64,000 nt of DNA from Marinobacterium profundum (GTDB taxonomy: Bacteria; Pseudomonadota; Gammaproteobacteria; Pseudomonadales; Balneatricaceae): NCBI RefSeq assembly GCF_001528745.1, contig NZ_BCNS01000091.1:1-64000 (forward strand), read 5' to 3'. Positions 1-64,000 of the stretch are shown in pieces. Position numbers and translations under genes: made by a program. The notes below the pieces were generated by a model. The model searched no databases and was not told where the DNA came from. It saw only the letters and a program-made list of their open reading frames with translations. The stretch's first letter is position 1. Each line of letters begins with the position of its first letter.

Positions 1-351
1 GCCGGCGAGCACTGAGGTCATTCGGCGATCAGGCCCGAAGGGGCGCAACAGGGACTGATGCGCCCGCGATGAGGTACATGGATGTACCAACTCCTAACCT
101 TGAGAGCCGCAGCCCTCCGAATGATTTCAGAGCACAGCGAATAGGCTTCATCGGGGGCGTCGTCCGTCAAGATAAAGAGCCTTGGTTACTTTCTTTGCAC
201 GAGCAAAGAAAGTAACGCGCCAGCAAGGCGCAACATGAGCCATCAAACCGCTCCGATACCCCAGCCTGCACAGACTCCAACAGGGTCACCTTAATCTCGT
301 CTCAACTATCGCAATGGGTCGATGTATGGTGAAAGTGCTCTAGCAACCTGA
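1..351. other. Non-coding, repeat-rich left edge
   Basis: No credible gene is visible before the methyltransferase. The stretch holds a long-range inverted pair (TCATTCGG at 18-25 with CCGAATGA at 117-124), a perfect 7-bp inverted repeat GGTACAT/ATGTACC at 73-88, and a strong 14-bp hairpin at 185-216. The combination looks like a dispersed intergenic repeat element of the kind that recurs many times in proteobacterial genomes. The element may continue to the left of the window. Confidence 0.5.
185..216. repeat. 14-bp inverted repeat, dispersed-repeat-like hairpin
   Basis: GTTACTTTCTTTGC (185-198) is followed by a 4-nt loop and its perfect reverse complement (203-216). From memory, near-identical TTACTTTCTTTGC...GCAAAGAAAGTAA hairpins are scattered in intergenic regions of many gamma- and betaproteobacteria. 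The arms are seen in the sequence; the family assignment is recollection. The function is unknown. Confidence 0.6.
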
Positions 352-912
352 TCAGCGGCGGCGAAACAGATAATCGTCGAAGCAGTCGTCACCGCGCGTC
401 ACACTCACGCAACTCAGCAGTTCAAGCGCAGGGTCGATAGCCTTGAGTTCGCCCGGCGCTACACAAAAGCGGGCAGGAAAGCCGTGCCGTTCATTTTGCT
501 CCAGATTGAAAGTGCTGAATGCCAGCAGGCCGCCCGGCACCAGGGCGGCTGCCAATTGCGGCCAGAGTTCAGCTTCGGGCTTGTAACGACAAACAAGGAT
601 GTTATCGAAGGGGCCCAGGCCCTGCAGGCAGTCCGGCTGAGCCAAATCACGGCAGTGGGTCTGGATTGCCAGCTGTTCGACACTGGCAAAGCCCGACAGG
701 CGAGCCAAACCAACCTCGGCGATATCCACCGCCGTTACCGCAAATCCCAGCCGTGCCAGCTCAAGGCTCCCAGCACCGTCGCCCGCGGCCAGGTCCAGCA
801 CTGAACCTGGCAAAAGCCCAGGCGCCACCTGGGTCACAAAGGCCGGGGTTGCAGGAGCGACTTGCGAGCGGGCCTCGTAACGGCGGTTCCATTTTTCCCG
901 TGCGGCATTCAT
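352..912 (-). CDS. class I SAM-dependent methyltransferase (TehB/UbiE-like fold)
   Basis: A 186-residue cytoplasmic protein with the Rossmann methyltransferase motif I (VLDLAAGDG, about residues 38-46), an acidic end of strand 2 (VTAVDIAEVGL) that would bind the SAM ribose, and a post-motif LVPGGLLAFSTFN typical of small-molecule methyltransferases. The substrate cannot be read from sequence; resemblance to TehB/tellurite-type enzymes is only at fold level. The ATG at 912 is chosen over a TTG two codons upstream because AAGGA lies 7 nt before it. It starts 23 bp after the rep stop on the same strand and is probably co-transcribed with rep. Confidence 0.75.
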   Translation of the reverse strand: MNAAREKWNRRYEARSQVAPATPAFVTQVAPGLLPGSVLDLAAGDGAGSLELARLGFAVTAVDIAEVGLARLSGFASVEQLAIQTHCRDLAQPDCLQGLGPFDNILVCRYKPEAELWPQLAAALVPGGLLAFSTFNLEQNERHGFPARFCVAPGELKAIDPALELLSCVSVTRGDDCFDDYLFRRR

Positions 913-935
913 CTGCAAATCCTTGAAAAGATGAC

Positions 936-2948
936 CTAAAAACTGTCGAGCAAACTTTTTAAACTGTTTAGCGTCGCCTTTCCCCGCGCCTTGTTCTGAT
1001 CCTGATTACGCTCCAGCCCCTCGATCACCAGATCTTCCTGCGGTATTTCGTCGATAAAGCGACTCGGCAGGCAGTCCACCATCTCGCCGTACTGCTTGCG
1101 CTGGCGCGCCAGGGTCATGGTGAGGGTTTCCCGCGCACGGGTGATGCCGACGTAGGCCAGCCGGCGTTCTTCCTCGATGGTGCCCGTTTCGATGCTGTTG
1201 CGGTGCGGTAATAGCTCTTCTTCCATCCCCATCATGAACACATGGGGGAACTCCAGCCCCTTGGACGCGTGCAGCGTCATAAGCTGCACCCGGTCTGAGT
1301 CATCTTCTTCTTCCTGGCGATCCAGCAGGTCGAGCAGGATCAGGCGGGTGATGGTTTCCTCGATACCGGCATCGGGATCGTCTTCACGCAGCCTGTCGAG
1401 GGTAGAGCGAATGGAATCCAGCAAAAACCAGACATTTTTCACCCGCTTGTCGGCCGCAGCTTCACTGGCGGTGTTCTGCCGTATCCAGCCTTCATAGTCG
1501 ATATCGCGCACCATTTCACGAATGGCATCCACCGGATCGCCTTCCTGGCACTGGCGATAGATACGCTGCATCCAGTCGCGGAAACGGCGCAGACGATCGA
1601 TCGCCTGGGCCGGCAGCATCTGCTCGAGCCCCATTTCGTCACAGGCCGCAAACATGCTCACCTGGCGTTCAGAGGCATAGGTGCCGAGCTTTTGCAGCGT
1701 GCTCGGGCCTATCTCGCGCCTGGGCGTATTGATGATGCGCAGGAAAGCATTGTCATCATCCGGATTGATCAGCACTTTGAGGTAAGCCATTACATCCTTG
1801 ATCTCGCCGCGGGAGAAAAAGGAGGTGCCGCCACTGAGCTTGTAGGGCACCTGGTAAGCCTGGAGCTTGACCTCCAGCAGACGGGCCTGGAAATTGCCGC
1901 GGTAGAGGATGGCGAAATCCTTGAAAGGCACAGCCTTGCGCAGGTGCCTGTCGAGTATTTCGGTGGCAATGCGCTCGCACTCGGTTTCTTCGTTGCGGTT
2001 ATAAATGATCCGGATCGGCTCGCCGTAGCCCATGTCGCTCCACAGTGTCTTTTCGAACACATGGGGATTGTTGGCGATCAGGGTATTCGCAGCCTTCAGA
2101 ATCAAGCGGGTGGAACGGTAGTTCTGCTCCAGCTTGACCACTTTAAGGCTCGGGAAATCCTCATTGAGCTGAATCAGGTTCTCGGGCCGTGCGCCGCGCC
2201 AGGCGTAGATCGACTGGTCATCGTCGCCCACCACCGTCAGGGCGCCACGATGCCCCACCAGCTGGCGCACCAGCCGGTACTGCGACAGGTTGGTGTCCTG
2301 GTACTCGTCCACCAGCAGGTAACGGATACGCCCCTGCCAGCGCTCCAGCACCTCGGGATTGTTCTGAAACAACCGCACCGGGATCAGAATCAGGTCGTCA
2401 AAATCCACCGCGTTGTAGGCCCGCAGATGGATCTCGTAGGACTCATAGGCGCGGGCCGCCAGAATCTCATCCGGGCCCTGGGCCTGGGCCAGCGCCTGGC
2501 CGGGCTCCAGCATGTCGTTTTTCCAGTTTGAAATCTGGTTACGTACGCTATCGACCTGCTCGGCATCCTCATCCTGCTGCAGCATCAGATCACGCAGCAA
2601 CGCCTTGCTATCCTGATCATCGAACAGCGAAAAAGCAGGCTTCAACCCCAGGATACGATGTTCCCGTCGAATGATATTCAGACCCAGGTTGTGAAAGGTG
2701 GATACCTTAAGACCGCGGGCTTCCTTGCCTTTCACCAGCTGCCCGACCCGCTCCTTCATCTCGCGGGAGGCCTTGTTGGTGAAGGTTACGGCGGCGATAT
2801 GACGCCCCTCAACACCGCACTTATGGATCAGATAAGCGATCTTGCGCGTGATAACGCTGGTTTTGCCGGAGCCAGCGCCGGCCAGAACCAACAGCGGGCC
2901 ACCCACATACTCCACCGCTTCTTTCTGTCTGGGATTGAGCTTGCTCAT
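936..2948 (-). CDS. rep: ATP-dependent DNA helicase Rep
   Basis: A 670-residue superfamily 1A 3'-5' helicase that helps replication forks move through protein roadblocks. Motifs in order: Q-motif region LNPRQKEAV, Walker A GAGSGKT (residues 24-30), LLVDEYQDTN (motif II), VVGDDDQSIYAWRGA (motif III), QNYRST (motif IV), LMTLHASKGLEF (motif V) and YVGITRARETL (motif VI). Length matches E. coli Rep (about 673) rather than UvrD or PcrA, which are longer at about 720. The ATG at 2948 is the natural N-terminus, directly followed by the conserved LNPRQ segment. In Pseudomonas, from memory, rep lies next to a GGDEF/EAL gene, as it does here. Confidence 0.95.
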   Translation of the reverse strand: MSKLNPRQKEAVEYVGGPLLVLAGAGSGKTSVITRKIAYLIHKCGVEGRHIAAVTFTNKASREMKERVGQLVKGKEARGLKVSTFHNLGLNIIRREHRILGLKPAFSLFDDQDSKALLRDLMLQQDEDAEQVDSVRNQISNWKNDMLEPGQALAQAQGPDEILAARAYESYEIHLRAYNAVDFDDLILIPVRLFQNNPEVLERWQGRIRYLLVDEYQDTNLSQYRLVRQLVGHRGALTVVGDDDQSIYAWRGARPENLIQLNEDFPSLKVVKLEQNYRSTRLILKAANTLIANNPHVFEKTLWSDMGYGEPIRIIYNRNEETECERIATEILDRHLRKAVPFKDFAILYRGNFQARLLEVKLQAYQVPYKLSGGTSFFSRGEIKDVMAYLKVLINPDDDNAFLRIINTPRREIGPSTLQKLGTYASERQVSMFAACDEMGLEQMLPAQAIDRLRRFRDWMQRIYRQCQEGDPVDAIREMVRDIDYEGWIRQNTASEAAADKRVKNVWFLLDSIRSTLDRLREDDPDAGIEETITRLILLDLLDRQEEEDDSDRVQLMTLHASKGLEFPHVFMMGMEEELLPHRNSIETGTIEEERRLAYVGITRARETLTMTLARQRKQYGEMVDCLPSRFIDEIPQEDLVIEGLERNQDQNKARGKATLNSLKSLLDSF

Positions 2949-3252
2949 GAGTCAATATTCGAAAAAGTGCTAAAGCCGCAGGAAACACGGCCGCTAACCG
3001 TCAATATCGGAAGGGGAATCCGGAACTGGCTAGGTTCTGGATACATTCAAGGATTGACTGAAATGACAGCACAACTGCCTGATTAAACGGGCTTTCGCTG
3101 TCATTTGTAGTGTTGGCGGCTCGTGCCAAGTTTGTCCTGCGCATTATGCCACGAACAGCACCACACAAGCACAAAGGATCCCTCACCAACCAGCGGCTGC
3201 AGTCCAACGCACGCACTTGAGAATTGCTGTCCAATTGTGGGGTATTAACTTG
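2949..3252. other. Divergent intergenic region between rep and the GGDEF/EAL gene
   Basis: About 300 bp that must carry the promoters of both divergent genes. I see no reliable -35/-10 pair, operator palindrome or small ORF with a ribosome binding site. Short in-frame extensions of the neighbouring genes into it start with TTG and lack Shine-Dalgarno sequences. Confidence 0.4.
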
Positions 3253-4965
3253 ATGCAGTCTGCCCAGCGGCAAACCAGCGAGTCAGTGATCAAACTACTG
3301 ATCGTCGCTGATGATCTCCAGACATCGGACAAGATCTGCACCCTGCTCAACACCGAACATGTATACGATATACAGTATTGCGAAGATGTGTCCCAGGCAC
3401 TGATTCTGATCGGCTGCGAGAAAGTCGACCTGCTATTTCTCTGCCTGCCGGCAAGCCATTTGCTCGACAATGCCACCCTGCTGACCTTCAAGCGCTGCAA
3501 CAGCACAGTTCCCATCATAGTGCTGGATGACGACATCAATGACCTGACCGGCCGCAAACTGCTGAATCAGTCCGTGGCCGATTACCTGCCACTGCGAACA
3601 CTGGTAGCCGACACCCTGCAGCGCGCCATTCGCTATGTGCTGGGCAGCCAGCGCCAACATGCCCAGATTGATTACCTGCGCCACGCCGACCCGCTCACCG
3701 CCATCGGCAACCGTCAGTATTTCTACCGCCAGCTGCTCGAAGCCCTGGCGCGCATCGACAGTCATCAGCGCAATGTCGCGCTGATCACTGTGGATCTCGA
3801 CGGTTTTCGCAAGTTTAACAACAGCATTGGCCATTCCGCCGGCGATGATGTGGTGCGCCAGCTGAGCCAGCGATTGCAAACCTGCCTGCAGAACGAGCAG
3901 CTGTGCCGTATTGGCGGCGACGAATTTGCCATCATTCTGGAAGTCGAGCAGGACACCGACCTGCGCGCCAGCACTCTGGCGCTGATTACCCGACTGATGC
4001 AGCATGTAAGCCACCCCTACCAGTGCAGTGAGCGGGAGATAATGCTGCCCAGCAGCATAGGTGTGGCCTTTGCACCTGAACACAGTCGGGAGCTGGATTC
4101 ACTTATTCGCCAAGCCTCACAGGCGCGGCAGCGGGCCAAGCAACTACATGGCTGCAGCTATGCCATTTTCGAAGTCGACAAGGACACAGACCCCGCCACC
4201 CAGATTACGCTGGAACCCGAGCTGTGGAGCGGCCTGCGCCAGGAGCAGTTCGTCCTTTACTATCAGCCGCGCATTGACCTGCGCACCGGCAAGATCATAG
4301 GCGCCGAAGCCCTGATGCGCTGGAACCACCCCGAGCGTGGCCTAGTGCAGCCCGACGAGTTCATCCCCATCGCCGAGAAAACTGGCCTTATAGTTCCCAT
4401 GGGGTACTGGGCTATTCACCAGGCCGGCCAGGACATGCTCAAGTTCAAGGAAGCGGGCTTTCGTTACGGCAGCATTGGCGTCAACCTGTCATTTCGCCAG
4501 TTCAAGGATGACTTCCTCGCCAAGACCATTCGCCGCATTATCGACAAGAATCAGATAGACCCGCACCGGCTGGAATTCGAACTCACCGAAACCGCGCTCT
4601 TCTCGGACGAAGCCCATGTGCAGAGCTGCCTGAAAGAACTCAGTGCTCTGGGCATCGACTTCTCGCTGGACGACTTCGGCACCGGTTACTCCTCCTTTGC
4701 ACTGTTGCAAAAGCTGCCGATCAGCACCCTCAAGATCGACAAGTCCTTCGTCGCCGGCGTGAATCAGAACAAAGATGACGAGGAGATTGTGCGTGCCATC
4801 ATTAATCTGGCGCACAACCTGCAGAAAAAAGTTATCGCCGAAGGCGTCGAAAACAAGGCCCAGCTGGAATTTCTGATCCGTCACGATTGTGATCAGGTGC
4901 AGGGCTATTTTTTCAGCCCACCGGTGCCGATCGAAGACTTTATGCGCATGTTGCGCGGTAACTGA
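3253..4965 (+). CDS. receiver-like / GGDEF / EAL cyclic-di-GMP protein with degenerate receiver
   Basis: A 570-residue soluble protein. Residues about 11-130 have a response-regulator fold pattern, but the phospho-acceptor position reads DLLFLCLP (Cys where Asp is expected) and the conserved Lys near ADYLPLRTL is absent, so the domain looks non-phosphorylatable. The GGDEF motif is intact (GGDEF at 221-225) but the upstream RxxD inhibitory site is missing. The EAL domain keeps its catalytic set: EAL at 352-354, GVNLSFRQF, FELTETAL, DDFGTGYSS, KIDKSFV, AEGVEN and QGYFFSPP, so phosphodiesterase activity is likely. The ATG at 3253 is preferred over a TTG 12 codons upstream. Position beside rep resembles the P. 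aeruginosa PA5295 (ProE) locus. Confidence 0.88.
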   Translation: MQSAQRQTSESVIKLLIVADDLQTSDKICTLLNTEHVYDIQYCEDVSQALILIGCEKVDLLFLCLPASHLLDNATLLTFKRCNSTVPIIVLDDDINDLTGRKLLNQSVADYLPLRTLVADTLQRAIRYVLGSQRQHAQIDYLRHADPLTAIGNRQYFYRQLLEALARIDSHQRNVALITVDLDGFRKFNNSIGHSAGDDVVRQLSQRLQTCLQNEQLCRIGGDEFAIILEVEQDTDLRASTLALITRLMQHVSHPYQCSEREIMLPSSIGVAFAPEHSRELDSLIRQASQARQRAKQLHGCSYAIFEVDKDTDPATQITLEPELWSGLRQEQFVLYYQPRIDLRTGKIIGAEALMRWNHPERGLVQPDEFIPIAEKTGLIVPMGYWAIHQAGQDMLKFKEAGFRYGSIGVNLSFRQFKDDFLAKTIRRIIDKNQIDPHRLEFELTETALFSDEAHVQSCLKELSALGIDFSLDDFGTGYSSFALLQKLPISTLKIDKSFVAGVNQNKDDEEIVRAIINLAHNLQKKVIAEGVENKAQLEFLIRHDCDQVQGYFFSPPVPIEDFMRMLRGN

Positions 4966-5090
4966 GCAGCAACTGAAAGGCATTCGCCCCCACCACGGGA
5001 ACCAGATGCAGAGGCACTTCAGAGTCGCAAATCTAGTCCGCCACTCCCTTCAAACAAGGCTCATCGCAGACTTCATGCTTGAGCTGAACA

Positions 5091-5114
5091 AACGGCTCTC
5101 GCGCTTGAGCCGTT
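5091..5114. terminator. possible bidirectional terminator hairpin
   Basis: AACGGCTC (5091-5098) and GAGCCGTT (5107-5114) form a perfect 8-bp stem with an 8-nt loop between two convergent genes. Neither side has a good T-tract, so termination strength is uncertain. Confidence 0.45.
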
Positions 5115-5127
5115 GTTCGTCGCGTCC

Positions 5128-6072
5128 CTACAATCCTGGAATAAACAGTCGCTTTTCATCAAGCCGATACCAGTGGCAGGCGTTGCGCCACAGAATGTCG
5201 TCACGCGCTGTCGGCGCGCCAATCCTAATCGCTTCTTCGATCAGCGCCAACCATTGTGAATAGCTAATCTGTAACCCCGATACCGGCATGTTACTGGCAA
5301 ACAGACAGCGCTGCGGGCCGAAAATTTCGATAACCTGGCACAATAACCGCAGATTTTGTTCCGCGTTCCAATCTTTCCCCGGCACCCCTAACTCGGATAG
5401 CTTGACGCAGACATTGGGATTCTCTGCCAGTATCTCCATCTGCTGCCGCCAGCTGCCCAGGCCGGCCTGGGAGCGATCCCAGGGGAGTCCGCAGTGGTTC
5501 AGCACGACCCGCAAGTTGGGCCGATGCTCCAACACTTTGGCGGCATCGGCCAGGTGCCAGGCGGGAACACGAAGGTCCCACGACAGGTTGCGTTCCTCGA
5601 GCAATGTCAGACCGGCACACCAATTCGCATCCTGCAAACTGCCAGTGCTTCCATTGACCCTATCTCGCTGAGCGGCCGAGGCAGCGGTTACCGGTTTGAC
5701 CCGAACCCCGCGAAACAGGGCTGAACTCATCTGTCGCTCGAGCCATGCAGCGCAACGCGCAGTTCCGAACGGTGCCCATCCGACATGGGCACAGGGCAAC
5801 CCTTCGCGCTGCGACAGGGACGCTACCCAGGCGGTCTCATCGCACGCCTGAGTGCGATCAGCCTCGGCTTCGCAGTGAACACTACCAAGCAAGCGATAGC
5901 CTTGCGGAATCAAACCTTGCAGCTGCAGAGGCAGAAAGGCACGACGAATCGCGGCATAATCGCCCAGAAAAAAATCACCAACAATCTGATCGCTAAGCCA
6001 CGGGTAATAGATCCGACCATCAAGTCGCCAAAGGTGATGGTGACTGTCAATCAACCGCTGCACGTCGTTCAT
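5128..6072 (-). CDS. COG3618 amidohydrolase-superfamily protein, probable sugar lactonase
   Basis: A 314-residue TIM-barrel hydrolase of the amidohydrolase-2 family, which includes 2-pyrone-4,6-dicarboxylate lactonase, L-fucono-1,5-lactonase and galactarolactone hydrolases. The N-terminal metal motif is intact (DSHHHLW, His 11-13) and RVVLNHCGLP supplies the strand-6 His. Where many relatives have a catalytic Asp in SDWP, this protein has FASNMPV (Asn); a subgroup with SNFPV exists, so this may define substrate class rather than inactivity. It is the last gene of a leftward operon, 27 bp after the propeller gene, with a GGGAG ribosome site. A role in opening a sugar-acid lactone is inferred from context. 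Confidence 0.78.
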   Translation of the reverse strand: MNDVQRLIDSHHHLWRLDGRIYYPWLSDQIVGDFFLGDYAAIRRAFLPLQLQGLIPQGYRLLGSVHCEAEADRTQACDETAWVASLSQREGLPCAHVGWAPFGTARCAAWLERQMSSALFRGVRVKPVTAASAAQRDRVNGSTGSLQDANWCAGLTLLEERNLSWDLRVPAWHLADAAKVLEHRPNLRVVLNHCGLPWDRSQAGLGSWRQQMEILAENPNVCVKLSELGVPGKDWNAEQNLRLLCQVIEIFGPQRCLFASNMPVSGLQISYSQWLALIEEAIRIGAPTARDDILWRNACHWYRLDEKRLFIPGL

Positions 6073-6099
6073 CGGCTTTCTCCCCTGGTTGCTGGTGAC

Positions 6100-7038
6100 T
6101 TACTTGATCGGCGGCAGATAAGTGACCACGTCGGGAGTATCAAGGGTGTCGAAGTAACGCACGATTTTCTGGCTCTCAAGGTCCAGCACGCCCATCTTGT
6201 CACCCACAAAGGTGACGAAAGCACGCTTGCCATCCGGGTGAAAGGCCAGGGCGACCGGACGGTGTTCAAGTTCAATTGACCCCAGCGAGTTGAGCTGCTG
6301 ATCGAACAGCGCCAGTGAGCTTTCACCGTAATTGGTCACGATCAGGCGATCGTTGGGATCGAGATAGATGCGGGTCGGATCTTCGCCGGTCGCAGCGGTA
6401 TGGGTCACTTTCAAGGTTTCAACGTCGATCGCGACAATGCTGTTGTCGATGCGGTTGGCGACGAACAGGGTTTTTTCGTCGGCGGATAAACGGTTGCCTT
6501 CAGGCTTGCGGCCAGGATAAACCGCGACCGGTGTAAAGGTCGGATCTTGCGGCTTGATCAGGGTAACGGTATGGCTCAGCAGGTTGATGCCAAAAGCAGT
6601 TTCACCGTCGCGGCTCAGTGCAAACAGGTGGGTTTTGTAACCGCCCGACGGCACAGCACGATCAGCTTCATCGCGTTTTTCCGGCTCGTCAAAAATCAGC
6701 AGAGTGTCGTTGCCTTCGCTCATCGCATAGAGACGATCCTGGTCGTCCATGCCCAAGCCGTGGATGCGATAAAAAGGCCAGGTATTGAGGGTGCGGACGT
6801 GTTCACCCTTTTCCAGATCAATAACAAACACCGAGCAACCACCTTGATTACCATAGTGGTGAATACTTTCGATGCCGTAATGGGCGACGTAAGCAAAGCG
6901 GCTTTTAGAATCCACCACGAGCTCATGAGGAAAATCCGGTAACCGAATGTTTTTCAGTACCTCACCGCTTTCAAGATCGTAAAAGCTTAATGTATGAGCA
7001 CACTTCTGATTGAGCAGTAAGACTTCTTTACTTCGCAT
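6100..7038 (-). CDS. YncE-type beta-propeller protein, paralogue 1
   Basis: A 312-residue protein built of repeated four-strand blades, with YVTN-style segments such as LFVANRIDNSIVAIDV, LIVTNYGESSLALFD and AFVTFVGDKMGVLDLES. It belongs to the YncE/lactonase-propeller superfamily. No signal peptide or membrane segment is present, so it should be cytoplasmic, unlike E. coli YncE. The ATG at 7038 (15 codons inside the longest frame) is chosen because GGAAA lies upstream and the paralogue aligns from there (both begin with a KxVLLL segment). The neighbouring gene is a clear tandem paralogue. Function unknown; a lactonase or substrate-sensing role next to sugar-acid genes is only a guess. Confidence 0.78.
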   Translation of the reverse strand: MRSKEVLLLNQKCAHTLSFYDLESGEVLKNIRLPDFPHELVVDSKSRFAYVAHYGIESIHHYGNQGGCSVFVIDLEKGEHVRTLNTWPFYRIHGLGMDDQDRLYAMSEGNDTLLIFDEPEKRDEADRAVPSGGYKTHLFALSRDGETAFGINLLSHTVTLIKPQDPTFTPVAVYPGRKPEGNRLSADEKTLFVANRIDNSIVAIDVETLKVTHTAATGEDPTRIYLDPNDRLIVTNYGESSLALFDQQLNSLGSIELEHRPVALAFHPDGKRAFVTFVGDKMGVLDLESQKIVRYFDTLDTPDVVTYLPPIK

Positions 7039-7212
7039 TGGAGGGTTTCCTATAGTAAAAATCGAAGCCGCGAAACAGAACAAACCGGCACAGGTACCCC
7101 TGACCGTTCGATAACAATCTTCGCGGCGAGCTTTTAATTGGGTTTAGTGTCGAGCTTTGCAGCCCATACCTAAGCGGAGGTCGTGGCTGCCTTCACTGTT
7201 GCCACAGGCATA

Positions 7213-8187
7213 TCAGGACCGTGGAGTGCCGTTGGCAATGGCATTGCAGTCGTCGGCCAGCATCACAATGGCCGAAACATCGGGTTCCTCGTGGGTGTAA
7301 ATGCTCTGGCTGATCGCCAGGGTGTCCAGATCAACAATATGCAGCATGTTGTCATCGACACTGAGGTAGGCGTGCTTCATTTCCGGATCCAGACTCATCG
7401 CTACCGGCGCGGCCTGCAGATCAATACCGCCAACCCGCTCCAGACTCGACTCATCAAACACCGAGACCGATTTCCCCCCGTAGTTAATGGTCATCAAACG
7501 ACCGCGGCGACTGTCATGAAAGATGCGTACCGGATCACCCGGCGCCGACGTTGAGGCCACCACGCTGAAGCTCACCGTATCGATAGCCACCAGTGTTTCA
7601 CTACCCCGGTTGGCGACATAGAGCATTTTTTCGTCGGCTCGCAGCAGGCGCCCCTCGGGCTTTTCGCCGGTATTCAAGGATACCGGTGCAATTGAAGTAT
7701 CCTGCGGGTTAAAGCGGGTAACATCATTTGAGGCAAGGTTCATTGAATAGCAGGTATTGCCGTCGCGGGTGATCGCAAACAAGTGAGATTTAACACCGCC
7801 ACTAGGCGCGCTTCGATCCGGCGCTCCTCCTTTTGCCGGGTTATCCCAAACCAGCAGGGTGGAGGCCGTTTCCGACAGAGCATAGAGGCGCCCGTTACCG
7901 TCCAGACCTATGCCATGCGGTCGTCCCATTCCCTCACCGCAGCTAAAGCGATCTGCAATCTTTCCTGCCGCTACATCCAGCGCCAGAATTTCATTACCAC
8001 CGTCACCGGTACTGCCGGAGTTAATCACCCCATAATGGCCGATATAAACGCGCGATCCGTCCGCCGTCAGTACAAACTCATGCGGGAAGTCGGGTAAATC
8101 AACTGTGTGCAGCCGCTTGCCGCTCTCAACATCGTAGTAGGACAGACAGTTTGAGCTTTTTTCGATTAACAGCAGAACCTTACGCAT
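7213..8187 (-). CDS. YncE-type beta-propeller protein, paralogue 2
   Basis: A 324-residue cytoplasmic propeller, paralogous to the downstream gene: shared landmarks are LLLxxK at the start, YDVESGK/YDLESGE, LPDFPHE, YIGHYG/YVAHYG, HGIGLD/HGLGMD, PSGGVKSHLF/PSGGYKTHLF, GEKPEG/GRKPEG and ADEKMLYVANR/ADEKTLFVANR. The ATG at 8187 is used because AAGGA sits 7 nt before it; the longest open frame adds 34 unlikely codons. It lies in the leftward operon started by the LacI-type regulator, with a 174-bp gap before the next propeller gene. No catalytic motif is recognisable; see findings. Confidence 0.78.
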   Translation of the reverse strand: MRKVLLLIEKSSNCLSYYDVESGKRLHTVDLPDFPHEFVLTADGSRVYIGHYGVINSGSTGDGGNEILALDVAAGKIADRFSCGEGMGRPHGIGLDGNGRLYALSETASTLLVWDNPAKGGAPDRSAPSGGVKSHLFAITRDGNTCYSMNLASNDVTRFNPQDTSIAPVSLNTGEKPEGRLLRADEKMLYVANRGSETLVAIDTVSFSVVASTSAPGDPVRIFHDSRRGRLMTINYGGKSVSVFDESSLERVGGIDLQAAPVAMSLDPEMKHAYLSVDDNMLHIVDLDTLAISQSIYTHEEPDVSAIVMLADDCNAIANGTPRS

Positions 8188-8316
8188 CTTATTTTCCTTA
8201 CAGCGACGTGACCACGCGGTTACGGACAGTCGATCTCCATCACACGGGCGTGGCGAACGCTCAGTTATAAAACAGGCGTAGCGGTGCAATGCTTATATGT
8301 ATCGCGATGGCGGCCG

Positions 8317-8733
8317 TCAGATCTGGGCGCCAACCGCCACCAGAGCGGCAGTAGCGACCGCAACATCCTGCTCACCAGTGCCCGAGCCAATCCCAACACC
8401 GCCAACCAGCACACCATCGATCCGAATAGGCAGACCGCCTGGCAAGCCCGTGATGCTACCTTCAGTAGCCAGCCCAATAGCGCTACGTACAGTTTCGGGA
8501 ATACTGCTCGAGGCGCCGCCGGTGGATGCCGAGGTTAGTGCCTTGGCCAGTGCACTTTTGCGACTCAAAAACTTAGCGCCGCTCATCCGGATTTCACCCA
8601 GGGTTTCGCCGCTAGCATCAACAATCACGATACATTGCGGCTGGCCCACCTCATCAGCTTTGCTGATAGCCGCCTTGAGCATGGTCATCACCCCGTTATC
8701 GGTAAGACTTATAGTGGCCTGGGTAAAACTCAT
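8317..8733 (-). CDS. GlcG/HbpS-like (DUF336) protein
   Basis: A 138-residue cytoplasmic protein of the GlcG/HbpS family: A-x-x-K-A-DEVGQPQCIVIVDASGETLGEIRMSGA followed by SRKSALAKALTSAS and a glycine-rich GLPGGLPIRIDGVLVGGVGIGSGTGEQDVAVATAAL C-terminus. Relatives form octamers; Streptomyces HbpS binds haem, and GlcG accompanies glycolate-utilisation genes. Members often accompany hydroxy-acid catabolic operons, but their biochemical role is not settled. It follows the regulator by 52 bp and precedes the propeller genes on the same strand, so co-expression is likely. Confidence 0.85.
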   Translation of the reverse strand: MSFTQATISLTDNGVMTMLKAAISKADEVGQPQCIVIVDASGETLGEIRMSGAKFLSRKSALAKALTSASTGGASSSIPETVRSAIGLATEGSITGLPGGLPIRIDGVLVGGVGIGSGTGEQDVAVATAALVAVGAQI

Positions 8734-8785
8734 CAGATTCTCCTGTGTCCGTTACTGCGCGCCTATCGCGACGGCCAAAAGGCTG

Positions 8786-9802
8786 TCAGGTGGTATTACC
8801 TTGCACCAAACAAATGGGAGAGCGAACGATGCGCTGAGGTTTTTCGCCGGCGGCAAGCGCGATAATCGCGTTGCCGGCAGCGGTTCCAATGCCGTGACGC
8901 GGCAGATCGACCGTGGTAATGCGGGTACGAATGGAGTGCCCTATAGAGGTGCCATTAAAACCGGCAACCGCCACTTGCCCAGGAACCGGAATACCTTGCT
9001 CACATAACCAAGCAGTACCACCAACGGCCATGGCATCATTGAGGTAGAAAATGGCATCCGTTTCCGGATACTTCGCCATCAACTGCCGTGTCAGCTCCCG
9101 GCCCGATTCGGCTTGGCGCGGAAGATTCGGATCGATCACCTCAACCACCGTCTTGCCAGCGGCTTGCAATGCCTCAACAAACGCCACATGGCGAATCTCT
9201 GCACACAGGTCTTTGCCAAGTTCGGCGCCTATATAACCAACATGCTTAAAGTCACGCTCCAAAAAATGCTGCGCCATCAACTGCCCGGCCTCAACATGGC
9301 AGGGGCCGATACTGACGTCACCAAAGTCCTCATCCGGCCGCCAAAGATGTACCGACGGACAATGCTTGAAATTCAATAACTTGACGGCACTTTCAGTATG
9401 ATTCAAGCCACCGCAGATAATCATCCCGAGGGGCTGGATCGAGAGCATGGTTCTAATCAGATCTTCCTCAATCTTGCCGTCGAACAAGGATTCACCGATC
9501 AGCGTGTTTAATCCGTGCGGCCGCAGCTGTTCATTAATGCCACTGAGTATTTCAGCGAAAATCGCATTGCTGGCAGAGGGGATAATCACCCCAACAAAGG
9601 AGCTGGTTTGCGATTTCAGCGAACCCGCCAGGAAATTTTTGACATACCCCAGCTCATCGGCCGCAGCGAGAACCCGGGCACTGGTTTTTTCCGAAATGCT
9701 GCCGGCGCCTCGCAGCACTTTCGACACCGTCATCCGGCTAACGCCGGCAAGCTGGGCAACATCATCCAGCTTGACCAGTTTTTTCTTCTTAATTTCACCC
9801 AT
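8786..9802 (-). CDS. LacI/GntR-type transcriptional regulator
   Basis: A 338-residue LacI-family repressor. The N-terminal helix-turn-helix and hinge are clear (VKLDDVAQLAGVSRMTVSKVLRG, then SEKTSARVLAAADELGYVKN), and the rest is a periplasmic-binding-protein-like sensor. It most resembles GntR-like LacI members that respond to sugar acids. The ATG at 9802 gives a family-typical KKK-rich N-terminus; a GTG 14 codons upstream (9844) is an alternative and neither has a strong Shine-Dalgarno. It leads the leftward operon and diverges from TRAP transporter 1. Two near-identical palindromes in the divergent region are its probable operators. Confidence 0.88.
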   Translation of the reverse strand: MGEIKKKKLVKLDDVAQLAGVSRMTVSKVLRGAGSISEKTSARVLAAADELGYVKNFLAGSLKSQTSSFVGVIIPSASNAIFAEILSGINEQLRPHGLNTLIGESLFDGKIEEDLIRTMLSIQPLGMIICGGLNHTESAVKLLNFKHCPSVHLWRPDEDFGDVSIGPCHVEAGQLMAQHFLERDFKHVGYIGAELGKDLCAEIRHVAFVEALQAAGKTVVEVIDPNLPRQAESGRELTRQLMAKYPETDAIFYLNDAMAVGGTAWLCEQGIPVPGQVAVAGFNGTSIGHSIRTRITTVDLPRHGIGTAAGNAIIALAAGEKPQRIVRSPICLVQGNTT

Positions 9803-9957
9803 CCTGCGACCAAGACCTCTGACTATCTGCGGCTCGGCTGTCACCGCATATGCGAAACAAGGACAGGATTCTCAATCACGAACCCAATGCCGAACCGCCT
9901 CGCTTGATGCTGATGTCACCGCACAACATTATTTTACGCGTTGACGTACGCTCGAAA

Positions 9958-9969
9958 GTTAACGTTAAC
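9958..9969. promoter_or_regulatory. operator 1, perfect 12-bp palindrome
   Basis: GTTAACGTTAAC is a perfect palindrome with a central CG, the classic layout of a LacI-family operator. It lies 156 bp upstream of the regulator start and 139 bp upstream of the divergent dctQ. Confidence 0.65.
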
Positions 9970-10047
9970 CCAATCGATATGCAAGCAAAACTTTAACATA
10001 AAAAAAACCATTTGATTTGTTTGCAATACGTCTTGGCAACCATTAGG

Positions 10048-10060
10048 GTTATCGTTAAAC
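10048..10060. promoter_or_regulatory. operator 2, related palindrome
   Basis: GTTATCGTTAAAC matches operator 1 at 11 of the first 12 positions apart from one base in the core. The centre-to-centre distance to operator 1 is 90 bp, close to a whole number of helical turns, which would allow looping by a tetrameric or paired-dimer repressor. It sits about 50 bp before dctQ. Confidence 0.6.
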
Positions 10061-10107
10061 CTTGTACTGAACACACCATACAAAAAAACTAAATATTGGC
10101 ATTTCAA

Positions 10108-10581
10108 ATGGCAGATCTCGTTAAAAAAATCTGGAATATCATCGATATTCTATTGGCTGGCTTGATGATGATGATGATCCTCCTCGTCTTCATCAATGTC
10201 GTCATGCGCTACGGATTCTCGTCGGGTCTGCGCCCTTCTGTCGAGCTTTCCCGACTCGGGTTCGTATGGATCGTCATGCTCGGCTCGGTCACGGTATTAC
10301 AACGCGGCGAGCATTTAGCCATTACCGAAATATCCGAGTATTTGTTTCCACGCGCGCTGCCCTTTCTGCGTCGAATCGTCTGGTTAATCATTATTGTCTG
10401 TGTCTCCATGTTGTTCTGGGGCTCGCTCAATCAGACCATCGCCAACTGGAGCAACATTTCGCAGCTGACCGGTTTACCTAAAGGGCTGTTCTACCTTGCC
10501 GGCGCGCTTTCCGGCTTTCTGATGTTCTTTGTTGCAGTTTTTCGTCTATTCGTACCGGTTAACAAGCGAGATATCCCATGA
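10108..10581 (+). CDS. TRAP transporter 1 small membrane subunit (DctQ)
   Basis: A 157-residue inner-membrane protein with four predicted membrane segments and the DctQ signature: an early hydrophobic helix (LLAGLMMMMILLVFINVVMRYGF), then SVELSRLGFVWIVMLGSVTVLQRGEHL. It couples to the large DctM subunit in Na+-driven TRAP uptake. The ATG at 10108 is preferred to an upstream TTG; no strong ribosome site precedes either. Its stop overlaps the dctM start by an ATGA. Gene order here is Q-M-P, whereas TRAP transporter 2 in the same window is P-Q-M, so the two were not formed by a simple recent duplication. Confidence 0.9.
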   Translation: MADLVKKIWNIIDILLAGLMMMMILLVFINVVMRYGFSSGLRPSVELSRLGFVWIVMLGSVTVLQRGEHLAITEISEYLFPRALPFLRRIVWLIIIVCVSMLFWGSLNQTIANWSNISQLTGLPKGLFYLAGALSGFLMFFVAVFRLFVPVNKRDIP

Positions 10582-11858
10582 CTCTGGCATTATTTCTTGG
10601 CGTCCTCCTCGCCGGCATCATAATCGGTGTTCCAGTCGCATTCTCACTGCTGCTCAGTGCCATTGCACTGATGCTGCACCTGGACCTGTTCAGCGCCGAT
10701 ATCTTGGCGCAGTCACTGATCAACGGCGTCGACAGCTTCCCGTTATTGGCTATTCCTTTTTTCCTGATCGCCGGTGAAGTAATGGCGTCGGGAGGCCTGG
10801 CCACCCGTATCGTTCGGCTTGCCTCCAGCCTGCTCGGACACCGCAAAGGCGGGCTCGGATTTGTCGTCATCTTCACCTCTGTATTGCTGGCGGGGCTATC
10901 CGGTTCGGCAGTGGCTGATGCAGCAGCACTTTCAAGCATGCTGTTTCCGATGATGGCCAAGGCCAACTATCCCCACGGCCGTTCCGCTGGGCTATTGGCA
11001 GCCGGCGGTATCATTGCCCCCGTCATCCCTCCTTCCTTGCCGCTTATCCTTATTGGCGTTGCCGGCAATATTTCGATCGCCAAACTGTTCGTCGGTGGCA
11101 TAGTGCCGGGCCTTATGATGGGGGCGACACTGGTCATCGTATGGAAAATACTGGTTCGTAACGAAGATCTGGAAGTGATGCCCAAAGCCACGGGCAAAGA
11201 GCGGCTCGCGGCACTTCGCGATGGCGTCTGGGCATTACTACTACCGGTTATCATCATTGGCGGTATCCGCTTCGGGATATTCACGCCGACTGAAGCCGCC
11301 GTGGTTGCGGCGGTCTACGCCATCTTTGTTTCGACCGTTATCTACCGTGAAATGACCTGGGCCGGTTTCTTCCGGATGCTGGTCACAGCAGCGCGATCAT
11401 CCGCCATGGTGATGTTTTTGGTCGGCTGCGCCATGGTGGCGGCCTGGCTTATCACGATTGCACAACTGCCCCAGCAGCTGGCGGCCGCCCTCGGCCCACT
11501 GGTCGATTCCCCCCGCGCCTTGATGGCGACGATCATGGTAATCGTCTTTCTGGTCGGCATGGTGATGGATCTCGGCCCATCGGTGCTGATCCTTGCCCCT
11601 TTGTTTATGCCCGTCGTCAAGATGGCTGGCATCGACCCCGTCTACTTCGGGCTGTTATTCATCATCAATGCCTCCATTGGCCTGATCACACCACCGGTTG
11701 GCAACGTCCTTAATGTTGTATGCGGCGTGTCGCGTACTCCCATGAGCTTGGCAGTCAAAGGCGTTTGGCCCTTTGTTCTGGCTTATCTGGTGCTTTTATC
11801 ACTGTTCGTGGTGTTTCCAAGCATCATTATCGTTCCTATGAATCTACTCATTGGATAA
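10578..11858 (+). CDS. TRAP transporter 1 large permease (DctM)
   Basis: A 426-residue polytopic protein of the DctM family of the ion transporter superfamily. Conserved segments include FPLLAIPFFLIAGEVMASGG, LLAGLSGSAVADAAALSSMLFPMM, GGIIAPVIPPSLPLILIGV and INASIGLITPPVGNVLNVVCG. It forms the transport channel driven by the Na+ gradient and receives substrate from the periplasmic DctP. Translationally coupled to dctQ and followed 19 bp later by dctP. Confidence 0.93.
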   Translation: MTLALFLGVLLAGIIIGVPVAFSLLLSAIALMLHLDLFSADILAQSLINGVDSFPLLAIPFFLIAGEVMASGGLATRIVRLASSLLGHRKGGLGFVVIFTSVLLAGLSGSAVADAAALSSMLFPMMAKANYPHGRSAGLLAAGGIIAPVIPPSLPLILIGVAGNISIAKLFVGGIVPGLMMGATLVIVWKILVRNEDLEVMPKATGKERLAALRDGVWALLLPVIIIGGIRFGIFTPTEAAVVAAVYAIFVSTVIYREMTWAGFFRMLVTAARSSAMVMFLVGCAMVAAWLITIAQLPQQLAAALGPLVDSPRALMATIMVIVFLVGMVMDLGPSVLILAPLFMPVVKMAGIDPVYFGLLFIINASIGLITPPVGNVLNVVCGVSRTPMSLAVKGVWPFVLAYLVLLSLFVVFPSIIIVPMNLLIG

Positions 11859-11877
11859 CTTCCTAGAGGAAGACTAT

Positions 11878-12855
11878 ATGAAAAAACTAATAAAAATCAT
11901 TTGCGCGGCTTCAGCATTAACGTTTATGGCGGCATCGGCGCAGGCAGAGACTCGCTTGAAATTTGGTCATTCATCGCCCGATACTGATCTGTCACACCAA
12001 ATGGCATTGATGTTTGCCCAAGAGGTCAAGGAAGGGACCAACGGATCGATTTCAATTGACGTTTTCCCCAACGGCCAGCTTGGTTCAGACAGCCAGCTGA
12101 TCGACGGTGTACGCTCAGGCATCATTGATTTTGAACTGTCCGGTCTGAACAACTTCACCGGCATGATCCCGGAAGCCGGCGCATTCTCGCTGCCATTCAT
12201 GTTCCCCAACCGGGATACCGCTTACAAAGTGCTTGATGGTCACGTCGGTCAGGGCGTGCTGGACAGTCTGCAAGAATTTGGCATGAAGGGTCTTGGCTTC
12301 GCCGAAAACGGCTACCGCAATATCTCAAACAACCGTGGCCCGATACGCGTACCCGCCGACCTTGCGGGTCTGCAGATGCGAGTAAACAACTCTAAAGCGC
12401 TGAATGACCTGTTCCAGCAATTTAACGCGAATCCACAGCAGATCCCTGTATCCGAGCTGTACACCGCTCTGGAAACCGGTGTTGTCGATGCACAGGACCA
12501 TCCAATCTGGGTTGTCGAAGCCTTCAAATACTATGAGGTGCAGAAATACCTCAGCGTGTCACAGCACGCTTACTCTGCTCTGACCCTTGTCATGAATGCC
12601 AAGCGTTTCAACGACCTGACCGAAAAAGAACAGTCTGCAATCACCTCTGCAGCCGCTAAGGCGATCGCCTTCCAGCGCTCGGCCAGCCAGGCTGACGAAG
12701 AAGCCAAAATCCAGTTCCTGGAAGACAAAGGCATGATCGTAAACCGCGACGTTGACGGCGCCGCATTCCAGCAAGCCGCTAAACCCGTATGGGAAAGCTT
12801 CATCGAGAACAATGGCGATACGCTGGTCAACGAAATCCTGGCAGCATCGAAATAA
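11878..12855 (+). CDS. TRAP transporter 1 substrate-binding protein (DctP)
   Basis: A 325-residue periplasmic binding protein. A signal peptide ends at AQA-ETR (residue 23/24). The conserved carboxylate-clamping Arg is in the AGLQMRVNNSKAL segment and the hinge motif VSELYTALETGVVDAQDHP is present, so the ligand should be an organic or sugar acid. The ATG at 11878 follows GAGGAAG; the longer frame is not credible because it would bury the signal peptide. By context the ligand is likely the compound degraded by the downstream dehydratase series, probably an aldonic or aldaric acid. Confidence 0.92.
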   Translation: MKKLIKIICAASALTFMAASAQAETRLKFGHSSPDTDLSHQMALMFAQEVKEGTNGSISIDVFPNGQLGSDSQLIDGVRSGIIDFELSGLNNFTGMIPEAGAFSLPFMFPNRDTAYKVLDGHVGQGVLDSLQEFGMKGLGFAENGYRNISNNRGPIRVPADLAGLQMRVNNSKALNDLFQQFNANPQQIPVSELYTALETGVVDAQDHPIWVVEAFKYYEVQKYLSVSQHAYSALTLVMNAKRFNDLTEKEQSAITSAAAKAIAFQRSASQADEEAKIQFLEDKGMIVNRDVDGAAFQQAAKPVWESFIENNGDTLVNEILAASK

Positions 12856-12866
12856 TAGCCAGTGTC

Positions 12867-12890
12867 TGGGCGGTGGTATCCCACCGCCCA
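12867..12890 (+). terminator. hairpin after TRAP transporter 1
   Basis: TGGGCGGTGG (12867-12876) and CCACCGCCCA (12881-12890) form a perfect 10-bp GC-rich stem with a TATC loop, 12 nt after the dctP stop. The nearest T-run (12906-12911) is displaced, so it may be a partial terminator or a 3' stabilising structure. Confidence 0.6.
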
Positions 12891-13175
12891 ATACATCTGC
12901 CTGAATTTTTTGGGGGCCGTTCACCACCTGGTCAACCCCCCGCGGTTATGTGACAGGTCCGTCTCAAACATGTTTCAGGGCTATCGGTAGCTCCTGATTC
13001 TGGTCACGACCCACACGCCTGGCCTGGATTATTCAACACAGTACTTTGAGTCAAATTGGATGCTATTTTCACGAAAAAACTGGCCTTCTCTTCAGACCAT
13101 AAAACAAGACCAGCCGTAATTTGAAAAGCCACATCCAGTCGCTATCTCCCACGCATAAATGAGGATCGAACTCAA
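12891..13175. other. Intergenic stretch before the first PdxA-like gene
   Basis: About 285 bp with no credible ORF. It presumably contains a promoter for the pdxA-like/dehydratase series, but no clear promoter or copy of the GTTAACGTTAAC operator is visible. Confidence 0.35.
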
Positions 13176-14195
13176 ATGCATAAACCCACCGTAGCCCTGA
13201 CGTTAGGCGACCCCGCCGGCATCGGAGCTGAACTGATCGCAAAGTTGCTCAGTATTCCCAACCTGACTGATCATGCCAACATCGTGCTGATCGGCGATCA
13301 GTGGCTGTGGCAACAAGGGCAGCAGATCGTCGGTGTCCAGATCAAGACCCGTCAGATCGGCAGCCTGGCTGACGCTCGTCAGTATCAGGACTGCCAACAG
13401 GTTTTGCTGGTGACTGTCGACACTATCAGTCCGGCGCAGGTTCAGCTCGGGGTTGCCAGCCCGGCTGGGGGAGCCTCGGTTCTGCAGGTGCTGGATCTTT
13501 GCCTCAAGGCGGTCACAAACCGGGATATCGATGCGATCTGTTTTGCCCCGCTCAACAAGCAGGCGATGAAGCTTTCAGGAATGAAGTTCGAAGATGAGCT
13601 GCACTATTTCGCCCATGCTCTGGGGGTTACAGGCTTCTTCTGCGAGTTCAATACCCTGGGCGATCTGTGGACCTCGCGGATCTCCTCCCATGTGCCATTC
13701 AAAGATATCGCCCGTTATGTGGAAAAGGACCGGATCAAAGATTCCACTCGCCTCATTTACCAGTCACTCCAGTCTGCCGGTTACGCACAGCCCCGCGTGG
13801 CCGTCGCTGCCTTCAACCCGCACGGCGGGGACGGCGGTTCCTGCGGTCGAGAGGAGATCGACATCATTACGCCGGCAATCAGCGAACTCAACGTCGAGGG
13901 AGTACCGGTGAGCGGCCCCTTCCCGGCCGACACCATCTTCCTTAAAGCCCGCGACGGCGAGTACGACGCCATCGTCACCATGTACCACGACCAGGGCCAA
14001 ATCGCGATCAAACTGCTGGGGTTTGAAAAAGGCGTCACCGTTCAGGGTGGCCTGCCGGTTCCCATCACGACCCCGGCTCACGGCACCGCTTACGACATCG
14101 CCGGCCTAAACAAAGCTAACGTCACCGCCACCGAGCAAGCGTTCTTTATCGCTTGCCGAATGGGTGAAAACTACCGCGGCCAAGCGGCCAAATAA
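13176..14195 (+). CDS. PdxA-like dehydrogenase 1 (PdxA2 subgroup)
   Basis: A 339-residue NAD-dependent dehydrogenase/decarboxylase homologous to 4-hydroxythreonine-4-phosphate dehydrogenase. The GDPAGIG start and the three metal-ligand His contexts are present ([25 protein letters not shown]), as are the PADTIF and [13 protein letters not shown] segments. [15 protein letters not shown] is like PdxA2-type enzymes, which oxidise 4-phospho-erythronate/threonate in acid-sugar catabolism and are usually paired with a DUF1537 kinase. No such kinase is in this window, so the substrate is uncertain; a non-phosphorylated substrate, as for TphB in terephthalate degradation, is possible. It opens a series with 10-20 bp gaps to the dehydratase, AraD1 and aldehyde dehydrogenase genes. 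Confidence 0.85.
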
Positions 14196-14214
14196 CTATC
14201 AGGAGCTCTTCTCA

Positions 14215-15387
14215 ATGAAAATCACCAATGTGCGCGCCCGTGTTTTTGAATGGAAAGGCAAGACGGTTCCTCCACAGGCCAACTTCTGTTCCAACGCCAT
14301 GGATCAACTGTGGGATCGGGGCGACTCGATGGGCACCTTCCGTTTTCACGGCTGGACCGTGGTCGAAATTGAAACCGACGAAGGCATTGTCGGCATCGGT
14401 AATGTGGCGCTGGCCCCCCGTATAGCCAAGGCGATCATCGACCAATACCTGGCACCGCTGGTGATAGGCCATGACCCGTTCGACTACGAATACCTGTGGC
14501 AGCGCATGTACCGTTCGACTCACGCCTGGGGCCGCAAAGGTATCGGTATGGCAGCGATCTCGGCGATCGATATCGCTCTTTGGGATCTGATGGGTAAGGC
14601 CACCGGTCGTCCGGTATTCAAGCTGCTCGGCGGCCGCACCAAGGAGAAAATCCCTTGCTACGCCTCCAAACTCTACCGCACCGACCTAAACGAGATGCAG
14701 CGTGAAGCCCAGGCCTACATGGATCAAGGCTTCAGCGCCGTTAAGATGCGCTTCGGATACGGCCCCAAAGATGGTCCCCAGGGCGTGCGTGAGAACATTA
14801 AGAGTGTCGAAGCCGTTCGCGAGGTCATTGGGGACGATGTTGACCTGATGCTTGAGTGTTATATGGGTTGGACCCTGGAATACACCAAACGCATTCTGCC
14901 CAAGCTCGAACGTTTCGACCCGCGCTGGCTGGAAGAGCCGGTCATTGCCGACGATGTCGACGGCTACGCCGAGCTGAATCAGATGACCAATATCGGCATT
15001 TCCGGTGGCGAGCATGAGTTCACCAGCTACGGATTCAAGCAGTTGCTTGATAAACGTGCCGTGTCGGTTATTCAGTACGACACCAACCGCGTTGGCGGCA
15101 TTACCGCCGCTCACAAGATCAATGCCCTGGCCGAAGTTTACGGCGTACCTGTAATCCCGCACGCCGGCCAGATGCACAACTACCACCTGACCATGTCGAC
15201 ACTGGCATCACCGATGTCCGAGTACTTCCCTGTGCACGACGTAGAGATCGGTAACGAACTCTTTTACTACATCTTCGAAGGCGATCCGACTCCGGTTAAC
15301 GGCTTCATCGACCTGGATGAGAATCTGCCCGGACTGGGTCTGACCATCTCCGATAAATACCTCGACCAGTTCAACATCATCGAATAA
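14215..15387 (+). CDS. enolase-superfamily sugar-acid dehydratase (rhamnonate/lyxonate dehydratase-like)
   Basis: A 390-residue mandelate-racemase-type enzyme. Inferred active-site residues: AVKMRFG (Lys177, Arg179), Mg2+ ligands in LMLECYMGW (Glu214), WLEEP (Glu240) and SGGEHEF (Glu266), then QYDTNRVGG (Asp289) and IPHAGQ (His316). The LMLxCxMxW and GEH patterns resemble L-rhamnonate dehydratase and the MR-type L-lyxonate dehydratase. Dehydration of a C5 or C6 aldonate to a 2-keto-3-deoxy acid is expected. The next two genes convert a 2-keto-3-deoxypentonate to 2-oxoglutarate, which argues for a pentonate such as L-lyxonate or L-arabinonate. The ATG at 14215 follows AGGAG; an in-frame start at 14164 would overlap pdxA. 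Confidence 0.85.
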
Positions 15388-15397
15388 GGGTTCTGAC

Positions 15398-16387
15398 ATG
15401 CGTTTAATCCAATGTATCCACCAGCAGCAACTGCGCGTCGCCCTGGTTGAGTCAAGCGACACCGTTCGCCTGCTCCACGGCGAAGGCGGTACCTATGCGC
15501 TGGCCATGGCCGCGGTCAATAACGGCAACAGCCTGCAGCAGCAGGTTGAAGCCCAGCTCAGCGACGACACCCTCGATTACCAGCAACTGGTCGACAATGG
15601 CGACCTGCGGGCACCTGTCAGCCACCCAGATCCGGCTCACTGCCACATTACCGGCACCGGTTTGACCCACCTGGGCAGCGCCGATACCCGCGCCTCAATG
15701 CATAGCAACCTCAGCGAAGAAACCCAGCTGAGCGATTCAATGAGGATGTTCAAGATGGGCCTGGAGGGCGGCAAGCCCGCTGCTGGCGAAACCGGCGTTC
15801 AGCCCGAGTGGTTCTACAAAGGTGACGGCGATATCGTCATCGCGCCTGAACAGGCGCTGCCGGTACCCCACTTTGCTGAAGATGCCGGCGAAGAGCCCGA
15901 GCTGATCGGGATCTACCTCATTGGGCCCAACGGCCAGCCGCTGCGGCTGGGCTTTGCCATCGCCAATGAATTTTCAGACCACAAGATCGAGAAAGTTAAC
16001 TACCTGTGGCTGGCACACTCCAAGTTACGCGCCTGCAGCTTTGGCCCTGAACTGTTGGTTGGCGACCTGCCTGATCATATTGAAGGCGAGAGCCGCATCG
16101 TCCGCGACGGCAAAGTGCTATGGCGCAAGCCGTTCCTGACCGGCGAAGCAAACATGTCACACAGTATTGCCAACCTGGAAGAGCATCACTTCAAGTACGC
16201 CCAGTTCCGCCGTGCCGGTGACTTGCATCTGCACTTTATGGGTACTGCCACCCTGAGCTTTGCCGACGGTATCAGCACCATCGCCGGCGACCGGTTCGAG
16301 ATCGAAGCCCCTCAGTTTGGCCGGCCTCTCTGCAATGGCCTGGAGTTTGAAGTCGATACAACCCCCGTCATCGTTAAATCGCTGTAA
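15398..16387 (+). CDS. AraD1/GguC-family 2-keto-3-deoxypentonate dehydratase
   Basis: A 329-residue protein of the AraD1/GguC branch of the fumarylacetoacetate-hydrolase fold. Supporting segments are MRLIQ at the start, [49 protein letters not shown] and [10 protein letters not shown] near the end. Family members dehydrate L-2-keto-3-deoxypentonate to 2-oxoglutarate semialdehyde. The placement between a sugar-acid dehydratase and 2-oxoglutarate-semialdehyde dehydrogenase fits that reaction exactly. It starts 10 bp after the previous stop with AAGGG before the ATG. Confidence 0.87.
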
Positions 16388-16398
16388 CAGGAAAGACC

Positions 16399-17982
16399 AT
16401 GAAAATTACCGGGAACATGTTACTGGGCCAGAGCGAACAGTTGGGCCAGTACGGCGAGATTTTCGCCATCAACCCCGCCACAGGCGAACAGCTGCCTCCA
16501 GCCTTTGGTAGCGGCAACCAGCAACAGGTAACGGCTGCGTGCGCCCTGGCCGAGGACGCTTTTCAGAGCTACCGCAGCACCAGTGCCGAGCAGCGGGCCG
16601 CCTTCCTGGAGCAGATCGCTGTCAATATTCTCGACCTTGGCGACGACCTGGTTGAGCGCGCAATGGCAGAAACAGGCCTGCCCCGAGCCCGTATTGAGGG
16701 AGAACGGGGCCGTACCATGGGGCAACTACGGTTGTTTGCTGGTGTTGTCCGTGCAGGCCAGGGTCTGGATCCCCGGATCGACCCAGCCATGCCTGAGCGG
16801 CAACCGCTACCACGCAGTGACCTGCGCCAGCGCCATGTGCCTCTGGGACCGGTTGCCGTCTTCGGTGCCAGCAATTTCCCGCTGGCATTCTCCGTTGCCG
16901 GTGGCGATACCGCATCAGCACTGGCTGCCGGCGCACCGGTGGTGGTTAAAGCGCACTCCGCCCACCCCGGTACTTCAGAACTGGTTGGTCGCGCAATTCA
17001 GCTGGCCGTCAAACAATGCGACTTGCACCAAGGCGTATTCTCGCTGCTGTATGGCTCGGGTCGGATGATCGGCACCGGACTGGTCAGCGATCCACGCATC
17101 AAGGCGGTTGGCTTCACCGGTTCGCAAGCCGGCGGTACCGCACTGATGAAAATTGCTTTCGAGCGTCCCGAACCGATTCCGGTCTACGCCGAGATGAGCA
17201 GCGCCAACCCAATGTTCCTGCTGCCGGCCACTCTGGCCGCCAATCCGACAGCACTGGCCGCCGGTTTCTGTGGTTCGCTGCAGATGGGGGCCGGACAGTT
17301 CTGCACCAACCCCGGATTGATCGTGGCCGTCGATGGCGCGCCACTTCAACAGTTCATCGACGAGTGCACCGGGCTGCTATCGCAGAGCCCCAGCCAGACC
17401 ATGCTCACCCCCGGAATCCAGCAAGCCTATGTCAGTGGCGCCGAGCGTCTTGGACAAAGTACCGGTGTCGAACAGTTGGCCAAAGGCCTGTGCAGCGACG
17501 CCCCCAATCAATGCCAGGCAACCCTGTTTGCCACTTCCGCCGAAGCTTTCATCGCCGACAAACGCCTGACCGAAGAGGTTTTTGGTAGTTGTTCGCTGGT
17601 GATTCGTTGTCAGGACGAAGCCCAGATGCTTAAAGTCGCCAAGCACCTGGAAGGTCAGCTGACCGCCTCGATTCACTGCAACGACAACGAGAATGAGGAC
17701 CTGGTTCGCAATCTGATCAGCGTACTGGAACTCAAAGCCGGCCGGGTGCTGTTCAACGGCTACCCCACCGGCGTCGAGGTATGCCACGCCATGGTTCACG
17801 GCGGCCCCTACCCGGCCACATCAGATAGCCGAAGCACCTCCGTCGGCGCCGCTGCGATCCAGCGTTTCATGAGACCGGTCTGCTATCAGGATGTACCCGA
17901 GAAATACCTGCCTGCCGAGATCGACTCTGCCAACAGCCGGGGTCTGACGCGGTTAGTGGATGGTGTGTTAAGCAACGCCTGA
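16399..17982 (+). CDS. 2,5-dioxovalerate (2-oxoglutarate semialdehyde) dehydrogenase, NADP+-type
   Basis: A 527-residue aldehyde dehydrogenase of the long, type III 2-oxoglutarate-semialdehyde dehydrogenase group. Seen: N-terminal [16 protein letters not shown], coenzyme segment [46 protein letters not shown], the general-base Glu in YAEMSSANP and the nucleophile Cys in [10 protein letters not shown]. It oxidises 2-oxoglutarate semialdehyde to 2-oxoglutarate, ending the non-phosphorylative pentonate route. AGGAAAG precedes the start. It is the last gene of the four-gene catabolic series and is followed by a GC-rich hairpin. Confidence 0.9.
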
Positions 17983-18273
17983 ATTAGCAACGACCGATGA
18001 GATTGGGGGGCGCCAGAAGCCGGCGCGCCCCCTTGTTTCATGCAGCAGAAACAGAATCCAGACCAGGTTCGCCGACGCTCTCTATAGCTGCGGCTTAAAC
18101 GTTCACCCCAGGCGCTGAAACCCTCAGCGCTTAATCGAATCGAGAATTTAAGAGCAGGTCCAGTTCACCACTGACCCATCGGCTAGAGCCTTAGCCACAT
18201 AAAACCAAACAGTGCTTTTTTTGCACCCGATAAGGGTGCCAATTAAGTTTTAACCCTAAAAAGAGATGCAAAA
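17983..18273. other. Intergenic region before TRAP transporter 2
   Basis: About 290 bp. Besides the terminator at 18006-18032 it has a 7-bp stem GCGCTGA/TCAGCGC (18112-18130) and a GCACCC/GGGTGC stem (18223-18239) preceded by seven Ts, which places a hairpin about 35 nt before the dctP start. No ORF with a ribosome site is visible; a promoter for TRAP transporter 2 is expected here but not identified. Confidence 0.4.
18006..18032 (+). terminator. GC-rich hairpin after the pentonate genes
   Basis: GGGGGCGC (18006-18013) pairs with GCGCCCCC (18025-18032), followed by TTGTTT. This resembles an intrinsic terminator with a short T-rich tail. Confidence 0.6.
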
Positions 18274-19269
18274 ATGAAAAATAAAATAATGCACACCCTA
18301 GTCCTTGGCTTCGCCGGTACAGCCCTGACACTAAGCGCAGCTCAGTTGCAGGCCGAAGAACTGATCTTCGGGATTGGAGCCCCACAGGGATCACTTCAGT
18401 ACAAGACTGCCGAGCGCTTCACCGAGATAGCTAACGCCCGGATGAAGAACGAAGGCCTGGATTACTCGATCGCACTGTTCGGCGATGCCCAACTGGGCAA
18501 AGATAAGGCGCTACTACAGAAACTGAAACTGGGTACCGTTCATTTCAGCCAACCATCGTCGATCATGTCTACTGTAAGCGACAAGTTTGCATTGTTCGAT
18601 ATGCCATTCCTGGTCAAAGACCGCGAGCACCTGGCCAAAATTGAGAAAGAGGTATTCTGGCCCCAGATCGCACCAAGCGCCGAAGCCAAGGGCTACACCG
18701 TTCTAAGCCTGTGGGAAAACGGTTTTCGCCACATCACCAATAACACCCAAGCGATCAACACTCCGGCGGACCTGGCTGGTGTCAAATTGCGGACACCTAA
18801 CAGCACCTGGCGCGTCAACATGTTCCGCGAGTGGGGCAGCAACCCAACGCCAATGTCTTTCTCCGAGGTATTCGTAGCATTGCAGACCGGTGTTATCGAC
18901 GGCCAGGAAAACCCTTTGACAAACATCTACTCAGCCAAGCTGCAGGAAGTTCAGACCTACCTGTCACTGACAAACCACGTCTACACGCCCTCTTACCTGG
19001 TAGCGGGCAAGAACACTTGGGCCAAATTACCGGCGGCAGTCAAGACCGCGATCAAAGAGTCAGGCGACCAGGTCAAGCCGTGGATGTACGAGCAGGCAGA
19101 CAAGTCTGAAGTAGAGCTGCTGGACAAGCTGACAGCCGGTGGCATGAAGGTCAACAAAGCCGACCGAGAGGCGTTTGTTAGCGCCAGCAAGCCAATTTAT
19201 ATCACCTTCGCCTCTCAAGTTGACGGCGGTGAAGCGATGCTGAACACAGTTCTCCAGCTCGCCAACTAA
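18274..19269 (+). CDS. TRAP transporter 2 substrate-binding protein (DctP)
   Basis: A 331-residue periplasmic DctP with a signal peptide ending at LQA-EEL (27/28). The ligand Arg lies in GVKLRTPNSTW and the hinge motif is FSEVFVALQTGVIDGQENPLTNIYS. This C-terminal motif (DGQENPL) matches TRAP transporter 3 (DGQENPLMNIYS) but not TRAP transporter 1 (DAQDHPI), indicating different ligand subclasses. First gene of a P-Q-M operon; a strong hairpin separates it from dctQ. Confidence 0.92.
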   Translation: MKNKIMHTLVLGFAGTALTLSAAQLQAEELIFGIGAPQGSLQYKTAERFTEIANARMKNEGLDYSIALFGDAQLGKDKALLQKLKLGTVHFSQPSSIMSTVSDKFALFDMPFLVKDREHLAKIEKEVFWPQIAPSAEAKGYTVLSLWENGFRHITNNTQAINTPADLAGVKLRTPNSTWRVNMFREWGSNPTPMSFSEVFVALQTGVIDGQENPLTNIYSAKLQEVQTYLSLTNHVYTPSYLVAGKNTWAKLPAAVKTAIKESGDQVKPWMYEQADKSEVELLDKLTAGGMKVNKADREAFVSASKPIYITFASQVDGGEAMLNTVLQLAN

Positions 19270-19293
19270 TCGATTCTCTTTCAGGGAGGTATT

Positions 19294-19320
19294 GGCCGGA
19301 GAGGTTTGTCCTCTCCGGTC
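19294..19320 (+). promoter_or_regulatory. intercistronic hairpin between dctP and dctQ
   Basis: CCGGAGAGG (19296-19304) and CCTCTCCGG (19310-19318) form a perfect 9-bp stem with a 5-nt loop, extendable at the base. No T-tract follows; instead the dctQ ribosome site begins immediately. Such hairpins usually protect the upstream mRNA and raise the binding protein over the membrane subunits; that role is inferred. Confidence 0.6.
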
Positions 19321-19333
19321 CAGGAGAATAATC

Positions 19334-19912
19334 ATGATTAAACAACTCGCAACCTCACTCGAGCAGCTTCTCGAAGCAATATCGGTGGCACTCATTCTGG
19401 CGATGACGCTGGTCATCGTCTTCGGCGTCATCATGCGAAAGTCTGGCGCATCGCTCATTTGGTACGACGAGGTCGCATCAATTCTATTGGTTTGGATCAC
19501 CTATTATGGATCTGCTACTGCAGCGATAAAGCGCAGCCACCTGGGCTTTAGCGGTTTGCTATTTGGACTTCGAGGTAAGACCCAAAAGGCCGTTTTCTGG
19601 TTCACCGAGATCATGGTAATTGGATTCTTCGTCACCATCGGTATCTACGGTTTAATTATTCTCGAGTATTTCCAGGGTGAAACGCTCGTCAGCTTACCCT
19701 GGATGTCTGTGATCGTAACCCAGTCGGTCATCCCTATTGGCTCGGCGCTATTTGTGATCGCCGAACTACTCTCCATCCCACAGGCTCTGGACGACATGGC
19801 CAGCGGTCGTAACCAGGACCAGGCCGAACTGGAAGAATATGCCCAAGAGTGTGGATTGTCTTGCGAAGGCCTTTTCGCCGACCGTAAAAGCCAATCCGGA
19901 GCTACGCCATGA
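19334..19912 (+). CDS. TRAP transporter 2 small membrane subunit (DctQ)
   Basis: A 192-residue membrane protein with four hydrophobic segments and the DctQ pattern (VIMRKSGASLIWYDEVASILLVWITYYGSATAAIKRSHL). A hydrophilic C-terminal tail of about 40 residues is longer than usual. The ATG at 19334 follows AGGAG at the correct distance; the longer frame starts inside the hairpin. ATGA overlap with dctM. Confidence 0.9.
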   Translation: MIKQLATSLEQLLEAISVALILAMTLVIVFGVIMRKSGASLIWYDEVASILLVWITYYGSATAAIKRSHLGFSGLLFGLRGKTQKAVFWFTEIMVIGFFVTIGIYGLIILEYFQGETLVSLPWMSVIVTQSVIPIGSALFVIAELLSIPQALDDMASGRNQDQAELEEYAQECGLSCEGLFADRKSQSGATP

Positions 19913-21195
19913 TTTATTTACTGCTTTTTGGCACGCTACTGGCCCTGGTTATGATCAACGTGCCGATTGCAATTGCGATCGGGATTACGGCCATCGGCGG
20001 CATGCTGGCGGCCAGCGGTAGCGACGCCATGCTGAACGTGCCGCTCACCCTGTTCGACGGCGCCACCAAATTTCCATTGCTGGCGATCCCGCTGTTTGTC
20101 CTGGCTGGCGAGCTGATGAATACTTCCAGTATCTCGCGACGACTGATCGACCTGGTATCGGCGATGATCGGCTTTGTTCGCGGCGGACTGGCAATGGTAA
20201 ACATTGGCGTGTCGATGTTTTTCGCTGAGATCTCGGGCTCAGCCGTAGCCGATGTTGCGGCCACCGGCAGTGTATTAATGCCGGCGATGAAGAAAAAAGG
20301 CTATGACCCCCACTTTGTGGCGGCAATCACTTCATCTTCAGCGTCTCTGGCAATCATCATCCCACCATCGATCTCAATGATCCTGTACGGTGCGATCGCC
20401 GATACCTCGATCGTTAAGCTGTTCCTCGCAGGTGTGGTGCCTGGCATCCTGGGCGGTGTCCTGATGATGGCGCTGGCATACTACCTGGCCGTCCGTTACA
20501 ACTTTCCCCGCGAAGAAGGCTTCAGCCTCAAGCGGCTCAGCCAAAAATTCCGCGAGTCAGCCTGGGCCTTGTTGCTACCGGTTATTATTCTAGGCGGGAT
20601 CTTTGGTGGCATCGTTACCGCAACCGAAGGTGCAGGCCTGGCCGTTTTGGCAGCGCTACTCATCAGTGCCTTTATTTATAAGGAACTGACTCTCAAGCAA
20701 CTGTACCGCTGCATGGTCCGGGCGTCGGTGCAAACCGCTACCGTAATGCTACTGGTGGCAACCTCGGCGCTGCTGGGACTGTCTCTAACCGAAGCCCGCC
20801 TGCCGCAGCAGATGGCTCAAGCGATCATGGAATTCACCGATAGCCCGGTTGTAGTGCTGATGCTACTCAACCTGCTGTTCCTGATATTGGGAATGTTTCT
20901 CCACGGCGCCGCCGCGATCATTTTGATAGTCCCGATGGTACTGCCATTGATCCACCAGTTCGGCATAGACCCGATACATTTTGGCCTGATCGTTACGCTG
21001 AACCTGGCTATCGGCCAGCAAACGCCACCAGTAGCCAGTGTACTGGCTACTGCCTGCTCTATCGCCAAGGTCGATATCTGGAAAACCAGCCGTGCCAACC
21101 TGCCTTTTATCGGGGTGTTGTTCGGATTGTTGATACTGGTCACCTACGTGCCAGGAATCTCCCTGACACTGGTCGACCTGGTCTACGGCCCTTGA
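19909..21195 (+). CDS. TRAP transporter 2 large permease (DctM)
   Basis: A 428-residue polytopic DctM permease: FPLLAIPLFVLAGELMNTSSISRR, FFAEISGSAVADVAATGSVLMPAM, SSASLAIIIPPSISMILYG, and LNLAIGQQTPPVASVLATAC. Na+-driven uptake of a carboxylate delivered by the DctP two genes upstream. Translationally coupled to dctQ. Downstream the next gene is the second PdxA-like dehydrogenase, so the transporter probably feeds it. Confidence 0.93.
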   Translation: MIYLLLFGTLLALVMINVPIAIAIGITAIGGMLAASGSDAMLNVPLTLFDGATKFPLLAIPLFVLAGELMNTSSISRRLIDLVSAMIGFVRGGLAMVNIGVSMFFAEISGSAVADVAATGSVLMPAMKKKGYDPHFVAAITSSSASLAIIIPPSISMILYGAIADTSIVKLFLAGVVPGILGGVLMMALAYYLAVRYNFPREEGFSLKRLSQKFRESAWALLLPVIILGGIFGGIVTATEGAGLAVLAALLISAFIYKELTLKQLYRCMVRASVQTATVMLLVATSALLGLSLTEARLPQQMAQAIMEFTDSPVVVLMLLNLLFLILGMFLHGAAAIILIVPMVLPLIHQFGIDPIHFGLIVTLNLAIGQQTPPVASVLATACSIAKVDIWKTSRANLPFIGVLFGLLILVTYVPGISLTLVDLVYGP

Positions 21196-21219
21196 TAAAA
21201 GGCGAACCGAACAAACAAC

Positions 21220-21236
21220 AGGCGCCTACTGCGCCT
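21220..21236 (+). terminator. short hairpin after TRAP transporter 2
   Basis: AGGCGC (21220-21225) and GCGCCT (21231-21236) form a 6-bp stem about 25 nt after the dctM stop, followed by a T-rich stretch (ATTTTTAGATTTTT). Weak terminator candidate. Confidence 0.4.
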
Positions 21237-21346
21237 TGTGTAACTGATTTTTAGATTTTTAAAGTACAGCTGTCAGGCACTGGCGCGTTCTACTTCCGCT
21301 ACTGCGGATTTTTACGACAACAGCACTGACGGCTGTTTCGCTTACG

Positions 21347-21374
21347 AGAGGTCTCTACCTGAGGTAGAACCTCT
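21347..21374 (+). promoter_or_regulatory. leader hairpin before the second PdxA-like gene
   Basis: AGAGGT (21347-21352) pairs with ACCTCT (21369-21374) and, inside, CTACC with GGTAG around a TGA loop. It ends 23 nt before the start codon and its ribosome site, so it could modulate mRNA stability or translation. Function inferred only. Confidence 0.4.
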
Positions 21375-21397
21375 TCCCTTGCATCATAGGAGCCATC

Positions 21398-22453
21398 ATG
21401 ACCAAAAAAACTATCGCGTTATTACAGGGTGACCCGGCTGGAATTGGTCCGGAACTGTTAATCAAGCTACTGGCCGACAAGACCGTTCGCGAACGCGCCA
21501 ATCTGCTGGTGATCGGTGATCCCCGAATTTTTGCCCAGGGCGAAGCCACGGTCGGCTCTACCATCGGAAACGTTCGCCACCTGAGCGATAGCCAAGAGCT
21601 AACAGCAACGGATCTGGATTTCGGCGACGGTGCTATCCTCCACCTCGATCAGAATTATGCTGGCATCGACGAAGTCCCAACCGCTACTGCGTCAGCGCCC
21701 GGCGGGGCTTCTTCGGTTGGTTCACTGCACCGTTCACTGGAACTGTCACGCGACGGTCTGATTGATGCCATCGTTTTTATGCCGTTCAATAAAGAGTCAA
21801 TGCATCTGGGCGGCAACGCTTTCAATGATGAACTCGGCTACGCCAGCCAGTTCTTCGGTTTAACCACCCCTGCCAGCGAGTTCAATGTTGCCAACGGCAT
21901 GTGGAACGGTCGGGTGACCTCACACGTGGCGATGAAAGATGTGCCGGGTCTGCTCAGTGTCGAGCGAATCTGTGACTCAATTACGTTGGCCCACGACACG
22001 CTCAAGCTGGCCGGTTACGACGATCCGCGCATCGTGGTCTCTGCCTACAACCCGCACGCCGGCGACAATGGCCTGATGGGACGCGAAGAAATCGATGTGA
22101 TTGTGCCTGCGGTGAAAAAGATGAAACAACAGCAGGTTAACGTCAGCGGCCCTCTGCCGGCCGATACACTGTGGCTCAAGGTTCGCGACGGCGAGTACGA
22201 TGCCGCGGTGACCATGTACCACGATCAAGGGCAGATCGCGATCAAGCTGCTGGGGTTCGATCGTGGTGTTTCCGTACTGGCAGGACTACCCGTTGCCATT
22301 ACCACGCCGGCGCACGGTACCGCATTTGATATCGCCGGGCAAAACAAAGCCAACGTGCTGCCTACCCTTAACGCCTTTACGATGGCGGCCAACACAGCCG
22401 AGCGACGCAAGGCTACCGATGGTGTTCGGGCGTCACTGGATAACGCCGACTGA
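21398..22453 (+). CDS. PdxA-like dehydrogenase 2 (PdxA2 subgroup)
   Basis: A 351-residue paralogue of PdxA-like 1. Metal-ligand contexts are intact: [55 protein letters not shown] is nearly the same as in paralogue 1 ([24 protein letters not shown]), so the pair are close relatives and distinct from a biosynthetic PdxA. NPHAGDNGLMGREE is typical of PdxA2 proteins of C4 sugar-acid catabolism. It follows TRAP transporter 2 with AGGAG before the ATG. As with paralogue 1, no DUF1537 kinase is nearby. Confidence 0.85.
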   Translation: MTKKTIALLQGDPAGIGPELLIKLLADKTVRERANLLVIGDPRIFAQGEATVGSTIGNVRHLSDSQELTATDLDFGDGAILHLDQNYAGIDEVPTATASAPGGASSVGSLHRSLELSRDGLIDAIVFMPFNKESMHLGGNAFNDELGYASQFFGLTTPASEFNVANGMWNGRVTSHVAMKDVPGLLSVERICDSITLAHDTLKLAGYDDPRIVVSAYNPHAGDNGLMGREEIDVIVPAVKKMKQQQVNVSGPLPADTLWLKVRDGEYDAAVTMYHDQGQIAIKLLGFDRGVSVLAGLPVAITTPAHGTAFDIAGQNKANVLPTLNAFTMAANTAERRKATDGVRASLDNAD

Positions 22454-22461
22454 TAGTGCTT

Positions 22462-22508
22462 GCCGTTAAAGAGCCGCGATAGCTTTAGCATCGCCGCTCT
22501 TTAACGGC
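22462..22508 (+). terminator. long stem-loop after the second PdxA-like gene
   Basis: GCCGTTAAAGAGC (22462-22474) pairs perfectly with GCTCTTTAACGGC (22496-22508), and GCGAT/ATCGC (22476-22480/22490-22494) extends it inward. A 13-bp perfect outer stem 8 nt after the stop is striking, but there is no T-tract after it, so it may be a 3' end-protecting structure or processed RNA rather than a terminator. Confidence 0.55.
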
Positions 22509-22631
22509 TAGCCCTTCACCATACAAGGTCATCGAACCGGGTTCCATTTCCTTAGGGTCCCCGGTTCATCTTGCCGTCTGCAATTTAATTGCTAAATCAC
22601 TCCCCCTTGGGCAGACCGATACCCCGCAATC

Positions 22632-23546
22632 ATGCATGATCTCGCCTCAACGATACTGATCTGCGTCGCATTGCTGATTCTAACTGGCTATGCGGCAGTG
22701 CGCTCCGGCTACCTGAGCGCCGAAATACGACAACCGCTGATGCTGTTTATCAATCACATCTCGGTTCCTGCGTTGCTCGTCAACTCGTTAATACAGGATC
22801 GACCTCTAACGCTTCCCGAACCCCGGATGTTATTGGCTTACTTCATCCCGGTGACAACCGTTTTCATGATGCACTGGTGGGCGCTCAAACCTCGCCATCA
22901 AGCCACCAATGATTCAACCAGTCAGCAACGCCGCACCGTACTGGCGTTCGGTAGCAGTTACTCCAACATTATTTTTTTGGGGCTGCCGCTGGCGGTAGCA
23001 ACCTTTGGTGATCAGGTGGCGCTGATGATAATTGTGTTTGGGGTGACTAACAATTTGCTACTGCTGATTTTAGCGGAGCTGACAAGTAACCGACTTAAGC
23101 CCGGCCAGTTGGTACAAACGCTGCGCCAAACGTTGCTGACGCCTGTGGTAATCGCGGCCCTGGTGGGATTTTTAACCCGCCTGCAGCCACTGACACCTCC
23201 AACTGCGCTCGTAGGTACTATCGACTTACTGAGCAAAACAACGCTACCTTTAGCATGTTTCTGCATGGGCGCAACCCTGGCTACCTTCAAGATCCAGGTT
23301 CAGCCGTATCCACTATTGCTGGGGCTCTTTCTCAAAAACCTGTTACTTCCGGCCCTGGTCGCGCTTTGCTGTTATCTGCTAGCGGTCGATCAACAGCATG
23401 CTCGCATCAACGTGTTTCTGGCAGCCATGCCCTGCGGATTTTATATGTATATTCTGGCAAGCCGATTTGAGCAGATGCAACTGCATGCCATCGGCCAGAT
23501 CATGGCCTCCTCATTGCTGTCGCTACTGGTTCTGTCTTGGCTGTAA
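22632..23546 (+). CDS. AEC (auxin efflux carrier) family transporter
   Basis: A 304-residue inner-membrane protein with about ten hydrophobic segments arranged as two halves, as in the AEC/MleP family of carboxylate or malate carriers. Recognisable segments: LLILTGYAAVRSGYL, FINHISVPALLVNSL, FGSSYSNIIFLGLPLAVATFGDQ, LSKTTLPLACFCMGATL and AAMPCGFYMYILASRF. Substrate unknown; with its neighbours it may export or exchange a carboxylate intermediate. It is 178 bp from the pdxA-like gene across a strong hairpin, so it may have its own promoter. Confidence 0.85.
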   Translation: MHDLASTILICVALLILTGYAAVRSGYLSAEIRQPLMLFINHISVPALLVNSLIQDRPLTLPEPRMLLAYFIPVTTVFMMHWWALKPRHQATNDSTSQQRRTVLAFGSSYSNIIFLGLPLAVATFGDQVALMIIVFGVTNNLLLLILAELTSNRLKPGQLVQTLRQTLLTPVVIAALVGFLTRLQPLTPPTALVGTIDLLSKTTLPLACFCMGATLATFKIQVQPYPLLLGLFLKNLLLPALVALCCYLLAVDQQHARINVFLAAMPCGFYMYILASRFEQMQLHAIGQIMASSLLSLLVLSWL

Positions 23547-23974
23547 GCCTTGATGAGACAGCAGCTAATATTCACATGACTACCCACGAGCGACCGAACA
23601 TCGATAAACAGACCAACCTGTAGAGGCCGCGAATAAAGCTGGACGCCTTAGATGACAATCAGGCAACGTCATTATAACTGGAATATAGCCAACAGTTACT
23701 TGGCTCTATTGGGTAAATGTAGCTGCCTGATTATTGGAAATGAGCGCATGACCTCACCCAATAATCGCTAAATCAGTAGTTGAGTAAACACGCCGCAATT
23801 TCCATCCCGAATTTCACCTTGTGCACTGCTCCGCTCTTAGAGACGCTTTTAGCGAGTCGCCAGAAAGTGGGCCTGTAATGGTCAACTAAGACCGGACGGT
23901 ACATTAAGTTCTTCTTCGGCTCTTGCCGGCGGAACACCATCGTTATACTGATGAGGTAAGTGGCTCGCCAAGGC
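23547..23974. other. Intergenic junction with possible transposase scar
   Basis: About 430 bp between the AEC gene and comM. It has a 9-bp inverted pair GATTATTGG/CCAATAATC (23729-23737/23758-23766). On the minus strand, a frame ending at 23773 encodes a tail (FWRLAKSVSKSGAVHKVKFG then MEIAACLLNY) that reminds me of C-terminal ends of DDE transposases, but it is only about 35-70 codons and has no ribosome site. I cannot confirm it without a search. Otherwise nothing is seen. Confidence 0.25.
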
Positions 23975-25498
23975 CTAGCGGCCGCCAGAACCACCCTGGC
24001 GCAGTAATCCCTGGCGAAAGCTCAGCGCTTCCAGCAACTGTGCTTCACCGACCCGTTCCTCTGCGGCCAGATCCGCCAGGGTGCGTGCCACCCGCAGAAT
24101 ACGATGACAGGCTCGTGCCGAAAGCCCCAGTTTTATAGCAGCATTCACCAGCAAATCCCGCTGTGGCCGTGCCAGTCCACAGACCTGATCCAGCTCAGCC
24201 GCACCCAGATCCCGATTGGGCCGCCCCTGGCGCGCCTGCTGCAGACTCATGGCAGCGGCCACACGCTCGGCCACCACGCCACTGGCTTCACCCTGGCCGC
24301 TAGCCGGGTCCAAAAGCTGGGCAGGATCCAGCGCCTTCACATTCAGCTGCATATCGAAGCGGTCTAGCAGTGGGCCTGAAATGCGCCCCTGATAGCGCTG
24401 AATCTGATCCGGCGTACAGCGACAGCGGCCCGACGGATCACCGAAATAGCCACAGGGGCAGGGATTCATCGCGGCCAGCAATTGAAATCGAGCTGGGAAA
24501 AGCATCTGACTGGCGGCGCGGGAGATCAGAATTTCACCGGTTTCCAGCGGTTCGCGCAGTACATCCAGCACAGCGCGGGGAAATTCCGGCAGCTCATCCA
24601 GAAACAGCACGCCCTGATGGGCCAGGGAAATTTCACCGGGCCTTGGCTGACTGCCGCCGCCCACCAGCGCCACAGCGGAGGCAGTGTGGTGCGGGTTGCG
24701 AAAGGGCCGGCTGCCGTGTCCCACCGTATCAATGGCACAGCCCGCCACCGAATACACCGCCGCCACTTCGAGTCGTTCCTGCTCTCCCAAAACCGGCAAC
24801 AACCCCGGCAAGCGCGCCGCCAGCATGCTCTTGCCACTACCTGGCGGACCGCTGAAAAGCAAATTATGACTTCCGGCGGCGGCGACCTCCAGTGCCCGGC
24901 GTGCCTGATACTGGCCCTTGACCTCGATCAGGTCAGGCAGACCCGTTATGGCTGGTGGTGGCGCTGCTACTCCAGGCTCCAGACTACTATCGCCGCGCAA
25001 GGCCGCGCAGACCTGCAGCAGATGATCGGCAACACGTACATCGCAACCCTGCACCAGGGCGGCTTCGGCGCCATTGAGGCGGGGCACCAAGAGGGCGCGA
25101 TCCAGATCGCGGCAGACGATGGCCGCCGGCAGCACACCGCGCACCGGCCTGATTTCCCCCGCTAGGGTCAGCTCGCCCAGTACTTCCCAGCCATTAAGGG
25201 ACTCAGGCGGCAGCTGTTTTGAAGCCGCCAGTATGCCCAGCGCAATCGCCAGATCATAGCGTCCGCCTTCCTTGGGCAAATCGGCGGGTGCCAGATTGAT
25301 GGTGATACGACGTTGCGGGTAATCAAAACCGGAATTGATCAGGGCGCTGCGCACCCGATCCTTGCTTTCACGTACAGCCGCTTCAGGCAAGCCAACGATA
25401 TTCAGGGATGGCAGGCCCCCCGAGAGGTGCACTTCCACCGTAACCGCTGGCGCACCTATACCCAGCATTGCGCGGGCATGAACCACTGCAAGTGACAT
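23975..25498 (-). CDS. comM: ComM/YifB AAA+ ATPase, branch-migration helicase
   Basis: A 507-residue Mg-chelatase-like protein. N-terminal LonC-like domain (VEVHLSGGLPSLNIVGLPEAAVRESKDRVRSA), then AAA+ core with Walker A GPPGSGKS, GSRPFRNPHHTAS, Walker B VLFLDELPEF, NPCPCGYFGDPSGRCRCTP (zinc-like Cys cluster) and GPLLDRFDM, ending in a Mg-chelatase C-terminal domain. In Vibrio ComM extends D-loops by branch migration during natural transformation; the family is widespread also in non-competent bacteria. The ATG at 25498 (MSLAVVHARA) is the family's standard start; an ATG three codons upstream sits on the ribosome site. Followed upstream by ubiK on the same strand. Confidence 0.93.
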   Translation of the reverse strand: MSLAVVHARAMLGIGAPAVTVEVHLSGGLPSLNIVGLPEAAVRESKDRVRSALINSGFDYPQRRITINLAPADLPKEGGRYDLAIALGILAASKQLPPESLNGWEVLGELTLAGEIRPVRGVLPAAIVCRDLDRALLVPRLNGAEAALVQGCDVRVADHLLQVCAALRGDSSLEPGVAAPPPAITGLPDLIEVKGQYQARRALEVAAAGSHNLLFSGPPGSGKSMLAARLPGLLPVLGEQERLEVAAVYSVAGCAIDTVGHGSRPFRNPHHTASAVALVGGGSQPRPGEISLAHQGVLFLDELPEFPRAVLDVLREPLETGEILISRAASQMLFPARFQLLAAMNPCPCGYFGDPSGRCRCTPDQIQRYQGRISGPLLDRFDMQLNVKALDPAQLLDPASGQGEASGVVAERVAAAMSLQQARQGRPNRDLGAAELDQVCGLARPQRDLLVNAAIKLGLSARACHRILRVARTLADLAAEERVGEAQLLEALSFRQGLLRQGGSGGR

Positions 25499-25629
25499 AG
25501 TTACCATCCCTGGTTTGCGGTTACTCCCAAGCGGTGCTGCCCGGTGTTGCGCGCTTTCGCACCATCCTTGTGCATTTTTCAGCCAGCTCTATCGACGATA
25601 CTCTTGAGCCGCCCGCTATTAGGTCTCTT

Positions 25630-25893
25630 TTACTCGCCGCTGGCGTTATCCAGCCGCTGTTCAATTTCGCTCAGTTTTAGCTCCAGCTGATCCACCTTCT
25701 CGCGGGTGCGCCCCAGCACGGCGGCCTGGGCATCAAACTCGTCCCGCGTAACCAGATCCAGTCGGGCAAAGCTGCTCTGCAGCGCCGCCCGCACCTGTTG
25801 GCGCATCGCTTCCTGCCCCGGCAGGCCACGGCCACCCTCAAACAACTCGCTCAGCTGGGCTGAAACCGTCTCAATAAGCTTTTGATTAAGCAT
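25630..25893 (-). CDS. ubiK: UbiK, ubiquinone biosynthesis accessory factor (BMFP domain, YqiC)
   Basis: An 87-residue protein of the BMFP/YqiC family: amphipathic N-terminal part (MLNQKLIETVSAQLSELF) and a C-terminal coiled coil (TRDEFDAQAAVLGRTREKVDQLELKLSEIEQRL). UbiK interacts with UbiJ and supports the aerobic ubiquinone-synthesis complex. The ATG at 25893 has GGAG 9 nt before it and gives the conserved start. It is placed between comM and the divergent glnK, an arrangement common in gammaproteobacteria. Confidence 0.9.
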   Translation of the reverse strand: MLNQKLIETVSAQLSELFEGGRGLPGQEAMRQQVRAALQSSFARLDLVTRDEFDAQAAVLGRTREKVDQLELKLSEIEQRLDNASGE

Positions 25894-25998
25894 TGCACAA
25901 TCTCCGGTAATTTCGCGCAAGCTTAGCATTTTTCAGCCACAGGGCGCAGCCGCGCCCGGGTCCTGCCGCGGCTCTGGGCTCGCTGCGCAAAGCCGTCT

Positions 25999-26013
25999 GC
26001 ACCATATTGGTGC
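25999..26013. promoter_or_regulatory. NtrC-binding site 1 (perfect)
   Basis: GCACCATATTGGTGC is a perfect palindrome matching the NtrC consensus GCACC-N5-GGTGC. It is about 150 bp upstream of the expected sigma-54 start site of glnK, a normal distance for an enhancer-type site. Confidence 0.85.
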
Positions 26014-26015
26014 GC

Positions 26016-26030
26016 GCACCCAAATCGTGC
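26016..26030. promoter_or_regulatory. NtrC-binding site 2 (imperfect)
   Basis: GCACCCAAATCGTGC keeps GCACC and GTGC with one mismatch to the NtrC palindrome and lies 17 bp (centre to centre) from site 1. Side-by-side sites allow cooperative NtrC oligomer formation. Confidence 0.65.
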
Positions 26031-26128
26031 ACGCAATAATCACCTGACAATGCCCAATCCGGCGTAATTTTCCCGCAAGCAACGCCAATACATCAATAAC
26101 TCATTGTAAATTATATATTTATTAAATT

Positions 26129-26144
26129 TGGCACGGGTTTCGCT
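26129..26144 (+). promoter_or_regulatory. sigma-54 promoter of glnK-amtB
   Basis: TGGCACGGGTTTCGCT has the -24 element TGGCAC and the -12 GC exactly 10 nt after the GG, the invariant sigma-54 spacing; the -12 box reads TCGC instead of TTGC. With the upstream NtrC sites it predicts nitrogen-limitation induction of glnK and amtB. The predicted start is around 26155, about 70 nt before glnK. Confidence 0.85.
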
Positions 26145-26149
26145 AATAA

Positions 26150-26563
<414 letters not shown>

Positions 26564-26598
26564 ATTCACCAATCGCGCCTGAACGGAGGGCTGTCGAG

Positions 26599-27873
<1,275 letters not shown>

Positions 27874-27893
27874 TGCTGCGGTAGCTGGAACTC

Positions 27894-27917
27894 AAGGGCG
27901 CCGCAGGGCGCCCTTTT
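27894..27917 (+). terminator. intrinsic terminator after amtB
   Basis: AAGGGCGCC (27894-27902) pairs with GGCGCCCTT (27907-27915), 4-nt loop, then TTTT. A standard rho-independent terminator 20 nt after the amtB stop. Confidence 0.85.
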
Positions 27918-28482
<565 letters not shown>

Positions 28483-28543
28483 GCGCAGACTCTTTCCACC
28501 GACGGCGCTCGAAACTGCCCGTCTGTGGATAACTTAAGACACC

Positions 28544-28570
28544 AAAAAGCACCTGTTCGGTGCTTTTTTT
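28544..28570 (+). terminator. intrinsic terminator after glnK copy 2
   Basis: AAAAAGCACC (28544-28553), loop TGTTC, GGTGCTTTTT (28559-28568) and a run of seven Ts. Strong rho-independent terminator. Confidence 0.92.
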
Positions 28571-29024
28571 GTGCCCATCAAAATCCGAAACGAGAAGCGG
28601 GAAACTTTCTGCCAACAAAGAACCCACAAGATACTAACAAAATACCGCATGTGGACAATCTGTTTAGAGCCTGTGCTTAACTCAATTAGATAACATTTAA
28701 CTCATTGTTATATATCGAATTACCTAGGTATAAAATCACTTATAACTATTTATACACAGTGCGCTAAAACACAGATCTTAAAAGTTACCCCCAATTTTAT
28801 GTTCCCTCGCCTCGCGCCCATTGACTGCTTTTATCCATGCCTGCCCACCTTGTTATTAGCGCCGCCCATTCCCGTGAGGTGCCCATCGCAAGACATCGCA
28901 GCCCCGCGACGCCTAATTGAGGTGAGAGCGTCTAAACTGACATTGGCAATAGCAATGGTGTGACCACTGCGTTGTAACACGCTGCGGGATAATAGCGGTG
29001 CAACCAACCCTGAGGGGGTGTGTT
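28571..29024. other. Long AT-rich intergenic region with DnaA-box-like sites
   Basis: About 450 bp without a gene. The part at 28680-28790 is much richer in A/T than the rest of the window and has an ATAACA/TGTTAT inverted pair (28690-28711). DnaA-box-like 9-mers are TGTGGATAA at 28524-28532 (perfect box, minus strand, just before the terminator), TGTGGACAA at 28650-28658 (one mismatch) and TTATACACA at 28750-28758. It must also hold the promoter for the DUF1338-astA-astD operon; no sigma-54 or ARG-box match was found. Confidence 0.4.
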
Positions 29025-29828
29025 ATGAAGCGCGAGCAACTGGATCAAATGCTGGAGACGCTCTGGCTGGACTTCCTTGCACGAACCCCAGATGCCGGTC
29101 GCATTCACAGCCTGCTGCTGCCGGAAAATCCACAGCTGCGCATCGATCACCTGAGTCTGCATACCCTGGCACTGCCAAGGGTTAACATTACCCAGCTGGC
29201 CAAGCCATTCGAACGCGCCGGCTACCAGTCCCGCGGTGAATTCGACATCACTGGTACCCGCCTGTTTGCCCGCCACTATGAACATCCAGACCCCTCACTG
29301 CCGAAGCTGCTGTTAACCGAACTGAATGTCGATTCACTTGGTGATGAGGTTCGCAATATTCTGCATCAACTAATCAGCCAGATTGCGCCTGCAACACTGC
29401 AGCAAGACAACTTCTGCATATCGGGCCGGCACTGGAAGATCGATTTCGACACTTATCAGCAGCTGCAGCGCTGTTCCGAGCATGCCGCCTGGATCGCCGC
29501 TTTTGGCTTTCGCGCCCATCACTATGCTCTATTGATCAATAGCTTGAATCAAGACGACGATATAGATGAGCTGAATGACTATTTACTGGAACAGGGCTTT
29601 CGACTCGACAGTCGCAACGGCCTGGTACAGGGATCTGCCGATGAATACCTCGAACAGTCCGCTACTGTGCCAGGCAATACCGAGGTGGAATTCAGCGACA
29701 GGCGCGCACAGGTTCCAGGCGGCCATTGCGCCTTTATCCGCCGCTACCCCACCAGCGATGGCAGACTCTACCAGGGCTTTATCAGGACCTCCGCCGTGTC
29801 GCCGGGGCCTTATCCGCACTACCGCTAA
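29025..29828 (+). CDS. DUF1338 family protein (HglS-like fold) next to arginine catabolism genes
   Basis: A 267-residue cytoplasmic protein of the DUF1338/HglS (2-oxoadipate dioxygenase/decarboxylase) superfamily, but shorter than HglS. Candidate Fe(II) ligands are His42 (RIDHLSLHT), a His in FRAHHYALLIN, and Glu in TEVEFSDR. Where HglS uses an Arg four residues after the first His to bind substrate, this protein has His46, so the substrate probably differs. The start at 29025 follows AGGGGG. It is 23 bp upstream of astA. From memory, similar genes accompany ast genes in Shewanella-type bacteria, suggesting a role in arginine or related amino-acid breakdown; unproven. Confidence 0.75.
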   Translation: MKREQLDQMLETLWLDFLARTPDAGRIHSLLLPENPQLRIDHLSLHTLALPRVNITQLAKPFERAGYQSRGEFDITGTRLFARHYEHPDPSLPKLLLTELNVDSLGDEVRNILHQLISQIAPATLQQDNFCISGRHWKIDFDTYQQLQRCSEHAAWIAAFGFRAHHYALLINSLNQDDDIDELNDYLLEQGFRLDSRNGLVQGSADEYLEQSATVPGNTEVEFSDRRAQVPGGHCAFIRRYPTSDGRLYQGFIRTSAVSPGPYPHYR

Positions 29829-29851
29829 AAGTACATGGCAAGGAGAGTTGC

Positions 29852-30886
29852 ATGATCATAATGAGGCCGATCCGCGAGAGCGATCTGGATGTGTTATGTG
29901 ACATCGCCAGGGAGTCCGGCCCCGGATTTACCTCACTGCCGGATAACCGCGAACTGCTGCAGGCCAAGATCGCACGTACCCGCCAGACGCTGCAACAGGA
30001 GGCCACCCTGGACGGCAGCCAGGGTTATCTGTTCGTGATGGAGGATCTTGCCAGCGGCCAGGTGATCGGCACCAGCGGCATTGAAACCGCCGTGGGCCTG
30101 AACGAGCCCTGGTATCACTACCGTATCGGCACAGTCGTGCATGCTTCGCGTGAACTCAACGTCTACAACAATTTCCGCACCCTGGATCTGTGCAACGACT
30201 ACACCGGTTGTGCCGAGGTCTGTACGCTGTACCTGAAACCCGACTTTCGCAAGGGCAGCAACGGTAACCTGCTCTCCAAGAGTCGCTTCATGTTCATGGC
30301 AGAATATCCGGAGCGTTTTTCCGAGCGGGTCATCGCCGAGATGCGCGGCTATTCCGATGACAAGGGCCGTTCGCCTTTCTGGGACGGTCTGGGACGGCAC
30401 TTTTTTTCCATGGAATATTCCCAGGCGGATTACCTCACAGGCTCCGGCAACAAGATCTTTATCGCCGAACTCATGCCCAAGCACACCATCTACCTGCATC
30501 TGCTGCCCAAGGATGCCCAACGGGTGATCGGCCAGGTGCATCGCAATACCGAGCCCGCCAAGCGCATGCTGGAAAACGAAGGTTTTCGGTTTGAGGGTTA
30601 TATCGATATCTTCGACGCCGGCCCCACAGTCGCGACCCGGCTCAACGATATCCGCAGCGTGCGAGACAGCCGTTACATCAAGGCCAGAATCAGCGACACG
30701 CCCTGCAGGAGTGACCATCTCTATCTGGTCAGCAATACCCTGCTGGAGGACTTCCGCTGCACCGTTGCGCCCCTTCAGCCCGAAGGCAGCGCGGCCCAGA
30801 TCAGCCACGAGCTGGCCGATGCATTGCGCGTCTCCAACGGTGATCCGCTGCGCATAGTCCCCATCAAAGCGAGACAGCCAGAATGA
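29852..30886 (+). CDS. astA: arginine N-succinyltransferase
   Basis: A 344-residue GNAT-like enzyme making N2-succinylarginine from arginine and succinyl-CoA, the first step of the AST pathway. Diagnostic segments: [60 protein letters not shown], and [20 protein letters not shown]. The ATG at 29852 with AAGGAG before it is chosen over 42 upstream in-frame codons overlapping the previous gene. ATGA overlap with astD. Only one subunit gene is present, unlike the aruF/aruG pair of Pseudomonas. Confidence 0.94.
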
Positions 30887-32355
30887 CCGAACCCGCTTCC
30901 CTGTTTATCAATGGCCAGTGGTGTCAGGGTGACGACGCCGACATGGAATCCTTCAACCCAGGCAACGGCCAGCGCATCTGGCACGGCCGCGCCGCCAGCT
31001 GCGAACAGGTTAATGAAGCCGTACTGGCGGCCCGCGAGGCCTTCGAACACTGGCGCCTGATGACATTTGAGCAGCGCGCCACCCTGGTACGCCGCTTCGT
31101 CAGCCAGCTGGAACAGCATCGCGACCTGCTCACAGATACCATCGGTCAGGAAACCGGCAAGCCGCAATGGGAAGCCGCCACCGAAGTGGCCGCCATGATC
31201 GGCAAGGCCGACATCTCGATTCAGGCGGCACTGGAGCGCAGCGGCGAAAAGCGCCAGCACGGCAACGGTATTACCTCGACGCTGCGGCATCACCCCCATG
31301 GCGTGGTGGCAGTGTTCGGCCCCTACAACTTTCCCGGCCACCTGCCCAACGGACACATCATTCCGGCGCTGCTGGCGGGTAATACCCTGCTGTTCAAGCC
31401 CAGCGAACTGACACCCAGGGTAGCGGAACTCTGCATGCATTTCTGGCAGAAGGCCGACCTGCCAGATGGTGTGCTGAACCTGCTGCAGGGCGGGCGCGGC
31501 ACAGGCCAGGCCCTGGCTGCTCATCCAGGGCTTGATGGCCTTTTCTTTACCGGCAGCGCCGATACCGGCAGCTACCTGCACCAGCAGTTCGCCGGCCATC
31601 CGGAAAAAATTCTGGCGCTGGAGATGGGCGGCAACAATCCACTGATTGTGGCCGATACGCCGAATATGCGGGCTGCAGTGCTGATGACCATTCAGTCGGC
31701 CTATTTGAGCGCGGGCCAGCGCTGTACCTGTGCCCGCAAGCTGCTGGTACCAAGAGGCCGCAGTGGCGATGCCTTTATCGAACAGCTGCGTCAGGCCGTG
31801 CTGGATATTCAGGTGGGACCCTACAATCAGCAGCCACAGCCCTTTATGGGCGCGCTGATCAGCGAGGCGGCCGCACAGCAACTGTTGCAGGCCCAGCACG
31901 AACTGGTGCAACTCGGTGCCAGGGTACTGGTCTCCATGAGTCAGCTGCGCCCGCGCACCGGCCTGCTGTCGCCGGGGCTGATTGATGTCAGCGCCGTACG
32001 GGATCTGCCCGACAAGGAATATTTTGGACCTCTGCTGCAGATCATCCGCTACGACGACTTCGATGAGGCACTGAACCTGGCCAACGCCACGGCCTTCGGC
32101 CTGAGTGCAGGCCTGTTCAGCGGTGACGCCCAGCTGTATCAGCGATTTTTGCAGCGCATCCGCGCAGGCATCGTCAACTGGAACCGCCCGCTTACCGGCG
32201 CCAGCAGCGGTCTGCCCTTTGGGGGCATTGGTCGTAGCGGCAATCACAGGCCCAGCGCCTGGTATGCCGCGGATTATTGCGCCTATCCGGTGGCATCCCA
32301 GGAGGCAGAACAGCTCGATATGCCGGCCACCCTGCCACCAGGTCTAACGCTTTAA
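30883..32355 (+). CDS. astD: succinylglutamate-semialdehyde dehydrogenase
   Basis: A 490-residue aldehyde dehydrogenase oxidising N-succinylglutamate 5-semialdehyde in the AST pathway. AstD hallmarks: [11 protein letters not shown] at the start, [35 protein letters not shown], general-base Glu in [11 protein letters not shown] and nucleophile Cys in [12 protein letters not shown]. Translationally coupled to astA. The pathway's astC, astB and astE are not in this window and must be elsewhere. The 3' side faces the convergent sensor kinase with a 73-bp gap. Confidence 0.94.
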
Positions 32356-32428
32356 GCTTATGATCTTAATTCTTGTCCTTTGGCTCTGGCCTTGAACTTT
32401 GGAGTTTCGACTTTTAACCTTGAATTGC

Positions 32429-33709
32429 TCAGGCCACCGGCAGGCGAATCAGCAGCTCAAGGCCCCCCTGGGGGTGATTGCTCGCTTCGATGCTGCCTCC
32501 CAGCATACGCAGCGCACGGCGGGCAATGCTCAGCCCCAGGCCATAGCCATCGGCATCAACACCGCTACGCTGGCGGAAAAACGGATCAAACAGCTGTTCC
32601 AGCGTCTCGTCCGGCACACCAGGACCATGGTCTCGAATCCGCAGCTCATGCAGGTTGCCAACAGAGGCGTGACTCAGTTCGATCGCCGTCCCCGTCGGCG
32701 TGTGCTTGAGAGCATTATTGAATACATTGCTCAGGGCACGTTCCAGTAACTGGCGGTTACCCCGCGCCCGGCAGCCTTTGGGCACATCAAAGGACAGTTT
32801 GCGGTCAGGCTGCTGAAAGTGGATATCTTCCCTCAATTCGGTCACCAGCTCCTGCACACTGAATGCCTCAGCCCCCGACTCCAGTGCTTCAAGGCGCGAC
32901 AGCGAGAGAATTTCGGTAATCAGGCGATCGATTCGACCACACTCACGATTAAGCCGCTGCAACAGGGGATCACCTTCGCCCAGGCGCTGCTCCAGCAATC
33001 CGGCCGCGGCCTGCAAACGCGCCAGGGGCGCACGCAGCTCGTGGGATACATCCTGCATTAGCCGCTGACTGGCTCCCAGAGTGCGCTCGACATAGTCCGC
33101 CATGGTATCGAACTCCCGCGCCAGCTCACCGATTTCATCGCCCCGGGCGCTCAGTTTCTGATCGCTGCGTACCGCCAGATCACCCTGGGCCAGAGCCCTG
33201 GTATGTAACCGCAGCCGTTTGAGCGGCCGCACCACCAGCCAGGTCAGCACCAGACTGGTGAGCGCCGACACCAGCAATATCAGTACAATTTGCACCGACA
33301 CCAGCAAGCCCAGGAAACGACCGAACTGCTCCCGCTGTGGCCAGGCGCCAACCTGCACGCGGTAGCTGCGCCCGGACTCGGACACCAACTCGAAGGTCAG
33401 CACCGTCTTGGCACCGGGCCCGCGCTTGGGCAGCGAGTTAAATATCGGGTCCTTGCTGCCCAGCTCCACAATGCGCATGCCAGGAGCGCCACGGGATGAC
33501 TTGCGCTGCAGCCGCTCCAGCCCATGATCTTCCTCGTAACGCTCCAGCATGCGCTCGGCCAGGGCGCGAGCGCGGGTTTCCTGCACCTCGGCATCGCGCT
33601 CGTGATGGGACATGCCCCCAACAATCACCGCTGTGGCCAGGATCACCAGCACGCTGCTGAGCCAGATGGCCAGGAAAATCTTCCAGTACAGACTGCGATA
33701 CCACTTCAT
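32429..33709 (-). CDS. cpxA: CpxA-like envelope-stress sensor histidine kinase
   Basis: A 426-residue membrane kinase. First membrane helix about residues 9-31, periplasmic sensor of about 100 residues, second helix about 132-158, HAMP linker RPLKRLRLHTRALAQGDL, phospho-acceptor His223 in DVSHELRAPLARLQ, then N box (NVFNNALKHT), G1 (DHGPGVP), F (FDPFFR) and G2 (GYGLGLS). The RAPLxRLQ H-box and partner regulator suit CpxA. It overlaps cpxR by 4 bp. The gene is called CpxA because the partner operon carries a CpxR box and a CpxP-type gene lies nearby. Confidence 0.85.
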   Translation of the reverse strand: MKWYRSLYWKIFLAIWLSSVLVILATAVIVGGMSHHERDAEVQETRARALAERMLERYEEDHGLERLQRKSSRGAPGMRIVELGSKDPIFNSLPKRGPGAKTVLTFELVSESGRSYRVQVGAWPQREQFGRFLGLLVSVQIVLILLVSALTSLVLTWLVVRPLKRLRLHTRALAQGDLAVRSDQKLSARGDEIGELAREFDTMADYVERTLGASQRLMQDVSHELRAPLARLQAAAGLLEQRLGEGDPLLQRLNRECGRIDRLITEILSLSRLEALESGAEAFSVQELVTELREDIHFQQPDRKLSFDVPKGCRARGNRQLLERALSNVFNNALKHTPTGTAIELSHASVGNLHELRIRDHGPGVPDETLEQLFDPFFRQRSGVDADGYGLGLSIARRALRMLGGSIEASNHPQGGLELLIRLPVA

Positions 33710-34410
33710 CCTGCCTCCAGTACCAGCAGGTAACCTTCGCCGCGCAATGTTTTAATCAATTCCAGGGAATCTCCGCCGCGCTGCAGCTTTTGCCGCAACC
33801 GACTCACATGTACATCAATAGCACGATCATAGGCCGTGAGCGGACGGTGCAGCACGCGTTCGGTCAGCTCTGCCTTGGACATTACCCGGCCGGCGTTATG
33901 CAGCAGATAGGCCAGCACGTTGAACTCAGCAGAGGTCAGCTCTACCACCTCGCCCGCCACCCGCACTTCCCGCTGGCCCGGATCAAGGCGGATCTCGTGC
34001 AGCTCGATAGGCCGTTGCGGAAATTCCGTCTGCTGCGCCGGCACTTCACTGCGCCGCCGAATGGCCCGGATACGCGCCAGCAGTTCGCGCGGATTACAGG
34101 GTTTGCCCAGATAATCATCAGCGCCCATCTCGAGCCCCAGAATACGATCGATTTCCTCACCCCGGCCCGTCAGCATGATCACCGGCAGCTGCACCCGCGG
34201 GCGCATCTGCTGCAGCAGCTCAAGACCACTCTGGCCCGGCATCATCACGTCCAGCACCATCAGGCTATAAGGATGGTTACCTTCCAGCCGCACAAGTGCT
34301 TCACGCGCGTTATGGGCGTAATCAATTTCGTAACCTTCGTGACGCAGATAGTCGCCCAGCAACTCACACAGCTCGACGTCGTCATCCACCAGCAGCAGTC
34401 GTTCTTTCAT
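33706..34410 (-). CDS. cpxR: CpxR-like response regulator (OmpR/PhoB family)
   Basis: A 234-residue regulator: receiver with acidic DDD at 9-11, phospho-acceptor Asp54 (MVLDVMMPGQSG), Lys in YLGKPCNPREL, and an OmpR-type winged helix (ELTSAEFNVLAYLLHNAGRVMSKAELTERVLHRPLTAYDRAIDVHVSRLRQKL). CpxR binds GTAAA-N5-GTAAA; exactly this sequence is 62 bp upstream of its own start, implying autoregulation. First gene of the cpxRA operon. Confidence 0.9.
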   Translation of the reverse strand: MKERLLLVDDDVELCELLGDYLRHEGYEIDYAHNAREALVRLEGNHPYSLMVLDVMMPGQSGLELLQQMRPRVQLPVIMLTGRGEEIDRILGLEMGADDYLGKPCNPRELLARIRAIRRRSEVPAQQTEFPQRPIELHEIRLDPGQREVRVAGEVVELTSAEFNVLAYLLHNAGRVMSKAELTERVLHRPLTAYDRAIDVHVSRLRQKLQRGGDSLELIKTLRGEGYLLVLEAG

Positions 34411-34469
34411 TCATTCAGGCCCCCGTTATTCAGGCTCCATGATAACGCCGTCACCTGTTACACACTGAG

Positions 34470-34489
34470 CCTTTACCAAACTTTACAGT
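34470..34489 (-). promoter_or_regulatory. CpxR box upstream of cpxR; left copy of 20-bp direct repeat
   Basis: On the minus strand this reads GTAAA-GTTTG-GTAAA (TTTACCAAACTTTAC at 34472-34486), the CpxR consensus with exact spacing. The 20 bases 34470-34489 recur identically and in the same orientation at 39124-39143 upstream of cpxP. See findings. Confidence 0.88.
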
Positions 34490-34501
34490 CGATCTGCCAG
34501 A

Positions 34502-35368
34502 TCAGGCGTCAGGCACCGCCGTATCCATCAGATAGACATTATCAATACTGTCGCGGGGCTCCCTGCTCACCTCGGAGGGCGGATAGCCAAAGCGGCTCTT
34601 GAATGCCTTGCTGAAGTGGAAGGCATCACTAAAGCCGAGTTTGAAAGCGGCCTGGGAAACATTCAGCGAGCTTCTGTTGAGCAGCGCATGGGCCATATCG
34701 AGCTTGAGATTCATGAAGTACTCCTTAGGCGTCTGGCCGGTGTATTGCTGGAATACCTTGCGAAACTGCTGTTCGCTAGCGCCGTACAGGCGGGCCATGT
34801 CCTTCACCGCCCAGCGCTCATCGGTATGACCATGCATCTGGCTGATCACCGTTTGGATGCGCCGCAAAGATGCAGGCTCGGCATGGTGGTTCGACAGTGC
34901 GACCCACTGATAGAGCACTTTGGTAAAAATGGCGGCGGCATAGGCCTGATAGTTAGTGTCACCCACTCGAACGCAGCTGACCAGCTCGCTGAACTCGCGA
35001 CTGTGGCCAGTCGGATCCCGCAGCAGTACCGGCGTATTGAGCGGCAAAGTGACAGGCCCATGCAGCACAAACTCAACCCAGTACAGCTCCCACAGCAGAC
35101 CCTCGCAGGCATAGCTCAGAATGTCACGGGCTTCGAGCAACAGTACGCAAGCCCCCTTGGCGTGAATTTCCCGGCCCGACCTGAGGCGGATAACGCCATG
35201 CCCCTGGCGGGTAAAAACACATACATGGGCGCTGGGCAGCAGCGGCAGTTTCTTGTCCCTGGGCCAGAGCACCTGATAGCTCTCATCGGCATAGATATCC
35301 CACACGGACCTCAGGGTGATACCAAAGGCCGTGGCGGGGCTTTCCAGCAGTACAGGGGTGTTTTTCAT
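34502..35368 (-). CDS. AraC-family transcriptional regulator
   Basis: A 288-residue regulator with a cupin-type N-terminal sensor (HVCVFTRQGHGVIRLRSGREIHAKGACVLLLEARDI) and a C-terminal double helix-turn-helix (WAVKDMARLYGASEQQFRKVFQQYTGQTPKEYFMNLKLDMAHALL, then VSQAAFKLGFSDAFHFSKAFKSRFGYPPSE). It is the last gene of the symporter-sulfatase-regulator block and probably controls it, responding to a sulfated compound or its product. Its stop is only 12 bp from the left copy of the CpxR-box repeat. Confidence 0.88.
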   Translation of the reverse strand: MKNTPVLLESPATAFGITLRSVWDIYADESYQVLWPRDKKLPLLPSAHVCVFTRQGHGVIRLRSGREIHAKGACVLLLEARDILSYACEGLLWELYWVEFVLHGPVTLPLNTPVLLRDPTGHSREFSELVSCVRVGDTNYQAYAAAIFTKVLYQWVALSNHHAEPASLRRIQTVISQMHGHTDERWAVKDMARLYGASEQQFRKVFQQYTGQTPKEYFMNLKLDMAHALLNRSSLNVSQAAFKLGFSDAFHFSKAFKSRFGYPPSEVSREPRDSIDNVYLMDTAVPDA

Positions 35369-35519
35369 GCGTCACGCATTCGTGGCAGGGGGCTTTGGAT
35401 ATTAGGCGCTGTGCCAAGGGCGGTCAAAACAGCCGATACCAGGCACTGTCTCGCTCCCGAAAAAGGGCTGGCGAGGTTGCCAGCCCTGCGTTGTCGTGCT
35501 TACCCGATGAGATGGCGCC

Positions 35520-37115
35520 TCAGAGCTGTGGCTTCAGCATCTGGATATCCTCCAGCGACTCATCCATGAAATGCTCCATGTTATGCAGCCGGAAAGAGGC
35601 GAAATAACCGCTCCAGCGCTTGTCCGCGCGCATCACGGACCCGGCATGCCTGACCATGCGAGCACGAATAGCCTCCAGCGCCGGGTCATGGATGGCATTT
35701 ACCGGCTCTACCGCGCCCAGGTCATACAGCTCTTCGCAACCCGTAGTGGTGCTGTAACCATAGAACCAGGCCGTATCACCGATGCGTGCCTGGCAGCCAA
35801 ACCCGAAATTGGTGCCCACATGAATGCCCAGCTGATAGACCTGCTCAAGTGCGGGCCTTGTTCCGGTGGCCATAATATCCAGCAGGCTCGCGCCTTCCAT
35901 CTGCAGCGGCGTTTCCAGACCAGCAGCCTGCAGTATGGTCGGCCCCAGATCCACCAGGGATACAGGTGTTGCTATATCACCCGGCGTCGCCATGGCTCCG
36001 CCCGCCGGCTTGACCAGCATGGGCACACGGAAAATGTCGGGATGGAAGTAGGAGCCCTTGTCCGCCAGCCCCAGCCGGCCGTTCATCTCGCCATGGTCTG
36101 CGGTGAACAGAATCAGGCTGTCATCCCACAGACCCTCAGCCTTCAGGTACGCAAACAGCTTGCCGATGGCATAGTCCACCAGCTCCACCTGTAGCAAATG
36201 ACAGGCGATATAGTCCTTCACCAGTTCCTCGTCATACAGGCCCCAGTAGCGGTGATACAACCGAAATATTGGGTTCTGGCTACCGCGACCCTCGTCCTGC
36301 AGCTCATGGAAGGATGCTGGCACCTGCACCACGGACCTCAGATATTCGTAGCGTTCCTCGTAGCCCTGCGGAATGGAATAGGGCTGGTGCGGGTCGAAAA
36401 TATCGATCTGCGAAAACACCGGTTTTCCGGGAGCCTGCAATTCGGACGCCTTGAACTGGCGAATCGCCAGATCCGCCAGAAATACCGAATAGTGCGCATC
36501 CCGAGGGAAAGCCTCACCGTTACGTTGCTGGATCCAGCCACCGAAGGACGTGCTGGCGGTGACTCTGTCCGCCAGAGTGCCTCTGAGTTCACGGCTGTAT
36601 ACCGGCGCTGTCACGCCCATGGCACCAATGTACTCAACGTAACGGTCATCATCCATCACCGGCGGGCCCCAGCGATCCCAGGCATGCACGTTTTCGCCAA
36701 AGGTATCGACAAACTTGGGCGTACCTACATGGCACTTGCCCACATGCTTGAGGTTATAGCCCTGCTGTTTCAGATAATCCTGAAAAATCGGATCTTCGAG
36801 TTCCAGATCAGACTTCATGCCACTGGGCGTGCGCTCGCCATTAGACAAATAGGGCGGATGCATGCCCGTGCACAGGGCCGCCCGGGCCGGCCCGCACAAT
36901 GGGCTGGGAGTAAAGGCATTATTGAAGCGGACACCCTGATCCAGCAGGCTGAGAATGTTCGGCGTTTCTATGTGCTGCGACAGCGGCCGCGAGGGCAGAT
37001 AACAGTCGGGCGAGATCATATCCACGGTGATAAGGATAATATTGGGCCTGTGTTGCTGCTCTTTCACTTCGAACGCGCCCTGGCGGGTTTTGGGGTGCAG
37101 AAATTTTACAGTCAT
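35520..37115 (-). CDS. type I sulfatase (formylglycine-dependent)
   Basis: A 531-residue alkaline-phosphatase-superfamily sulfatase. The modified Cys is Cys74 in LCGPARAALCTG (CxPxR, the formylglycine signature), and metal-site segments are ILITVDMISPD (Asp32) and FTADHGEMNGRLG. No signal peptide is seen, so it should act in the cytoplasm on an imported sulfate ester, consistent with the Na+ symporter immediately upstream. The substrate is unknown: a small sulfated organic or sugar. A formylglycine-generating enzyme or anSME is not in the window. Starts 18 bp after the symporter stop with AGGAG. Confidence 0.88.
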   Translation of the reverse strand: MTVKFLHPKTRQGAFEVKEQQHRPNIILITVDMISPDCYLPSRPLSQHIETPNILSLLDQGVRFNNAFTPSPLCGPARAALCTGMHPPYLSNGERTPSGMKSDLELEDPIFQDYLKQQGYNLKHVGKCHVGTPKFVDTFGENVHAWDRWGPPVMDDDRYVEYIGAMGVTAPVYSRELRGTLADRVTASTSFGGWIQQRNGEAFPRDAHYSVFLADLAIRQFKASELQAPGKPVFSQIDIFDPHQPYSIPQGYEERYEYLRSVVQVPASFHELQDEGRGSQNPIFRLYHRYWGLYDEELVKDYIACHLLQVELVDYAIGKLFAYLKAEGLWDDSLILFTADHGEMNGRLGLADKGSYFHPDIFRVPMLVKPAGGAMATPGDIATPVSLVDLGPTILQAAGLETPLQMEGASLLDIMATGTRPALEQVYQLGIHVGTNFGFGCQARIGDTAWFYGYSTTTGCEELYDLGAVEPVNAIHDPALEAIRARMVRHAGSVMRADKRWSGYFASFRLHNMEHFMDESLEDIQMLKPQL

Positions 37116-37133
37116 GGCTTGGGCTCCTGATGG

Positions 37134-38930
37134 TTACTTGTAGGCGCGAGTGTCGGCAACAGGACTCGCTTTCTGCGCAGTAACGGAGCTATTTGACCTG
37201 AGCCAGGCCAGTATTTTCAGCAGGGCGTAAATGGCCGTAACCCCAATGACCATGGTCGCAAAGACTTTCAGTACAGAGCCATCCGTACTCAGCAGACCCA
37301 GACCGGAGAACATGGCGTAGAGCCCGATCAACATGATGACAATGATCCAGCAGGCATGCCTGGCATACTTCCAGTGTGTGATGTCCACTTCCTGGGTATG
37401 CACCTGGTTATAGGGCTGAGCCAGAGGCTTGAGGTAACGCACCAGTAGCATGATGCCGAACATCAGCGCGAAGTTGACGCCCACCAGGTGCAGCCAGTTC
37501 AGCTTGATAAAGCCCAGATCATCCTTGAGCACAAAGTGAGTGATATAGAAGAAAATCATGCCAAAGGGCAGGGCGATATAGCCGGCCAGGGCAGGCGTTC
37601 TTTTCGACAGAATACCCATCATCACGACCGCCAGAATCGGCACATTGATCACCGCCATAATGGTTCTCATCAGGGTATAGAGGCCATCGGCTGTGGCCAC
37701 AAAGGGCGCGATCAGAATGCACACGACTATAGTTGCCAAGCCAAACACGCGGCCGACCCGCACGGTCTGGGCGTTGGAGGCCGTCTTGTTGATGTACTGC
37801 TTGTAAATATCCAGACTTGCCAGGGTCGACAGACTGTTGACGCCACTGTTAAACGAACTCAGAACCGCACCAAAGAGCACAGCGCCAAAGAAGCCGCTCA
37901 GCCAGCTGGGCAGAACTTCTCGCACCAGTACCGGATACGCCATATCCTGCGCCAGTATGACCTTGCCGTTGGCGAGCACTTCCTTGACGGGAATATTGAG
38001 CATCCCTCTCTGGTGCATGTGCCAGGCAATAATCCCCGGCAAGACCAGCATCGCCACGCCGAACACCTTCATTGCCGCGGCCGCCAGTACGCCTTTCTGC
38101 CCCTCGGCCAGGTTTTTTGCCCCCAGGGTGCGCTGAATAATCGCCTGGTTGGTGCACCAGTAGAACAGGTTGATCAGAAGGATACCGCTGAACAGCGTAT
38201 GCCAGGGAATTGCAGCCTCGGCGCCTATACCGGCGGCTTGCATGCGCTCAGGCGATTCGCTGATCAGAATCTGAAAGCCCGCTGCCATACTGCCATCCCC
38301 AAGGTGCATCAGCGCCAGAATCGGCACCAGGAAGCCGCCTAGCAGTAGCCCCACGCCATTCACAGTGTCGGACACCGCCACCGCCTTGAGGCCCCCGAAT
38401 ACCGCATAGATGCCGCCAACAACCCCCAGGGTCACCACCATAATCCAGGTGGTAACCGTATCGGATGTGCCGAACAGCGTACTCAGATCAAACAGCTTGC
38501 TCAGCGTAATGGAGCCTGCGTAGAGCACGAAAGGCAGGAAGCCAATGACGATGGCATAAAGAAAGATGCTGGATGCCACCAGACGCATGCGCTTGCCAAA
38601 GCGGTCTTCAAGGAATTGGGGCACAGTGGTAATGCCGCCTTTGAGGAAGCGCGGCAGAAAAATCAGCGCAAAGGCGATCATCGCCACCGCCGCCACCGTT
38701 TCCCAAGCCATCACGCTGGCACCCTTGGCAAAGGCGTTGCCATTTAGGCCAGTAAGCTGTTCGGCGGAAATATTGGTCAGGAACAGGGACCCTGCGATCA
38801 CATACCAGGGCAGGCTTCGGCCTGCGAGGAAATAGCCGGTTTCGTGGCTGAGGTCTTCGTCCCGGGTCTTGTAGTAGGAAATAACGGCTACTAGCAGGGT
38901 AAATCCGAGGAAGGAGATAATAGCAAACAT
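37134..38930 (-). CDS. SSS-family sodium/solute symporter (SGLT-like)
   Basis: A 598-residue membrane protein with about 14 hydrophobic helices of the solute:sodium symporter family. Signatures: GYFLAGRSLPWYVIAGSLFLTNISAEQLTGLNGNAF, GGLKAVAVSDTVNGVGLLLGG, NLFYWCTNQAIIQRTLGAKNLAEGQKG and FGAVLSSFNSGVNSLSTLASLDIYKQYI. The NQAIIQRxLGAKxxxEGQKG stretch is typical of the SGLT branch that transports sugars or polyols. It is the first gene of the leftward block with the sulfatase and the AraC regulator and likely imports the sulfatase substrate. Confidence 0.9.
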   Translation of the reverse strand: MFAIISFLGFTLLVAVISYYKTRDEDLSHETGYFLAGRSLPWYVIAGSLFLTNISAEQLTGLNGNAFAKGASVMAWETVAAVAMIAFALIFLPRFLKGGITTVPQFLEDRFGKRMRLVASSIFLYAIVIGFLPFVLYAGSITLSKLFDLSTLFGTSDTVTTWIMVVTLGVVGGIYAVFGGLKAVAVSDTVNGVGLLLGGFLVPILALMHLGDGSMAAGFQILISESPERMQAAGIGAEAAIPWHTLFSGILLINLFYWCTNQAIIQRTLGAKNLAEGQKGVLAAAAMKVFGVAMLVLPGIIAWHMHQRGMLNIPVKEVLANGKVILAQDMAYPVLVREVLPSWLSGFFGAVLFGAVLSSFNSGVNSLSTLASLDIYKQYINKTASNAQTVRVGRVFGLATIVVCILIAPFVATADGLYTLMRTIMAVINVPILAVVMMGILSKRTPALAGYIALPFGMIFFYITHFVLKDDLGFIKLNWLHLVGVNFALMFGIMLLVRYLKPLAQPYNQVHTQEVDITHWKYARHACWIIVIMLIGLYAMFSGLGLLSTDGSVLKVFATMVIGVTAIYALLKILAWLRSNSSVTAQKASPVADTRAYK

Positions 38931-39224
38931 GCTTGCCTCCAGAACTGAGTTCTTATCGTTGTTATGTTCTGCCGCCGATCCGGTGATCGCACGACTAGAG
39001 TGCCATGATTACAGACCTGCCCGGGTGGCGTGAATGTAATAAGAGCACCGATGCATGTACAAAACGAAACCTTCAGAATCTCCTGCTACTCAGCCGTAAG
39101 CGCCCGGCGTCAGCCAAAACCCACCTTTACCAAACTTTACAGTGTCGTAACCCAAGTTTGCAGGCCAATACCCGATACTGGACTCATCAAAACGCGTCAT
39201 ATCAAACACAGCAGGAGAGACACC
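38931..39224. other. Divergent region between the symporter and cpxP
   Basis: About 290 bp. Apart from the CpxR box at 39124-39143 no other operator is recognisable. The promoter of the leftward sulfatase block and that of cpxP must both lie here. Confidence 0.4.
39124..39143 (+). promoter_or_regulatory. CpxR box upstream of cpxP; right copy of 20-bp direct repeat
   Basis: TTTACCAAACTTTAC (39126-39140) is the complement of GTAAA-N5-GTAAA and lies about 85-100 bp before the cpxP start. The 20-bp sequence is identical to the copy upstream of cpxR. Confidence 0.85.
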
Positions 39225-39704
39225 ATGCGCAAGCCCATGATGATAGTTCTGACCACCCTGGCTCTGGCCGGCACCGCAAGCGGACTGGCCTTGGCCCACG
39301 GCAAGGGCGGCGACAATGACGAGCGGCAGCAGCGCCACCAGGAGAAGCGCCTGGAACACATGAGTGAAAAACTCGGACTGAGCGACGAGCAGCGCGCCCA
39401 GATGAAAGAGCTGATGGCCGCACCTGCCGACCGCAAGGCAGACCGGGACGAGAAACGTGACCTGCAGCGTCAGATCCGCGAACTGGATACGGCGGCAGCC
39501 GACTACAATCAGCGTCTCGATGGCCTGATCGAACAGGCACAGCAGCAGCTCGGCGAGCAGATTCGTGAGCGCCAGGCCAAACACCAGGCCATGCAGGAAA
39601 TACTCACTGATGAGCAGGAAAAGAAACTCGCTGAAATGACCAATAAGCGTATGGACAAGATGGAGCACCATGGGCGCCACGGCGGTGGTCGCGACAAGAG
39701 CTGA
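39225..39704 (+). CDS. cpxP: CpxP/Spy-family periplasmic stress protein
   Basis: A 159-residue periplasmic protein with a signal peptide ending at ALA-HGK (24/25), two LTxxQ-type motifs (LSDEQRAQM and LTDEQEKKL), highly charged helical content and a His/Gly-rich tail that could bind metal. CpxP inhibits CpxA and acts as a chaperone or adaptor for misfolded proteins. The ATG at 39225 with AGGAGAG is chosen over 65 upstream in-frame codons. In many relatives cpxP lies directly beside cpxRA; here it is 4.8 kb away. Confidence 0.87.
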   Translation: MRKPMMIVLTTLALAGTASGLALAHGKGGDNDERQQRHQEKRLEHMSEKLGLSDEQRAQMKELMAAPADRKADRDEKRDLQRQIRELDTAAADYNQRLDGLIEQAQQQLGEQIRERQAKHQAMQEILTDEQEKKLAEMTNKRMDKMEHHGRHGGGRDKS

Positions 39705-39730
39705 GAAGCGCCCTATCAACATTCCTTTGC

Positions 39731-39757
39731 GGCCCCGCCGGGGCCGGCTTTTACTTT
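39731..39757 (+). terminator. intrinsic terminator after cpxP
   Basis: GGCCCC (39731-39736) and GGGGCC (39740-39745) with a GCC loop, then GGCTTTTACTTTTT. Likely rho-independent terminator 27 nt after cpxP. Confidence 0.75.
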
Positions 39758-39826
39758 TTAAGACCCTCGCGAGGAGCGGGCTGAAACCCTGTTCACCCCT
39801 CGCATCAGGACGACCGGGATCCTAAT

Positions 39827-39949
39827 ATGTTTGCATCTTTGCTGAAAAAGCTGCATGTTTTGCTTCGAGGCAGTACGCTGCCACAACAGCGACCTGCAGC
39901 AGAACCCTGCACTTCGCCAGGAACCGACCGCTGGCAACAGGCCGCCTGA
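39827..39949 (+). CDS. possible 40-residue small protein
   Basis: A short open frame beginning MFASLLKKLHVLLRG, preceded by GGGATCC 4-8 nt before the ATG. The first 15 residues would form a cationic amphipathic helix; the rest is Gln/Pro/Ala-rich. No homologue is recognised and the frame could be chance. It lies between the cpxP terminator and the next secreted-protein gene. Confidence 0.25.
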   Translation: MFASLLKKLHVLLRGSTLPQQRPAAEPCTSPGTDRWQQAA

Positions 39950-39995
39950 ACCTGACCATAGTGTCTAGAAGAACACGATTAGAATCTGCAACGCC

Positions 39996-40352
39996 ATGAA
40001 CAGAGTGATGAAAAGATACCTGACTCCGGCACTGCTGCTTATGAGCCTCGCGCTCAGCTCCCTTGCACAGGCCAATACTTTCGTTTGCGACCCGCAGGAT
40101 CTGCAGGGTCACTACAGTCGTGATCCGGCCTATTCCGATCATGGAGCCTTGCTGCGCATGCAGTATCTGGCACCGACACAGGCATCAGGCGACCTGGCGG
40201 TAAGCGACTGGACCACAAAGGAAAGACTGCAGTCCAGTCCCGATCCTGAGTCTAGCCTGCCCCAGTCCAGCACCGTCTGCCCACCCGAGCTTGAGTCACC
40301 GCAGAATCATAGCCCGCAGCGACTACAGGCCCCCAGGCGCGTCTGGCTTTAA
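39996..40352 (+). CDS. small secreted protein of unknown function
   Basis: A 118-residue protein with a convincing signal peptide (MKRYLTPALLLMSLALSSLAQA-NTF; cleavage after residue 26 if starting at 39996). The mature part has two Cys (FVCDPQDL and TVCPPEL) and a Pro/Ser/Gln-rich C-terminus. An alternative ATG is four codons inside (40008). No family is recognised and no strong ribosome site is visible, so expression is not certain. It is convergent with the beta-galactosidase gene. Confidence 0.5.
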   Translation: MNRVMKRYLTPALLLMSLALSSLAQANTFVCDPQDLQGHYSRDPAYSDHGALLRMQYLAPTQASGDLAVSDWTTKERLQSSPDPESSLPQSSTVCPPELESPQNHSPQRLQAPRRVWL

Positions 40353-40372
40353 CCCTCTATTCTAAATAGGGG
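40353..40372. terminator. short hairpin between convergent genes
   Basis: CCC-T-CTATT (40353-40361) pairs with AATAGGGG (40365-40372) with one bulged T and a CTA loop. Weak bidirectional terminator candidate. Confidence 0.35.
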
Positions 40373-40384
40373 CAAGATCGGCAT

Positions 40385-42286
40385 TCAGAGCAAGGGCTGC
40401 CAGTGCACGCCCGCCGGCGCCAGAGTGATCCCATCAAAGGTCACCGGCTCTGCGCCATAGTTGAACAGGAAACGATGCTGGTCGGTATCACGCCGACGCA
40501 GCCCCTGCGGCAACCGCATCACGGCAATACCCTGCGCCACACAGATTGACTCCAGTATGCGTACCAGCGCCGCCTGATCAGCCCAACCGGCCAGATACTG
40601 ACGCTGTGCCGTACCCACTCGCGCCGCCTTGCCACAGACCGTGCGCTCCAGCACCGGATCATCACCGTCCAGTGTCTCGACCCAATGCTCGAACGAACCG
40701 CCCTGCTGCAGCGCACGACCTGCGCCTGGGCGCAATGACTCCACATAGGCCGGCCGCGTATTCAGCCCCGGCAGTACCGAGCCCGAAGTACGCAGCGCAA
40801 AGTCGATCGTTTTGGCACCGGTACGGGGCCCGGCCAGCACAGCGCCAGGACAGGCTTCGATCGCCCGCTCAAGGCGCTCGCCTATTGTCATCAGACCGGG
40901 TAGCAGCACCAGAGCGTAGGCCGCAAGATCGTCACAATCGGGGGGCAGAATATCCACCGACAGACCCAGCGCACGCAGCGCCCGATACTGCTCAAACACC
41001 AGTCTGAAATAATCGAAGGAAGCGCCCTGGGGCTGGATTTTCCAGCTCCAGGCCGATTCGTAGTCAAACACCAGCGCCACCGGCGCGCAGGCAGTGCCAA
41101 CATCCGGCAGCATGTCGATCTCGCTGGCTACAACGCGGGCTTCCTCAAGCCCTGGGGCATCGACGCTGTCGGGCCTCAAGAGCCCAGCGTGCATCTGTTC
41201 CTGGGCAAAAGGCGCCTGGCGCCAGCGGAAATAACACACCATCTCGGCGCCATGGGCAAAGGCTTCCCAACTCCACAGCCGCACCATGCCAGGCAGTGGT
41301 GCCGGATTATAGGGGGCCCAGTTTACCGGCCCCGGCTGCTGCTCCATGACCCACCAGCGCCCCTTGCCGACGCTGCGATACAGATCATGGTGAAACGCCT
41401 GAAAATCCGGGTCACCCTGGCGCGAAAACCTCAGCTTCCAGCCATCACCGTCATCGGAACGGTCTTCCAGAAAGCCCAGCGGATAGCTGTCCCAGCTGGC
41501 GATATCCAGATCCGCACCCACCTGGTAATGATCAAAATCGGTGATGCGTCCCATGTAGTTGTGAATCAGCGGCACTTCGGTATGGCGACGCAGAATCTCG
41601 GCCTGAATACGGTTGAAGGCCACCACCTGATCTGAGCTGAAACGCTGAAAATCCAGCCAGTGCACCGGGTTTGCTTCGGTCACCGTCAGGTTGGGCAGAT
41701 CGATCTGATCGAAGCGCTCATAATCCATGGACCAGAATACATTGCCCCAGGCACGGTTGAGGGCTTCGATACTGCCATAGCGATCGGCCAGCCAGGCGCG
41801 AAATCCCGCCTGTGCCGCAGCGCTGTAGGACAGAGTTGTGTCGTGGCAACCGTATTCGTTGTCGGTCTGCCAGGCCACCACAGCCGGGTGGCCGCCGTAG
41901 CGCAGCGCCATCAGTTCGGTAATGCGCGCGCTTTCATGGCGATAGCCCACATGGCTAAAGCAGTAATGCCGGCGGGAGCCAAACTTGCGCTCCTGCCCCT
42001 GGGCATCCCGCGCCAGCATGTCGGGCCACTTATCCAGCATCCAGCGCGGTGGCGTGGCGGTAGGCGTTCCCATGATGATCTTAAGCCCGGCCTGACCCAG
42101 CACCTCAACGGCAGTATCCAGCCAGCGCCAGTCGAGTTCACCCGGGCGGGGCTCAAGCCGGCTCCAGCCAAACTCACCTATGCGCACCCAGCTCAGGCCC
42201 GCCTCGACCATGCGTTCGGCATCCCGGGCCCAGATATCCTCAGGCCAGTGTTCAGGGTAATAACAGGTGCCCAGGGAGCGCTTCAT
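40385..42286 (-). CDS. beta-galactosidase, GH42 family
   Basis: A 633-residue GH42 enzyme: N-terminal GTCYYPEHWPEDIWARDAERMVEAGLSWVRIGEFGWSRLEP, acid/base Glu in WQTDNEYGCHD and nucleophile Glu in VMEQQPGPVNW, then a trimerisation-type domain and small C-terminal beta domain. No signal peptide, so it cleaves imported galactosides in the cytoplasm. The ATG at 42286 (MKRSLGTCYYPEHW, GGAG before it) is the family start; the 42 upstream in-frame codons overlap the lactonase gene. Last gene of the leftward galactoside operon. Confidence 0.92.
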   Translation of the reverse strand: MKRSLGTCYYPEHWPEDIWARDAERMVEAGLSWVRIGEFGWSRLEPRPGELDWRWLDTAVEVLGQAGLKIIMGTPTATPPRWMLDKWPDMLARDAQGQERKFGSRRHYCFSHVGYRHESARITELMALRYGGHPAVVAWQTDNEYGCHDTTLSYSAAAQAGFRAWLADRYGSIEALNRAWGNVFWSMDYERFDQIDLPNLTVTEANPVHWLDFQRFSSDQVVAFNRIQAEILRRHTEVPLIHNYMGRITDFDHYQVGADLDIASWDSYPLGFLEDRSDDGDGWKLRFSRQGDPDFQAFHHDLYRSVGKGRWWVMEQQPGPVNWAPYNPAPLPGMVRLWSWEAFAHGAEMVCYFRWRQAPFAQEQMHAGLLRPDSVDAPGLEEARVVASEIDMLPDVGTACAPVALVFDYESAWSWKIQPQGASFDYFRLVFEQYRALRALGLSVDILPPDCDDLAAYALVLLPGLMTIGERLERAIEACPGAVLAGPRTGAKTIDFALRTSGSVLPGLNTRPAYVESLRPGAGRALQQGGSFEHWVETLDGDDPVLERTVCGKAARVGTAQRQYLAGWADQAALVRILESICVAQGIAVMRLPQGLRRRDTDQHRFLFNYGAEPVTFDGITLAPAGVHWQPLL

Positions 42287-42290
42287 GGTG

Positions 42291-43151
42291 TTACTCCAGT
42301 ATGACGGGGTATTCGGCCAGGCCCCGGGTGTCGGTATCAATAAACAATGTCTGACCGGCAGGCTCGGCGGCAATCTGCGCCCCAGACAGGCCCTGGGTCG
42401 CCGAGGTGACATAGAGCCGCTTCAGGTCTGACCCGGCGAAAGCCGGGCAGGTGACATGCTGCGTGGGCGTCGCAATCGCCTGAAGAAACTCACCTGTCGG
42501 GGAGTACTGGGCAACACGCGCAGCGCCCCATTGGGCAATCCACAGATTACCGGCGGCATCACAGACGGCACCGTCGGGATCCAGGTTCTCTGGGCGCAGA
42601 TCCAGCAGCATCTGCCGCTCGCCCACCGGCCAGCCATGCCGCGGTTCCAGTGGCTGACGCCAGATAATCTGCTCCACCGTATCTGTGTAATAGGCACAGC
42701 TCTTGTCCGGCGCGAAGCAGATAGCATTGGTGATCGAAACAGCCTCGACCAGCAAGCGCAGTTCGCCACGGTAGTAGCGGTAGATAGCACCGGCGCCGCG
42801 CTCGCCCTGCTTGCCCATAGTGCCTATCCAGAAACCACCGCACGGATCCGCACGGCCATCGTTGGAGCGCGTCACTCTATTGTCGGCTTCCAGTGCCACC
42901 AGCGGCGTCTGTGCGCCAGTCACCAGATCAAAGCGCAGCAGCGCCGTTTCACTGGCGATCAGCAGCGTATCGCGATCCACCCAGCCGGCCGCCGACACAT
43001 ACTCGGCAAAATGCCACTGCTGCAACTCTTCACCGTCGCGGCAATAGAGCGTCTTGCCGGTAATATCGAACCAGAACAGCTGCCCGCGCAGTGGATGCCA
43101 CAGAGGCCCTTCACCCAGGCCGCACGGCGTCGCATCGTACACCTGCATCAT
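42291..43151 (-). CDS. SMP-30/gluconolactonase family sugar lactonase
   Basis: A 287-residue six-bladed propeller of the SMP-30/regucalcin family. Metal-site segments: GLGEGPLWHP (Glu), NDGRADPCGGFWIGTMG (Asn-Asp), ICFAPDKSCAYYTDT and NLDPDGAVCDAAGNLWIAQWG (Asp). In this operon it should hydrolyse D-galactono-1,4-lactone to D-galactonate after galactose dehydrogenase. The start is one of two adjacent ATGs (43151 or 43148), overlapping the aldolase stop. Confidence 0.88.
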   Translation of the reverse strand: MMQVYDATPCGLGEGPLWHPLRGQLFWFDITGKTLYCRDGEELQQWHFAEYVSAAGWVDRDTLLIASETALLRFDLVTGAQTPLVALEADNRVTRSNDGRADPCGGFWIGTMGKQGERGAGAIYRYYRGELRLLVEAVSITNAICFAPDKSCAYYTDTVEQIIWRQPLEPRHGWPVGERQMLLDLRPENLDPDGAVCDAAGNLWIAQWGAARVAQYSPTGEFLQAIATPTQHVTCPAFAGSDLKRLYVTSATQGLSGAQIAAEPAGQTLFIDTDTRGLAEYPVILE

Positions 43152-43759
43152 GATGCGATGGCGCTGTCGTAGGCTTCGACCATTTCCAGCGCCAGCGCCC
43201 GTACGTCGGCGACACTGCGCCCGGGCTTGTAGAGCGCCGAACCTATACCAAAGCCCTGGGCGCCGGCGGCGATCCACTGGGCGAAGTTTTCGCTACTGGC
43301 GCCGCCAACGGCATACACCGGAATTGCCGCTGGCAAGACCGCACGCATTGCCGCCACACCGGACGGGCCAATGATCGAGGCCGGGAAGAACTTCAGGCCA
43401 TCGGCACCAGCGTCCAGAGCGGCGAAACACTCGCTAGGCGTAAAGACGCCAGGATAAGACAGCATGCCCCTATCCTTGGTGGCGCGGATAACCTCCAGAT
43501 TACAGTTCGGAGAAATGATCATTTGGGCGCCGGTCTGGGCCACCGCATCAACATCATCACAGCTCAGTACGGTGCCGGCTCCAAATATCGCCTGACCTTC
43601 AAAAGCTCGTATCATGCGGGATATGCTGTCCAGCGGCTGCGGCGAGTTCAGCGGCACTTCGATCTTGGTAATACCCGCCTCGATCAAGACGCCGGCAATG
43701 GCTTCGGCTTCACTGGGCTGAATACCGCGTAATATCGCAATCAGTTCGCGTTCTTGCAT
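43148..43759 (-). CDS. dgoA: 2-dehydro-3-deoxy-6-phosphogalactonate aldolase
   Basis: A 203-residue class I KDPG/KDPGal aldolase: Schiff-base Lys123 in GLKFFPAS, Glu34 in KIEVPLNS and Arg11 in AILRGI. KDPGal rather than KDPG aldolase is inferred from VPLNSP (not VTLRT) and from the adjacent dgoK. Cleaves KDPGal to pyruvate and glyceraldehyde 3-phosphate. One base separates it from dgoK. Confidence 0.92.
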   Translation of the reverse strand: MQERELIAILRGIQPSEAEAIAGVLIEAGITKIEVPLNSPQPLDSISRMIRAFEGQAIFGAGTVLSCDDVDAVAQTGAQMIISPNCNLEVIRATKDRGMLSYPGVFTPSECFAALDAGADGLKFFPASIIGPSGVAAMRAVLPAAIPVYAVGGASSENFAQWIAAGAQGFGIGSALYKPGRSVADVRALALEMVEAYDSAIAS

Positions 43760-43760
43760 C

Positions 43761-44696
43761 TTAATCTCCGGTCATCTGCTGATAGGCGGCGTGCAATCCC
43801 TTGAGAGTCAGTGCCTCGCCATCGTGAATGTCGCTTTGTGCGCCCAGCTGTTGCAGCCCCTGGGAGTAGTGCAGTCCCAGCTGCGTGGCGCCAATAATGG
43901 CCACTGGCTGGCCATCCCAGTAAGCTCTGGCCGCAGCCAGTTCAAGACCGATAACATAGCCGGACAGCCGTGCGCGGGCGGTCTGCGGTGCAAGATCCGC
44001 CAGCAACGCCTCGGCGCGCAGCGAAAACAGTCGCCCGGAAACATCCGCCGGATTCTGCAGTGCCGTTGCAATCGCACCGGCAAAGGCGGCGTCATCCCAA
44101 CCCTGTGCAGCCACGGAGTGGCGCAACACCGACTGAGTCGCCAGCAGTGCATAGAGCTCGCCGGTCATAAAAGTCTGGAACGCGGTGAGTTGCCCTTCAT
44201 GTACTCGTACCCACTTGCTGTGGGTCCCTGGCAGGCAAACGACCCCTTCAAAGCCGGGATGAGCAGCCAGCAGGCCGGCAACCTGGGTTTCTTCGCCGCG
44301 CATAACATCGGCGGGCGTCTGCTGCTTGAGCCCGGGGCACAGATAGACCGCGATGCGGCTATCGGCCACCGCCACGCTCATTAGCTCTCCGGCCGGAGCG
44401 CAGGGCACGGCCCTGTAGGCCGCTTCCACCCAGCCCTGGCGGGCACCTACCATGCCACAGGCAACCACCGGGGTAGTGCGGCCGGGGTTCAACCAGGGAC
44501 TAATTGCGTCCAGCAGCGCAGCTTCGAACTGGTGTGGTGCCAGGCTGCCCATCCCCTTGTCACTGCTGGTGCTAGCCAGGGTTATGCCGTCGTCTGTCAT
44601 GGCCCAGGCACGCATCCGGCTGGTGCCCCAGTCAACGGCAATCCAGTCGGCACAGCGGTCTGTGCTTGTGCTCGTGCTTTTGTCGGTGCTGCTCAT
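43761..44696 (-). CDS. dgoK: 2-dehydro-3-deoxygalactonokinase
   Basis: A 311-residue DgoK-family kinase: AVDWGTSRMRAWAM near the N-terminus (phosphate loop), ACGMVGARQGWVEAAY, DVMRGEETQVAGLLA, LPGTHSKWVRVHEGQLTAFQTFMTGELYALL and IIGATQLGLHYSQGLQQLG at the C-terminus. Phosphorylates 2-keto-3-deoxygalactonate. ATGA overlap with the upstream SDR gene. Confidence 0.93.
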   Translation of the reverse strand: MSSTDKSTSTSTDRCADWIAVDWGTSRMRAWAMTDDGITLASTSSDKGMGSLAPHQFEAALLDAISPWLNPGRTTPVVACGMVGARQGWVEAAYRAVPCAPAGELMSVAVADSRIAVYLCPGLKQQTPADVMRGEETQVAGLLAAHPGFEGVVCLPGTHSKWVRVHEGQLTAFQTFMTGELYALLATQSVLRHSVAAQGWDDAAFAGAIATALQNPADVSGRLFSLRAEALLADLAPQTARARLSGYVIGLELAAARAYWDGQPVAIIGATQLGLHYSQGLQQLGAQSDIHDGEALTLKGLHAAYQQMTGD

Positions 44697-45463
44697 CCCG
44701 TCACCACCACGCCGCCGTCCACCACCATGGCCTGGCTGGTCATCATGCGACTCGCCCTGGAGGCCAGAAACAGAGTCGCATCAACAATATCCTGGGGCAC
44801 AAGATGTTCCTTCAGGCACTGGCGCTCCAGATGTGCTGCCAGGCCCTCAGGCGTGGCCCACATATCCAGCTGTTTCTGCGTCAGCACCCAGCCTGGCATC
44901 AGCGAATTTACGCGAATACCATCCGGGCCCAGCTCCCGCGCCAGGCCACGGGTCAGGCCGGTAATCGCCGCCTTGGACGCAACATAACCCGGATAGCCTG
45001 CATTACCCATCATGTAGGAAATGGAGGAAAAATTGATGATCGAACCGCCACCCAGGGCCTTCATGCCCTGGGCAACGGCCTGGGCGGTGAAGAAGTGCGG
45101 GCGCAGGTTTACGGTCATGGCGTTGTCCCAAGCTTCAGGCGTGTACTCCTGCAGCGAATGGCGGGCATCGTTGGCGGCATTGTTCACCAATACCGAAATA
45201 TCGCCATGGGCGCTGGCCGCCTGTGTCATGGCCGCCTTGAGTGCTGCTACATCGGAGATGTCGCACTGAACAAACAGCGGTGTGACACCATGTTTTTCCT
45301 GCATTTCGGTAACAAAACCGGTCGCATCCGAGCGCTGTACAAAGGCAACTTTTGCGCCCTGCTCAATAAAGCCTTCGGTCAGGGCTGCGCCTATGCCGGC
45401 ACCACCACCGGTAATAAAAACGCTGGCACCCTTGAGGTCATGAAAACTAACAAATTCGGACAT
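44693..45463 (-). CDS. SDR dehydrogenase, probable D-galactose 1-dehydrogenase
   Basis: A 256-residue classical short-chain dehydrogenase: TGGGAGIG nucleotide motif at 18-25, NNAAND, catalytic Ser in NFSSISY and YVASK (Tyr/Lys). By operon context it oxidises D-galactose (or L-arabinose) at C1 to the lactone, step 1 of the De Ley-Doudoroff pathway. Substrate specificity within SDRs cannot be read from sequence alone. It overlaps both neighbours by 1-4 bp. Confidence 0.82.
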   Translation of the reverse strand: MSEFVSFHDLKGASVFITGGGAGIGAALTEGFIEQGAKVAFVQRSDATGFVTEMQEKHGVTPLFVQCDISDVAALKAAMTQAASAHGDISVLVNNAANDARHSLQEYTPEAWDNAMTVNLRPHFFTAQAVAQGMKALGGGSIINFSSISYMMGNAGYPGYVASKAAITGLTRGLARELGPDGIRVNSLMPGWVLTQKQLDMWATPEGLAAHLERQCLKEHLVPQDIVDATLFLASRASRMMTSQAMVVDGGVVVTG

Positions 45464-47178
45464 CAGTGGCTCTCCCGTGTCACAGGGCGAGTGTCTTTAC
45501 CCACCAGAAAATCGAGGTCAGCGCCTCTGTCAGCCTGCATGACGTGATCAATATAGAGCTTGGCGTAACCACGGCTGTAGTGCGGTGCCTCGGGCGCCCA
45601 GTCCTTGCGCCGCTCTTCCAGCTCGGCCTCGCTGACCTTTAGTTCCAGCACGCCGTCCTTCGCATTGAGGCGAATCATGTCGCCGGTTTTAACCAGCGCC
45701 AGTGGGCCGCCGGCATTGGCTTCAGGGGCTACGTGCAGCACTACAGTGCCAAAGGCGGTACCGGACATGCGGGCATCGGATACGCGCACCATGTCGCGCA
45801 CACCCTTTTCCACCAGGCAGCGCGGAATCGGCATATTGCCCACCTCCGGCATGCCCGGGTAACCCCTGGGCCCGCAGCCCTTGAGCACCAGCACGGTGTT
45901 TTCATCCACTGGCAGATCGGGGCGGTCGATATTTGCTTTTAGATCCTCAATACTTTCAAACACATAGGCGGGGCCTTCGTGATCCAGCAGATGATCGGAC
46001 GCGGCTGAGGGCTTGATAATGGCGCCGTTGGGCGCCAGATTGCCGCGCAGCACCCGCAGGCCCGCCGCGGGCTTGAGCGGCGCATCGAAGCTGCGGATCA
46101 CGTCGCTGTTAAAGCACTGGGCACCGTCGGAATAGGCCGAGATATCCTTGCCCAGCACCGTATTGGCCGGACGCAGATGGCCTGCCAACTCCTTCAAAAC
46201 CACCGGCATGCCGCCGGCGTAACAGAAATCTTCCATCAGGTACTTGCCCGACGGCATGCAGTTCACCAGCAGCGGAATCTCGCCGCCGAGCTCGAAGTCT
46301 TTCAGCGACAGGTCGATTTCGGCGCGACCGGCAATTGCCAGCAGATGTACGACCGCATTGGTTGAACCGCCCACGGCGGCATTGGCCAGGATGGCATTCT
46401 CAAGGCTCGCCTTGGTCAGCACCTTGGACATGCACAGGTCTTCTTCCACCATCTCGACAATGCGTTTGCCGGTCAGATGCGCCAGGGCCGCACGGCGGGC
46501 ATCCACCGCCGGCAAGGCGGCATTGGTGGGCAGGCACAGGCCCATGGCTTCCACCAGGGAAGCCATGGTCGAAGCCGTGCCCATGGTCATGCAGACACCG
46601 GCGGAGCGGCTCATGCCGGCCTCGGCCGCCATAAAGTCCTGCAGTGACATATCGCCTGCGCGCACGCTCTCGGAAAATTTCCAGACGTCGGTGCCGGAAC
46701 CTATATCCTGGCCTTGCCACTTGCCGTTAAGCATGGGGCCGGACGACACCACTATGGTGGGCAGGTCGACACTGGCCGCGCCCATCAGCTGACCCGGGGT
46801 TGTCTTGTCACAGCCACCGAGCAGTACCACACCATCAATGCCATAGGCACGGATGCTTTCTTCCACATCCATGGCCAGCAGGTTGCGAAACAGCATGGCG
46901 GTGGGCTTCATCTGGGTTTCGCCCAGAGACATCACCGGGAACTCCACCGGAAAACCGCCCGCTTCCCAGACCCCACGCTTGACCACTTCGGCCAGCGCCC
47001 GCAGGCCTGAATTGCAAGGCGTCAGTTCCGACCAGGTGTTGCAGATACCAATGATTGGCCGGCCATCGAAGGCATGATCGGGAAAGCCCTGGTTTTTCAT
47101 CCAGCTGCGGTGAATGAAACCATCACGGTCCTGCTTGCCATACCAGGCCTGGGAGCGGCGCGTTTTCTTGGTTGTCAT
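45463..47178 (-). CDS. IlvD/Edd-family sugar-acid dehydratase, probable galactonate dehydratase
   Basis: A 571-residue Fe-S dehydratase. The cluster cysteines are Cys46 (GICNTWSELTPCNSG), Cys123 (LLGGCDKTTPGQ) and Cys196 (GVCMTMGTASTM), the pattern of [2Fe-2S] L-arabinonate/D-galactonate dehydratases. Here it should dehydrate D-galactonate to 2-keto-3-deoxygalactonate, replacing the enolase-superfamily DgoD. Enzymes of this type often accept L-arabinonate and D-fuconate too. Placed between alpha-galactosidase and the SDR with stop/start overlaps. Confidence 0.88.
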   Translation of the reverse strand: MTTKKTRRSQAWYGKQDRDGFIHRSWMKNQGFPDHAFDGRPIIGICNTWSELTPCNSGLRALAEVVKRGVWEAGGFPVEFPVMSLGETQMKPTAMLFRNLLAMDVEESIRAYGIDGVVLLGGCDKTTPGQLMGAASVDLPTIVVSSGPMLNGKWQGQDIGSGTDVWKFSESVRAGDMSLQDFMAAEAGMSRSAGVCMTMGTASTMASLVEAMGLCLPTNAALPAVDARRAALAHLTGKRIVEMVEEDLCMSKVLTKASLENAILANAAVGGSTNAVVHLLAIAGRAEIDLSLKDFELGGEIPLLVNCMPSGKYLMEDFCYAGGMPVVLKELAGHLRPANTVLGKDISAYSDGAQCFNSDVIRSFDAPLKPAAGLRVLRGNLAPNGAIIKPSAASDHLLDHEGPAYVFESIEDLKANIDRPDLPVDENTVLVLKGCGPRGYPGMPEVGNMPIPRCLVEKGVRDMVRVSDARMSGTAFGTVVLHVAPEANAGGPLALVKTGDMIRLNAKDGVLELKVSEAELEERRKDWAPEAPHYSRGYAKLYIDHVMQADRGADLDFLVGKDTRPVTRESH

Positions 47179-49259
47179 AATTTTTTACCTTCAATGACCC
47201 AGAGAGTCGCTGGAAATGCGATGGGCAGCTGCAGACCGAGTTCCATCAGGGCACGTCCGCTGAGACTCAGCGGGCCGACTTTCAGCGCCACCTTGCCACG
47301 GCTGACCGCAGCCGCCTGATCGGGGTTGCGTAGCTGAATCTGATAGAGTGCGTCCGGTGCCAGCCCCGTAAGGCGAATAGGCCGCGGCAGTGTTTGTGCC
47401 GACGGTGTGATTTGGCCAACAAAGGCCACAAAACGCTGACCGTCGCGGGCCAGCTGCAACTCACCGAGAACTGCGGCATCGTCGCTGTCCAGGCGCAGTA
47501 TATGACCCTGGTGCAGCCAGTCGCGGTTGGCCTTGTACCAGTCAGTCGCATCCTGCAGCACCCGGGCTTCGTCGTCGGTCAGCTCGCGCGGGTCCATCTC
47601 AAAGCCCATGTGACGGCTCGCCGCCACCCAGGCACGAAAGCCGATCGGCATCACGCGACCCGACGTGTGACACAGTCGCGGCCCCACATGGCTGCCGGTC
47701 ACTTCCGAGGGCAGAAAGAGCGCGGCGTTGCGCTGCATCCAGAAGCGCTCGATAGCATCGTTGGAATCCGACAGCCAGACGCGATGGGTGCGTTGTAGTA
47801 TGCCAAAATCAATGCGCCCGCCACCGGAGGCACAGCTCTCGATTTCTACCGATGGATGTGCGCTTCGCAGGGCATCCAGCAGGCCGTAAACCGCCTCGGT
47901 CTGACCCGCTACGGGCGTGGGCAGCACGCGATTGTGATCCCACTTGATGTAGTCGATATCGTACTCGCTCAGCAAACTGCTGATGCGCTCGAACAGATAG
48001 TCGCATACCGCACTCTGGCTCAGGTCCAGTACCATCTGCTGGCGCCCGAGTAACTGCTCGGGCCTGCCCAGCGCCCAGTCGGGGTGGGCACGATAAAGAT
48101 CGCTGTCAGGGTTGACCATTTCGGGCTCGAACCAGAGGCCAAAGCTCATACCCAGACTTTTCACATAATCGATCAGCGGCGTCAGCCCCTCGGGGAATTT
48201 GCGCCTATCCACCAGCCAGTCGCCCAGGCTGCTGGTATCATCATCGCGCCCCTTGAACCAGCCGTCATCCAGCACGAAGCGTTCGGCACCCAGGGCAGCA
48301 GCACGCTGGGCTATGTCTTTTAGCGTATCCAGATCGTGCTTGAAATACACCGCTTCCCAGCAGTTGTAATGCACCGGCCGCGGTCTGGCTGCATCCGGGA
48401 ACTGCAGAACATGCTGGCGCAGGTGCGACTGGAATGCCGCCCCAAGACCATTGAGGCCACAGGCGGAAAAGGTCGCAAACAGCGGCGCCGTTGTCACGCT
48501 TTGACACAGCGCCTGATCCGGCTGGCTGGCATGGCCAAACTGTAACTGGCGACGGCCGTCAGGCAGCTCTTCAGCCAGCATGCGATGGCCACCCGACCAG
48601 CCGTAGTGCAGACCAAACGCCTGTCCCTGGCTGTTGGTAGCCCCCCGGCACGGCAGAATCACGCCGGGGAAATGTTCATGGGAAGTACGCCCAAGGCGGC
48701 ACTCACGCAGGCGTGCTCCGCTGTTCCAGGGCACTTCGTTCATTTGAAACTCGCCACACCAGCGCCCGGAGAATTCCAGCATATGTTCGCTCTGCTGCGG
48801 CGCAGGCAACACCGGTGCCGCCAGCCAGTCGACAAAGATCGGCTGATGGCTCTGCAGTGCGCAGCTCAAACGCAGCACATCGGAATCTGCCTGGGCCAGG
48901 ATCTCCAGCACATAACTCAGCCCCAGAGCGGCATCTTTATAGGTCAGGCACAGGCTGTTGTCGGCACTCTCGTCCAGAGCCAGGCTGAAGACGGGCAGCA
49001 GCCCCTTGCCCTTGGCATCGCGCAACTGCATGCCGGGCTGACCCGGAAAGGGATCACCGGCCTGGGGCGAAACCGACAAATCCGGTACGCCATCAAGCAT
49101 GCCGCCGGTGATATCACGCTGCGCCGCTGCGGCCAGCACAGCGAGGTTTTCCTGCAGAGGCAGGCTCTGCCCCCAATACACAACCGTCGGCAGACGCGAC
49201 TCCTGTGATGCCAGTACCAGTGTTTGTACAGGCGTATCAATGCGCCAGGTCTGAATCAT
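47175..49259 (-). CDS. alpha-galactosidase, GH36 family
   Basis: A 694-residue GH36 enzyme. N-terminal beta-sandwich, then the barrel with RFVLDDGWFKGRDDD, GLWFEPEMVNPDSDLYRAHPDW, nucleophile Asp in YIKWDHNR, IESCASGGGRIDFG and acid/base Asp in VWLSDSNDAIER. No signal peptide: it hydrolyses imported raffinose-, melibiose- or galactosylglycerol-type substrates inside the cell. Overlaps the dehydratase start and the permease stop by 4 bp each. Confidence 0.94.
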   Translation of the reverse strand: MIQTWRIDTPVQTLVLASQESRLPTVVYWGQSLPLQENLAVLAAAAQRDITGGMLDGVPDLSVSPQAGDPFPGQPGMQLRDAKGKGLLPVFSLALDESADNSLCLTYKDAALGLSYVLEILAQADSDVLRLSCALQSHQPIFVDWLAAPVLPAPQQSEHMLEFSGRWCGEFQMNEVPWNSGARLRECRLGRTSHEHFPGVILPCRGATNSQGQAFGLHYGWSGGHRMLAEELPDGRRQLQFGHASQPDQALCQSVTTAPLFATFSACGLNGLGAAFQSHLRQHVLQFPDAARPRPVHYNCWEAVYFKHDLDTLKDIAQRAAALGAERFVLDDGWFKGRDDDTSSLGDWLVDRRKFPEGLTPLIDYVKSLGMSFGLWFEPEMVNPDSDLYRAHPDWALGRPEQLLGRQQMVLDLSQSAVCDYLFERISSLLSEYDIDYIKWDHNRVLPTPVAGQTEAVYGLLDALRSAHPSVEIESCASGGGRIDFGILQRTHRVWLSDSNDAIERFWMQRNAALFLPSEVTGSHVGPRLCHTSGRVMPIGFRAWVAASRHMGFEMDPRELTDDEARVLQDATDWYKANRDWLHQGHILRLDSDDAAVLGELQLARDGQRFVAFVGQITPSAQTLPRPIRLTGLAPDALYQIQLRNPDQAAAVSRGKVALKVGPLSLSGRALMELGLQLPIAFPATLWVIEGKKL

Positions 49260-50104
49260 TTAACGGCTCCGAGCGTCAAACCAGCAATGAAGTGTTTTTG
49301 CATGGCGAAGAACATCAGTACCGGCGGCAGTGCCGCCACTATGGATCCGGCCGACACCAGATGCCAGGACGCCACCCACTGGCCATTAAGCGAATACAGA
49401 CCTGCGGTAACCGGCTGGGTATCGGCGCCCTGTGTCAGTACGGTGGCCCAGAAGTAATCGTTCCAGATAAAGGTGAAAATCAGCACCGACAGGGCTGCAA
49501 TCGCAGGCTTCATCAGCGGCATGACCACATGCCAGAAAATCTGAATTTCAGATACGCCTTCCACCCGCGCAGCCTCGATCAGCTCGTGGGGCAGCGCACG
49601 GATAAAGTTGCGCATGAACAGGGTGCAAAAACCGGTCTGGAAGGCGATATGAAACAGCGCCAGCCCCATGGTGGTGTTGTAAATGCCCATCGACAGCGTC
49701 AGGTCACGCACCGGCACCATCAGAATCTGGAAGGGCACAAAGTTGCCCGCCACGAACATGAAGAACACCAGCATGTTGGCCTTGAAGCGATACACGCCCA
49801 GTGCAAAGCCGGTCATGCAGGACAGCGCCACTGCACCGATTACCGTCGGGATAGTGACCTTGAAGCTGTTCAGGATGTATTGGCCAATGGGCGAGTTGGT
49901 AAAGACCGCCGTGTAGTTTTCCAGCAGGTTAAACGAGGTCGGCCAACCCCAGTAGTTGCCAGCCGTGATATCACCGGCGGAGCGAATGGAGGTCAGCGCC
50001 ACCGCGATCAGCGGCAGCAGCCAGAGAACCAGCGCGATGGGCAGGGCAATCTTGTACAGACGGCGTGCCGAGGGGGATGCTTTTTCGATAGGCGTTGGAA
50101 ACAT
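49256..50104 (-). CDS. ABC sugar importer permease (MalG type)
   Basis: A 282-residue inner-membrane permease with six helices and the EAA loop ELIEAARVEGVSEIQIFWHVVMPLMKPAIAAL that contacts the ATPase. MalG-type C-terminus ends near AGLTLGAVK. Together with the other permease, the binding protein and the ATPase encoded divergently at 53299 it forms a CUT1 oligosaccharide importer. Separated by 1 bp from the MalF-type gene. Confidence 0.92.
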   Translation of the reverse strand: MFPTPIEKASPSARRLYKIALPIALVLWLLPLIAVALTSIRSAGDITAGNYWGWPTSFNLLENYTAVFTNSPIGQYILNSFKVTIPTVIGAVALSCMTGFALGVYRFKANMLVFFMFVAGNFVPFQILMVPVRDLTLSMGIYNTTMGLALFHIAFQTGFCTLFMRNFIRALPHELIEAARVEGVSEIQIFWHVVMPLMKPAIAALSVLIFTFIWNDYFWATVLTQGADTQPVTAGLYSLNGQWVASWHLVSAGSIVAALPPVLMFFAMQKHFIAGLTLGAVK

Positions 50105-50105
50105 C

Positions 50106-50993
50106 TCAGCGTCCTCTCTCGTCGCGGTACATTTTGTAAAGGAACCCGGTGATGTAGACCATCATGATGGCGAACAGCACCACGGCAATAGCCGCGCCGT
50201 AGCCCATGCGGAAACCGTATTCGGAGAACGCCTGCTCATACATGTAAAACGCCAGCACCCGACTCGATCCCCAGGGGCCGCCGTCGGTCATGATCGAGAT
50301 CAAATCGAAGCTGCGCAGCGCACCTATCACGGTCACGACTATGGCAATAAAGGTGGCGGGTTTGAGCTGCGGCAGTATCACGTACCACAGCATGCGCCAG
50401 CCCTTGGCGTTATCCAGCCGGGCCGCCTCGATCTGCTCCGGGTCCACGGCGTTAAGGCCGGTCAGGTACAGAATCATGCAGTAAGCGGTCTGCGGCCATA
50501 GCCCAGCGACTATGATGCCGTAGGTCACGAAACGCTCGTCAGCCAGTACAGCAATGGAATCAAAGCCCAGCGCGTTGATCAGAATATTCAGCAGGCCGTA
50601 ATTGGGGTCGTAGAACCAGGCAAATACCAGACCCACCACCACCTGAGAAATTACAAAGGGGAAGAAAAACAACGACTTGTAGATACGAATGCCGCGCACT
50701 GTCTGATTCAGAAACAATGCCACGAAGAGCCCGGCCGGAATGGCGAGCATATAGAGCACCAGCCAGATAAGGTTATTCTTCAGCGATGTGTAGAACGCCT
50801 CGTCATCCATCAGCTCAACATAGTTGGACATGCCAACGAATTCTTTCTCCCCCAGGCCATCCCAGGCATAGAAAGAGACATTCAGGGACTGAAAGATCGG
50901 GATGATGACGTACATCAGAAACATCAGGATGCCCGGCAGCAAAAATAGCCAGGGCGCCAGCTTGAGCTGATTGGCTTTCCAGTAAGCACGCAT
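50106..50993 (-). CDS. ABC sugar importer permease (MalF type)
   Basis: A 295-residue permease with six predicted helices and an EAA loop PEQIEAARLDNAKGWRMLWYVILPQLKPATFIAI. Starts with RAYWKANQLKLAPWLFLLPGILMFLMYVIIP, as in CUT1 permeases. It follows the binding-protein gene after a hairpin-containing gap. Confidence 0.92.
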   Translation of the reverse strand: MRAYWKANQLKLAPWLFLLPGILMFLMYVIIPIFQSLNVSFYAWDGLGEKEFVGMSNYVELMDDEAFYTSLKNNLIWLVLYMLAIPAGLFVALFLNQTVRGIRIYKSLFFFPFVISQVVVGLVFAWFYDPNYGLLNILINALGFDSIAVLADERFVTYGIIVAGLWPQTAYCMILYLTGLNAVDPEQIEAARLDNAKGWRMLWYVILPQLKPATFIAIVVTVIGALRSFDLISIMTDGGPWGSSRVLAFYMYEQAFSEYGFRMGYGAAIAVVLFAIMMVYITGFLYKMYRDERGR

Positions 50994-51020
50994 GGTGAAG
51001 GACCCTCGAAGTGCGTAGGT

Positions 51021-51047
51021 GCCCCGACTGCAGAACGCAGCCGGGGC
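51021..51047 (-). promoter_or_regulatory. intercistronic hairpin between binding protein and permease genes
   Basis: GCCCCG-A-CTGC (51021-51031) pairs with GCAG-C-CGGGGC (51037-51047), ten pairs with one mismatch and a 5-nt loop. It follows the binding-protein stop by about 14 nt on the minus strand. No T-tract follows; it probably stabilises the binding-protein transcript, as at dctP/dctQ of TRAP transporter 2. Confidence 0.55.
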
Positions 51048-51060
51048 CTTGTATCAGTGA

Positions 51061-52305
51061 CTACTTGTAAATGCGCAGACGAGCCTTCTCGAGACGTTTC
51101 AAAATGGTATCCAGACGTTCTGGTTTCACCATGAATTCCTGGAAGCCTTCCATACCGGCTTTCGCCATCTCGGCGGGAGCATCACGGTCAAAGAACTGCG
51201 CCAGGCCTTCGGCGTTGGACAGTAGCTCGAAGCCCTGCTGCAGGAAGACATCGTCACCGGCGGTAGAGTCGGCGTTAATCGGCAGCTGACCGAGGGTCTT
51301 GTTCATTTCAGTCTGAACATCGGCGCGGGCCAGGTAGGCGAGGAATTTCTTGGCATCTTCCTTGTTCTTGGCATTGGCCGGTATATGCAGGGTATCGGTC
51401 GGTGCATCTTCTGCGCGCGGGATTCCCGGGGTGATTTCAGGGAACGGGAAGAAGCCCAGCTGATCATCGCCAAGGCCTGCCTCACGCAGCGGTGCCACGG
51501 CAAAGTTGCCCATGACATACATGGCCGCTTCGCCCTGTACCATCGGCGCCAGCGCTTCCTGCCAGCTGTAGGCCGCGTGGTTCTTGATAAAGAATCCGGC
51601 GTCGATCAGTTCCTTCCAGTGATTCATGGTGTTGAGCACACGCTCGTCCGTCCAGGAGATTTCGCCCTTGGTCAGCGCCATATGGAAGTCGTAGCCGTTG
51701 GTGCGCAGGTTCAGATAATCGAAGACACCAGCGGCAGTCCAGAGGTACTTGGTACCTATGGTAATGGGCGTGATGCCCGCGGCGGTCAACGTGGCGCCTG
51801 CGGCCTTGAATTCAGCCCAGGTGGTGGGCACTTCGATGCCGTTTTGGGCAAACAGATCCTTGCGGTAATAAATACCCCATTGATAGTAGGTATAGGGAAT
51901 GCCCCACTTCTTGCCATCGATGGTCATGGAAGCTGCAGCGGACTTGAGAGACTTGTTCAGGCCATTGGCGTCCCAGACATCATCCACCGGTTCAAAGAGC
52001 CCAGCATTAACATAGGGCAGCATGCGGTTGCCGGCATACCAGCTCGCCAGATCAGGCGCGTCGGCGGTAAGGAAGTTGCGGATAGAGGTCTTGTAGCCCT
52101 CATGGTCAAACAGATTGAGAGTAACTTTTACGTCCGGGTTTTCAGCCTCAAAGCCTTTCACCAGGGTTTCAAACGCCTCCTTGGGCGCCGGGTCCGAGGT
52201 ATCGGTGTTAATCACAAGTTCGCCGGCAAAGGCGGTAGAACCAAACAGGGCGCTCGCCAGTGCTACTGCCAGTCCGTGTTTGAACACTTTGTTTTTGTTA
52301 TTCAT
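51061..52305 (-). CDS. ABC sugar importer periplasmic binding protein (CUT1)
   Basis: A 414-residue extracellular solute-binding protein of family 1. Signal peptide cleaved at AFA-GEL (27/28); no lipobox Cys. The mature part has WGIPYTYYQWGIYYRKDLFAQNGIEVPTTWAEF and MVQGEAAMYVMGNFA, typical of oligosaccharide binders. The operon's galactosidases imply galactosides or galactosylated glycosides as ligands. First gene of the leftward operon, divergent from iclR. Confidence 0.92.
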   Translation of the reverse strand: MNNKNKVFKHGLAVALASALFGSTAFAGELVINTDTSDPAPKEAFETLVKGFEAENPDVKVTLNLFDHEGYKTSIRNFLTADAPDLASWYAGNRMLPYVNAGLFEPVDDVWDANGLNKSLKSAAASMTIDGKKWGIPYTYYQWGIYYRKDLFAQNGIEVPTTWAEFKAAGATLTAAGITPITIGTKYLWTAAGVFDYLNLRTNGYDFHMALTKGEISWTDERVLNTMNHWKELIDAGFFIKNHAAYSWQEALAPMVQGEAAMYVMGNFAVAPLREAGLGDDQLGFFPFPEITPGIPRAEDAPTDTLHIPANAKNKEDAKKFLAYLARADVQTEMNKTLGQLPINADSTAGDDVFLQQGFELLSNAEGLAQFFDRDAPAEMAKAGMEGFQEFMVKPERLDTILKRLEKARLRIYK

Positions 52306-52380
52306 AGGTTACTCTCTTTTGCTGGGTCAATTTACTGACCGGACGCTCGGCGCCGGTCACTCTTGAACGAGCCACTAACT

Positions 52381-52399
52381 GGTTCCATTTATTGAAACC
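52381..52399. promoter_or_regulatory. candidate IclR-family operator
   Basis: GGTTCCATTTATTGAAACC matches its own reverse complement at 14 of 19 positions. A second ATTGAAA occurs exactly 20 bp after the first (52391 and 52411). The region lies between the binding-protein gene and the iclR gene, where the regulator should act on both directions. Confidence 0.5.
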
Positions 52400-52491
52400 T
52401 CGTCTCAACTATTGAAAATATGCTTGATTAGGCCTACTCTTGTCAACAGTTTCAACGCAGGTTGGCATGGCAGAGCGCCGGAGAAATACCG

Positions 52492-53280
52492 ATGACAACA
52501 AAGAAAAACAGCGATGGAACCGTAGGCAAAGCATTGAATTTGCTGGATGAAGTGGCGGCAAAAGGTCGCCCGGTACGCTTTAGCGAACTGCTTGCCGAAA
52601 GCGAACATCCCAAGGCCACGCTTTACCGCCTGCTGCAAACACTGACCAGCCAGGGCATGCTCAGCTACGACCCCGACAGGCAACTCTACAGCCTGGGTGT
52701 GCGGCTGGTGAAACTGGCTCACGCCGCCTGGCAGCAGTCGTCCCTGGCGCCCATTGCGCGTCCGTTTCTGGATGAACTGTCGAACAAGCTGGGCGAAACC
52801 GTGCATCTGGCGCAGCTGGATCATGGCCAGGTGCTCTACGTGGACAAACGCAATCCGGCCAAGCCGCTGATGATGTTTTCCGATGCCGGCAAAATAGGCC
52901 CGGGTTATTGCACCGGTGTTGGCAAGGCCATGCTGGCCTTTCTCGACGACGCCACACGCGAACAATGTATCAAGCAGCAGGCCTATCACCGCTATACGGC
53001 CCACACACTGACATCGGCCGAAGCGCTGCGCACTGAACTGGACAACATCCGTACCCAGGGCATTGCCTTCGACCGTGAAGAGCATGAGCCTAATATCATC
53101 TGCATTGCAGCACCTATTTTGTCCGGCACCGGGAGGGTGCTGGGCGGGATGTCAATAACCACATCCACACAGCGTTACTCATTGGAAACACTGGAAAAAT
53201 TCAAACCGGATCTTCTCGAGACCGCCCGTAGAATCGGCCTTCAGGCCGAAGCATGGCGGTTCCCCGAAACAACCCAATAA
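52492..53280 (+). CDS. IclR-family transcriptional regulator
   Basis: A 262-residue regulator: N-terminal winged helix (VGKALNLLDEVAAKGRPVRFSELLAESEHPKATLYRLLQTLTSQGML) and a C-terminal effector domain (LDELSNKLGETVHLAQLDHGQVLYVDKR, CTGVGKAMLAFL, GIAFDREEHEPNIICIAAPI). The ATG at 52492 has GGAG 9 nt upstream. It heads the rightward part of the galactoside cluster and probably senses a galactose catabolite such as 2-keto-3-deoxygalactonate. Confidence 0.9.
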   Translation: MTTKKNSDGTVGKALNLLDEVAAKGRPVRFSELLAESEHPKATLYRLLQTLTSQGMLSYDPDRQLYSLGVRLVKLAHAAWQQSSLAPIARPFLDELSNKLGETVHLAQLDHGQVLYVDKRNPAKPLMMFSDAGKIGPGYCTGVGKAMLAFLDDATREQCIKQQAYHRYTAHTLTSAEALRTELDNIRTQGIAFDREEHEPNIICIAAPILSGTGRVLGGMSITTSTQRYSLETLEKFKPDLLETARRIGLQAEAWRFPETTQ

Positions 53281-53298
53281 GAAATATCGGGAGTTATC

Positions 53299-54360
53299 AT
53301 GTCAGGCGTATCGCTAAAAAATATAGTCAAGAAATACGACGCCGTGGAAGTCATCCACAACATCGACCTGGATATCAAGGAAGGTGAGTTCTGCGTCTTC
53401 GTCGGCCCGTCAGGCTGTGGCAAGTCCACGCTACTGCGCATGATTGCAGGTCTGGAAGAGACCACCAGCGGTCAGATGAGCATCGGCGGGCGCGATGTCA
53501 CCAAGGCGGACCCGGCCGAACGCGGCATCGCCATGGTGTTTCAGACCTATGCGCTTTATCCGCACATGACGGTCGAAGAGAACATGGGCTTTGGCCTGAA
53601 AATGAACAAGGTTCCCAAGGACGTCATCGCCCAGAAAGTCGGGGAAGCCTCCCGTATTCTCAAGCTCGACGACTATCTCAAGCGCAAGCCCAAGGCTCTT
53701 TCCGGTGGCCAGCGTCAGCGTGTTGCCATTGGTCGTGCCATAGTGCGTGGCCCCGAAGTTTTCCTGTTCGACGAACCGCTGTCGAACCTCGATGCCGAAC
53801 TGCGCGTTGAAATGCGTGTTGAAATAGCACGGCTGCACAACGAAATCGGCGCCACCATGATCTACGTCACCCATGATCAGGTCGAAGCCATGACCCTGGC
53901 CGACAAGATAGTAGTGCTGCGCGCAGGCAACATAGAGCAGGTCGGTTCACCGCTGCACCTGTACGATGACCCGGACAACAAGTTTGTCGCAGGCTTTATC
54001 GGCTCCCCCGGCATGAACTTCCTCGAAGGCGTGGTACAGGGGCAGGGCGTGCGCGTACCCGCCCTGGCTGATCGCATTATCGAAACCGCTGTTGGACTGC
54101 CAGCCCAGGGCACGGCCGTGACTGTGGGCGTGCGGCCGCAGACCATGATGCTGGAGTCCGGCACAGGCCCGCTGAAAATAGATATCGCCGAAGAGCTGGG
54201 TGGAGTGTCCTATATCTACCTGAACGCCCCGACCGGCGAGCGCCTTGTAGTCGAGGCCAGAGGCAAGTCCATGGCCCGTAGCGGCTCCAGCGCCAACGTC
54301 CAGTTCGCGCCAGAAGATGCCTTGTTCTTTGACGCCAAGAGTGAAAAGCGCCTGCGCTAA
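53299..54360 (+). CDS. ABC sugar importer ATPase (MalK/UgpC type)
   Basis: A 353-residue ATPase: Walker A VGPSGCGKST, Q loop VFQTYALYPHMTV, signature LSGGQRQRVAIGRAIV, Walker B VFLFDEPLSNLD, H loop YVTHDQVEAM, and C-terminal TOBE/regulatory domain (VGVRPQTMML). It drives the importer whose other parts are on the opposite strand across the regulatory region. 18 bp after iclR. Confidence 0.95.
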   Translation: MSGVSLKNIVKKYDAVEVIHNIDLDIKEGEFCVFVGPSGCGKSTLLRMIAGLEETTSGQMSIGGRDVTKADPAERGIAMVFQTYALYPHMTVEENMGFGLKMNKVPKDVIAQKVGEASRILKLDDYLKRKPKALSGGQRQRVAIGRAIVRGPEVFLFDEPLSNLDAELRVEMRVEIARLHNEIGATMIYVTHDQVEAMTLADKIVVLRAGNIEQVGSPLHLYDDPDNKFVAGFIGSPGMNFLEGVVQGQGVRVPALADRIIETAVGLPAQGTAVTVGVRPQTMMLESGTGPLKIDIAEELGGVSYIYLNAPTGERLVVEARGKSMARSGSSANVQFAPEDALFFDAKSEKRLR

Positions 54361-54406
54361 ACCGCGCCAGGCTCACTACAGCGGCAACAAAATAGGGGCG
54401 CAGGCC

Positions 54407-55420
54407 GTGGCGCAGACAGAAGTTTTCGGATATCTGAACAACGGCATACCGGTGCAGCGTCTCTGGCTGCGCCGGGGCAAGCTGCGCGCCGCAATTCTGA
54501 CCTACGGTGCCACCTTGCAGGATCTGCGGCTGGAGGGCGTTGAGCACCCACTGGTGCTGGGCGCCACAGAGCTTGAGCCCTACCTGGACGACATGAGTTA
54601 CTTCGGTGCCAATGTCGGCCGGGTCGCCAACCGCCTTGCAGGCGGGCACGCCCGCATTGGTGGTATCGACTGTACCCTGCATATGCCTGGAGCAGACAAG
54701 CACCTGCTGCACGGTGGCAAAGACGGCCTGCATGCCCAGCTGTGGCGCATCATTCAGGCGGACGACGGCCACATCACTCTGGGTATTAAGCTGGCCGATG
54801 GTCATATGGGCTTTCCCGGCAATCTGGATATACGCCTGACCTATCGCATTATTGCCCCGGCAACACTGCAGCTGGAAATTGAAGCGCGCACCGATGCCGC
54901 CACCCTGTGCAATATCGCCCACCACAGCTATTTCAACCTCGATGGCAGCCCCGACATACTGGATCACCAGCTGCTGATCGACGCCGAACACTATCTGCCG
55001 GTGGACAGCGAACAGATTCCCAGCGGCGAGATCGCCCCCGTACAGGGCAGCCGATTCGATTTTCGCTCCCCGCGACCGCTACGCAACGTCGAGCCCCATT
55101 TAGGTTATGACCACAATTTCTGCCTGTCCCGCACAGTGCAGCCACTGCGCCCGGTCGCCAGCCTGTACAGCCCCAAGTCCGGCATCCGGTTGCGCCTGGA
55201 TACAACAGAACCCGGCCTGCAAATCTACGATGGCAGCCATATCAATGCACCAGCACTGCACAGCATCAGCCAGACAGCCTACGGCCCCCACGCAGGCCTG
55301 GCACTGGAAGCCCAGCGCTGGCCCGATGCGCCCCATCATCCGGCCTTCCCATCCATTGCCCTGACGCCTGACGAGGTTTACCGGCAAAGCACTGCCTGGC
55401 ATTTCGAAGGACCGGCCTGA
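54407..55420 (+). CDS. galM: aldose 1-epimerase (galactose mutarotase)
   Basis: A 337-residue GalM-type mutarotase. Catalytic residues: base Glu in LALEAQRWPDA and acid His in NIAHHSYFNLDG; also LTYGATLQDLRL, YFGANVGRVANRLAGG and HLLHGGKDGLH. It converts beta- to alpha-galactose, feeding the dehydrogenase with its preferred anomer. A GTG at 54407 with GGGGCGCAGG before it aligns with the family N-terminus; an ATG-less extension to 54317 would overlap the ATPase gene by 44 bp and is less likely. Confidence 0.88.
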   Translation: MAQTEVFGYLNNGIPVQRLWLRRGKLRAAILTYGATLQDLRLEGVEHPLVLGATELEPYLDDMSYFGANVGRVANRLAGGHARIGGIDCTLHMPGADKHLLHGGKDGLHAQLWRIIQADDGHITLGIKLADGHMGFPGNLDIRLTYRIIAPATLQLEIEARTDAATLCNIAHHSYFNLDGSPDILDHQLLIDAEHYLPVDSEQIPSGEIAPVQGSRFDFRSPRPLRNVEPHLGYDHNFCLSRTVQPLRPVASLYSPKSGIRLRLDTTEPGLQIYDGSHINAPALHSISQTAYGPHAGLALEAQRWPDAPHHPAFPSIALTPDEVYRQSTAWHFEGPA

Positions 55421-55461
55421 AACCCGGCACGTCTGCAGGTCCCAGGCCATAAACGCCCTGG

Positions 55462-56427
55462 TTAGTAGGCGCCTTCCACCAGGTTAGTTGGCGTACCTTT
55501 GACGAATTGCTCGATATTGTCCATCAGCTGATCGGCGAGAGCCTGCTGGGCCTCGTCGGACGCCCAGGCGATATGGGGTGTGAGGATCACATTCCCACGG
55601 GTCGCAACACGCATCAGTGGACTCTCGGCAGACGGCGGTTCCTCCAGGGTGACATCGAATCCCGCACCGCTGATCAGTCCCTCATCCAGCGCACGGACGA
55701 GGTCTTCCTCCACCACCAGCCCTCCACGGGCGGTGTTGATAATCAGCGGACGACGTTGCATGGCACGAAACTCCGGCAGGGCAATCATGCCGCGGGTTTG
55801 TGGCGTCAGCGGGCTGTGCAGGGTGATGATATCGCTTGTTGCCAGTACCTCGTCCCAGGGCGTGTACAACCGGCCAAAGCCGCTGCTGCCCTTGTGTGCC
55901 GCAAACAGCGGCACCATGCCGAAGACGCGCGCAATGTCGGCGACGCGCTGACCGAGCACGCCCTCGCCGAGGATCCCCAGCCGCGCCCCGGCCAGATCGT
56001 GGACCGCGTGATTAAAGAAGCAGAACTGACCCGATTTCTGCCATTCGCCTGCGATAACATCCTCGCGGTACGCCACTATATTGCGACGCAACGCCAGCAT
56101 CAGCGCGAAGACATGCTCCGGCACTGTGTTCACCGCGTAGCCTCGGATATTCACGACGGCGATGCCGCGACGCTGGCAATAAGCCTTGTCGACACAGTCG
56201 GTGCCGGTCGCGGCAACCGCGATCAGACGCAGGCCTGGCAGCTGTTCCAGCTCCGCAGCCCCCAGTCGAACCTTGTTGGTGATCGCAATCGTTGCGCCCG
56301 CCAGGCGCTCAACCACCTCCTCGGGGCGGCTGCGGTCGTACTCGATCAGTTCGTGCTCGAAAGCGGGCCGGCGCAGGCCGACCTGCGGCGCTATGGTCGA
56401 ACGGTCCAGAAAAATGATTCTGTGCAT
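55462..56427 (-). CDS. D-2-hydroxyacid dehydrogenase (hydroxypyruvate reductase-like)
   Basis: A 321-residue NAD(P)-dependent dehydrogenase of the glycerate dehydrogenase/HprA type: Rossmann motif LGILGEGVLG, active-site Arg in INTARGGLVVEEDLV, Glu in FDVTLEEPP and His in LTPHIAWAS. It probably interconverts hydroxypyruvate (or glyoxylate) and D-glycerate (glycolate). Last gene of the leftward operon, 23 bp after the transketolase stop. Hydroxypyruvate is also a transketolase ketol donor, linking the two genes functionally by inference. Confidence 0.85.
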   Translation of the reverse strand: MHRIIFLDRSTIAPQVGLRRPAFEHELIEYDRSRPEEVVERLAGATIAITNKVRLGAAELEQLPGLRLIAVAATGTDCVDKAYCQRRGIAVVNIRGYAVNTVPEHVFALMLALRRNIVAYREDVIAGEWQKSGQFCFFNHAVHDLAGARLGILGEGVLGQRVADIARVFGMVPLFAAHKGSSGFGRLYTPWDEVLATSDIITLHSPLTPQTRGMIALPEFRAMQRRPLIINTARGGLVVEEDLVRALDEGLISGAGFDVTLEEPPSAESPLMRVATRGNVILTPHIAWASDEAQQALADQLMDNIEQFVKGTPTNLVEGAY

Positions 56428-56450
56428 GGGAATTCGTCTCCGCGCTAAGT

Positions 56451-58430
56451 TCAGAGGTGGCGTTTGGCCGCCGCGACTATGGCCGCAGGGGTGATACCAA
56501 AGTGTTCAAACAACTGCTCCGCCGGGCCGGACAAGCCAAAACCCGCCATACCGACAAAGTCACCTCGGCTCCCCAGATACTGATCCCAGCCGAAGCGTAC
56601 CGCCGCCTCAATGCCGATGCGCACCGTACCCGACCCCAGCACTGCGTCACGGTAGGCCTGGCTCTGGGCGTCAAAGAGTTCCCAGCAGGGCATCGATACG
56701 ACGGCGGTCGGCACACCCTGGGCCTGCAGTTGCGCCCGCGCCTCAACCGCAAGCGCGACCTCGGAGCCGGTCGCCAGCAGGGTAACGACCCGCAGGCCGC
56801 CTTCGGCTTCGGTGAGCACGTAGGCACCACGGCGCACCCGGTTTTCGGCAACATGGGAGTGGCGTACCCGTGGCAGCGCCTGGCGGGCAAACACCAGGCT
56901 GCACGGGCCGCTACGATGTTCCAGCGCGACCTCCCAGCACTCAGCGGCTTCAACCGCATCGGCAGGGCGCATCAGCAGCATATTGGGCATCGCCCGCAAC
57001 GAGGCCAGAATCTCGACAGGCTGGTGCGTGGGGCCATTTGTTCCAACACCGATGGAGTCGTGGCTGAAGACAAATTTCACCGGCAACGCCATCAGCGCGG
57101 CCATGCGCATCGCCGGGCGCTCGTACTCGGAGAACGCCAGATAGGTCACTGCAAGCGGAATAACACCGCCATGCGCCGCCAGGCCGTTAGCCATAGCCCC
57201 CATCAGATGCTCCCGTACGCCACAGTGAACATAGGCCCCCCCGCGGTTATCGGCCGTAAAAGCCGCCAGACTGCGCTTATGAGAGGTCGGTGCCTCGAGG
57301 TCCGCACAGCCGACGATACGCTCGGGCAGAATTGTCGCGAGCAAGTCATTGATCTCGGCGGATGCATGAATCCCAGGCTTAGCCTCGGTCTCGTTCACAG
57401 CACGGCTTTTATAGGCCTGCAGCAGCTCACGCCAACCCTGGAGGAGCTCACCCGCCTGAATGCGCTCGAACTCGGCTCGTTCAGCTGCGGGCAGCGCGGC
57501 AAGTCGGGCTTGCCAGGCAGCGTGTTCGCGCACAGAGCCTTGACCCGCATCGCGCCAGGCGGTCAGAGTTTCGTCTGGTACGACAAAGGGCGCATGGGGC
57601 CAATCGAGCAGCTCCCGCGCGGCATCGGCATCCTCAGCGTAAAGCCTGGCGCTGTGCCCCCCGCGCTGCCCCTGCACCCGCGCCAGACCAGATCCAATTA
57701 CGGTTCGGCAGGCGATCAGCGACGGGCGAGGATCCTTCTTCGCCAATGCGATGGCCGCCACCACTGCCTCTATATCATGGCCGTCAACCTCGATAACGTG
57801 CCAGCGGGCCACGCGAAAGCGCTCGGCAACGTCCTCGCTCATCGACAATTCAGTACTGCCATCGTCGGTAATGCGGTTGTCATCCCAACACAGTATCAAT
57901 TTGCCCAGCTGCAGATGCCCGGCCAGCGAAATCATCTCCTGGCCAATACCCTCCTGCAGACAGCCGTCGCCGACAAAGGCGTAGGTATGGTGATCGACCA
58001 GCCCGATTCCGAACTTCGCACTCAGGTTCGCCTCGGCGACGGCCATGCCAAAGGCATTGGCAATACCCTGACCCAGCGGGCCTGTGGTGACCTCGATACC
58101 AGCGGCCGGATCGATCTCTGGATGTCCGGCGCATAGCGAACCCAGCTGGCGAAAGCGCTTGATTTCATCAAGGCTGAGGTCGGCGTAGCCGCTTAGGTAG
58201 AGCAACGTATACAGCAGCATTGAACCGTGCCCGTTCGACAGCACAAAACGGTCCCGGTCGGCCCAGGTCGGGTCCGCCGGGTTGTACTTCAGGTGCTGCG
58301 TAAAAAGCGCTGTGGCAATTTCAGCCATGCCCAGGGGCACGCCCTGATGTCCTTCTCCCGCCTGCACTATGGCGTCGATGGAAAGAAAGCGAATCGCGTG
58401 GGCCAGAGGCTGCAGGTTTTCCGGCGTCAT
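56451..58430 (-). CDS. transketolase, full-length
   Basis: A 659-residue thiamine-diphosphate enzyme: [57 protein letters not shown] motif [32 protein letters not shown], pyrimidine-domain Glu region [21 protein letters not shown], and [18 protein letters not shown]. The ATG at 58430 with GGGAGG at good spacing is chosen over 29 upstream codons. [10 protein letters not shown] replaces the common GHPGAPMG (Lys/Gly-His-Pro-Gly), a deviation near the TPP site. It is an operon-specific second enzyme rather than the housekeeping transketolase, judged by context. Confidence 0.9.
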
Positions 58431-58541
58431 GACAAAGACCTCCCGGACGACTTCCGCTGGGAAGGCGTCGATACTAGTGATGTTCAGGTATTTCCAAATG
58501 TTATGGCTGCGCTGCACAGGCCAAAGTCCGCGAGCGGCGGG

Positions 58542-59420
58542 CTAACGCACCCCGTTCAGGGCGTAGTAGCTGCGGATGACCTGGCTGTCATCGGCACGGC
58601 CATCACCACGCCCGGAGGTAGCAAGAAAGAGCTGATGCGCCGCAGCGGCAAGCGGCAGAGCAGCCCTGGTCTCGCTCCCGGCCTCCAGCACTATCCCTAG
58701 GTCCTTGACGAAGATGTCCACCGCACTGGTAACCTCAGGATCTGGCTGCAGCATGCGCGGCCCACGATCCTTCAGCATCCAGCTCGATGCCGCCGAGCCG
58801 CCCATGATTTCCAGCAATACCTTCAGATCCACACCGACCTTGGCCGCCAGGGCAAAGGCCTCGGCCACAGCTGCGATATGCACGCCGCAGAGCAACTGGT
58901 TGACCGTTTTCACCATGGCGCCCTGACCCGGCCGCTCCCCGACATGAAACAGCCGCTGCCCCATGGTCTGGAAAAGCGGCTGCATCTCATCAAAGGTGGC
59001 GCGCTCCGCGGCGGCCATAATGGTCAAAGACCCCGCCACAGCACCGGCAACACCGCCGGAGACAGGCGCGTCGACAAATCGATGGCCCGCAGCGACCACC
59101 TGGTCCGCAATGCGCTCCACCGCCCCGGGAGGGCAAGTGGCCATCAGGCAAACAATCGCACCCGCGTTCAACTCCGCCAGAGCCCCGTCGGCGATCAGCA
59201 CCTGCTCGGCCTGGGCGGCATTGACCACCATCAAAATCAGGATATCGACAGCCCGCATTGCCCCAACGCCGGGGTCCGCAGACTCGCCGCCGGCCGCACT
59301 GAGCGCGCCTAGTGCCTGGGGGTTCAGATCAATACCCCGCACGCGAAAGCCGCTGGCGAGCAGGTTTTTGGCCATGGGCAGGCCCATCGCGCCGAGTCCG
59401 GCGAATGCAATCGTCTTCAT
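58542..59420 (-). CDS. L-threonate dehydrogenase-like 3-hydroxyacid dehydrogenase
   Basis: A 292-residue beta-hydroxyacid dehydrogenase: GxGxxG as GLGAMG (8-13), DAPVSGGVAGAVAGSLTIMAA, catalytic Lys in MVKTVNQLLCGVHIAAVAEA, and AVDIFVKDLGIVLEAG followed by DDSQVIRSYY. The segments VVNAAQAEQVL, NQLLxGVHIAA, SSWMLKDR and SAVDIFVKDLG are the pattern I associate with LtnD, which oxidises L-threonate at C2. Tartronate-semialdehyde reductase is a less close alternative. Lies between the TRAP permease and transketolase. Confidence 0.82.
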   Translation of the reverse strand: MKTIAFAGLGAMGLPMAKNLLASGFRVRGIDLNPQALGALSAAGGESADPGVGAMRAVDILILMVVNAAQAEQVLIADGALAELNAGAIVCLMATCPPGAVERIADQVVAAGHRFVDAPVSGGVAGAVAGSLTIMAAAERATFDEMQPLFQTMGQRLFHVGERPGQGAMVKTVNQLLCGVHIAAVAEAFALAAKVGVDLKVLLEIMGGSAASSWMLKDRGPRMLQPDPEVTSAVDIFVKDLGIVLEAGSETRAALPLAAAAHQLFLATSGRGDGRADDSQVIRSYYALNGVR

Positions 59421-59441
59421 GGTTTAACCTTTTCGAGAACG

Positions 59442-59465
59442 AAGTCCCCGCGAACACGGGGACTT
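59442..59465 (-). promoter_or_regulatory. intercistronic hairpin between dctM and the threonate dehydrogenase-like gene
   Basis: AAGTCCCCG (59442-59450) and CGGGGACTT (59457-59465) form a perfect 9-bp stem with a 6-nt loop in a 54-bp gap inside the leftward operon. It could stabilise or partly terminate the transcript. Confidence 0.5.
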
Positions 59466-59474
59466 TTCGTGATG

Positions 59475-60734
59475 TTAGTAGAGAGTGAACGCTGGCACGA
59501 AGGAAATCAGCCCCAGAACCGTGATGGCCATCAGATAGAAGGGCCAAAGTTCGCGGGTAATTTTCCCCACAGGCTCGCCGGAGATGGCCGCAGAAATAAA
59601 CAGCGTCGTACCGACGGGCGGCGTGAAGAGCCCAATGCTGAGATTGACCGCCATCATGATGCCGAGCTGAATCAGATCCAGGCCAATGGCATTGCCGATC
59701 GCCACAAAGGTCGGCCCCAACAGCAGTATCGCGGCCGGAAGGTCAAGGAACATGCCGATCATCAGCATGATCAAGTTCATCATCAGAATGATCATCACCG
59801 GCGACTCGAGCGTATACAGAGCCCACTCAGCGACAGCGGTCGGTATGGCTTCCACCGTGAGGACATAGCCCACTAGGTTGGAGGCAGCGATCACCAGCAT
59901 GACCACCCCGGTGGTCACCGCGGTATGAATCAGGGCGTCATACAGGCGGCGTACTGTGAGGTCACGGTACAGCAGCGCACTGACCATCAGACCATAGGAC
60001 ACCGCTAGCACACTGACTTCGGTCGGCGTTGCGATGCCCGCCCGCAGCAGCACAACGATAAAGGCCGGCATGGCCAGTGCCGGAGCCGCATTGAGAGTGG
60101 CCCGCAGAATGTCGCGCAGAGTAACTTCTGCGGTCAGGCGTTTGAAACCGCGCAGACGCCCCGAGAGGTAGCAGATGAGCATGAAGCCGGAGCACAGCAG
60201 CAACCCCGGCAGGATGCCCGCAAGGAAGAGCGCCGCGATCGACTGGTTGGAAATTGTCGCGAATATAATCAGCGGGATCGACGGCGGAATAAGCCCGGCA
60301 ATGACCGAAGACGACGCTGTCGCCGAAGCTGCGAACGCCGCCGGATAGCCTTCGCGTTTTTGCCAGGGAATCAGCATGGAGCCCAGCGCCGAGGCCTCGG
60401 CTACCGCCGACCCAGACACGCCGCCGAAGATGGTAGAGCCAACCACAGTAACCTGACCCAGACCGCCGTGAAAACGGCCGACCAGGGTGGTGGCGAAGTG
60501 GATCAGTCGCTTTCCAAGGGTGCCTCCCATCATCAGGCTGCCGGAAAGCATAAAGAACGGAATCGCCAGTAGCGGAAAACTCTGGGTTGGCTGAAAGATC
60601 TTCACAACGGCAATGACGCTCGGCATTCCCCCCAGGGTAATCGCCGCCAGCCCTGCACTGATAACCAGCGCATAGCCAACCGGTACCGCCAGTACCAGCA
60701 GAGCACCAAACACCAGGATCATTAAAAGAGTCAT
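59475..60734 (-). CDS. TRAP transporter 3 large permease (DctM)
   Basis: A 419-residue DctM: FPLLAIPFFMLSGSLMMGGTLGKR, IFGGVSGSAVAEASALGSMLIP, AGLIPPSIPLIIFATISNQSIAALFLAGILPG and AVNLSIGLFTPPVGTTLFISAAI. Translationally coupled to dctQ by a 4-bp overlap. Same P-Q-M order as TRAP transporter 2. Confidence 0.93.
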   Translation of the reverse strand: MTLLMILVFGALLVLAVPVGYALVISAGLAAITLGGMPSVIAVVKIFQPTQSFPLLAIPFFMLSGSLMMGGTLGKRLIHFATTLVGRFHGGLGQVTVVGSTIFGGVSGSAVAEASALGSMLIPWQKREGYPAAFAASATASSSVIAGLIPPSIPLIIFATISNQSIAALFLAGILPGLLLCSGFMLICYLSGRLRGFKRLTAEVTLRDILRATLNAAPALAMPAFIVVLLRAGIATPTEVSVLAVSYGLMVSALLYRDLTVRRLYDALIHTAVTTGVVMLVIAASNLVGYVLTVEAIPTAVAEWALYTLESPVMIILMMNLIMLMIGMFLDLPAAILLLGPTFVAIGNAIGLDLIQLGIMMAVNLSIGLFTPPVGTTLFISAAISGEPVGKITRELWPFYLMAITVLGLISFVPAFTLY

Positions 60735-61294
60735 ACATCCTCCTCAATATGGTGTCTGCGCACGGCGAGTGGATCACCTGCCTGCAGCAGACGCACGAAG
60801 GTGGTCAGCGCGGTTATCCCCAGTCCGGTAAAGCCCACTATCAGGGCCAGATAGGCCCAGCGCGCAGTAATCCCGGTCACCGGGTATACCTCGGAGCCGG
60901 TAATCGCAACCACATCGAGGCCGACCCAGGCGAGGTAGAAGAAGGTCACCAGTACCAGAACCTGCTGAGCGAGTAAAAGCACCCGATTGCCGGTTCGGCC
61001 CAGCAGGGCATTGAGCGCCGTGACGGCGATGTGCTGACCACGCTGGGCCGCCAGCACCACGCCGCTCATGACCAGCCAGGGGAACAGGAGATTGGGCATT
61101 TCTGTGGGCCAGCCCATACCCTGGTTGGTGACGTAGCGGACGATCACCTCTGCCATCAGGGAAACGAACATGATGACGAGGGACGAGATCGCGATCACCG
61201 AACTGGTGACCACGATCACATCATCGACCCACTTCACCACCAGAGCTGTGACGCCAATTCTGGCCACAGGAATGGGTGAGTGGGTCGTCATCAT
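60731..61294 (-). CDS. TRAP transporter 3 small membrane subunit (DctQ)
   Basis: A 187-residue membrane protein with four hydrophobic helices: VVTSSVIAISSLVIMFVSLMAEVIVRYVTNQGMGWPTEMPNLLFPWLVMSGVVLAAQRGQHIAV, then two C-terminal helices. Starts in the dctP stop (ATGA) and ends in the dctM start. Confidence 0.9.
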   Translation of the reverse strand: MMTTHSPIPVARIGVTALVVKWVDDVIVVTSSVIAISSLVIMFVSLMAEVIVRYVTNQGMGWPTEMPNLLFPWLVMSGVVLAAQRGQHIAVTALNALLGRTGNRVLLLAQQVLVLVTFFYLAWVGLDVVAITGSEVYPVTGITARWAYLALIVGFTGLGITALTTFVRLLQAGDPLAVRRHHIEEDV

Positions 61295-62262
61295 TGCTTG
61301 CCAGCCTCCGCAACAATCAGTGCCACCAGATCAGGGTATTGCTCAGACCACTTGTCGTAGACCGATTTGGTCTTCTGTATGAAGGGCGCCTGGTTCACTT
61401 CGTTGATCACCACTCCGGCATCGGTCAACTTCGTGCGCAAATCGGCGTCCGCGGCCAGCGACATTTCGCGGTTTAGCGTGCCGGCTTCGACTGCAGCCTC
61501 GCGCACGGCTTGCTGATCCCCCTTGGACATCTGGTCCCAGATCATCTTGCTGGCCAGCAGTGGCGTGGTTTCGTACTTGTGCCCTGTCAGCGAGATGTAC
61601 TTTTGCACCTCATGCAGCTTGGACGAATAGATATTCATCAATGGGTTCTCCTGGCCATCAAAGACACCCTGCTGCAGGGCGATATAAAGCTCGGAGAACG
61701 CCAGCGGCGCCGGATTGGCACCCAGGGAATTGAAGATATCGAGGGTTACGGGGTCGGGCGGCGTACGCAGCTTGATACCGGCCAGATCTTCCGGCGTGCT
61801 GATCGGCCGGGTGTTGTTGCTGACGTGACGGATGCCGTTGTCCCACAGCGCCAGCAAAACCAATCCCTTGCCATTGGCCAGTTCATCGAGCTTGTCACCA
61901 ACCGGGCCATCAACCACCTGGTAGGCGTGCTCCAGGTTGCGGAACAGGAAGGGCAGGCCCAGCGCTGCAAACTCCGGCACCACACCAGAGGTAGTGCCCT
62001 GGGAGTTGGCGCTAAAAGCCATGGTTCCCAGGCGCATATTGGTGAGTGACTCGGCGTCGTCGCCGTACTGGGCACTACCCCCGACTTCGACCTTGATCCG
62101 GCCTTCAGTCTTTGCATCCACCAGTTCGGCAAACCTCAGCGAGGCTTCCGCCTTGGGATTACCGGGCGCCGCGTTATGCGACAGGCGCAGTACCTGCTCC
62201 GCCCAGAGGGGCGATGCCGTCAGAGCCAAAGTTGCTGCAATTGCAATCAGTGATTTTTTCAT
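61291..62262 (-). CDS. TRAP transporter 3 substrate-binding protein (DctP)
   Basis: A 323-residue periplasmic DctP; signal peptide ends at LWA-EQV (21/22). Ligand Arg in GIKLRTPPDP, hinge FSELYIALQQGVFDGQENPLMNIYS. Very similar motif spacing to TRAP transporter 2. It should bind the acid or ketose degraded by this operon. 96 bp downstream of the SDR gene. Confidence 0.92.
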   Translation of the reverse strand: MKKSLIAIAATLALTASPLWAEQVLRLSHNAAPGNPKAEASLRFAELVDAKTEGRIKVEVGGSAQYGDDAESLTNMRLGTMAFSANSQGTTSGVVPEFAALGLPFLFRNLEHAYQVVDGPVGDKLDELANGKGLVLLALWDNGIRHVSNNTRPISTPEDLAGIKLRTPPDPVTLDIFNSLGANPAPLAFSELYIALQQGVFDGQENPLMNIYSSKLHEVQKYISLTGHKYETTPLLASKMIWDQMSKGDQQAVREAAVEAGTLNREMSLAADADLRTKLTDAGVVINEVNQAPFIQKTKSVYDKWSEQYPDLVALIVAEAGKQ

Positions 62263-62358
62263 GAGTATTTCCTTGTTTTTCTTTTAATGGACTCAGGGTG
62301 TCATATTGACACTGTTAAAACTTGAATTGGCAGTTCAAATAAAACAGCCGATCAAGCA

Positions 62359-63123
62359 TCAGCCGTGGATAAGCATGCCTCCATTGACGTCGATAACCGC
62401 ACCGGTGATGTAGGACGACAGTTCAGACGACAGAAATAGATAGGTTCCGGCGACATCATCCGCGCTACCCATGCGATTCAGTGGAATGCCGGCGATAATT
62501 TCAGCCATCTTGTCGTCGGCGATCTTGCCGGCATTGATATCCGTCTGAATCAGACCCGGCGTGACGCAATTCACACGGATTCCACTGGGACCGAATTCCC
62601 GCGCCATTGCTTTTGCCAAACCCAGCACACCGGCCTTGGCCGCCGAGTAATGCGGCCCGCCGAGGATGCCGCCGCCGCGCTGAGCCGACACCGAAGACAT
62701 GCAGGTGATCGCCCCCGACTGCTGGTGCTTCATCTGCGGTATCACTGCCTGAGACAGGTACAGCACGCCACGCAGGTTGACGTCCAGCACGCGATCCCAG
62801 CTTGCCGCATCAATTTCCAGCGTCTTCACCGGCTGTGTGATACCGGCGTTATTGATCAGAATGTCGATCCGGCCGAACTCGGCCACGGCGCGCTCGGCGG
62901 CCTGTTCGCAGGCAGCCTTGTCGGTTACGTTGCAGCCGTAGCCACGATGCTCAGGGCCAAGGGTAGCCGCGGCCTGGGCCGCAGCCGACTCATCGAGGTC
63001 CAGAATCACGACTCTGGCGCCATGACGGGCAAACAGCTGTGCCGTGGCTATCCCGATACCCCGCGCCGAGGCGGCGCCGGAGATCAGTGCGACCTTGCCC
63101 TGCAGTAGAAGCGAATGGTTCAT
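62359..63123 (-). CDS. SDR-family oxidoreductase
   Basis: A 254-residue classical SDR: SGAASARGIGIATAQLF (TGxxxGIG variant), NNAGITQPV, CMSSVSAQRGG (Ser) and YSAAK. An acidic residue after strand 2 (VVILDLDES) favours NAD+. In the operon it likely oxidises a polyol or sugar-acid hydroxyl to a ketone. Substrate not identifiable from sequence. Confidence 0.85.
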   Translation of the reverse strand: MNHSLLLQGKVALISGAASARGIGIATAQLFARHGARVVILDLDESAAAQAAATLGPEHRGYGCNVTDKAACEQAAERAVAEFGRIDILINNAGITQPVKTLEIDAASWDRVLDVNLRGVLYLSQAVIPQMKHQQSGAITCMSSVSAQRGGGILGGPHYSAAKAGVLGLAKAMAREFGPSGIRVNCVTPGLIQTDINAGKIADDKMAEIIAGIPLNRMGSADDVAGTYLFLSSELSSYITGAVIDVNGGMLIHG

Positions 63124-63171
63124 ATTGTCGTCCTGTTATTGTTGTCTTCAGTGTGCCGCAACAAGATAGGC

Positions 63172-64000
63172 TCAGCCGAGCCAGCCTTTAAGCGTCTCGG
63201 TCATCACGCTTGTGGAAATGCCATATCGGTCATGCAGGGTTGGCAACGCACCGGCATCCAGAAAGGCATCAGGCAGCGCAATCTGACGGAACGGGGAGCT
63301 GATGCCTGCACGCAGCAGCTCGGTCGCGACCGCCTCGCCGAGGCCGCCGATAGCCGAGTGGTTCTCGGCCACGACCACCAGTCGACCGCCGCGACCCGCC
63401 TCGCGCAGGATGGTTGCGGTGTCCAGCGGCTTGATCGTCGCCACGTGCAACACCGCCGCATCGATCTTGTCCCGTGCCAGTTCCAGGGCAACCTCAAGTG
63501 CGCGCATCGTCATGATCCCGGAGGAGATAATCAGCACATCTCGACCGTCACGCAGCAGCTTGGCCTTGCCCAGCTCGAACTTGTAGTCGTATTCATCCAG
63601 CACCAGGGGCACCTGACCACGCAACAGGCGCATATAGACAGGCCCATCGTGCTCCGCCACCGCAGGTACCATCTGCTCAATCTCCAGCGCATCGCAGGGA
63701 TCAATCACGGTAATGCCAGGCATGGCCCGCATCAGCGCCAGGTCTTCTGCCGCCTGGTGACTGGGGCCGTAGCCGGTGGTCAGCCCGGGCAGTGCACAGG
63801 CGATCTTTACGTTCAGGCCCTCTTCGGCAATGGCCTGATGCATGAAGTCGTAGGCACGGCGGGTGGCGAAGACTGCGTAGGTGGTGACGAAGGGCATTGC
63901 CCCCTCATGGGCCAAGCCGGCCGCAGCCCCCATCAACAGCTGCTCGGCCATGCCCATCTGATAGAAACGCTCGGGACAGGCCTGGGCGAAAATGTGTAAA
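63172..64000 (-). CDS. transketolase C-terminal subunit (split transketolase), partial
   Basis: The frame runs off the right edge: the residues before the first internal Met read LHIFAQACPERFYQ, continuing into MGMAEQLLMGAAAGLAHEGAMPFVTTYAVFATRRAYDFMHQ, the pyrimidine-binding domain with the catalytic Glu in GMAEQ. The C-terminal domain follows (VLIISSGIMTMRALEVALELARDKIDAAVLHVATIKPLD). This is the B subunit of a two-gene transketolase as in apulose-4-phosphate transketolase AptAB or archaeal-type enzymes; the A subunit should be just beyond the window. It and the full-length transketolase share one operon, an unusual pairing. Confidence 0.88.
   Translation of the reverse strand, partial: LHIFAQACPERFYQMGMAEQLLMGAAAGLAHEGAMPFVTTYAVFATRRAYDFMHQAIAEEGLNVKIACALPGLTTGYGPSHQAAEDLALMRAMPGITVIDPCDALEIEQMVPAVAEHDGPVYMRLLRGQVPLVLDEYDYKFELGKAKLLRDGRDVLIISSGIMTMRALEVALELARDKIDAAVLHVATIKPLDTATILREAGRGGRLVVVAENHSAIGGLGEAVATELLRAGISSPFRQIALPDAFLDAGALPTLHDRYGISTSVMTETLKGWLG

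Follow-up and report, generated by a model that had tools for sequence, protein, structure and literature searches.

A yidK-yidJ-yidL-type operon between duplicated putative CpxR boxes in the cpxR-cpxP control region of Marinobacterium profundum

Introduction

How did a three-gene operon come to lie between cpxR and cpxP in Marinobacterium profundum, and what became of the promoters on either side of it? The question is raised by a locus within the window, i.e. the whole 64,000-nucleotide stretch of DNA that was analyzed, in which a block encoding an AraC-family regulator, a sulfatase and a symporter is bounded by identical direct repeats resembling CpxR boxes. An initial annotation, made from the sequence alone, proposed that the block had been inserted into a control region once shared by cpxRA and cpxP, with duplication of the operator, so that both promoters kept CpxR control. 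The proposal is evaluated here by comparison with seven genomes of the genus (G000, that of the window, to G006), other genomes of the family, and larger samples of the order and class.

Results and discussion

The repeat pair and the genes it encloses

The 20-mer CCTTTACCAAACTTTACAGT was read directly from the window at two places on the same strand (Table 1), and the claim of identical 20-bp direct repeats that contain GTAAA-N5-GTAAA in one orientation was borne out. The repeat is exactly 20 bp long, the adjoining bases differing between copies (g/a on the left, c/g on the right). The reported 12-bp distance between the AraC stop and the left copy was likewise correct, as the open reading frame including its stop reaches 34502 and leaves a gap at 34490-34501. 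Exact GTAAA-N5-GTAAA occurs twice in the window, in the two 20-mers; with up to one mismatch it occurs four times, compared to a mean of 0.98 and a maximum of 3 in shuffled sequence. Across the 5.6-Mb genome G000, CCTTTACCNAACTTTACAGT with up to three mismatches returned only the repeat pair (two matches), and the reversed-pattern control returned no matches in G000 and at most one in each of the six other genomes of the genus. The motif GTAAA-N4..8-GTAAA expected upstream of cpxR or cpxP was present at both copies. In the portions available of published accounts, GTAAA-N5-GTAAA is the CpxR motif (PMC12802237, PMC9600279) and divergence of cpxP from cpxR is a common arrangement (PMC12802237). 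Binding of CpxR at either copy is predicted from this sequence match.

The repeats enclose three co-directional minus-strand genes; outside them, cpxRA-like genes adjoin the left copy and a cpxP/spy-like gene the right copy. A tentative assignment to the CpxRA-CpxP system agrees with gene types, including the LTXXQ protein of CpxP type, and with synteny, but the NCBIfam scores of CpxR, CpxA and CpxP all fall below curated cut-offs. The symporter, sulfatase and AraC protein are homologous to YidK, YidJ and YidL, whose genes are adjacent in E. coli K-12, placing the block in the yidKJL type, with a YidJ match of only 28%. A C-G-P-A-R stretch in the sulfatase sits at the position expected for the sulfatase motif, and no obvious signal peptide was seen when the translation was read by eye. 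The symporter likely imports a sulfated or related solute, which the sulfatase would cleave in the cytoplasm.

The block, scored as a close sulfatase together with the symporter, was present in three of the seven genomes of the genus (G000, G001 and G002). At E ≤1e-60, no close sulfatase was found in 389 other sampled genomes of the order (the window's own genome being the only one of 390) or in 368 other sampled genomes of the class (the only one of 369), samples in which G001 and G002 were not listed either; no donor was therefore identified. A search of the AraC protein against a genome-contig collection, which may omit near relatives, returned a single distant locus, with 30% identity, in Anaerobium acetethylicum.

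Table 1. Features of the cpx locus in the window, with positions numbered from the first base of the window.
Feature	Position	Strand	Details
cpxA-like sensor histidine kinase	32429..33709	-	HAMP/HisKA/HATPase; best NCBIfam matches CpxA models, below curated cut-off
cpxR-like OmpR-family response regulator	33706..34410	-	best NCBIfam match CpxR NF008199, 228 bits vs cut-off 341
Likely cpxR promoter -10, TATCAT	34439..34444	-	by eye; identical in 6/7 genus genomes, one change in G006
cpxR-side copy of 20-bp operator	34470..34489	-	ACTGTAAAGTTTGGTAAAGG on - strand
AraC-family regulator, YidL type	34502..35368	-	HTH_18; 40% identity over 270 aa to E. coli YidL
Sulfatase-family hydrolase, YidJ type	35520..37115	-	PF00884; 28% identity over 419 aa to E. 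coli YidJ; C-G-P-A-R stretch
Sodium:solute symporter (SSF), YidK type	37134..38930	-	over NF007790 cut-off; 44% identity over 543 aa to E. coli YidK
Candidate symporter promoter, TTGTAC, 17 bp, TTACAT	39034..39062	-	hexamers by eye; stretch well kept in G000, G001, G002
cpxP-side copy of 20-bp operator	39124..39143	+	17-20/20 bases kept among the three block genomes
Second conserved element, GTAACCCAAGTTTGC, cpxP side only	39147..39161	+	invariant in G000, G001, G002, G003, G006
Likely cpxP promoter -10, GATACT	39174..39179	+	by eye; ATACTG there in 13/21 printed genomes
cpxP/spy-type periplasmic protein	39225..39704	+	PF07813 LTXXQ; best NCBIfam match Spy, second CpxP, both far below cut-off

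A single box in relatives

For the family survey, 76 loci were scanned and 13 without a CpxR orthologue were dropped, leaving 63 genomes with the window as the 64th; a box was counted as TTTAC-N5-TTTAC between cpxR and cpxP. In all 63 loci an iterated profile search (weakest E 5e-5) detected a CpxP-like reading frame running opposite to cpxR. A single box lies between cpxR and the divergent cpxP in 57 of the 63, in a set chosen by a good cpxR match or an exact box and in which box-free loci are hence under-sampled. The remaining six comprise G001 and G002, with the block and two boxes, and four genomes of a second genus, g7 (G026, G012, G845 and G846), with two boxes. Three of the single-box loci (G020, G783 and G794) have a further box 3.8-6.4 kb away, beyond cpxP. 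Outside the 63-locus count stand G008, G015, G023 and G035, each with one box within a short stretch read at cpxR, and G844, the fifth genome of g7. Exact TTTACCNAACTTTAC was found in 72 of 116 family genomes, and two occurrences on one contig within 5 kb were listed only for G000, G001 and G002.

Within the genus, the block-free relatives G003, G004, G005 and G006 show the cpxR flank, one box and the cpxP flank without interruption. The survey thus agrees with the initial annotation that related bacteria have cpxRA and cpxP back to back over one control region, and the alignment of block-free relatives that it suggested yielded an uninterrupted one-box site in these four genomes and in 53 further family loci.

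The extent of the duplication can be read from promoter layout. In single-box relatives of the genus the elements, assigned by eye, run cpxR -10, box, second element and cpxP -10, the second element reading GTAACCCAAGTTTGC in close relatives. In G000, G001 and G002 the cpxR side retains the -10 and one box while the cpxP side retains the box, the second element and the -10, so that only the part common to both promoters is doubled. Beyond the 20 bp, similarity between the two copies within one genome drops to 3-5 of 20 bases in each direction. When the outer flanks of a block-bearing locus were joined and compared, ungapped, to the empty site of G003, identity over the left flank, box and right flank was 51/60, 20/20 and 59/60 for G001 and 53/60, 19/20 and 58/60 for G000. 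At the position of the second element, ACCCAA was observed by eye in 17 of 21 printed genomes; the element may represent a degenerate second CpxR box that overlies the -35. The one-box relatives therefore support insertion of the block into the cpxR-cpxP control region together with duplication of the operator, with the amendment that the second conserved element on the cpxP side was not doubled.

We consider it probable that the insertion is old, that the operator was duplicated with it, that the block has since been inherited with the chromosome, and that G003 later lost it cleanly. Other histories are weighed below.

Two boxes in a second genus

In the four g7 genomes G026, G012, G845 and G846 the two boxes lie 275 to 869 bp apart, with distances of 275, 277, 319 and 869 bp across the four, and there is no block. 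The stretch between them is sRNA-like; an Rfam search of the g7 loci gave four matches, all far below gathering scores, and a scan of positions 30000-44000 of the window gave no match up to E 1. These genomes demonstrate that a block-free two-box arrangement exists, which lends some support to a two-step history, beginning with tandem duplication of the operator and followed by later entry of the operon between the copies. None of the seven genomes of the window's genus, however, has two boxes but no block, and the copies differ in kind: the extra copy in g7 has the layout of a cpxP promoter, whereas the cpxR-side copy in the window is the 20-bp box only, without the second element.

The two genera also do not group. 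According to a 50-row tree of CpxR+CpxA built from the window and 49 of the 63 loci (short search, SH-aLRT only), g7 falls with the single-box genomes G021, G033, G811, G813 and G815 at 100 and the window's genus forms one group at 99; the two-box state needs four changes on this tree. Holding g7 and the window's genus together was rejected (p 0.0005), and with it a shared origin of their two-box state. Since g7 groups with single-box genomes, its two-box state is not ancestral to that of the window, indicating that the g7 arrangement is a separate event. The initial annotation had held that block-free relatives already showing two boxes would refute insertion with duplication; such relatives do exist in g7, but their arrangement is not the ancestral one. 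The two-step history is possible, though we are doubtful of it.

Age, inheritance and loss of the block

Within one genome, the two copies match at 20 of 20 positions in G000, 19 in G001 and 17 in G002, so that their perfect match in the window cannot be taken to indicate a recent duplication. Synonymous divergence (dS) between G000 and G001 was 0.32-0.40 for the block and 0.27-0.46 for the flanks, and between G000 and G002 it was 0.58-1.10 and 0.73-1.32, respectively, values near 1 being close to saturation. The overlap of block and flank dS argues for an old insertion. Individual genes depart from this picture. The symporter, with dS of 0.58 (G000-G002) and 0.44 (G001-G002), lies below every flank gene, the five flank genes spanning 0.57-1.20 between G001 and G002. 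The AraC and sulfatase genes exceed cpxA, cpxR and ald in the G002 comparisons (0.89 and 0.90 compared to 0.57-0.64 for G001-G002).

A genus tree was constructed from 11 genes (nine flank genes, rpoB and gyrB; 18,240 columns) with G005 as the sole outgroup; the base composition of G000 and G005 was flagged, and the clades to be tested were chosen with earlier trees already in view. G000 and G001 grouped at 100/100 and G003 was placed beside them at 100/100, with G002 and G006 outside. A clade of G000, G001 and G002 without G003 was rejected (AU p 2.3e-8). G006 was placed only tentatively, inside G002 at 79/80, and a clade of G000-G003 was not rejected (p 0.098). Neither G003 nor G006 has a symporter match at E ≤1e-40 or a close sulfatase, G006 having one sulfatase-family match at 29%.

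As G003 is nested in the block-bearing clade, the block was most likely lost there, with one box kept. The simplest reading of the route is recombination between the two boxes, which would leave such a site. Replacement of the G003 site from a block-free conspecific is possible. Import from a G006-like donor is unlikely, given that on the cpxR side the site of G006 matches G000 and G001 at only 31-32/60, compared to 51-53/60 for the G003 site.

The patchy distribution would also fit a history in which G003 (and G006) never carried the block and homologous recombination in the flanks moved it between the lineages of G002 and of G000/G001. The low G001-G002 dS of the symporter points the same way, and, being outside the flank range, it slightly lowers our confidence in the favored history and slightly raises that in transfer. 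The higher AraC and sulfatase values speak against transfer, as does the cpxA+R+P tree, in which G003 joins G000 and G001 with 100/100 support and G002 stands apart. Overall, transfer between lineages appears quite unlikely.

The identical direct repeats flanking the block in the window could also reflect a 20-bp target-site duplication made by an inserting transposon or integrative element. The repeat, however, is already present once at empty sites and is operator-like, the three block genes are an AraC regulator, a sulfatase and a symporter, and no inverted repeat between the block ends was visible by eye. No transposase, integrase or site-specific recombinase was seen among the three block genes, and the features of a transposon or att-island were not found. 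Furthermore, 20 bp exceeds usual target duplications, and a fresh target-site duplication was ruled out by the differences between copies in G001 and G002 together with the overlap of block and flank dS. We regard such an element as very improbable. Separate evolution of CpxR sites at the two promoters is conceivable for boxes so short, but hardly credible given 17-20/20 identity that includes positions outside the two GTAAA and the lack of any further copy at up to three mismatches in G000.

The favored history, old insertion with vertical inheritance, would run as follows. The ancestral state of the family would have been divergent cpxR and cpxP with one CpxR box between them. A yidK-yidJ-yidL-type operon would have entered this control region in the common ancestor of G000, G001, G002 and G003, after which the 20-bp stretch with GTAAA-N5-GTAAA, presumably needed by both promoters, was present on each side of the block. 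In this way cpxR would have retained an activator site at its promoter, and cpxP its site along with its own second element. The block would then have been passed on with the chromosome until G003 lost it, most likely via direct-repeat recombination, with exactly one box left.

Predicted regulation

On the cpxR side, the box stops a few bases short of the expected -35 position, on its upstream side, which is a usual place for an activator of this family. Among G000, G001 and G002 this box keeps 19-20 of 20 bases. In the two comparisons with G002 it matches at 19 and 20 of 20 positions, against 7 in the adjoining 20 bases toward the block and 9-10 in those toward cpxR (ungapped); G000 and G001 themselves are too close for a contrast on the block side of this box, where the neighbor matches at 20/20. 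The cpxP-side box keeps 17 of 20 against G002, its block-side neighbor 9-11 and its neighbor toward the cpxP promoter 18 (ungapped). This right-hand neighbor is kept as well as the box (18-20/20), the box being part of a longer conserved stretch. Conservation of the cpxR-side copy amid changed bases, and of the cpxP-side copy with the cpxP promoter, suggests that both are most likely working CpxR sites.

In the gap that separates the AraC stop from cpxR (34411-34501), a simple scan of little power detected no terminator; its totals were four terminator-like sites compared to 4.7 in shuffles and one promoter-like site compared to 3.4. With no terminator found in this gap, read-through from the block operon into cpxRA is possible. 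The sole promoter-like site (35427-35399) lies just upstream of the AraC gene, and the candidate symporter promoter of Table 1 was absent from the scan output. Control of the symporter by CpxR from the cpxP-side box was considered but is not proposed here: the orientation would allow it, but about 60 bp lie between the box and the candidate -35 downstream of it, a distance that indels have changed.

Implications and comparison with known systems

The locus represents a natural case in which a gene block enters a bidirectional stress promoter with neither side broken: the common element is doubled and each promoter keeps its own other elements. Doubling of the operator also opens the way to clean loss, so past insertions may stay hidden if only one empty relative is compared. 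More speculatively, and in our view rather unlikely, the shared CpxR operator may act as a recombination seam, at which cassettes are gained with the operator copied on each side and lost by inter-operator recombination that restores one box. If so, the first step would have been taken at least two times in one family, once with an operon and once with a candidate CpxR-driven small RNA.

Among the titles and abstract beginnings searched, no report of an operon between duplicated CpxR boxes was found. The component parts are of known kinds; it is their combination, and the separate parallel in another genus, that is moderately of interest. The E. coli yidK-yidJ/yidL cluster is alike in its three gene types (44%, 28% and 40% identity, respectively). 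In E. coli, however, the cluster is flanked by yidI and glvG and yidL diverges from yidK-yidJ, whereas the present block, located at the cpx locus, has all three genes in one direction with the regulator last. The Pseudomonas cpx locus resembles the present one in that extra genes are associated with cpx in one genus; its arrangement differs, with cpxS and cpxR on opposite sides of cpxP, and no duplicated operator is mentioned in the available portion of the account (PMC12802237). The E. coli-type cpxRA/cpxP region, as described in that portion, is alike in the divergence of cpxR and cpxP with GTAAA-N5-GTAAA between them (PMC12802237). In the window, by contrast, 4.65 kb and three genes separate cpxR from cpxP, with a separate copy of the box at each promoter.

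Candidate small RNA between paired CpxR boxes

In a second genus of the same family, g7, two predicted CpxR operators (CpxR boxes, GTAAA-N5-GTAAA) lie between cpxR and cpxP, and a stretch enclosed by them is a candidate CpxR-driven small RNA. In the four g7 genomes read (G844 left out), this stretch measures ~205-250 bp and is preceded by a copied promoter layout of the cpxP type. At its end stands a terminator-like hairpin carrying a T run, and ACCCTAC and TCAGTGCT are invariant within the stretch. Inspection by eye of the copies in G026 and G012 revealed no common ORF, and Rfam gave nothing close to a gathering score. When the G012 copy was used as a DNA query against 116 family genomes, G012 and G845 were recovered together with two weak matches of 22-26 bp, and G026 and G846 were not.

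In G846, ~600 bp of additional DNA separates the cpxP-side box from the sRNA-like terminator. This addition is MITE-like, its parts including GCAGCCCCGCTACTTGC and the reverse complement of that sequence.

CpxR boxes at other loci

An exact CpxR box was also present away from cpxR-cpxP in six fetched loci, in which the second element, the conserved stretch beside the box on the cpxP side, was judged by eye. An element of the type ACTTGGGT or AGTAGGGT precedes the box in four of the six and is absent before it in L096 and L098; Cpx promoters of this family may therefore share the double element as a general module.

Features of the fetched loci (own coordinates) and of the window
Feature	Location	Strand
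sRNA-like stretch, g7	L038:11287-11537	-
sRNA-like stretch, g7	L039:11259-11465	-
sRNA-like stretch, g7	L091 (G846):4083-4292	-
sRNA-like stretch, g7	L092:720-925	-
Box with preceding second element	L093:1898	
Box with preceding second element	L095:1667	
Box with preceding second element	L097:1830	
Box with preceding second element	L099:1716	
Variable region	window ~5000-23900	
Terminator-like hairpin	window 39730-39746	+
Small secreted-looking protein	window 39996-40352	+

Surroundings of the cpx locus in the window

A variable region lies near the cpx locus of the window. Compared with the fetched flanks of six genus relatives (E <= 1e-40), its ORFs of at least 200 codons had no match or matched at only 34-39% (G001, G003), and both sides of the region match all six relatives. 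Adjoining cpxP is a small secreted-looking protein with no Pfam or NCBIfam match at E <= 0.001, which diverges rapidly among the relatives (G001, 80%; G003, 76%; G006, 45%; G002, 35%). A terminator-like hairpin directly follows cpxP, although such sites are no more numerous than expected by chance. By analogy, the 3' end of cpxP could be a source of a CpxQ-like small RNA.
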